Source: a virus. Taken from it: 28,879 nucleotides of DNA. The notes beneath the pieces are model-generated. The model saw only the letters and a list, made by a program, of their open reading frames with translations. It was not told where the DNA came from and made no database searches. Below are positions 1-28,879 of this stretch, piece after piece (within the stretch, counting starts at the first letter, position 1; each line of letters begins with the position of its first letter). The stretch spans positions 1 through 28,879 of the IMG/VR virus record IMGVR_UViG_3300042326_002351; one strand, written 5' to 3'. Made by a program: the position numbers and the translations under genes.

Positions 1-446
1 GGTATCGCGGATTCGCCCTCGGCGTCGACAGTCAGCCTCTCCGCTTCAACGCCCTCAACGGTTCTGGTCAGCCCATCCTGATCGAGCCTGAGATTGGCGT
101 GTCCGTCACCAACGGCAAGGGTTCTCGTCGCAACCCCGCGTGGGTCTCGGCGCAGTATGAGATTGGCTTCCTCGTTGCCGGCGACAGCTTCTCGCGGCTC
201 ACGCCCGAGCGCTACACCGGCGAGGGATCGTTCAAGTTCGCGCCTCAGCTCCACATGGGCGAGCTCGAATGGGTCGCGCAGCGTGACAACGACTGCAACC
301 TGTTCCTCGACTACGGGCAGCACATCTACCAGATCAGCCGGGCATACCAGCCGATCCGGCCGCATGCCGTGGTGCCCTTCGCCTACAAGCGCTGCACCTT
401 CGACACCGGCCTCGAGACCTGCCTGACCAGTTCAACGGGACTCTAA
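1..446 (+). CDS. Probable major capsid protein, C-terminal part (5' end outside window)
   Basis: The reading frame is open from base 3 with no start needed, so the gene begins upstream; about 147 residues are visible up to TAA at 444-446. The first readable residues are YRGFALGVDSQPLRF. An internal GTG at 99 is not a likely true start because the coding pattern continues upstream of it. The visible part ends with a conserved-looking stretch (RYTGEGSFKFAPQLHMGELE, then IRPHAVVPFAYKRC) that resembles the C-terminal end of phage major capsid proteins, where a late beta-rich segment is followed by a hydrophobic strand with a Cys. Its place directly before the fibre cassette fits a structural gene. 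There is no hard motif here, so another virion protein is possible. The capsid call is inference from resemblance and context. Confidence 0.5.
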   Translation, partial: YRGFALGVDSQPLRFNALNGSGQPILIEPEIGVSVTNGKGSRRNPAWVSAQYEIGFLVAGDSFSRLTPERYTGEGSFKFAPQLHMGELEWVAQRDNDCNLFLDYGQHIYQISRAYQPIRPHAVVPFAYKRCTFDTGLETCLTSSTGL

Positions 447-453
447 TCTGGTT

Positions 454-512
454 CGATACATCGGGGAGGGGGCCAGCGGGCAAGCAGTGGGAAGCCCCCT
501 CTCCGATAATCG
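454..512 (+). promoter_or_regulatory. Long RNA hairpin between capsid-like and fibre genes
   Basis: Bases 460-473 pair with 494-507 over 14 base pairs without a bulge (one G-U pair, 465 with 502), closing a 20-base loop. Below it, CGAT at 454-457 can pair with ATCG at 509-512 across a small internal loop. No run of T follows, so it is not a classical intrinsic terminator. It could be a transcript-processing or stability element, a weak terminator for a phage polymerase, or a site that lets the abundant upstream mRNA be made separately. The structure is seen; the role is inferred. Confidence 0.6.
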
Positions 513-535
513 ACCCAGAAAAGAAAACCTGAGAC

Positions 536-889
536 ATGTTCAAGGACTCCAGCCTAGATCCGGCCGTCTATCTTCCCGGTGCCACCACGCTTCGTGATTA
601 TGCAGTTGGCCTGGAGGGACGAACGTCGTTTGTTCGGCGCAGCAATCTAAGGTCCGTAAGTCCACCCACCCAGTTCGATGATGCCGATCGCGGTTATCGT
701 CGAGGTTCTGTCTGGCTTCAGGATTATCAGCAAACACAGGTCGTCTACATGTGCATGGATTCAACCCCAGGCGATGCTCGGTGGGCTGTTTTTGCGTCTG
801 GTATCGTGCCTCTCACGTTTCCCTTTGACATGGGATTCGTCAATGACACAATCATTTTTTTCATTTATGATCTCGGAAATTTGACATAG
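536..889 (+). CDS. Small fibre-domain protein
   Basis: This 117-residue protein starts at ATG 536, 24 bases past the hairpin, with only a weak purine-rich leader upstream. Residues 54-83 carry a pattern often seen in phage tail fibres: Y54..GS.W60, then VVYMC (69-73), D75, G79, A81 and W83. It is the small beta module commonly rendered as G-S-x-W ... Y-x-C-x-D-x-x-x-G-x-A-x-W. The rest has no recognisable domain. No signal peptide is visible; the hydrophobic stretch near 85-112 looks more like beta strands than a membrane helix. It sits first in the fibre cassette, 2 bases before the next gene, so it is probably a virion accessory or an adaptor for the neighbouring receptor-binding proteins. 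The exact role is unknown. Confidence 0.55.
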   Translation: MFKDSSLDPAVYLPGATTLRDYAVGLEGRTSFVRRSNLRSVSPPTQFDDADRGYRRGSVWLQDYQQTQVVYMCMDSTPGDARWAVFASGIVPLTFPFDMGFVNDTIIFFIYDLGNLT

Positions 890-891
890 CC

Positions 892-1338
892 ATGGCACAA
901 GTTCTACAACTCAGGCGCGGCACAACCGCGGAAAACGACATTTTTACCGGAGCCATCGCTGAAATAACGGTTGACACCGACCGTTCTTCTATCCGTGTCC
1001 ACGATGGCGTTATTCCAGGCGGCAAAGAAATTGTTCCCGTTAGCGTGCTGCGTCTTGTGCCCATTGTCGAAGTCTCGCAGAGCCGCTCGTTCACAAACGA
1101 CGATACTGGAAAAATATTTCATTTTGACACGACAAGCGGATCGTTGAACGCGACATTCACTGGATCTGGTTTGTCCAACGGTTTCAATGTGACCGTCGTC
1201 AATACCGGTCTCAACGCAGTTGTCATTGCGGCGCCAGAAGGACTAAATTCGATTGGCACGGCGGTTAGCGAGCAATACGCAAGTGCGTTTGTCTACGCCT
1301 TGAACGGAACCATCTTCGCCACGGGGCGTCTTGTCTGA
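892..1338 (+). CDS. Tail fibre/tail protein with Mtd-like N-terminal domain
   Basis: The protein has 148 residues. Residues 5-13 (LQLRRGTTA), followed by AEITVDTD and VHDG, match the short N-terminal domain found in major tropism determinants and many phage tail fibres. There it forms a trimer base or attachment to the tail. The remaining hundred residues look beta-rich (alternating T/V/F/N) and end in a compact strand pattern. The same N-terminal domain starts the protein at 2899, so the two are modular relatives. The stop overlaps the start of the glycoside hydrolase gene by one base (TGATG), which suggests coupled translation. It may be an anchor or capping protein for that enzyme on the virion. 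The domain call is firm; the partnership is inference. Confidence 0.7.
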   Translation: MAQVLQLRRGTTAENDIFTGAIAEITVDTDRSSIRVHDGVIPGGKEIVPVSVLRLVPIVEVSQSRSFTNDDTGKIFHFDTTSGSLNATFTGSGLSNGFNVTVVNTGLNAVVIAAPEGLNSIGTAVSEQYASAFVYALNGTIFATGRLV

Positions 1339-2741
1339 TGATTTTACCAGCACTTTCAGCAGTTTCTTCGTCAAGGTTTACAATATCCGGGGCGCCATCG
1401 TATACGCTTGGAGATCCCGACGATCTATTCACGTCAGACCTCTCAAAGTGGCGCATTCATAATGTGAGCGATCCCTTCATCATTTTTGTCGACAATTACT
1501 ATTATGCGTTTTCGACAGATTTTATGACGGGAAACCAAGCCGTTTATGGAACAATTCCTTTGTCCATACAGATTCGCCGCTCGCCTGACTTAATAAGGTG
1601 GGAGTGGGTTGGAAACGCCCTTTCCGCGCTTCCATCTGATGCCACTGCGCATTGCGGACCTTCGGTTGTGAGGGCGTGGGCGCCGCATGTCGAAAAAATC
1701 GGGAGCACATTTTATTTGTATTATTCTGCGTCAACCTTTGGCACGACGAACTCGTTCATTGGCGTCCTTTCAAGCAACTCAATCAATGGCCCCTGGACAA
1801 ATCTTGGAGAAGTATACAAGACAAATTTTGGAGCCTCGGAAAACGCCATTGATCCAAACATTGTCAAAGATAAAGACAACAATCGGTGGATGGTTTACGG
1901 CTCCTATGCAAATGGCATCTATGTCATTCGCGTTGACGACAGCACGGGCAAGATTCTGAGCGGGGCCCCAAAAACCAATATCTGTCGGCGCGACGCGTCG
2001 GGATTCAAAGCGGTGGAAGGTGCTTATATCATCTATAATGCAGATTTTGACTACTATTATCTCTTTATTTCATTCGGGCAGTGTTGCTTTAACGACCTGA
2101 CACCGCCGGAGCCACTTTACAATGTAAGAGTCGGACGATCCGCCTCCATAACCGGGCCCTATGTTGATGTGGATGGGCAATCATTGACGGACACTGTTTC
2201 AAGTCCGTCCAATGCCATAGGCACCAAGCTCATGGGCGGCTATAAATTCGGAGCTTCAATTGGATGGGTGGCTCCTGGCCATAATGCCATCTTCCAAAAG
2301 GGCAAAGACTATTTTACCGTTCACCATGCCCGGCTGGACAACGATTTTAATTGGAACTATCTGCATGTTCGCCGAGTGCTATGGGCAAGCAACGGATGGC
2401 CAATGTTTATGCCGCAGCGATATGCCGGGGAATTTACGCAAAAAATCATAAGTGCGAAGGTTGCCGGAAACTATGCGCACATTGAGCACACAACAACCTC
2501 AGACACGCAGGCAACCTCGTCAGCCGTTGCCCTAGAGGATGGCGGAAATGTCAGCATTCCTGGGAACGCCAATGCGGGAACATGGTCCCTATCGGGAACA
2601 AACAACATGACGCTGGTTCTCTCAGGCGTGACTTTTGAGTGCCAAGTGTTCAGCGCGTGGGACTGGGAGCTTGAGACGAGCGCCATTGTTTACACCGGCA
2701 TGAGCGCAACTGGCACCTGCGTGTGGGGGAAAAAAGTATGA
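1338..2741 (+). CDS. Glycoside hydrolase family 43 (arabinanase-like) virion enzyme
   Basis: This 467-residue protein would cut alpha-L-arabinose-containing polysaccharide in the manner of endo-1,5-arabinanases. The five-bladed propeller signature is in order: general base D45 in VSDP, the WAP motif at 114-116, the pKa-modulating D172 in IDPN, the acid E227 in VEGAY, the H315 of GHNAIF usual for the central metal site, then HHAR (329-332) and RRVLW (345-349). The C-terminal third (about 365-467) ends in a strand with VWGKK, as in the small C-terminal beta domain of bacterial arabinanases. There is no secretion signal, unlike cellular relatives, which fits a tail-borne depolymerase. It lies between two fibre genes and lacks the fibre N-terminal domain itself. 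The substrate could instead be another arabinose- or xylose-bearing surface glycan. Confidence 0.88.
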   Translation: MILPALSAVSSSRFTISGAPSYTLGDPDDLFTSDLSKWRIHNVSDPFIIFVDNYYYAFSTDFMTGNQAVYGTIPLSIQIRRSPDLIRWEWVGNALSALPSDATAHCGPSVVRAWAPHVEKIGSTFYLYYSASTFGTTNSFIGVLSSNSINGPWTNLGEVYKTNFGASENAIDPNIVKDKDNNRWMVYGSYANGIYVIRVDDSTGKILSGAPKTNICRRDASGFKAVEGAYIIYNADFDYYYLFISFGQCCFNDLTPPEPLYNVRVGRSASITGPYVDVDGQSLTDTVSSPSNAIGTKLMGGYKFGASIGWVAPGHNAIFQKGKDYFTVHHARLDNDFNWNYLHVRRVLWASNGWPMFMPQRYAGEFTQKIISAKVAGNYAHIEHTTTSDTQATSSAVALEDGGNVSIPGNANAGTWSLSGTNNMTLVLSGVTFECQVFSAWDWELETSAIVYTGMSATGTCVWGKKV

Positions 2742-2893
2742 ATAATAATGAATACAGTGAATGTCTGGATGAAAACGGAATAGTCCTCAATGATTTTTTG
2801 AAAACCCCGATCATTCCAACTGGAGGACGCGAAGACATCAGATCTGTCAAGATGACTGAGATTCGCATTTTTCCAGACTTTGATCAACAATAG
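2738..2893 (+). CDS. Small hypothetical protein (51 aa)
   Basis: ATG at 2738 overlaps the stop of the hydrolase gene (ATGA), and the frame runs to TAG at 2891-2893. The product starts MNNNEYSECLDENG, is acidic and soluble, and has no membrane segment or known motif. It contains a central IIPTGG stretch. Support comes from the exact stop-start overlap, from filling the gap to the next gene (5 bases away), and from the absence of any better frame there. It might be a fibre chaperone or a small virion accessory; nothing in the sequence decides this. Confidence 0.55.
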   Translation: MNNNEYSECLDENGIVLNDFLKTPIIPTGGREDIRSVKMTEIRIFPDFDQQ

Positions 2894-2898
2894 AGTCC

Positions 2899-4440
2899 AT
2901 GGCAAGTCAACTACAACTCAGACGAGGCACCACGGCTCAGCATGCGCCATTCGTTGGAGCTCCGGCCGAGGTCACCGTTGACACTGACAAAAAAACAGTG
3001 GTCGTGCATGATGGATTAACTTCTGGAGGATTTCCGTCTATTCGCGAGGGAACTGCAGCTGGAGGAGTTCTTGGCGGAACATATCCCAATCCGTCTCTTA
3101 ACAAGCTTGTGACTCCCGGACAGGTCGGTGGCGGCGCCATCACTGACGGAACTATTGGTGGAAGCACGGCAATTTCCACCAGTGGATCATTGACAACCAC
3201 AGGGACTGTCAGCGCGAGGAATTATTTTTCCGATACATATTCGGCGACGGCGACTGATCCTGCTTATTTAAGATTGCGCCGCGGCAGGGGAACAGCGTCT
3301 TTTCCGGCTGTTGTGCAAAACAACGATCTGCTGGCCAACATTGTGGCCGATGGGCGCGATGCCGCGCTCAACTGGGTCGTTGCCGGAAGAATGACCATCG
3401 AGGTCGATGGCTCTCCTGGAACTGCCGACATGCCAGGTCGAATTGTTTTCAGCACCACGGCCGATGGTGCGAGCGCCGTGACGGAGCGCATGCGGATTAC
3501 GAGCGCCGGTCGCGTCGGCATTGGCGCGGCTAATCCGAGTGAACTTTTTCAAGTGGGAGACGGCACAGGGTTCACCATGCCGCTTGTCCTTGGAGACTCA
3601 AGCAGCTACGGGGCAGGACTAAGAATCCACAACGACAATACCGGCGCCAGCACTGCGTGCTTTATTGATTTCGGTCTTGGCGCGGATGTTTCGGCTGCGG
3701 CGATTCACGCGCGAAAACAGTCAGATGGCTCGACTGACTTGGCGTTACTGCCATCCGACACCGTTGGAGCTGTCTTTGATGCAATCGTCATGGATGGCTC
3801 GTCTGGGGGCATTAGTCTTACCGGAGACGTTACGATAACCGACAAAATCATCCACAGCGGCGACACCAACACAGTTATCCGCTTCCCTTCGGCGGATACC
3901 GTCACAGTAGAAACCGCCGGAAGCGAGCGCCTCCGCGTCAGCTCTACCGGAGACGTGTCATTTAACTCAACCGCAGTTAGCACCAGCACAACTGTGGGCG
4001 GCGCATCTTGGACAAGCACCGGATACCATGTGCTTTATAGTAACGCGACATTAGCCGCAAGCGGCATTCTTGACTATTACTCAGATTGGGACGCGACGAA
4101 ACGCAATGTGTTCCGCGTGCAGGCGGACGGCAACGCTCTCAACTACAACAACAGTTATGGCGCGTTGTCGGACGCTTCCATTAAGGAAAACATTGTAGAC
4201 GCAACGCCGAAACTCAACGCGCTGAAGCAGGTCCGAGTGGTCAACTTTAACCGCATTGGCGATCCCGATAACAAGCAGATCGGCATGGTCGCCCAAGAGC
4301 TTGAGCTGATTTGGCCCAAGCTCGTCTCGCAAGACCAAGACGGCATAAAGTCGATCAAATACAGCGTGTTGGTTCCTATTCTTATCAAGGCCGTGCAGGA
4401 GCTGGCGGCAAAAGTTGAGGCACTGGAGGCCGCACAATGA
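2899..4440 (+). CDS. Tail fibre with Mtd-like N-terminus and S74 self-cleaving chaperone
   Basis: This is a 513-residue fibre. Residues 5-13 repeat the LQLRRGTTA tail-attachment domain of the 892 protein. Residues 59-65 hold GGTYPNP, a common fibre linker motif. The middle is a long beta-rich shaft with MRITSAGRVGIG- and SERLRVSSTGD-type repeats, typical of trimeric fibre bodies. The last 90 residues are an intramolecular chaperone (peptidase S74 family). SDASIK places the catalytic Ser at 424 and Lys at 429, spaced as in endosialidase-type chaperones, and the end is a coiled coil (about 490-513). The known family mechanism is that the chaperone trimerises the fibre and then cuts itself off just before the Ser, so the mature fibre would be about 423 residues. 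It is probably the main receptor-binding fibre. Confidence 0.87.
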   Translation: MASQLQLRRGTTAQHAPFVGAPAEVTVDTDKKTVVVHDGLTSGGFPSIREGTAAGGVLGGTYPNPSLNKLVTPGQVGGGAITDGTIGGSTAISTSGSLTTTGTVSARNYFSDTYSATATDPAYLRLRRGRGTASFPAVVQNNDLLANIVADGRDAALNWVVAGRMTIEVDGSPGTADMPGRIVFSTTADGASAVTERMRITSAGRVGIGAANPSELFQVGDGTGFTMPLVLGDSSSYGAGLRIHNDNTGASTACFIDFGLGADVSAAAIHARKQSDGSTDLALLPSDTVGAVFDAIVMDGSSGGISLTGDVTITDKIIHSGDTNTVIRFPSADTVTVETAGSERLRVSSTGDVSFNSTAVSTSTTVGGASWTSTGYHVLYSNATLAASGILDYYSDWDATKRNVFRVQADGNALNYNNSYGALSDASIKENIVDATPKLNALKQVRVVNFNRIGDPDNKQIGMVAQELELIWPKLVSQDQDGIKSIKYSVLVPILIKAVQELAAKVEALEAAQ

Positions 4441-4592
4441 AACAGCAGCTCGCCGAACTGATCGAAGCCTATGCCGCCGCCCGCGTGAGCGGCAACCGGA
4501 TGCTCATGGAATTTGCCGCCGGAAAGCTGAATGGACTAATGGCCGCCATCGAAGTGGCGGTGCCGAAGGAGATTTTAGAGACCCAGGAATAA
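4437..4592 (+). CDS. Small hypothetical protein (51 aa)
   Basis: ATG at 4437 overlaps the stop of the fibre gene (ATGA), and the frame ends with TAA at 4590-4592, four bases before the next start. The product begins MKQQLAELIEAYAAARVSGN and is predominantly helical, Ala- and Glu-rich and soluble. Similar tiny helical proteins are common between fibre and lysis genes in phages, but I recognise no family. The close packing on both sides is the main evidence that it is translated. Confidence 0.6.
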   Translation: MKQQLAELIEAYAAARVSGNRMLMEFAAGKLNGLMAAIEVAVPKEILETQE

Positions 4593-4596
4593 CGTC

Positions 4597-4935
4597 ATGA
4601 TCTTCGAGGCAAAACTCGCGGCCGGGGGAATCCTGGCGGGCGTTACGGGCATCTTTGCCACGGGAAGCGTCACTCCGGTCGATCTTGGCTGGCTCAGGCC
4701 GCTCGTCGAGCTCGGCAGTTTCGGGATCATCGCCTTCGCGGCCGTCTACGTCCTCATCCGGGTCGCCCCGGAATTCATCCGCCACCTCGACAAGGCCAGA
4801 GACGCCTTCCTTGTAGAACTCCGCGAAGAACGACAGATGCGCCAGAAGAATTTTGATGTTCTCACTCAGAATCTCCACGATATAGACAGGTCGATCCAGT
4901 CTCTCGAGAGATCGGTGAACCAACAGAAGACGTGA
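4597..4935 (+). CDS. Small membrane protein with coiled coil (possible holin-like)
   Basis: The protein has 112 residues. A moderately hydrophobic Gly/Ala stretch covers about 5-22, and a clear transmembrane helix about 40-56 (GSFGIIAFAAVYVLIRV). The following half (60-112) is charged, with heptad-like spacing, and is probably a soluble coiled coil. The arrangement resembles phage holin or pinholin-like and lysis-associated small membrane proteins, yet the gene lies among fibre genes rather than next to the endolysin. The stop overlaps the GTG of the next gene. The membrane segment is seen; the lysis role is inference, and a membrane-anchored accessory protein is equally possible. Confidence 0.55.
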   Translation: MIFEAKLAAGGILAGVTGIFATGSVTPVDLGWLRPLVELGSFGIIAFAAVYVLIRVAPEFIRHLDKARDAFLVELREERQMRQKNFDVLTQNLHDIDRSIQSLERSVNQQKT

Positions 4936-6269
4936 GCATCCTCGACACCGCCGAATACCGCCGCCTGGCACTCCTGGCGGCCGGGGTCGACCCGTCTCAG
5001 ATTCCGGCCATCCTCGACACCGCCACCTGGCGCCGTCTCATGATCGCGGCCCTCGTGGCCATCTCAGAGGGAGGAGGTGGCGGAGGTGGCGGCTACGTCA
5101 ACGGGTCTGTCCAGTTCTACGCCGATCTCCCGGTCACCGTCGGGACCCCGCCCGTCAACACCGCCTACCTCGTTCGCGAGGACTCCGGCGTCTGGTTCAT
5201 CAACCGGAAGCCCGCCGGCATCTACGTCAGGCTCTTCAACAACGGGACCCTGGCCGACTGGGACTATGCCGGAGAGTTCCCCTCGGTCAATGACAGCCAG
5301 TATTTCAGGATCTACGATTCTGCAGATCCCACGAAGGAACTTGCCTTCGATGTCTCTGGAGTGTCTGCGGCGACGACCCGCACGCTGACCGTCCCCGATG
5401 CCTCCGGTAAAATCGCCCTGCAAAGCGAAGCCTACGACTTCTACTACGCCACAGCCCCGTCTGGAGCCACAGGCGGCTCTGGCTCCGCATGGGTCTGGAA
5501 CATTCCGTCATGGTCTACGATGCAAGTCATCACAATGATCGGCGCGGGCGGAGGCGGCGGCAGTGGGCGCGTAGGTGCTTCTGGCACTGTTTGCGGCGGT
5601 GGCGGAGCAGGCGGTGCTGGTGCATTTGGCACGTTCATAACGCGCATTACGGGAGGAGATCAGATTGAGGTTCTCGTCGGCGCAGGCGGAGCAGGCGGTG
5701 CGGCGGCTGGCACGGGCAACGGCAACGGGTTAAGCGGAACGGCAGGCGGAAATACATCTGTTCGCTGGGTTACGCCAAACATTACGCTGCGGCAAAGCAC
5801 AGGTTTTGGTGCTGGAGGCGGTGGCGGCGGCGGAACCGCAACCTTTGGAACCGCTGGAATTGCTGGAGCAGGAGTCGCATCAACCATACTTGGCTCTGGC
5901 GGCGCTGGCGGTGCAGGAGTTGCAGGAAGCGTAACTGGCAACGCTGGTGGCGGCTCAAACAATAACTCAACTCAAGGCGGACGAGCAGGCGGCTCCATCG
6001 ACGCGACACCAACGGCATATAATGGCGGGGCGTTGTTGGGCAGTTCTTTTACAGACATTCGTGAATCTTTTCTTTTGCCCAACCTTTCACCAAAAATCGG
6101 CACAGGCGCAAAGGGCGGAAACGCTTCCACAACCGCCAACGCACAAGCGGGAGACAACGCTGGCGGATTAGGCGGTGGTGGCGGCGGTGGCGGTGCTGCG
6201 CTTACTGGATTTTTAAGTGGCGCTGGCGGCAACGGTGGCGATGCCTTTGTCCGCATCAACTGTTTTTGA
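4932..6269 (+). CDS. Polyglycine-rich tail fibre/adhesin
   Basis: This 445-residue protein starts at GTG 4932, overlapping the previous stop (GTGA). Residues 3-45 contain a duplicated helix pair (ILDTAEYRRL and ILDTATWRRL). A run of eight glycines follows, then a fibre-type domain (about 55-115, with YVRLFNNGTLADWDYAG) and a second beta segment to about 170. From about 195 to the end it is dominated by Gly and Ala in blocks such as GAGGGGGSG and GGAGGAG, closing with GGDAFVRINCF. Such C-terminal glycine-rich domains form polyglycine-helix sandwiches in phage adhesins such as the T-even gp38 type, where the loops between blocks contact the receptor. It is probably a second or third receptor-binding protein. 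Base use changes near 5430, as if the C-terminal part was exchanged. Confidence 0.75.
   Translation: MSILDTAEYRRLALLAAGVDPSQIPAILDTATWRRLMIAALVAISEGGGGGGGGYVNGSVQFYADLPVTVGTPPVNTAYLVREDSGVWFINRKPAGIYVRLFNNGTLADWDYAGEFPSVNDSQYFRIYDSADPTKELAFDVSGVSAATTRTLTVPDASGKIALQSEAYDFYYATAPSGATGGSGSAWVWNIPSWSTMQVITMIGAGGGGGSGRVGASGTVCGGGGAGGAGAFGTFITRITGGDQIEVLVGAGGAGGAAAGTGNGNGLSGTAGGNTSVRWVTPNITLRQSTGFGAGGGGGGGTATFGTAGIAGAGVASTILGSGGAGGAGVAGSVTGNAGGGSNNNSTQGGRAGGSIDATPTAYNGGALLGSSFTDIRESFLLPNLSPKIGTGAKGGNASTTANAQAGDNAGGLGGGGGGGGAALTGFLSGAGGNGGDAFVRINCF
4938..5024 (+). repeat. 15-bp direct repeat at the start of the adhesin gene
   Basis: The 15 bases ATCCTCGACACCGCC occur at 4938-4952 and again at 5010-5024, 72 bases apart and in frame. 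They encode ILDTA in both copies, and the similarity extends at protein level over RRL and Ala residues. This is most simply an old in-frame duplication of a short helical segment. Confidence 0.75.
5525..6255 (+). repeat. Gly/Ala-coding low-complexity tract
   Basis: This stretch is dominated by GGC/GGT/GGA/GCA-type codons in repeated short blocks coding for runs of 3-8 glycines with alanines, interrupted by more complex loops (for example around 5760-5810 and 6040-6100). It is the DNA of the polyglycine domain of the adhesin. The blocks are similar but not identical, so slippage or recombination could vary loop spacing and receptor contact. Confidence 0.7.
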
Positions 6270-6270
6270 T

Positions 6271-6693
6271 ATGAACTCACTCGCCATCATCCGCGAATCA
6301 GACGGCAAGGTTGTGACCTTTGTTCGCCCCGACCAGCCGCAGGGCTGGAAACCGCCCGCAGGCACCCGCGCCATTCCCGACACCGACCTTCCGGCCAACT
6401 GGGAGCAAGCGGAACCAGAAGTAATTGAATCAGACCCCATCACTGCCGAAGAAGCGGCGGCGGCTTACTTTTCGCCTTATCAGATCCAAGCATTGACGCG
6501 ACTTGAGATGGCCCTGCTCCAAGCAGGCAAACCCCTCGGCCCGCAGATGACCGCCTGCAAGCAATGGTTGGAAGGCGTGATGCTTTCATGGGCCGCATCC
6601 CCGACACCCGCACCAGCGGAGTCTTTCGGCGTTCCGCAGGCGACCTTTGCGGAGGCGAGTGCGGAGGCTGTGCAGGATTTGCAGCAACCCTGA
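6271..6693 (+). CDS. Hypothetical protein, possible fibre-assembly factor
   Basis: I chose ATG 6271, one base after the adhesin stop; an upstream in-frame ATG at 6217 lies inside the adhesin's coding end and would give an implausible Ala-rich leader. The product has 140 residues, starting MNSLAIIRESDGKVV. It has a Pro-rich early part (PDQPQGWKPPAG, then IPDTDLPANW), an acidic middle, and a C-terminal helix pair with QALTRLEMALLQAGKP. It is soluble, with no catalytic motif. Small proteins immediately after a fibre or adhesin gene are often chaperones for it. That position, and the shared base composition with the adhesin's C-terminal half, suggest the two moved together. The function is otherwise unknown. 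Confidence 0.55.
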   Translation: MNSLAIIRESDGKVVTFVRPDQPQGWKPPAGTRAIPDTDLPANWEQAEPEVIESDPITAEEAAAAYFSPYQIQALTRLEMALLQAGKPLGPQMTACKQWLEGVMLSWAASPTPAPAESFGVPQATFAEASAEAVQDLQQP

Positions 6694-6740
6694 TCCGGAA
6701 GCATATTTTTTAGTCAACAACCAACAGAGGAGAAACAACA

Positions 6741-6917
6741 ATGAACATCAACGACATCATCCAGACCCTGACCCGGCTCAATTGGCTCGAGGTCATCGTG
6801 GCCCTCAACGGCCTCATCGTGGCCCTGATCGCGATCTTCGCGCTCATTCCGGGAGAACAGCCCGAGAAGACGCTGCGGGCGATCGCGGCCTTCGTCGGCC
6901 GCTTCTCGCGCAAATGA
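6741..6917 (+). CDS. Holin-like one-TM protein (58 aa)
   Basis: ATG 6741 is preceded by a good ribosome-binding site (AGAGGAGA at 6727-6734). The product has an N-terminal polar part (MNINDIIQTLTRLNW), one strong transmembrane helix (about 17-37, with VALNGLIVALIAIFALIPG) and a basic C-terminal tail ending GRFSRK. The stop overlaps the lipoprotein start (ATGA), and the endolysin follows. Size, topology and cassette position fit a small holin, which would form pores letting the endolysin reach the cell wall. Holins share little sequence, so the call rests on topology and neighbours. Confidence 0.6.
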   Translation: MNINDIIQTLTRLNWLEVIVALNGLIVALIAIFALIPGEQPEKTLRAIAAFVGRFSRK

Positions 6918-7075
6918 AGACGGCGCTCGTGGTCATCATCCTGGCCTTCATCGTGGCAGCCCTGCTCTCGGGCTGTGCCACCCCGAGGATCGGGTTCGGC
7001 TATGACTTTCTCAACCAGAGAGTCACCGTCTCGGTCGAGCCCGGCGGCAAGCAGGTCGTGAAGCCCGAGCGATGA
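6914..7075 (+). CDS. Small lipoprotein, spanin-like (53 aa)
   Basis: ATG 6914 overlaps the holin-like gene's stop. The first 22 residues form a lipoprotein signal: MKT, a hydrophobic core (ALVVIILAFIVAALL), then the lipobox LSGC with the acylated Cys at 21. The mature part is only about 33 residues and is rich in beta-prone residues (VTVSVEP). The gene overlaps the endolysin start (ATGA). Small phage lipoproteins beside an endolysin are usually outer-membrane spanin subunits, which fuse the two membranes at the last step of Gram-negative lysis. The partner inner-membrane spanin is not obvious; the TM plus coiled-coil protein at 4597 could be considered. An upstream in-frame start at 6647 would read through unrelated sequence and is rejected. 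Confidence 0.65.
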   Translation: MKTALVVIILAFIVAALLSGCATPRIGFGYDFLNQRVTVSVEPGGKQVVKPER

Positions 7076-7653
7076 AAAAGACGCAGATCCAGATCCTCCA
7101 GGAGTCGGTCGGGGTCGAACCCGACGGCTTCTGGGGACCGAAGTCCATCCTGGCCTGTCAGCGCCATCTTCGGGCCCTCATGCCGAGGCCGAATCCGTGG
7201 CCAAAGCAGGATCAGAAGAGTCTCACGGCGTTCTACGGCCCGGCGGGCTCGGTCTCGACCGCCCGGATCTCGGTCCCCTACAGGATGTTTCTCTACAACG
7301 GGCCGGAGACCATCCGGACGCTGGCCGTCCACGAGAGGCTCGCTCCCAGTCTTTCTCGAATTCTCAACGAGCTCGGGAAGCGCTATCGGACCGACGAGGC
7401 CAGGACCGAGGCCGGGGTCAACCGCTATTTTGGAATCTACGCCAACCGCAACATGCGAGGCGGAACCCTCCCGAGTCTGCATGCCCGGGCCGCCGCGATT
7501 GATCTCGACGCGAGCCGGAATGGCCTCCACGCGCACTGGCCGACCAGGGCCCACATGCCGCTCGACGTGATGGAGATCTTTGCCCGTGAGGGCTGGCTCT
7601 CCGCGGGAGCCTTCTGGTCGAGAGACGCGATGCACTTTCAGGCAACACAATAG
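7072..7653 (+). CDS. Endolysin, peptidase M15 family (D-Ala peptidase type)
   Basis: This 193-residue enzyme would cut peptide bonds in peptidoglycan cross-links. The N-terminal 5-35 (LQESVGVEPDGFWGPKS) looks like a short peptidoglycan-binding repeat. The C-terminal half carries the zinc site of the M15 family: S135-x-H137 and D144 in SLHARAAAIDLD, then a late W182..D185-AMH188 element, where H188 is the third zinc ligand. This order (S-x-H-x6-D ... D-x-x-H) is typical of VanY/CwlK-like phage endolysins. No signal peptide is present, so it needs the holin for export. It overlaps the lipoprotein gene by ATGA and closes the lysis cassette. Confidence 0.85.
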   Translation: MKKTQIQILQESVGVEPDGFWGPKSILACQRHLRALMPRPNPWPKQDQKSLTAFYGPAGSVSTARISVPYRMFLYNGPETIRTLAVHERLAPSLSRILNELGKRYRTDEARTEAGVNRYFGIYANRNMRGGTLPSLHARAAAIDLDASRNGLHAHWPTRAHMPLDVMEIFAREGWLSAGAFWSRDAMHFQATQ

Positions 7654-7665
7654 GAGGAGACATCC

Positions 7666-8676
7666 ATGAAAAAAGAAACCACTGACACCAACTGGGGCAA
7701 GGTCGCGCAGGCGGCCCATGCCGCGGATCACCAGACCAGGCTGGCCGAGACCCAGGCCCAGCTCGAGGCCGAGCGGAAGGCCCATGCCGAGACTGTCAAG
7801 ACCCTCGAACGCGCCCGCACGGCCGGGAAGAAAGCCGTCCAGGTGCCGAGGCCCTCGAGCCCCAGGGCCGGCAAGGGCGACATCGTCGAGGTCATCTTCT
7901 CCGACGTGCACGGCAACCAGGTCGACCCCGCGGCCTTCTCGGCGCTGCTCGGTGATCTCAAGATCCTGCGCCCCGACCGGATCTTCATCGGAGGCGACTT
8001 CATCAACTGCGGCGGATTCCTGGCCGAGCACCACGTCCTGGGCTACGTGTCCGAGGCCGACGACAGCTACGAGGACGACATGGCCGTGGCAAACGGGCTG
8101 CTCGACGCGATCATGGAGTCAAGCTCCTGCCCGGACATCCACTACCTCGAGGGCAACCATGAGTGGCGCGTCGAGCGCTGGGCCCTCACGCAGCGACTCG
8201 CCCACCACAAGGACGTCGAGCTGCTGCGCAAGACCTTCTGTGCTGAGCACGTTCTGCGCCTCAGGGAACGTGGCATCCGCTACTACCGGCAGGGCCACCT
8301 CCACGAGGGCTGCGACACGCCGGGCTGGGTGAAGCTCGACAAGATGTTCTACGTGCACAAGATCAGCAACTCGAAGGACGCGGCCGACGTGGCCCTGGCC
8401 AAGGCCGGCGGCAACATCTGCTACTTCGACACCCACCGGGCGAGCTTCAAGCCCAAGCACATTCCCGGCATCGGCCTGGTCAGCGCCTGGAATCCGGGCT
8501 GTCTGTGCAAGCGCCAGCCTCTCTACGCCAACACCCGGCCGACCGAGTGGACCCACGGCTACCTGGTCCGCTTCATCTCCCGGGCCACCGGCAACTTCAG
8601 CATGTTCAACGTCACCATCAACGCCGGAGAGAGCTATGCCGGCATGCTACTGAAAGGAAACCGCTCAGATGCCTAA
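7666..8676 (+). CDS. Calcineurin-like metallophosphoesterase
   Basis: The protein has 336 residues with a strong ribosome-binding site (GGAGGAG at 7653-7659). Residues 20-55 form a charged coiled coil. The catalytic domain follows: D80-V-H82 (SDVHGN), D111 (GGDFIN), N164-H165 (EGNHEW), H231 (YVHK), then D255-T-H257 where the family usually has G-H-x-H. These bind two metal ions that hydrolyse phosphate esters or diesters. Phage members of this family are common and their substrates mostly unknown; roles in nucleotide or DNA-end processing and in signal-nucleotide degradation have been proposed. The replaced His in the last motif is unusual. The gene overlaps the next by 8 bases. Confidence 0.82.
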   Translation: MKKETTDTNWGKVAQAAHAADHQTRLAETQAQLEAERKAHAETVKTLERARTAGKKAVQVPRPSSPRAGKGDIVEVIFSDVHGNQVDPAAFSALLGDLKILRPDRIFIGGDFINCGGFLAEHHVLGYVSEADDSYEDDMAVANGLLDAIMESSSCPDIHYLEGNHEWRVERWALTQRLAHHKDVELLRKTFCAEHVLRLRERGIRYYRQGHLHEGCDTPGWVKLDKMFYVHKISNSKDAADVALAKAGGNICYFDTHRASFKPKHIPGIGLVSAWNPGCLCKRQPLYANTRPTEWTHGYLVRFISRATGNFSMFNVTINAGESYAGMLLKGNRSDA

Positions 8677-9115
8677 CTGGAAATCCATACTGGAAAAACA
8701 AAACGCCGCGGCCTATGCCTGGCCGAGGGGCTGGTCGAGCCGCGATGACGTGGCCGAGCAGCTCGAGTGCAGTCCCGAGAGAGTGGCCTCGCTCCTCGCC
8801 CCCGGCATCCGTGCCGGCACGGTCGAGCGCCAGGACTTCACGGTCTGGGACAACAAGCTCAAGCGCCTGGTCCGGATCACCGGCTACCGGGAGCTCGGCA
8901 AGAACGAGACGCCGGTCGCGGCAGATCTCAAAAAATCTGACGAGCCCGCGCCCGCAAGAGAGCCGATGGAGGGCTCCCGGGTGCGACGCCGCCGCGGCTC
9001 TGGCAAGGTCGGGATTCTGTCGAAGGATGGAAAGCGCTGGAAGATCACGTGGCCCCACTGCAAGCCCACGTATCCCTCGAGCAAGGCATTCGGGAAGGAT
9101 CTCGACATCCTGTGA
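8669..9115 (+). CDS. Winged-helix-like small protein
   Basis: This 148-residue protein starts within the end of the phosphoesterase gene. Residues 20-75 look like a helix-turn-helix or winged-helix unit: SSRDDVAEQLECSPERVAS forms two helices with a recognition-like second helix, followed by a strand wing (TVERQDFTVW). A basic linker (RVRRRRGSGK) around 103-112 could bind nucleic acid. The C-terminal part (KRWKITWPHCKP) is unrecognised. It may be a phage regulator or a DNA-associated virion-assembly factor. The HTH call comes from the helix pattern only. Confidence 0.5.
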   Translation: MPNWKSILEKQNAAAYAWPRGWSSRDDVAEQLECSPERVASLLAPGIRAGTVERQDFTVWDNKLKRLVRITGYRELGKNETPVAADLKKSDEPAPAREPMEGSRVRRRRGSGKVGILSKDGKRWKITWPHCKPTYPSSKAFGKDLDIL

Positions 9116-9118
9116 GCC

Positions 9119-9553
9119 ATGACCCGGCTCGTCGCCAGGCCAGACTCGTGCCCGGAGTGGATCCGGGACACCATTCTGCGTCTCGACCAGCTGTGCTTTC
9201 CTGCCGACTGGCGCGTCCGCGTCGAGGGCTGCTACTGGTGGATCGAGGAACAGGACCGGACGCCCGTCGCCTATGCGGCCCTGCGTCCCTGCACGGCGAG
9301 GCACAACGCCGGCATTGGATTTCTCTCAAGAGTCGGAGTCCTGCGAGATTGGCGAGGCCAGGGACGGCAGAAGGAGCTCATCCGGAGACGGATCGCCCAG
9401 GCTCGCCGAGTCGGACTGAAAGAACTCGTGACCTACGTGGTTCCATCAAATCTTGCGAGCGCGAATTCGCTCATTTCCTGCGGCTTCCGGCTGTATTCTC
9501 CCCACCACGTCTGGGGAGGCAGGAGTGCCCTCTATTTCCGAAAGATTCTTTGA
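9119..9553 (+). CDS. GNAT family N-acetyltransferase
   Basis: The protein has 144 residues with the GNAT fold pattern. A central strand (VGVLRDW, 72-78) leads into the acetyl-CoA pyrophosphate loop R79-G-Q-G-R-Q84, followed by a long helix. A later strand (LVTYVV) precedes N111LASANSLISCGFRLY, the classic last helix and strand of the fold. It would move an acetyl group from acetyl-CoA to an amine, but the substrate cannot be read from sequence. It starts three bases after the previous stop and ends 69 bases before the next start. Phage acetyltransferases modify host proteins, virion proteins or toxins. Confidence 0.8.
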   Translation: MTRLVARPDSCPEWIRDTILRLDQLCFPADWRVRVEGCYWWIEEQDRTPVAYAALRPCTARHNAGIGFLSRVGVLRDWRGQGRQKELIRRRIAQARRVGLKELVTYVVPSNLASANSLISCGFRLYSPHHVWGGRSALYFRKIL

Positions 9554-9622
9554 CTTCTGCGCGGCAATCCGTGATGTCAGAATGTTCCATCGAGAGATAA
9601 CTTTGCACAACGAGTCACGATC

Positions 9623-9949
9623 ATGATCAATCTTGGAAAATCTTCAGAATCCGCCGGCATGATCGAGATGGTCTCCGCGATGCCGGATGAAAAAATGACC
9701 TATCCGTCTCTCTACATCTCTGGAAGAGAGGGAATCGACGACGCTCCCGATGTCGGGACCGAGGGCGAGGCGACGATCCGCTTCAGGATAGTCTCGAAGA
9801 CCGACTCTGAGGGCCCGAACGGAAAGACCTCGTCGCTGGATCTTGAGGTCATGGGAATCGAATTTGGAGAGATCTCCGAGGACGGCGAGGATGAGATCGA
9901 GAAGGGTCTCCGCGAGTCCGAAGAGGAAACCGAGGACGAGGAGAAATGA
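9623..9949 (+). CDS. Small acidic phage protein, possibly capsid-associated
   Basis: The protein has 108 residues. The N-terminal part is neutral to basic, with M26-TYPSLYIS as its core motif, followed by a beta-rich segment (ATIRFRIVSKTDS, then SSLDLEVMGIEF) and a strongly acidic tail (EDGEDEIEKG to the end, largely E and D). Proteins with a YPSLYI-type motif and one small beta domain are frequent in phage structural regions, and some are capsid staple or decoration proteins; that assignment is a guess here. The stop overlaps the next start (ATGA). The acidic tail might bind a basic partner. The 69-base gap before it (9554-9622) shows no clear promoter or hairpin. Confidence 0.5.
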   Translation: MINLGKSSESAGMIEMVSAMPDEKMTYPSLYISGREGIDDAPDVGTEGEATIRFRIVSKTDSEGPNGKTSSLDLEVMGIEFGEISEDGEDEIEKGLRESEEETEDEEK

Positions 9950-10224
9950 CCATGAATGGAATGACCGACACGATGGCCGAGGAGCCAGAACCCCAGATTC
10001 AGCTGACGCTGCCGAGATCGACGTTTGACCTTGCCAAGGGATTTGTCGCTGGTCTGGGCCAGGCGATCGGAGCCGCCGAGGCCAAGCTCAAGGCCGACGA
10101 TAAGGCGATGAAGGCCGACGAGACAATGAACGAGGTTCTTGCCACCGGCGCCGATCTTTCTGGATTTGGGGCCGAGCTCTCGGCGATGTCCGACAGCCGA
10201 CTCGGAATTCCGCCAGTGGCATGA
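9946..10224 (+). CDS. Small helical hypothetical protein (92 aa)
   Basis: ATG 9946 overlaps the previous stop (ATGA); a second in-frame ATG at 9952 is also possible. The protein has a short beta-like start ([13 protein letters not shown]), then an Ala/Lys/Asp-rich helical middle ([20 protein letters not shown]), and ends in a Gly/Ser-rich segment. It is soluble with no known motif. Its position, seven bases before the tail adaptor gene, suggests a virion or assembly role. Confidence 0.5.
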
Positions 10225-10231
10225 TCTGGAC

Positions 10232-13207
10232 ATGTTCGTCTCGGAGATCATTGACCAGGTGATCGAGGTCCTCGGTCGGTGCGACCGGCAGAAGGCCCTT
10301 CGTCGCATCTCCGAGGCAGTTCGAGCCCTCCAGGACGAGGGCGACTGGGCCGCGAACATCGGGGCCCTTGACATCATGACCCTCTCTGACGGTCAGACCG
10401 TCACTCTTCCGCGCGAGGTCGAGACACCGCTGGCAGTTGCCGTCAATGGCATTCCGGCCTTCATGCGAGACGAATTTTTCCGCTTCCATCTCAATGGCGA
10501 CGGACTGACAGACGACCACGTCGTCCCGTGGGCGTGGGACGATTCCGGGACCGTTCCCTCCTTCATGGACATCGGGACCCCTGGTCCCCTGATCGCCCGC
10601 TGTGACTCGGAGGCCGACATTGGCGTCGTCGTGCGTGTCCTTGGGACAGACGCGAATGGCCGAGAACTGAGGCAGCAGCTCGAGAATGGCGACTGGATCG
10701 ACGGGACTGAGACTTTTGCAGTCAACGTCGCGGGAGCTCCCACGGCCGCCCCGACGTCCGTGCCGTTTCTTCGTCTTTTCGAGACCACGCCGACCGGGCG
10801 GCTCGTCTCCGGAACGGCGCACGGTCTCGCCACGGCCGCCCAGATGCAGGTGCAGCTGTCGTCAGGTTCCATCCCGCAGCCCCTGATCAACGGGGCATTC
10901 TATTTCATCAGGGTCGTCGACTCGACCCGCGTGCTGCTTTATGCAACCCGACTTGATGCCCAGACAAACCAGCGACCGATTCTGTTCTCAACGGTCGATC
11001 CGACGGCCTCGATCACACTCCGCGAGACGCGCCCTGTCCGGGCCAGGACCTGCTTTGTGACCTCTGGTGCCAATCTCATCTCTGAGGGAGACCTCGTCGC
11101 TTTCACTGGATTGCCACTTCCGCTCCCCTTCGAGGCGGCCCGCACGTATCCGGCCTCCCCGATCACGACCGACCGCTTCATCGTCTACAACGACGACAGC
11201 GACCGCGAGAATGCCACCAACCCGGTCAATGCCACGACTCCTGGAACGTCTGTCGAGGCGCGGATTCTCAAGCCGATGTATCCGCTGACCCAGCTGACCT
11301 TCACGCTGGAGCACAATTTTGTCACGGGAGACCAGGTGACGGCCTCGAATTCTGGCGGAGAACTCCCGCAGCCGTTGATCGCCAACACGCCGTATTTTGT
11401 GAGGACTCTCAGCGCCACGTCGGTCTCGCTGCACTCCACCTCGGCCGATGCGTCCACGGGAGCCAACCCGATTGCGCTGACTTCCCTGGGAGTCGGGACA
11501 AATTCGCTCGTGAAGCGCATCGCGGCGACCGTGGCCGGCGGCGGCAGCAGCATCGTGACAACTGTGAGTCCGCACAATCTTAGTTCCCCCAGCGGATCGG
11601 GCGCGACCGGGACCGCGGTGCTTTCAAGTCAGACTGTCGTGGCCATCTCGGTCGGGGCCGGCGGAAGTGCCTACAACGTCTCGCCAAAGGTCACCATCTC
11701 GGGAGGTGGAGGCACCGGCGCAACGGCCGAGGCAATCGTCGCGGGCGGTGCCGTTGTGTCGATTCGCGTCATCACCGGAGGAACCGGCTACACCTCGGCC
11801 CCGACGGTGACCTTTACGGCCCAGGGAGGCAGTTTTGTTCGTTTCACTACAAATGGAACACTTCCTGATCCCATCAAGGCCGAGACTGTGTATCGCGGCG
11901 AGGCCCCGCTGACCTCGACAACGTTCTCACTCAACGACACGATCCCGAATCCGGTCGCGATCAGTTCCGGCGGCACCGGACAGCTCTATGTGGTCATTTC
12001 AAGATCATTCTCGGTCGGGTTTCTTTCGCAGTGGTCGGTGGATGCCACGGCCCTCTCGACGGGCGACGCCGTCCGATTTTACACGCCGGGAATCCTGCCG
12101 GGCACGGCCCCGTCACAGGTTGATCAGTCAGCCCTGTATTACGTCCGCAAAATCAGTAATTCTCTCGTCGAGATCTACGACTCGGCAATCAATGCGAACG
12201 CCGCTCCTCCCACGGTGACGGGACGATTCTCGGCCACGACCGCGGGAGCCGAGACATTGTATCTCTCGAGGGCAAGGTCCGTGACCGTGTCGCCCCGCGA
12301 CAACAGTTTTGATGTCGACTTCACGGCATTTCTTGAGAATCTCACAATTGTTCGCTTCACGACCGATGGGACTCTTCCGGCCCCGCTCGCGACCGGAACC
12401 GACTATCGCGCCAACGTGGTCGGAGACGCCATCGAGGTCTACACGACCGGAAACGTCCTGATTCCGCTGACGACGGTCGGATCCGGGATTCATGAGATGC
12501 TGATCTCTCGCTCAATGACGACGCCGGCCGCGACATCGCTTGACATCCCAGACCACGGATTTGCGACCGGAACGGCGCTGACGGTCACGACGAGCTCGGC
12601 GCTACCGTCGCCGCTCTTGCTGTCGACCACCTATTATGCCAGGTCCATCGATGACGATCAGATCGAGCTGTATCCGTCGCAGGCGCAGGCCAACGCGGCC
12701 CCGGCGACGACCGGGCGCATCACCTTTCTGTCGACCGGAACCGGATCCCAGCGAGTCGTGGTCTCTCGTGCCCCGGTGTCGGTCAAGACCGTCTCTTCCA
12801 TCGAGAAGCCGGTGACCGACGGATACATCCGGCTCTATGCCTGGGACACGTCCAGGACCGGAAACATTGCGCTTCTTGGTGACCTGCACCCGACTGAGAC
12901 CACGCCGGCGTATCGCCGCATCCGGATCAACAAGTCGGCCACGTCGGTCCGCTTGAAATATCGTCGCCGCGCCTTTGACGTGCTGACCGAGAGGGATTTC
13001 ATAAATCTAGATTCGCGCATGGCGATTCTAATGATGGTCCAATCGCAGGAGCTGCTCTTCAAGAAGTTCGTTGCTGAATCAGAGCAGTATCGTCTGATTG
13101 CCGTGGAATATCTCAACAAGCGAAATCGCGCGCTCGACGGACCGCGCGCCCCAACATTCCAGATCAACGCTGACGTGACGACGAGGCCCGACGACTGGAT
13201 GGACTGA
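10232..13207 (+). CDS. Tail adaptor-like protein enlarged by an internal repeat array
   Basis: ATG 10232 is chosen because it lies seven bases after the previous stop; a longer in-frame extension overlaps that gene. The product has 991 residues. Residues 1-160 are a helical start ([14 protein letters not shown], then [15 protein letters not shown]) and a beta part with [15 protein letters not shown], resembling the podoviral head-tail adaptor (tail tubular A) type. The C-terminal ~145 residues return to this fold, with [16 protein letters not shown], a helix and [11 protein letters not shown]. Between them sit about seven beta modules of roughly 80 residues, each with an LP.PL...T.YY.R core and most ending in a GTG....SR-like strand. 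[14 protein letters not shown]-type segment is inserted in the fourth. It probably joins portal and nozzle, with the array projecting outward. Confidence 0.65.
10797..12770 (+). repeat. Array of about seven ~80-residue beta modules inside the adaptor
   Basis: Approximate modules: 10797-11045, 11050-11290, 11296-11520, 11525-12005 (interrupted by an insert), 12006-12272, 12273-12512 and 12513-12770. Shared features are a strand with GLAT/GFAT or similar plus G-x-x-V, a core such as [40 protein letters not shown] or [14 protein letters not shown], a strand with a Y or L motif, an ANA or ASTGA turn, and a closing GTG...V.SR. The DNA copies have diverged, so the array is old. Boundaries are by eye. 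Confidence 0.7.
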
Positions 13208-13208
13208 G

Positions 13209-16200
13209 ATGCAATCTCCCGCGATAACCCAGGGGCGGCTCGTGAGCGTCGACGCCGGATGGATGTCAGGAATGAACTCTGTCCGGCACCCGTGGTTTCT
13301 TCGCCAGGACCAGTATCGCCGTGGAGTCAATGTCGTTAATCGTGGCGGCGTCATCCAGACGAGACCTGGTTTCCGCATGCGCCTGACCCTGCCAGAAGGA
13401 AACTTTCAGGGAATGGCTCACTTTCAGGTGACCAAGAACGGGCGTCGCGACGATTACCTGGTCTTTGCGGTAGATGGCAAGATTTATTTTTTGCCGTTTC
13501 CTCTCGAGCAGCCAAGATTCTGGGAAGAGTTTTGCCTCAAGAGTCTTCAGTTTTCTGCCGATGCAGACATGATCCACTTTGCGGTCGCCGAAAAGACCGT
13601 CATGACCGCGCCCGATCAGACACTCCAGATCGTGCCATCGCACAACGTGCTGATGATCCAGGACGGCGTGACCCCGGCCGCATACTGGGACGGCGAGGAA
13701 TCGCGGCATCTCGTCGAGGCGGCCCCGAGTCTCGAGACTCCGACCGGGACCTGGATGACCTTCTCTGGAGGACGTCTCTGGGTTGCGCGCGGCAATATTC
13801 TCCTGGCGTCTGATCTGTTTGACCCGGTCAAGTTCACCGAGCGAGTCGAGGGCGAGGGCCGAGGCGATTTTTCTTTTCCGAAACAGATTACCGGACTGAC
13901 AAGCTTCATTGGAGAAGAGCGGGTCGAGGTTGTCGTGGTCTTCACCGACGAGCGCAGCGAGATTGTGCTCTCTGGCATCCGCGATCGCGCCCAGTGGGCC
14001 ACGACCCAAGGAATGCAGTCGATTTTATTTCCGAGCACGGGCTGCATCGCGGGACGCAGCATCGTGTTCCAGGCAGGACTCATGTGGTGGTATAGCCCGG
14101 GAGGCCTGGTCGCCTCTGACGCCGCGGCATCGAGCAACCTGACGAGCCAGATCAATTACCGTGACGCCGAAATGGCCTTCAGCAAGCAATTTCTCAATGA
14201 TGATTCATCGATGATCTGCGGCCTTAGCTTCGAGAACTATCTGCTAATGTCGATGCCGATCGGACAGAATCTGAATTCTGAGACATTTGTGCTTGACTAT
14301 TCGCCGCTGAGCGAATTTTCCTCTGAAAAAATTCCGGCATGGTCTGGAGTGTGGACGGGAATTCGCCCGATCCAGTGGGCATCTCCCGTGATCGACGGAA
14401 AGCGCCGGGCCTTCGCGGCATCAGTCGACTACCGGGCCCTCTCTGACGGGAGCCACAACCATGTGTGGGAGGCCTTCATGCCGGAGAGGGAGGACACGTT
14501 TTTCGAGCTTGGGAGTGACTTCACAAGGATTGACTTTGCCAGGCCGATCTTCTGCGAGTTCGAGACGCGCCTAATCGGAGACGGCCACGATCTCAAGTCG
14601 TTCCAGTATGCCGACATCAACCTGATGGAAATTGCCGGAGACGCCTATGTCACGGCAAACTACCGTGGGATCCGCGGCGCTTACAAGCCAGTTCTCTGCA
14701 AGCGCATCATCGCTCCGATCACGGCGGCCTCCGCGGGCGCCGACATTCCGCCATCTGAGCTCGGCATCCTTGACGGTCTCAAGAAACAGAGCCGCCGGGT
14801 CACAACCGAGAATGCCCTGCCGTCCGACGGCTGCCCGACCTGCGAGTCCGAGTATTCCGAGAACATCGACAAGGCCTTCAGCATTCTCGTCAGATGGTGC
14901 GGCCAGATGGCCGTGGAATCGATCAGGATCTTCATGGAACCGTGGGCCGAGCGCGCCGAGGGACGCTGCGAGGAAAACGAGACCAATGTCTGCCTGGTCG
15001 GAGAGGACGGCAGGAACCACATCTACAGCCGCGAGGAGGGCTTTGTGGCTCTCGAGGATCTTTACGAGGTCGGAGGCAACGCGTGGGCCTCGACGAGGTC
15101 CGCGACTGTCACCCTGACCTGTCCGGTCGGATCGGTGACTACCGGGCCATTGACCGTCACGGCCACGTCGACATACAGGTCAAGAATCTCGCAGGCTGAC
15201 GCCGACGCGCAGGCACTCGCGTCCGCCCAGACGGCCGCCCAGGCACAGGCCGACTATCTCAGGACGATCTATCCGTGCTATTATGACTCGGTGCAGTCCG
15301 TGACCCGCCACTGTTATTCTGAGCTCAACGATGACGCCCTCGCCATGACGAGACTGTCTGACGGCCGTGTCATTCTCGGGGGCCAGTTCTGGAGAGACAA
15401 CACGACCAACCAGGGCAAGATCACCGAGAGAACCTCTGCGGGAATCCGGAGCCTGACTTTCACGCAGGGAGACGGCTTCGTGTCAAACTTCGGGGCAGAG
15501 CCGAGTTCCGAACAGATCAACGTGCTGCTCAATGACACAAACGGCATCTATGCTCTCGGAGAATTCAGCGAATACAACAATGGCGCCAGAACTCGGATCG
15601 CGCGGTTGACGTCGGCCGGGGCGCTCGACACGACCGTGACCTTTGGGACGGGATTCAACACGGCCCCGACCGCCGCCTGCATTCTTCCGTCTGCTCTCGC
15701 CGAGGTCTCAACGGTTCAGGTCATTTCAGCCCACGGCGGATCATACTTTGATCTCGGAGACGCAAATGGGCCCGTGCGAGTATGGATGGACCACAACAAC
15801 TCGTCGAGTCCTCCGGCGGTTCCGTCTGGCGGTCGCCTGCTCGAGGTCGACATGCAGAATTCTGACACGGACGCGCAGCTTGCAACTAAGATACAGCTTG
15901 CGGTCGATGCCGACGCGCAGTTCATCGCGACAGTCGCGTCCGACACCGTCACCATCACGGCCTCCGCGACCGGGCACCGTCTCCATGTGACCGAGCCAGG
16001 CTCGGGCACGCGCTTTGTGGTGGCGACCGCGGCGCTCGGCTCGTCTGCAGGATCTCTCGTGATCGGCGGGACATTCACTACATACGACTCAGTCGCCGCG
16101 GCAAAGCCGATCATTCTGATCGAGGCAAACGGTGTCAGAGATGCCGATTATCTTCCCACGGGATTCACGAAGATTTTTGCTCTCATTCCCCAGACCGGAA

Positions 16201-16868
16201 ACCTTGTCTATGTCGCCGGATACGAGTCTGTCGCCGGAAAGGTCCGTGTGGCGAGGCTTCTCACGACGGGCGTCGAGGATCCGGCATTCACGCCGTATGA
16301 GGTCACGGTCGCCGATCCCGGATTTGCCTCGATGGCCCTGCAGGCCGATGGCAAGATCATTGTCTCGTTTGACGGCGCCAATTCTGCCAAGGATCTGGTG
16401 AGACTCAACACCGACGGGACCGTGGACTCGACCTACAATGTGGGGACCGGACTCGACACCGCGGCCCGAGCCATTCTCATCCTCGCAGATGGAACTGTCA
16501 TTCTCGGGGGCAACTTCACGACCTACAACTCTGTCGCCGTCCCGCGGATCGTCAAGACCACGGCACTGGGAGCGGCCGTCGGGGCATTCAATCCCGGAAC
16601 CGGATTCAACGCGACTGTCCGGGCCCTCATGCTTCCTTCGACCGGGACATTTTTCTTTGCGGCGGGCGATTTCACGTCCTACAATGGCAACACGGATTCC
16701 TATGAGAAATTCGGTCGTATCGACCAGACGACGGGAGCAGCCCTCGTCACCCGCCAGACCGTAATTGTCACCGGACGCCATCGTGGCACTGTCTCTCAGG
16801 CCGATTCTGACACGCAGGCCCTGGCGCTTGCCAATGCCCGGGCCCTCATTGAACTTCCCTGCACCTGA
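13209..16868 (+). CDS. Tail nozzle-like protein fused to a delta-60 beta-propeller
   Basis: This 1219-residue protein starts one base after the adaptor stop. Residues 1 to about 615 resemble a podoviral tail nozzle (tubular B type): an opening with a YRRGVNVVNRGGV and RPGFR stretch, then beta-propeller-like strands (DYLVFAVDGKIYFL, LMIQDGV, GRLWVARGN, LMWWYSPGG). Residues about 636-689 match a DUF5977-like element (SQADADAQALASA ending in a Cys). About 705-1177 are seven blades of the delta-60 type (LSDGRVILGG, ALGEFSEYNNG, LVIGGTFTTYD, VYVAGYESVAG, QADGKIIVSFDG, DGTVILGGNFTTYN, FAAGDFTSYNG), with LDTT/VDSTYNVGTG-like ends. A second DUF5977-like end (SQADSDTQALALA) closes the protein. The nozzle role is inferred from order and fold; the propeller is clear. 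Confidence 0.7.
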   Translation: MQSPAITQGRLVSVDAGWMSGMNSVRHPWFLRQDQYRRGVNVVNRGGVIQTRPGFRMRLTLPEGNFQGMAHFQVTKNGRRDDYLVFAVDGKIYFLPFPLEQPRFWEEFCLKSLQFSADADMIHFAVAEKTVMTAPDQTLQIVPSHNVLMIQDGVTPAAYWDGEESRHLVEAAPSLETPTGTWMTFSGGRLWVARGNILLASDLFDPVKFTERVEGEGRGDFSFPKQITGLTSFIGEERVEVVVVFTDERSEIVLSGIRDRAQWATTQGMQSILFPSTGCIAGRSIVFQAGLMWWYSPGGLVASDAAASSNLTSQINYRDAEMAFSKQFLNDDSSMICGLSFENYLLMSMPIGQNLNSETFVLDYSPLSEFSSEKIPAWSGVWTGIRPIQWASPVIDGKRRAFAASVDYRALSDGSHNHVWEAFMPEREDTFFELGSDFTRIDFARPIFCEFETRLIGDGHDLKSFQYADINLMEIAGDAYVTANYRGIRGAYKPVLCKRIIAPITAASAGADIPPSELGILDGLKKQSRRVTTENALPSDGCPTCESEYSENIDKAFSILVRWCGQMAVESIRIFMEPWAERAEGRCEENETNVCLVGEDGRNHIYSREEGFVALEDLYEVGGNAWASTRSATVTLTCPVGSVTTGPLTVTATSTYRSRISQADADAQALASAQTAAQAQADYLRTIYPCYYDSVQSVTRHCYSELNDDALAMTRLSDGRVILGGQFWRDNTTNQGKITERTSAGIRSLTFTQGDGFVSNFGAEPSSEQINVLLNDTNGIYALGEFSEYNNGARTRIARLTSAGALDTTVTFGTGFNTAPTAACILPSALAEVSTVQVISAHGGSYFDLGDANGPVRVWMDHNNSSSPPAVPSGGRLLEVDMQNSDTDAQLATKIQLAVDADAQFIATVASDTVTITASATGHRLHVTEPGSGTRFVVATAALGSSAGSLVIGGTFTTYDSVAAAKPIILIEANGVRDADYLPTGFTKIFALIPQTGNLVYVAGYESVAGKVRVARLLTTGVEDPAFTPYEVTVADPGFASMALQADGKIIVSFDGANSAKDLVRLNTDGTVDSTYNVGTGLDTAARAILILADGTVILGGNFTTYNSVAVPRIVKTTALGAAVGAFNPGTGFNATVRALMLPSTGTFFFAAGDFTSYNGNTDSYEKFGRIDQTTGAALVTRQTVIVTGRHRGTVSQADSDTQALALANARALIELPCT
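15320..16740 (+). repeat. Seven delta-60 beta-propeller blades with one inserted domain
   Basis: Blade centres can be counted at about 15350, 15545, 16060 (split), 16200, 16345, 16490 and 16640. Each has a DG-x-[IV]-x-[IV]-G-G-like strand, a short F-TTY/EYNNG turn, a basic arginine-leucine strand and an ending like LDT/STYNVGTG. Blade 3 is interrupted between ILPS (ending 15695) and GSLVIGG (about 16050) by an unrelated domain of about 115 residues containing GGSYFDLGD, VWMDH and SDTDAQLATKIQLAVDAD. Confidence 0.75.
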
Positions 16869-16870
16869 CC

Positions 16871-17161
16871 ATGCCCAAGGCCACCTCAGTCACGCTCCTC
16901 AATGGGACAACTCCGAACGCCTTCGTGAGTCCATTCTCCGACCGTCTCCCGATGTCGTTCTATTCGTCGATCACGGTCCCGAACATGCCAACCCAGGAGT
17001 GTCTGCCCTGTGCCATGACCGGCTACTCGACGTCGACCGTCAACCAGTTCATCCAGGACCTCGCCCAGGAGATTCCGCTGTCCCTCTCGAACAGCATCTC
17101 GACCTCGCAGACGCTGCCAACCATACCGCCAGAACCACAGCCACCCACATCTGTATCATGA
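16871..17161 (+). CDS. Small hypothetical protein (96 aa)
   Basis: ATG 16871 is two bases after the nozzle stop. The product starts MPKATSVTLLNGTTPNAF and contains one CLPC motif (about residues 44-47). It ends in a Ser/Thr/Pro-rich, probably unstructured tail (PTIPPEPQPPTS). There is no signal peptide or membrane helix. The stop overlaps the next start (ATGA). A paired-Cys motif may indicate metal binding or a disulphide; the role is unknown. It is likely a tail-associated or assembly protein by position. Confidence 0.5.
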   Translation: MPKATSVTLLNGTTPNAFVSPFSDRLPMSFYSSITVPNMPTQECLPCAMTGYSTSTVNQFIQDLAQEIPLSLSNSISTSQTLPTIPPEPQPPTSVS

Positions 17162-17544
17162 AAACCCGATTCATCGACGTCAGCCCGTATTCCGACGACT
17201 TCAAGAGAATGCAGCAGTTCGCCAGAACCTTCGATCACGAGATCGGGCACTGGAAGAACGGAAGGCTCGTCGCCTTTGAGCGAGATGAAAAGACCTTTGG
17301 CTATGCCGACATCGTATATCTTCCGGTGGCCTTTCCGGCGTTCCATCCCGAGGTCGCCACGCCACGCGGGATCATGGACGTGGTGAATGGCTGGAAGTCC
17401 GTCGCGCAGCTCAGCCATGGCGGCGAGGGCTGGATCGGGGTGCCCCTCGATGAGACCCGGAAGACATTTTCTACGCAGATGTTGGAGAACATCGGATTTT
17501 CAAAGATGAACCGCGAGATTTACTTGCTGAATGGGACCGTGTAA
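17158..17544 (+). CDS. Hypothetical protein, weakly acetyltransferase-like
   Basis: ATG 17158 overlaps the previous stop (ATGA); an upstream extension in the same frame would overlap the whole preceding gene and is rejected. The 128-residue product starts MKTRFIDVSPYSDDFKRMQQ. It has strand-rich segments (GRLVAFERDEKTFGYADIVY), a loop with FHPEVATPRGIMDVVNGW, a SHGGEGWIGVPL stretch, and a C-terminal FSTQMLENIGFSKMNREIY. That last element resembles the final helix and strand of GNAT-like folds, where an aromatic follows the Gly. The acetyl-CoA loop (Q/R-x-x-G-x-G/A) is not clear, so it may be a degenerate or non-catalytic relative, or unrelated. Confidence 0.45.
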   Translation: MKTRFIDVSPYSDDFKRMQQFARTFDHEIGHWKNGRLVAFERDEKTFGYADIVYLPVAFPAFHPEVATPRGIMDVVNGWKSVAQLSHGGEGWIGVPLDETRKTFSTQMLENIGFSKMNREIYLLNGTV

Positions 17545-17556
17545 ATTTTGACTGAT

Positions 17557-18333
17557 ATGGGCGGAGGAAAAACACCATCAGTGCAGTTTGCGCAACCCAT
17601 CGAGTGGTATGGGCAGGGCATTCAAGACATCCTTGGTCTTGGGAGGGACATGACCGGATATGTGGCGCAGACGCCGCCAGAACAACTGACTGAAAACATT
17701 CCGCGTCTCCAGGAAATGGCTCGCCGCGAGGCCACCATCAATGCGCTCAATTCTGCGGCTCTTGAGCGAGAACTTGCCCCAGAAACTTCCAGAATGCGGG
17801 CCGGACTGCGTCAGCAGCTTGAAGAGGATTTTGCTGGGGGTCCCAGCCGAGAACTTTCCAACCTGTGGCTTCGTCAGGGACTCTCAGATGTTGTGGGAAC
17901 CGGAGCAAAAACAGAATCTGGATTTGCCCGGTCGGCGCTCGCCGATCGCAGCCGGCGAGACTATTATGCCAACCGCCAGGCTCTGCAGGACCGAGTGTCG
18001 TCATATCTTCAGGCCAATCCGGCTCCCGTGGCCGGCCTGGATCCGGGCTCTCTCGCTGGAATCATGAGCCAGACGGCCGCAGAGAACGCGAATCTTCGCA
18101 ACGCATATCGTCAGCAGGTTTTGGGATACATGGGAGCTCAGACCGGAAACGTGGCCAATGCCTTCAATCAGGCGGCCCAGATGGAAGCGGCACGCCGCGC
18201 CCAAAACGTCAGTGCCTACAACGCCGCGCAGGCAGCCGGAGCCGCAAATCGGGCCTCCATGGCCGGGGCCCTGATCGGAGGCGGCGGCGCTCTCGCTGGC
18301 GCCGGAATCACGGCGGCCGGAATCGCCCTATGA
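17557..18333 (+). CDS. Ala/Gln-rich probable internal virion (ejection) protein
   Basis: I prefer ATG 17557 (MGGGKTPSVQF) over the TTG at 17548, because three later proteins also begin MGG. The product has 258 residues. Its middle is a long, mostly helical part rich in Ala, Gln and Arg (RLQEMARREATINALNSAAL, RMRAGLRQQLEEDFAGG). The end is a Gly/Ala-rich hydrophobic tail (GALIGGGGALAGAGITAAGI) that could insert in a membrane. Helical body plus hydrophobic end is the pattern of ejection proteins that leave the capsid with the DNA. The stop overlaps the next start (ATGA). The role is inferred from composition and place. Confidence 0.6.
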   Translation: MGGGKTPSVQFAQPIEWYGQGIQDILGLGRDMTGYVAQTPPEQLTENIPRLQEMARREATINALNSAALERELAPETSRMRAGLRQQLEEDFAGGPSRELSNLWLRQGLSDVVGTGAKTESGFARSALADRSRRDYYANRQALQDRVSSYLQANPAPVAGLDPGSLAGIMSQTAAENANLRNAYRQQVLGYMGAQTGNVANAFNQAAQMEAARRAQNVSAYNAAQAAGAANRASMAGALIGGGGALAGAGITAAGIAL

Positions 18334-19163
18334 CCCTCGACCGGCGTGTCGAGGCCACGATCGATTTTCTCGATCGCATGCTCAGGACGGCAAAGAATCC
18401 GGTCATTCTCTGGTCGGGCGGCAAGGACTCGATGGTGGTCCTGCATATGATCAAGTTTCTCATGAAGAGAGAACTTCCTGTCGTCTGCTGGCGAGAGCCC
18501 TGGATGCCAGAGAAGCTGCGCTTCGTCAATAGGATCATCGACGAGTGGAATCTTGAGGCGCACGACTATGCTCCTTCGGCCGTCAGTCTCTGTCGAGGAA
18601 AAGAGGGCAGAGTCGACATCATGGAATGCTACCAGGTCAACTCCATGGCAATGTCCAACTCGCAGCATCTCATGGTGGCGCGCGGGACAATTGTTCCAGA
18701 AGAAGGGCGGCCGTTTCTCTGTGCACTCGAGACGTTTCTTGCCCGTCCCCTTGGGACATTCAACTTTCCATGGGACTGCATGGTCATGGGCCACAAGTCC
18801 TCTGACGACGACCCGACCGTTGGAAAGGTTCCCCTGCGAGTCGACCGGCTCCAGCTCGAGAACGCCGGGACGATCCTTTATCCGATTCGCGAGTGGACCG
18901 ACGGCGACGTCTTTGAATACCATGAGAGACACTCGGTGCCGCACGACGAGACGCGCTACGACGTGAAGAATCGAAGAGTCCTTGGGAAGGACTCGACAAA
19001 TCCCGATTATTTCCATACCTGCACAAAGTGCTGCGACCCGACCTCGGCGTCCTTTGTCAGGTGTCCCAAGTATGGCATCGACGTGAACAACGTGTCACAT
19101 CTGGTTCCGTGGGTCAGGCCAGATTTTGCCTACTGCGGGCTCGGACGTGAGGATTCTGCATAG
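18330..19163 (+). CDS. PP-loop ATPase, PAPS reductase-like
   Basis: ATG 18330 overlaps the preceding stop (ATGA); the same frame is open further upstream but would cover that gene. The 277-residue product has the ATP pyrophosphatase loop S29-GGKDS34 (WSGGKDSMVV), followed by a helix and a VVCWREPW strand. Late residues form a Cys cluster C231-x2-C234-C235-x9-C245, and near the end is C269-GLG, which recalls but does not equal the ECGLH of CysH. The family binds ATP or a sulfonucleotide and activates sulfate or tRNA/DNA sulfur groups; phage members are often tied to nucleic acid modification. It lies between probable ejection proteins, not in a metabolic operon. Substrate and partners are unknown; the Cys set suggests an iron-sulfur or zinc site. 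Confidence 0.8.
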   Translation: MTLDRRVEATIDFLDRMLRTAKNPVILWSGGKDSMVVLHMIKFLMKRELPVVCWREPWMPEKLRFVNRIIDEWNLEAHDYAPSAVSLCRGKEGRVDIMECYQVNSMAMSNSQHLMVARGTIVPEEGRPFLCALETFLARPLGTFNFPWDCMVMGHKSSDDDPTVGKVPLRVDRLQLENAGTILYPIREWTDGDVFEYHERHSVPHDETRYDVKNRRVLGKDSTNPDYFHTCTKCCDPTSASFVRCPKYGIDVNNVSHLVPWVRPDFAYCGLGREDSA

Positions 19164-19212
19164 AATTTTCTGATTCTGAGTCCTGGCAGAAATGGATTAG
19201 ATTCTTAGAGAC

Positions 19213-19491
19213 ATGGGAGGCGCTAACAGACAGACAATGGCCAAGATGGAGAGGATCACTCGTCCTCTGCCTCCACGTGAAGAATATGCCCTCATGGATC
19301 CGATGAGCGAGGGCGCAACCGAGATGTCGCAGACGGCCCTCCGGCAGCCGTATGGCATGATCTCAGATCAGGAAATGATGGCACTGCAGCGCCTGCCCCT
19401 GTTTCGTTCGACCGGAGGACCCAGCCCCAGCGTGAGCGTCGTTCCGCCTCCGACAGTTCCAATGCGATCCGCCCCGATGGGCGTGAGGTGA
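19213..19491 (+). CDS. MGG-start small virion-like protein (92 aa)
   Basis: ATG 19213 opens MGGANRQTMAKMERITRPLP. The product is Met- and Pro-rich, with a helical middle (EGATEMSQTALRQPYGMISD) and a Pro/Val end (VVPPPTVPMRSAPMG). It has no membrane helix and no catalytic motif. It is the second of four proteins here starting with MGG and is followed six bases later by the third. The 49-base gap before it (19164-19212) holds a weak TTTCTG/CAGAAA inverted pair with a 14-base loop, which I do not call a terminator. Confidence 0.55.
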   Translation: MGGANRQTMAKMERITRPLPPREEYALMDPMSEGATEMSQTALRQPYGMISDQEMMALQRLPLFRSTGGPSPSVSVVPPPTVPMRSAPMGVR

Positions 19492-19497
19492 CAGACC

Positions 19498-19884
19498 ATG
19501 GGAGGAGCCTCTTCAGCACCGGCGGCCGCGGCATCTGGCGGATACTCGAGTCCGGCCTCAATGGCCCGTTCCACAATCGGCGGAATCACCGGCAGCAACA
19601 TCTCTGGAATGGGATGGGTGCCACGGGCACAGCCGACCGGCGGGGCACCAGATTATTCTCAGATCGCGCGATTTTTTGGCGGCGCCGTCAGAGACGCCTC
19701 CGGCCAGATTGCCAAATCAATTGCCGGACAGCAGATTCCAGATTTTTCGGTGGATTCTTCAGCGTTCTATAGCCCAGCTGCTCCGTTTTCATTCACCGGG
19801 CCGGCCGGAAATTTTCCCAAGTTTTCGGGAGCAAGACAGGGTTCTGCAATTTTTGGGACATCCCAGGGAGGATATTCCATCTGA
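19498..19884 (+). CDS. MGG-start Ser/Gly-rich protein (128 aa)
   Basis: The product begins MGGASSAPAAAASGGYSSP. It continues with short Gly- and Ser-rich segments, a helix-like part (PDYSQIARFFGGAVRDASGQ) and an aromatic-rich beta-like end (AFYSPAAPFSFTGPAGNF). No signal or membrane helix is clear, though the composition is weakly hydrophobic. Length and place suggest a small virion component, and the aromatic end might bind a partner. It lies in the series of MGG proteins and precedes the promoter-like site. Confidence 0.55.
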   Translation: MGGASSAPAAAASGGYSSPASMARSTIGGITGSNISGMGWVPRAQPTGGAPDYSQIARFFGGAVRDASGQIAKSIAGQQIPDFSVDSSAFYSPAAPFSFTGPAGNFPKFSGARQGSAIFGTSQGGYSI

Positions 19885-19886
19885 CA

Positions 19887-19909
19887 AACAACCAAACACT
19901 ATAGGGAGA
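19887..19909 (+). promoter_or_regulatory. Phage RNA polymerase (T7/K11/SP6-type) promoter-like sequence
   Basis: The 13 bases CACTATAGGGAGA at 19897-19909 equal the -7 to +6 part of the T7 consensus (17 of 23 positions match over the full length). With one more base (ACACTATAGGGAGA), the match to K11 as I recall it is exact over 14, and SP6 shares ACACTATAG. The upstream specificity region (-11 to -8) differs from T7, as expected if a different polymerase were cognate. Predicted +1 is G19904, giving a 14-base leader to the ATG at 19918. AGGGAGA also serves as a Shine-Dalgarno-like site, so part of the match could be selected for translation. No second copy was found by eye. Confidence 0.5.
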
Positions 19910-19917
19910 ATAAAACC

Positions 19918-20202
19918 ATGGGCGGAGCAAGCAGACTTGGGAGAGGAATAATTCAGCCTGGCATATTGCCAATTGGCGGCGGCGCAGACAGATCGCGGCC
20001 CAGACTGGGCGGCGTATTTAGCATGAGCGGAAACGGCGAGAGTGCCGGCAGACCGCCGGCTCGGCCTCCCGTGGAAAACTTTTTTGGATCCGCGAGACCG
20101 CCGGCACAACAGGCACAACAGGCACAACAGGCACAACAGGCACAACCGGGAATGGCCGACAATATGAATAGCTCAATGAGAGCGGGCGCGCTGGCGCTGT
20201 AA
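19918..20202 (+). CDS. MGG-start small protein with AQQ repeats (94 aa)
   Basis: ATG 19918 sits 14 bases after the predicted +1 of the promoter-like site. The product begins MGGASRLGRGIIQPGILPIG, then a basic stretch, Pro-rich parts (RPPARPPVENFFGSARPPAQ), and an imperfect run of Ala-Gln-Gln triplets (about 62-76) before an acidic, helical end (MADNMNSSMRAGALAL). It has no catalytic motif. Low complexity and basic/Pro content suggest an intrinsically disordered virion protein. It is the fourth MGG protein. Confidence 0.55.
   Translation: MGGASRLGRGIIQPGILPIGGGADRSRPRLGGVFSMSGNGESAGRPPARPPVENFFGSARPPAQQAQQAQQAQQAQPGMADNMNSSMRAGALAL
20103..20147 (+). repeat. 9-bp tandem repeat, five units
   Basis: The unit GGCACAACA occurs at 20103-20111, 20112-20120, 20121-20129 and 20130-20138, with a fifth copy at 20139-20147 changed in its last base (C for A). 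It encodes Ala-Gln-Gln steps in frame, so gain or loss of units would not break the gene. The near identity of the copies indicates recent slippage. Confidence 0.85.
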
Positions 20203-20224
20203 CAAAAAGAAAGGAACACATACC

Positions 20225-20782
20225 ATGGGATTCGTCAAATCGGTTTTGAAGGGAGACATTAAAGGAGCGGCAAGATCTCTAAAGCCGCCGAGCAAGGGCG
20301 GGGGCGGAGCGGCGCCTGCACCCGCCGCGCCACAGACAGACTGGGCCGCGATCTTTGCGGCAGAGCGTGCCGCAAACGAAAACATAATCAATCAGATGCG
20401 TCTGGAAGCAGAAAATGCCCGAAATGCGGAGGAACAAAGACAGCGTGAGGAAGAAGCTCGCCGGACGCAGGAAGAGCATAACGTGAGACAGCGCACGGCC
20501 GACCAGGCCGCGCTCACGAATTATGAAAAAATGCAGCAGGCTGCCGCCGCGCAGGCCGTGGGGGGAATCTCGCCCATCACGCCCGGCTCGTCAGCCGGCG
20601 CGGCTCCGGGTCTCTCGCCAGTCCCAGGTTCGAGATCCAGGAGATCGGCCTCCGTGTATTCTCCACCAACGATCAGTCCCGTGGCACCCGAATATGGAAA
20701 CATGATGGCCGCACCCGGCAACGTGAATCTCGGCGGTGGATCCGGTCTCGATTGGCTGCGCGCACTTTACGGTTCAGCCTGA
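20225..20782 (+). CDS. Coiled-coil virion-like protein (185 aa)
   Basis: The product starts MGFVKSVLKGDIKGAARSLK. That N-terminal pattern, a short amphipathic start followed by a Pro/Ala linker (GGGGAAPAPAAPQTDW), is common in small phage internal or DNA-injection-associated proteins. Residues 40-110 are a long charged helix (ENARNAEEQRQREEEARRTQ) that probably forms a coiled coil. The C-terminal part is Pro/Ser/Gly-rich. A purine-rich stretch (AAAGGAA at about 20210-20216) may be its ribosome-binding site. It is 19 bases upstream of the next gene. A virion role is inferred from style and position only. Confidence 0.6.
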   Translation: MGFVKSVLKGDIKGAARSLKPPSKGGGGAAPAPAAPQTDWAAIFAAERAANENIINQMRLEAENARNAEEQRQREEEARRTQEEHNVRQRTADQAALTNYEKMQQAAAAQAVGGISPITPGSSAGAAPGLSPVPGSRSRRSASVYSPPTISPVAPEYGNMMAAPGNVNLGGGSGLDWLRALYGSA

Positions 20783-20801
20783 TAAGAGAAATCTCCGACA
20801 A

Positions 20802-22214
20802 ATGGCAATCCAGACCGGCGGCTTCACGGTGGCACGGGGAGGAGGGGCACAATTTCAGCCCGCCACCCCGACACCATTGTCGTTTGTGTCTGGCGCGTCG
20901 CTTGCCCCGGGAGATCTCGGGATCAATGCCATCACCGAGGGATCACGCCAGGCGACAGCCAGTCTTCTCTCCGGGGTCAACGTGGCCCTCGAGAGTGTGC
21001 TCGGAGCCGGAATCGGGCTTCTTGAACGAAAACAGAAGCGCGAGGAAGACGAGCTCGCTCATCAGCGTGCTCTTGAGATTGCCCGCGAGCGCAACGTTCT
21101 TGGCAACATTCTCAGCCCGCTCGACCGCGAGCGCCTGCTCGGGCAGCGTCTGCAGAACATCGAGCAGATTCGCAAACTTGAGGATCCCTATGCCGAGTTT
21201 CTCGGTGAAAAGGGCCCATCGCCACTCGGCGACATTCCTGACCCAAATCTTGGTCTGAGACCCGAGGATCTGCCTCTTGAGCCATTCGACCCGAATGCGC
21301 CCGAGAACGTCGAGCCAGGACTCCCGTCGGGCGACGTTCCGCTCCCGCCTCTTCAGGGAGCCCGTCCTCCCGGCGAGGAACCCGCGCCCGGCGCCGCCCC
21401 AGAGGGCTACACGACGGCCGGTCCAGGAGGAATGCTTCTTGTGGTCCCGATTCCTGAGGAATCTGGCGGGGGTCGCATGATCATCAATCGGGCCACCGGC
21501 GCCACGACGATCGACAAGGGAGCCGGCGGACGGACCGAGACCACGGCCTCTGGACTTCCCGAGGAACTCAAGGATGAACTCCGTCTCAAGGGCGTGACCG
21601 TCAACGCCAAGGGAGAGGTCTCGACCACCTACGAGCCGAGCACGGCCGACGCGGACCAGGAGAAGGAGATCAGCACGATGCAGTCGAGCATCGAGCAGGC
21701 CAACCGCGTCGTGCGAGACATCGACACGATCGTCGACACGGCGCAGGGAGCCAGACTCCCGGCGACTGGAAAATTTTCTGACTGGATTGCCACGCTGCCC
21801 GTCACCACCGGAGCGAGTGACGTCCGAGCCCTCATCAAGAACATCGAGGCAGACGTGGCCTTCAAGACGCTGGCCGACATGCGGCGCAACAGCAAGACGG
21901 GTGGCGCCCTGGGCGCGATCTCTGACCGAGAACTTGCCCTCCTGGCTGCCGCCGAGGGCTCGATCAACCCGTCTCTCAGCTGGCCGATCTTCAAGCGCAA
22001 TCTGCAGGACATCAGCAAGGCGCGCAAGGAGCTGATCAAGATGTGGGGCGGCAAGCTTGCCTCGATGGGAGCCGGCACGTCACAGTTCGATCTGACTGCC
22101 GAGATCAACAGTCTCGCCGAGCAGCTCGATGACATGCCCGACAGGAATTCTGAGGAATATCGCGCCGGGAGAGAACGGCTCAAGGAGCTGGTTCGTCGCC
22201 AGAGAGGACAATGA
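20802..22214 (+). CDS. Probable internal virion protein (470 aa)
   Basis: ATG 20802 is preferred; the longer in-frame start at 20736 lies inside the previous gene. Parts in order: a Gly/Ala N-terminus (MAIQTGGFTVARGGG), a helical hydrophobic region (about 40-75, with ASLLSGVNVALESVLGAGIG), a charged helix (RKQKREEDELAHQRALE), a Pro/Asp-rich linker (about 140-205), a small beta part, and a C-terminal helical domain with LADMRRNSKTGGALGAISD and RELALLAAAEGSINPSLSW. That last region resembles a recurrent C-terminal block of phage structural proteins (R-x-x-S-x-x-GGALG-x-x-S-x-x-E-L). It is probably packaged and released with the DNA. The giant protein gene follows three bases after its stop. Confidence 0.65.
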   Translation: MAIQTGGFTVARGGGAQFQPATPTPLSFVSGASLAPGDLGINAITEGSRQATASLLSGVNVALESVLGAGIGLLERKQKREEDELAHQRALEIARERNVLGNILSPLDRERLLGQRLQNIEQIRKLEDPYAEFLGEKGPSPLGDIPDPNLGLRPEDLPLEPFDPNAPENVEPGLPSGDVPLPPLQGARPPGEEPAPGAAPEGYTTAGPGGMLLVVPIPEESGGGRMIINRATGATTIDKGAGGRTETTASGLPEELKDELRLKGVTVNAKGEVSTTYEPSTADADQEKEISTMQSSIEQANRVVRDIDTIVDTAQGARLPATGKFSDWIATLPVTTGASDVRALIKNIEADVAFKTLADMRRNSKTGGALGAISDRELALLAAAEGSINPSLSWPIFKRNLQDISKARKELIKMWGGKLASMGAGTSQFDLTAEINSLAEQLDDMPDRNSEEYRAGRERLKELVRRQRGQ

Positions 22215-22217
22215 CCC

Positions 22218-25200
22218 ATGGCCGTTCTCAAGGAAGTCACCGACGAGGTCACGTCTGAGACCAGGCCAAAATCTGGCGTGGTCGGCGGAGTCTCGCGCGG
22301 CGCCGTCGGGCGTCGCCGCAAGAAGAAGCCCGCATCGATTCTTGACGAGGTCACCGAGGAGGTCTCAAAGGAGCCGACCCCCGAGGAGACGCTCGCGCAG
22401 GTCATGCGCGAGACCGAGACAGATCCAGAGACGGTTCGCCGCATGCGGACCGAGGGACAGCGTCTCACGACCGATCAACAGCGCATCGCCTTCGAGGCAG
22501 AGCGGGCGAGGCCACTGACCGATGTTGCACTTGGGGCCGCGGGTGCCTTCATTCAGGCCGTCCCGGAAACCGTCGGGCAGCTCGTCAGGGGAACAGGCAA
22601 ATTTGCCTATGAGGGAGCTCTCAAGCCCATCGGTCAGACCGTGCTTGCCGGGCTGCAGTATGAACCCGGATCGGACGAGTATGAGCGGGCCCTGTCACAG
22701 ACGTATGGCGGCGCAAACCGGGCCGTTCGCTCGCTGGCCTCCGGGGTCGCGCAGGACATGGAAGAAACGGCCAACGCCGCAACGAGGGCCGCAATGTTCG
22801 GGACCAGCATCACCGACCGCGCCGCCGAGAAGCTCGGGCTCGTCACGCCAGAACAATCTTTCAACAACTATCTCGCACGCGAGGACATGCGCCGCGGCGA
22901 GGCCGAGGACATCCAGGAGAATCCTGATCGCGCCGCGACCCTGCTGGCCAGAAACCCGCTCGCCGGGACCGTGATCGAGGGAGCGGCCGCCATGTCCAAT
23001 CCCATCGAGTTGCCATACCGCCCCTCCTCGCCATGGATGCCTCGAACAATTCCGGGACCTGGATTCACGACGCCAGAAGAAAAACAGGCGGCTCTCAGGG
23101 GCTATGAAGAATCTCTTCTCGCTGAAGCAAAATTTCGACCAGACGAGGACATCTCGATGCTCGGCGAGGTCCTGTCTCCGGTCGGTCTTCCGGCCAGACT
23201 GGTGAAGCCCGTCACGAGTGCCCTTGGCGGAACCATGGAGGCCGCGGGCGGACTCGCAGTTCGCGGAGTGACCAGACCCACGATCCGAGGCGTCAACCCT
23301 CTCGAGGGAGTCGGCATCGGAATCCGAAAAGTCGGCGAGGGAGCCGAGAAGGTCGGAGCCGGAGTCAGTCAGGCGATCACGGGACGCCCCGACACCTTCC
23401 TGGCGGCACCTGGCACGATCGTCTCGGCATTCACAAAGAGACCCGGTCAGCTGGTCGAGGGAGTCGGCCGCACGCTTCGCGATGTCGGCCGCCAGATCGA
23501 CGAGGGCGGGATTCGCGGACGGACCGGCATCGTCGAGCGCCTCGGAAGAGACCCCGCCTCGGCCGACTGGATCCGCGACCTCTTTGGACCCGGCGCCCAG
23601 AAGCGACTCGAGAAGATGGAGCGCAAGAACAAGCAGCGCGTCGCCGAGGGCAAACCCGAGATCAAGCCCGGACGCGGCGGGGTCATGCGGGCCCGCACCG
23701 CCGACTATGGTCTGCGTCTCGCGAACAGTCTCACCAAGTCGGGTGTCTCGGGAGCCGCGCTCAACGGGATCATTGGGGCGGCCGACATCGAGACCGCAGA
23801 AGAATTTGGCCGCTCCACCGGCGTGGGCTTTGGCATCGGCTCCTACATGGCCGGTCGCGTGCCCGAGCGCATCGGGGCAGCCCTTGATCCGACGACAGAT
23901 CTTCGCACCCGAATCAACAGAGTCACCGAGATCGACCCGCTCGATCGCAGGCTGGACGAGGACGCCGATCGCAAGCGCTACCGCGTGACCACTGATCCGA
24001 AGCTGATTCGCCAGGCCGAAAGAATGGCCGACCCGGACGTGCAGATCGAGTCGCGCGCGAGGGAACTTGACGCGCTTTTTCAGCGCAAGGCCGAGGCCGA
24101 CTATGCCGAGCAGGACACGACAGACCTGGACATGGAGATCACGCAGAGGGCCGACGAGCTTGCCGCTCTTCAGGAGACTGCCAAGAACATGACCCAGGAG
24201 CAGCGCGATGAGCGCCGGCGCGCCGTGGAGCTGATCATGATCGATGTTCTCGATCAGGCCCGGGCGACAGGTGCCTCTGCGGGGCTGAACAACATCGAGG
24301 TTCAGATCGTGGATACCGACCAGGTGTCGGCGTGGCTTCGTGAAAAATGGGGAGCCACTCTTGAGCGGGCCGAGGCCATCGTGAGTCAGCTCGACGGAAA
24401 ACAACTCGGCGGATCTGAAGCCGAGACACTGAATCGGGCCAGAAACACGATCGAAAAATTCAACAAGGAACTTGAACAGGCCGTTCAGTCGCATGTCGCG
24501 CTTGCGCCGGAAACGGAGCGCGAGGGAGAAACTCTAACGCCGCCGCACCTTAGGCCGGCCAACGTCACGTCTCCGACGGTCATGATCAACGCGGGCTATG
24601 TCATGAACAATCCCGCGGGACTGAGGCATGCCCTGTCGCACGAGATGAACCACGCGCTGTCGAAGTTCAAAGAAGTTCAGGACATGCAGCAGCCGGCACG
24701 GCAGTTTTTATTTGGAAGATATGCCGATCAGTTCATGCCCGACGGGACTGTCCGCAAGATGCCCGTGACACCTGGAGTGATCACCGATGAAGTGCTCGAT
24801 TCCGTGTTTGTGCCGCTGTATGGCAGTCGGACAGTCGGTGGAGTGGAAGGATTCAAGAGAGGATTTCCAGACACTGACAAGATGCGCGAATACATTCGTG
24901 AAGAAATCATGTCAGAAATTGCGGCGATCTCGGAGGGTGGCTACCAGACGATGCGCGAGGGCCTGGATTCGCCCGGACAGGCCGTCGTCGACCGGCTGCT
25001 GGTCGCGAACCAGAACTCGATGCTCGGGCGACTTCGCCAGGCCCTGGAGGCCGTCGGAGTCGAGCTTGACTCGCAGGGCGATGTCCGCTCAGTAATCTTT
25101 GGAAGCAACGTCGCGATTCCTGAAGTTCTTGCAATGATGCGTCAATACAAGCGGCAGCTTCTTGAATATACCGACACGATGACGTTTGTGGGCGACTCGC

Positions 25201-28200
25201 TGCAGGATGACATCGAGATCAGCCTCACCGAGCTCATGACCAACCGGGCCCTGCAGGAGGTCTACAAGGATGACGTCATCTGGGACAAGGAAACGGTGCT
25301 CGACATTCGCGACAAGGACGGAAACGCGCTGTCACAGATCGTGATACCGGACAGCCCCGTGGCCAACTCGGCCGCGATCGGGGAATACCGCCTCGTCAAC
25401 GGGCAGCTTGTCGACGAGAATGGCAACGTGCTCCCGCCGATCGACCCGGCCATTGATCTCTCGGCATTTCCGGAGGGATCGAGCGCGTCCATTGACAACC
25501 GCATCGCCCGCAACCCCGACGGCAGTCCCAAGATTCTCCAGAACAAAGAGATCCAGGCGCGGGCTCGCCAGCGCGACCAGATGATCAAGGACGCGATCGA
25601 CAACGCGCCAGAGGACGGCTTCGAGGGCCGGATGAGGGGCGACGAGAATGGCAACTATACCGGGACGCTCAGTCCGTCCCAGGTCGAGGCCATCATGGCG
25701 CTGCCCAACACGCTGGTCACCCCGTATGTCAAGAAAAATCTGATTGCGTTCAGCGAGGTCTTGCAGCGTCGTGACGGGACTCGCATCCTTATGGAATACC
25801 AGCCCTCCCTCAAGAAGGGAAGATATCGGGCCCTCGCCCCAAAGATTCGCGACGTTGTGCCGATTGGGTTTCGATTCACCAAGCAGGGCAACTGGCTCGC
25901 CGTCACGGCATCGGTCAGCCGCATGTTTGACAAAATGAACCTGTGGGCCCAGAAGAAGCCCGAGAACCTCAATCTTTGGGGACGCAGCACCTCTAAGTTC
26001 TGGGCCGACGTCATGAAGGTGCTCGACAATCACAATCGCGGACTCGCCGGGCAGACCAACCTCGACATCGACCCCGACATCGCAATGCAAAAGAAGAACC
26101 GCATCAACGACTTCTTCAACATGTTCTCAAAGGAGACCGAGGCCTCCAATCCGTCAAGAACCAAGCTCCCGGCCCAGCGCGGAAAAGAGTCTGCCGACCG
26201 GATCATCATGTCGGCGCGCATGGACCGCATCAACCAGATGCAGATCAGCAACGCCGCCAAGATGCCGATCGACTACGGCAGGATGAAAATCAATTTCTTC
26301 CCAGAGAGACCCGATGGCGCGCTCCGTCTCGACCAGTCGCAGGACCTCGAGGTGGAAAACGACATTGTCGGCGGCGCCATGCCTCGGTTCCTTCCCGGCA
26401 TCCGCTACACGTCGCTTCCCGACGATCCCAAGAAGACCATGGCCGACTTCTACATGCTCAACGCCATGATCACGACGCCGCCGACTGGATGGAGCATGGG
26501 CAAGTTCGGTGGCGAGGCCACCATGTATGCTCCCTCGGCAGACCCGACCGGGCGCTATGCCGGAGTCCGCGCCGAGAAATACCAGGACGCCCTCGATGAG
26601 GCCAAGCAGACGCTCATCCCGTCTCTCCACAGCAAGATCCAGAAGGCACTGCATTTTGCGATCGCGGCCGAACTTCGCCATGCCATTCCGCGCAGACAGC
26701 CGACCGACCTGGCCGAGTCTGAATTCTATCAGGAATACATGCGCCAGTATGCGATCCAGGGAGCGGGCATGCCAGATCTCAAGAAAGAAAAGGGGCCACG
26801 CCGCTACAAGGGAGAGAGCGAGGGCTATAAGGCTTCTTTTGTCGCGATGGAGAATGCCCGCAAGAAACTGGGCATGGGCATCGCCGACGTGGCGCGCTTT
26901 GCCGAGCAGCTGTATCGTCGCGGCGACTGGTCGTCGAGCTACGGCGGAAACCCATGGGGCGACATCGCGGCCCATCTCGCCCAGATGTCAGATCCGACAT
27001 ATTCCACCGAGCGAGTCCGCGCCGTCGCGACCGATCCAGAGACCGGCCGCATGCAGGTCATTGAGACCAACGAGTTTCGCGACCCGGGTGCCTACAGCGC
27101 CATGTTCCAGGAGATCGACCGTGCCTACGACCTGCAGCACAACACCAACACGGTCTTCAACAAGCTCAAGAAATACTACATGGGAGCCGAGGGATACGGC
27201 TGGATCGCCAAGATGCTCGACTTCAAGGCCAACGTGGGAAATCCCCGTGAACTGCGCGGGCTCGTCAGTGGCACCATGGGAAAACTGGCCGACGCCTGGT
27301 TTGCCGACATGCGAGCCGACGCGCCTCTCACCCAGGATCTTGAAGAGAGCGTCAAGGCACAGCTGCCAGAGAACTTCAAGGACGTGGCCCTTGATCCCGA
27401 TCAGTTCATTGAGGTGCTCAAGGATCTCGTTGGCAGTTATTATCGCAAGTCATCAAGCGGCGTCCGTCGAGAGAACCCGTATGAGAACATTGCCAACGCG
27501 GCCGAGGGAATCCACCGAAATCTGGGACGGGGCAGTGACGCCTGGAAGGCCATCAAGAAGGACCAGAATGCCCACATCGGTCTGATCCTGCAGGACCACT
27601 TTGGAGACATCGGAATCGCGCAGACAGACGCCACGAAACTCTTTCGCATGCTCCTGAACGAGGGCAAGGATCCGCGGGTGACCGGCAAGAAGCCGTCTTT
27701 GTCTAATGTCCCGAATGTCGAGATCAAGCTTCCGAAGCCAAAGCCCATTGCAGACCAGAACTGGTTCATGGGCAGCACATTCAAGCCAAAGACCAATGTT
27801 TCGACTCCGACGAACCTCAACAAGTTTGTTGAGACTCTCATGACCGCCGGATTCAACGGCCTGAAGCTCGGCGATGTCACGGTTCTCAATGCCGGTGGAT
27901 CTGGCAAGGTCGCGACTCTCAAGGTCTATGCCGGAGACTCAGTGTCTGAGGGCAATCTTCTCACCACGGCCCAGATTCCTGGCGGCAAGAAGCGCGACGC
28001 CGTTGACTGGCTGTCCGACTACGCGATGATGCGCGCCAAACAGGCCGGCTACGGCAACGTCATGGACTGGATGCAGCAGAATCTGAAGACCGAGATGAAG
28101 CCGCAGATGCCCGCGCAGAGTGAGGGAATCAGCAATCTTCTTGAGAATCTTCCGTGGGCCGCGAGAAACAGAGTCAATCAACTGCTTGAGAATCTGCAGG

Positions 28201-28879
28201 ATCAGGAGTGGGTTGACACCAACCTCGTGAATCTTCCGCCGTCCGACATCGACGCCTCGGCTGAGTTCGTGGAGTCGCTTCTTCTCGGAAATTCTGAGGG
28301 CCTCGCCAAGGCAAAGATCATTGACGCACTTAGCCCCAACGACGTCGAGGCCCTCGGCAAGTATCTCTACGACGTCGGCAAGTGGGCATCCGACAAGCTT
28401 GAGAAGCGCAAGGCGGCCGACATGGTCGAAGAAGTCGAGGAAGAGGGGCTGACCCTGGATTCTCCGGCAGTCGGATATGCCAAGGCAGACGACACCCTCA
28501 TGACCGTCGCCGAGGCGGCCGCCATGGTCGGACCGTTTGAAGAGGGCGAGATCGGCGGGACCAACCACGTGTATTTCACGACAAACTCGGGCACGGCCGT
28601 GACAAATCCATACGAGGACGAGCAGGGCGATCCGTTTGTGACCGAGTGGGCGCCCGGCAACAAGACGGCCATCATGCAATACTGGGCCGACAACGGAGTC
28701 CTTCCGTCTGTCTCTGAGACGGCCCTGGCGATCTTCGATGCCGCGAATCCCAGCCACCCGTATCTGAAACCCTCGGAGAATGAGGCGGATCCCGTGATTC
28801 TTGCCGACTCCGACGCACTGATGAAATTTGTCGACAATCTGGGAGTGACTCTTGACGACGCGCAGGCCACCAAGGATGG
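22218..28879 (+). CDS. Giant protein with HExxH metallopeptidase motif (3' end outside window)
   Basis: The frame is open from ATG 22218 to the window's end, at least 2,220 residues. A basic, Glu-rich start (EVTDEV, RRRKKKPAS) is followed by a hydrophobic Ala/Gly part (about 98-130), a Gly-rich part (about 508-548, VGFGIGSYMAG) and long charged helices (560-680). A zinc peptidase signature follows: H808-E809-M-N-H812 (SHEMNHALS), with E896 and E900 in REEIMSE downstream as candidate third ligand, a gluzincin-like order. The rest (about 1050-2220) is mixed helical/beta, with segments such as RFLPG, GYGWIAKMLD and, late, acidic helices. Size and order fit a virion-packaged, injected 'polyvalent' protein, which in known examples carries several effector domains against host defence. 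The motif is seen; the role is inferred. Confidence 0.7.
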   Translation, partial: MAVLKEVTDEVTSETRPKSGVVGGVSRGAVGRRRKKKPASILDEVTEEVSKEPTPEETLAQVMRETETDPETVRRMRTEGQRLTTDQQRIAFEAERARPLTDVALGAAGAFIQAVPETVGQLVRGTGKFAYEGALKPIGQTVLAGLQYEPGSDEYERALSQTYGGANRAVRSLASGVAQDMEETANAATRAAMFGTSITDRAAEKLGLVTPEQSFNNYLAREDMRRGEAEDIQENPDRAATLLARNPLAGTVIEGAAAMSNPIELPYRPSSPWMPRTIPGPGFTTPEEKQAALRGYEESLLAEAKFRPDEDISMLGEVLSPVGLPARLVKPVTSALGGTMEAAGGLAVRGVTRPTIRGVNPLEGVGIGIRKVGEGAEKVGAGVSQAITGRPDTFLAAPGTIVSAFTKRPGQLVEGVGRTLRDVGRQIDEGGIRGRTGIVERLGRDPASADWIRDLFGPGAQKRLEKMERKNKQRVAEGKPEIKPGRGGVMRARTADYGLRLANSLTKSGVSGAALNGIIGAADIETAEEFGRSTGVGFGIGSYMAGRVPERIGAALDPTTDLRTRINRVTEIDPLDRRLDEDADRKRYRVTTDPKLIRQAERMADPDVQIESRARELDALFQRKAEADYAEQDTTDLDMEITQRADELAALQETAKNMTQEQRDERRRAVELIMIDVLDQARATGASAGLNNIEVQIVDTDQVSAWLREKWGATLERAEAIVSQLDGKQLGGSEAETLNRARNTIEKFNKELEQAVQSHVALAPETEREGETLTPPHLRPANVTSPTVMINAGYVMNNPAGLRHALSHEMNHALSKFKEVQDMQQPARQFLFGRYADQFMPDGTVRKMPVTPGVITDEVLDSVFVPLYGSRTVGGVEGFKRGFPDTDKMREYIREEIMSEIAAISEGGYQTMREGLDSPGQAVVDRLLVANQNSMLGRLRQALEAVGVELDSQGDVRSVIFGSNVAIPEVLAMMRQYKRQLLEYTDTMTFVGDSLQDDIEISLTELMTNRALQEVYKDDVIWDKETVLDIRDKDGNALSQIVIPDSPVANSAAIGEYRLVNGQLVDENGNVLPPIDPAIDLSAFPEGSSASIDNRIARNPDGSPKILQNKEIQARARQRDQMIKDAIDNAPEDGFEGRMRGDENGNYTGTLSPSQVEAIMALPNTLVTPYVKKNLIAFSEVLQRRDGTRILMEYQPSLKKGRYRALAPKIRDVVPIGFRFTKQGNWLAVTASVSRMFDKMNLWAQKKPENLNLWGRSTSKFWADVMKVLDNHNRGLAGQTNLDIDPDIAMQKKNRINDFFNMFSKETEASNPSRTKLPAQRGKESADRIIMSARMDRINQMQISNAAKMPIDYGRMKINFFPERPDGALRLDQSQDLEVENDIVGGAMPRFLPGIRYTSLPDDPKKTMADFYMLNAMITTPPTGWSMGKFGGEATMYAPSADPTGRYAGVRAEKYQDALDEAKQTLIPSLHSKIQKALHFAIAAELRHAIPRRQPTDLAESEFYQEYMRQYAIQGAGMPDLKKEKGPRRYKGESEGYKASFVAMENARKKLGMGIADVARFAEQLYRRGDWSSSYGGNPWGDIAAHLAQMSDPTYSTERVRAVATDPETGRMQVIETNEFRDPGAYSAMFQEIDRAYDLQHNTNTVFNKLKKYYMGAEGYGWIAKMLDFKANVGNPRELRGLVSGTMGKLADAWFADMRADAPLTQDLEESVKAQLPENFKDVALDPDQFIEVLKDLVGSYYRKSSSGVRRENPYENIANAAEGIHRNLGRGSDAWKAIKKDQNAHIGLILQDHFGDIGIAQTDATKLFRMLLNEGKDPRVTGKKPSLSNVPNVEIKLPKPKPIADQNWFMGSTFKPKTNVSTPTNLNKFVETLMTAGFNGLKLGDVTVLNAGGSGKVATLKVYAGDSVSEGNLLTTAQIPGGKKRDAVDWLSDYAMMRAKQAGYGNVMDWMQQNLKTEMKPQMPAQSEGISNLLENLPWAARNRVNQLLENLQDQEWVDTNLVNLPPSDIDASAEFVESLLLGNSEGLAKAKIIDALSPNDVEALGKYLYDVGKWASDKLEKRKAADMVEEVEEEGLTLDSPAVGYAKADDTLMTVAEAAAMVGPFEEGEIGGTNHVYFTTNSGTAVTNPYEDEQGDPFVTEWAPGNKTAIMQYWADNGVLPSVSETALAIFDAANPSHPYLKPSENEADPVILADSDALMKFVDNLGVTLDDAQATKD

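Follow-up and report, generated by a model that had tools for sequence, protein, structure and literature searches.

The nozzles of T7 and SU10 (gp12 and gp17, respectively) are described as having the same build: a platform that contains both chain ends and a seven-bladed channel propeller, and with tip or nozzle domains as extras that are inserted into this propeller, at blade 3 or between its second and third blades. More specifically, the C-terminal domain of T7 gp12 is reported to form the adaptor-contacting platform, and its distal tip domain comes out of a blade 3 loop. According to the same descriptions, T7 fibres dock between the nozzle and adaptor docks, and the long fibres of SU10 also dock near the adaptor. 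The crAss001 muzzle gp44 is a large nozzle with Ig and crass-fold domains that are described as distal insertions at blades 2-3, and its published description, as far as consulted, mentions no delta-60 propeller. A structural protein of phAss-1 is described with a predicted C-terminal propeller behind an Ig-like N-terminal part and is stated to lack the nozzle platform domain (PMC10607447).

Here, we analyzed a viral DNA stretch of 28,879 nucleotides (IMG/VR record IMGVR_UViG_3300042326_002351; hereafter, the window), in which one gene (Table 1) almost certainly encodes a nozzle carrying an additional propeller. Like T7 gp12 and SU10 gp17, the window protein has a platform and a channel propeller, like crAss001 gp44 (Z 16.7) it is a large nozzle with added domains, and like the phAss-1 protein it has a C-terminal propeller; however, its extra module is appended to the chain rather than inserted distally. 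It also differs from other delta-60 propellers (DUF5122/TIGR02608) in being fused to a nozzle and in containing a nested domain. The phages with this two-propeller nozzle are a group of uncultured short-tailed phages.

Table 1. Features of the nozzle locus (window positions; residues of the nozzle protein)
Feature	Position	Strand	Residues	Basis or remark
Two-propeller nozzle protein gene	13209..16868	+	1219 aa plus stop	ORF open throughout
Nozzle platform, N-terminal strands	13209..13358	+	~1-50	Putative boundary; split follows the T7/SU10 descriptions
Nozzle channel beta-propeller	13359..14483	+	~51-425	Numerous propeller chains align there
Nozzle platform, C-terminal part	14484..14960	+	~426-584	Putative; platform assigned after the T7/SU10 descriptions
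Variable linker	14961..15083	+	~585-625	Mean identity 44.6% in 5 divergent long forms
DUF5977 unit 1, two strands and long helix	15084..15278	+	626-690	Pfam and model secondary structure
DUF5977 unit 2, probable first strand	15279..15323	+	691-705	Custom HMM
Delta-60 propeller, seven-bladed, insert included	15315..16724	+	~703-1172	Pfam, model, fold, blade HMM
Domain X, in blade 3	15699..16043	+	831-945	~115 aa
Probable DUF5977 unit 2, second half, strand and C-terminal helix	16725..16865	+	1173-1219	
Upstream virion-protein gene	10232..13207	+	~991 aa	Homologues in relatives; adjoins nozzle gene

The preliminary description of this locus had proposed a nozzle-like N-terminal half, and the predicted structure agrees: residues 10-584 adopt the fold of an entire podoviral nozzle (P22 gp10, T7 gp12, and SU10), with residues 1-584 modelled as platform plus channel propeller. 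All 18 top Foldseek rows against the PDB are, by title, phage tail or virion entries, including T7 gp12, P22 gp10-gp26, SU10, and the PhiM1 nozzle. Whole-chain likeness over residues ~10-584 was found for P22 gp10 (Z 15.5-15.8 for the P22 entries), Pa223 tail chain Y (VIA Z 18.6 over 437 residues, aligned with residues 10-583), and Sf6 gp8, the last through Foldseek only. Residues 2 to 472 of the P22 chain in 8eap (471 residues), which we take from its length to be gp10, align with residues 12-577 of the window protein; since this chain aligns whole, the remaining part appears to be appended after the platform, from residue ~585 onward. Indeed, phage nozzle fold matches stop at residues 577-584, and P22-type chains (471-512 residues) stop at the platform end, with neither a stalk nor a second propeller. 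The nozzle model has a pLDDT of 71.7, with values below 50 at residues 276-336 and 348-383. PHROG matches for this half are weak, and neither the window protein nor profiles A3 and A5 retrieved a nozzle or propeller from the PDB by sequence, so the nozzle identity rests on predicted folds. By analogy with T7, P22, and SU10, we infer that the nozzle would form a hexamer and gate the channel. Endolysin, tail-fibre, and virion-type matches near the gene indicate a tail and virion gene setting. In addition, all 16 records searched contain a homologue of the upstream gene (in G014, only a C-terminal part), and the two genes directly adjoin in the window, G001, and G007.

The C-terminal half had been described as a seven-bladed delta-60 propeller, and both profile and fold support this. 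Pfam DUF5122, the delta-60 family, matches four significant stretches (81.8 bits; cut-off, 27). The family check proposed earlier thus succeeded for DUF5122 and for the first DUF5977 unit, which exceed their Pfam cut-offs, and failed for the NCBIfam model delta_60_rpt (TIGR02608), in which the window protein (48 bits) falls under the whole-protein cut-off of 76.5, as do the long forms L034 (68) and L018 (58.2). Structure prediction, which had also been proposed, was run on residues 620-1219 (pLDDT 84.7) and yielded a seven-bladed propeller fold, in which residues ~703-1175 align with the designed seven-bladed protein 7big (Z 25.6, rmsd 2.6) and with seven-bladed CylK (Z 27.2, rmsd 3.5), the best PDB match. 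A blade HMM trained on viral delta-60 proteins that do not belong to the nozzle family detected six blades (7.3 to 42.1 bits; best of 100 shuffles, 5.4) and missed the one near residues 993-1040; across 12 long forms, six blades scored above shuffle level in 11, and seven did so in L121. The predicted count of seven therefore comes mainly from the fold, with the sequence of the window protein giving six of the seven.

Given that CylK, a seven-bladed propeller enzyme, tops the PDB matches and that DPP-4 and quinoprotein dehydrogenase propellers appear lower among them, the propeller might itself be an enzyme, such as a glycan hydrolase or a catalyst of the CylK kind. We consider this highly improbable: the CylK propeller is described as fused to an N-terminal Ca-binding beta-roll, which we did not see in the window protein, and the only families matched (Pfam up to E 1, NCBIfam up to 0.1) are DUF5122, DUF5977, and delta_60_rpt. 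As for its origin, duplication of the nozzle's own propeller is not favoured, with no BLASTP similarity between the two propellers (best E 6.6) and all four DUF5122 places in the second one. The C-terminal model matches nozzle proteins at low TM-scores, with which a very old duplication would still be compatible. Base composition gives no clear sign of recent acquisition (blades, 58-59% GC; core, 58%); insert X (63.5%) and the linker plus DUF5977 part (64.2%) both lie above the core. A search for tandem repeats in the DNA revealed no array.

Two DUF5977-like segments had been proposed to frame the propeller. The first stands (36.9 bits at residues 629-682; Pfam cut-off, 25), whereas the second is sub-threshold (14.5 bits), and joining its halves brings no gain with the Pfam model. 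With a custom HMM, residues 691-705 joined to 1178-1219 score 35.1 bits versus 20.6 for the second half alone, the 20 controls reaching at most 22.0. Joining gains 10-16 bits in 7 of 12 proteins (three of five lineages, five of the 7 proteins being close relatives) and nothing in the other five. These scores suggest that a second DUF5977 unit is probably split around the propeller. DUF5977 is listed as a stalk domain in fibrillar adhesins, according to the source consulted. Pfam finds it in 24 of 50 A3 members (E <= 0.1) and 5 of the 13 short-type records, in the latter never above the cut-off, which makes "stalk" a weak identification for the short forms.

Blade 3 also hosts a nested domain, X, that the preliminary description omitted. 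It is absent from L016, L017, L018, and L034, and it is interrupted by a homologous domain (Y) in 1342-aa relatives; across the long forms, the propeller carries 0, 1, or 2 nested domains. Searches of domain X against Pfam and PHROG gave sub-threshold matches only, among them a tail-sheath family in both databases and, as the best Pfam match, a lectin family of the ricin type (16.1 bits, against a cut-off of 25.6).

Nozzle proteins with the same tail, whose search had been suggested, do exist: the propeller is present in 15 of 72 complete family proteins, and 57 are 695-715 aa long, ending where DUF5977 unit 1 ends in the window protein. All 7 long-type records contain DUF5122 (E <= 0.001), in each case within the nozzle frame, and none of the 13 short-type records does, some of the latter being fragments. 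Even within the window's clade, L059 has no propeller, and the module is therefore dispensable there. A tblastn search of 50,697 phage records with the nozzle returned just two weak delta-60 matches, and the short-form query returned none. A profile search of genome contigs with A3 confirmed no relative, and so neither a host nor a prophage came to light.

Among the large domains of the nozzle protein, the propeller diverges fastest, with a mean identity of 36.1% versus 66.7% for the core in five divergent long forms. This divergence, together with the tolerance of 0, 1, or 2 nested domains, would fit an exposed, loosely constrained part, although fast divergence may mean weak constraint only. 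Within the window's clade, core and propeller are conserved together, which would suit a purely structural propeller whose only part would be to stiffen the collar or to cover the gap left between tail and capsid, as would the reported stalk-type nature of DUF5977. We regard this as unlikely, considering that the propeller accepts nested domains and diverges far more than the core between lineages.

The preliminary description had the propeller facing the host, possibly as a receptor- or glycan-binding tip, and some of our data agree: PHL and PLL2, two Photorhabdus lectins, are among the Foldseek matches of the C-terminal model, the lectin family leads the sub-threshold Pfam matches of domain X, and the propeller diverges fastest among the large domains. 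However, the chain ends of T7 and SU10 nozzles are described on the adaptor side, in the platform, and their tip is an internal insertion, so the host-facing placement is not supported, and we think such a tip improbable. With the platform oriented towards the adaptor, the additional propellers are most likely lateral and proximal, a placement by analogy in which we have reasonable confidence. The 40-residue linker and the DUF5977 stalk could nevertheless reach towards the tip.

Comparison with one close relative, G001, also argues against a tip that selects hosts, as fibre-type genes were exchanged in this pair and the propeller was not. By tblastn, only N-terminal residues match for the genes at 892-1338 (47 of 148), 2899-4440 (56 of 513; blastp reaches 108 residues at 50%), and 4932-6269 (164 of 445), the last called fibre-type solely through tail-family matches of its G001 counterpart. 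The delta-60 part minus the insert is 94% identical between the window protein and L117, on the G001 contig. Domain X shows lower identity in this pair (79%), and in G001 it contains domain Y. Because three fibre-type genes keep only their N-terminal parts and the propeller is nearly unchanged, the propeller is unlikely, from this single genomic pair, to determine host range.

The conservation of both fibre N-termini and propeller in this pair would also fit a docking hub at the collar, where the propeller would bind tail fibres or spikes by their N-termini, like the docks of T7 gp12 and SU10 gp17. Propellers are common protein-binding platforms, and the platform adjoins the adaptor, the described site of T7 fibre and SU10 long-fibre docking. 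We nonetheless rate this as rather unlikely, since L059 lacks the propeller and the fibre anchor family phrog_9648 occurs in only 3 of 7 long-type records (some fragments) and 0 of 13 short-type records; a pairing of this family with the propeller is not supported. The family is present in the window.

Our preferred reading, at about even confidence as a whole, is a nozzle with a DUF5977-stalked, laterally displayed, non-catalytic propeller for adhesion or bracing. The stalk would start after the platform with one whole DUF5977 unit, followed by a probable second unit whose hairpin would hold the seven-bladed delta-60 propeller. The extra propellers (six, if the nozzle is a hexamer) would hang laterally around the proximal tail, near the collar and not at the tip. 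Separate fibres would set host specificity, and the propeller would add contacts to the cell surface or to neighbouring tail parts; we tentatively propose that it is exposed to solvent, has no catalytic role, and serves in adhesion or bracing. A far more speculative view, and a doubtful one, is that a six-fold collar ring of outer propellers acts as a mechanical sensor of cell surface contact, in which they would pull on the platform by way of the DUF5977 stalk, helping the inner-propeller gate to open.

The nozzles of T7, SU10, and crAss001, as described, vary by distal insertions in the channel propeller, whereas the module in the window protein follows the adaptor-side platform. Because relatives with and without the module exist, comparing them can test its role. 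The locus also clearly illustrates how domains of a virion protein can become nested step by step, from nozzle tail through (probably) a DUF5977 unit and the propeller to domain X and domain Y.

The nozzle-like protein of the window is the product of a 1,219-aa open reading frame (ORF) free of internal stops. Pfam identified DUF5122 (delta-60 family) in four stretches of it (81.8 bits; cut-off, 27), and the NCBIfam model delta_60_rpt scored 48 bits, under its cut-off of 76.5. A blade HMM built from viral delta-60 proteins that do not belong to the nozzle family (background, best of 100 shuffles, 5.4 bits) recovered six blades above the shuffle level and missed one near residues 993-1040. It likewise recovered six blades in 11 of 12 long forms (i.e., relatives carrying the propeller) and seven in the other (L121), with none above shuffle level in three short forms, which end before the propeller (L022, L033, and L059). 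When residues 620-1219 were modeled from an alignment of 16 sequences (pLDDT 84.7), approximately residues 703-1175 aligned at Z 25-27 with propeller structures, including designed 7-bladed proteins and CylK, whose propeller is seven-bladed according to the available part of its description. Given the HMM counts and this match to seven-bladed propellers, the predicted count of seven is sound, mainly by fold. The complete seven-bladed delta-60 propeller proposed in the preliminary description was thereby borne out by the structure prediction and profile searches suggested there, with DUF5122 and DUF5977 both over the Pfam cut-off.

The N-terminal half, previously described as nozzle-like, was modeled as residues 1-690 (50 sequences; pLDDT 71.7 overall, falling under 50 at residues 276-336 and 348-383). 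Its Foldseek PDB ranks 1-18 are all phage tail or virion entries (PhiM1, Pa223, P22, HRP29, E1004, Sf6, GP4, 7ey9, VP1, SU10, P-SCSP1u, and T7 gp12), which agrees with that description. In a second structure alignment, phage tail chains align over 388-452 residues, between 10 and 584; non-nozzle propeller chains reach similar Z values but cover just 238-294 residues, mostly within 40-446. Of 50 family-alignment members searched against PHROG profiles (E up to 0.1), 36 matched phrog_511 "internal virion protein" and 7 matched phrog_8040 "head closure Hc3"; by themselves, sequence profiles support the nozzle identity weakly.

Residues 2-472 of the 471-residue P22 chain align with residues 12-577 of the window protein, and because the P22 chain ends there, residues 585-1219 come after a complete nozzle. 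This differs from T7 gp12, where the distal tip arises from blade 3 (PMC6702177), and from the crAss001 muzzle, whose extra domains are insertions at blades 2 and 3 (PMC10172136), as far as the accessible parts of both articles describe them. Since the C-terminal domain of T7 gp12 is the adaptor-binding platform, fold homology suggests that the extension most likely emerges on the side of the adaptor. The earlier idea that it faces the host is therefore unsupported, as the propeller follows the platform.

The preliminary description also placed two DUF5977-like segments around the propeller. The first is clear (36.9 bits; cut-off, 25), and the second is only probable. Pfam recognized DUF5977 in 24 of 50 family-alignment members, long and short (E up to 0.1); by record, it occurs in 7/7 long (6 over cut-off) and 5/13 short ones (none over cut-off). 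Three phage proteins that are not nozzles (L129, L130, and L132) supplied nine units for a custom HMM. With it, joining the 15 pre-propeller residues to the post-propeller tail improved the score of 7 of 12 proteins by 10-16 bits, in each case beyond its 20 controls; there was no gain in the proteins of L128, L060, L123, L125, and L126, nor with the Pfam DUF5977 model. Judging from sequence, the second propeller is probably nested within a second DUF5977 unit. Separately, the C-terminal parts of L129 and L130 each contain a tandem row of four DUF5977-like units (boundaries set by eye), an arrangement in keeping with a stalk-like repeat.

Blade 3 holds a further insert, domain X (~115 aa), absent from L016, L017, L018, and L034. 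It had no match over threshold in Pfam or PHROGs; sub-threshold matches were RicinB_lectin_2 (16.1 bits; cut-off, 25.6), a phage sheath domain (15.8; cut-off, 31.4), two weaker Pfam families, and a PHROG tail sheath (E 7e-4). In 1,342-aa relatives, X holds a second, homologous domain, Y, whose HMM matches the window protein at E 8e-14. The order of halves (first of X, first of Y, second of Y, second of X) fits insertion as the origin of Y and does not fit tandem duplication. The nozzle relative in L015 (3558-6710), inside which the contig ends, has a propeller with a longer, different insert set and extra X-like sequence.

IMG/VR searches with the window protein and with alignments as queries, one of them limited to the best 80 of 289, gave at least 90 distinct homologous ORFs. 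Among the 72 complete ones, 57 are short (695-715 aa) and 15 are long (1,089-1,342 aa), so the proposed search for nozzles sharing this tail found at least 15. The short forms terminate where the window protein's first DUF5977 unit ends. Across 20 records, several of them fragments, Pfam placed DUF5122 in 7/7 long-nozzle records (6 over cut-off), always in the nozzle frame, and in 0/13 short-nozzle records. In a tree of 74 sequences, 17 propeller forms (the 15 complete plus incomplete L015 and L052) fall together with short-form L059 into a single group with full support; propeller presence requires two changes, with the position of L059 unsure. The L059 nozzle stops once its DUF5977-like stretch is complete, and no DUF5122 was found in the L059 record of 18 kb.

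The channel propeller (i.e., the nozzle's own) and the second propeller share no BLASTP similarity (best E, 6.6). The second propeller belongs to the delta-60 family, which viral contigs commonly carry: at least 151 stretches were confirmed in a search that covered the nozzle family too and kept the best 80, and BFVD has entries of this kind, such as one named "Delta-60 repeat." By title and abstract start, the matches listed among open-licence PMC articles included no nozzle bearing a delta-60 propeller; the nearest description found was of a phAss-1 structural protein with a C-terminal propeller but, in the part of the article available, without the platform (PMC10607447). Collectively, the observation is real, well bounded, and correctly counted, and the protein is a nozzle bearing an extension for which we found no description.

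Coordinates of features in the window and its nozzle protein
Feature	Position	Location	Remark
Fibre-type gene	892-1338	window	N-terminal part common to G001; one tail-protein match
Fibre-type gene	2899-4440	window	N-terminal part common to G001; tail-fibre matches
Fibre-type gene	4932-6269	window	N-terminal part common to G001; labelled solely via G001 counterpart
Endolysin-like gene	7072-7653	near tail genes	phrog_17001
Metallophosphoesterase-like gene	7666-8676	near tail genes	phrog_221
Virion protein	10232-13207	upstream of nozzle	
Nozzle	13209-16868 (+)	window	
Phosphoadenosine phosphosulfate reductase-like domain	18330-19163	tail gene cluster	89% identity with the G001 version
Large ORF	22218-28879	window	at least 2,220 aa, open at window end
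DUF5977 unit 1	629-682	window protein	
Domain X	831-945	window protein	
Blades by HMM (approx.)	717-759, 777-819, 946-988, 1045-1089, 1093-1139, 1151-1165	window protein	

The upstream virion protein keeps both ends across the family around a middle of variable length (whole open frames span 1,112-1,558 aa in 8 short-form records). When read from 17865, the ORF with the reductase-like domain matched Pfam PAPS_reduct at 30.2 bits (cut-off, 22.5). The large ORF, perhaps encoding a large ejection protein, had a single negligible NCBIfam match and is kin to 2,751- and 2,877-aa ORFs in the related contigs G001 and G007; the G001 version matches one PHROG of unknown function.

G001, a close relative of the window, is a 66.6-kb contig and probably a complete genome, since its ends (L203:1-185 and L206:9389-9573) repeat one another over 185 bases (98.9%). 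Its nozzle matches the window's end to end (95% and 89%), except for the inserted Y, and the three fibre-type genes share just their N-terminal parts (47/148, 56/513, and 164/445 residues by tblastn; the second reaches 108 residues at 50% by blastp). Such loss of C-terminal likeness is the usual sign of swapped receptor-binding modules. In this one pair, then, the fibres change and the propeller does not. Among five divergent long forms, mean identity is 36.1% for the delta-60 part, 66.7% for the channel propeller, 54.7% for platform C, and 55.2% for DUF5977. The main rival reading makes the propeller a docking site for fibres; the distribution of the fibre anchor family phrog_9648 does not follow that of the propeller (3/7 long records). 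DUF5977 is listed among the stalk domains of fibrillar adhesins in the available part of PMC8286594. Because this is a stalk-type domain and the fibres appear to change in place of the propeller, we favor the second propeller as a laterally displayed, non-catalytic module that may serve in adhesion or bracing.
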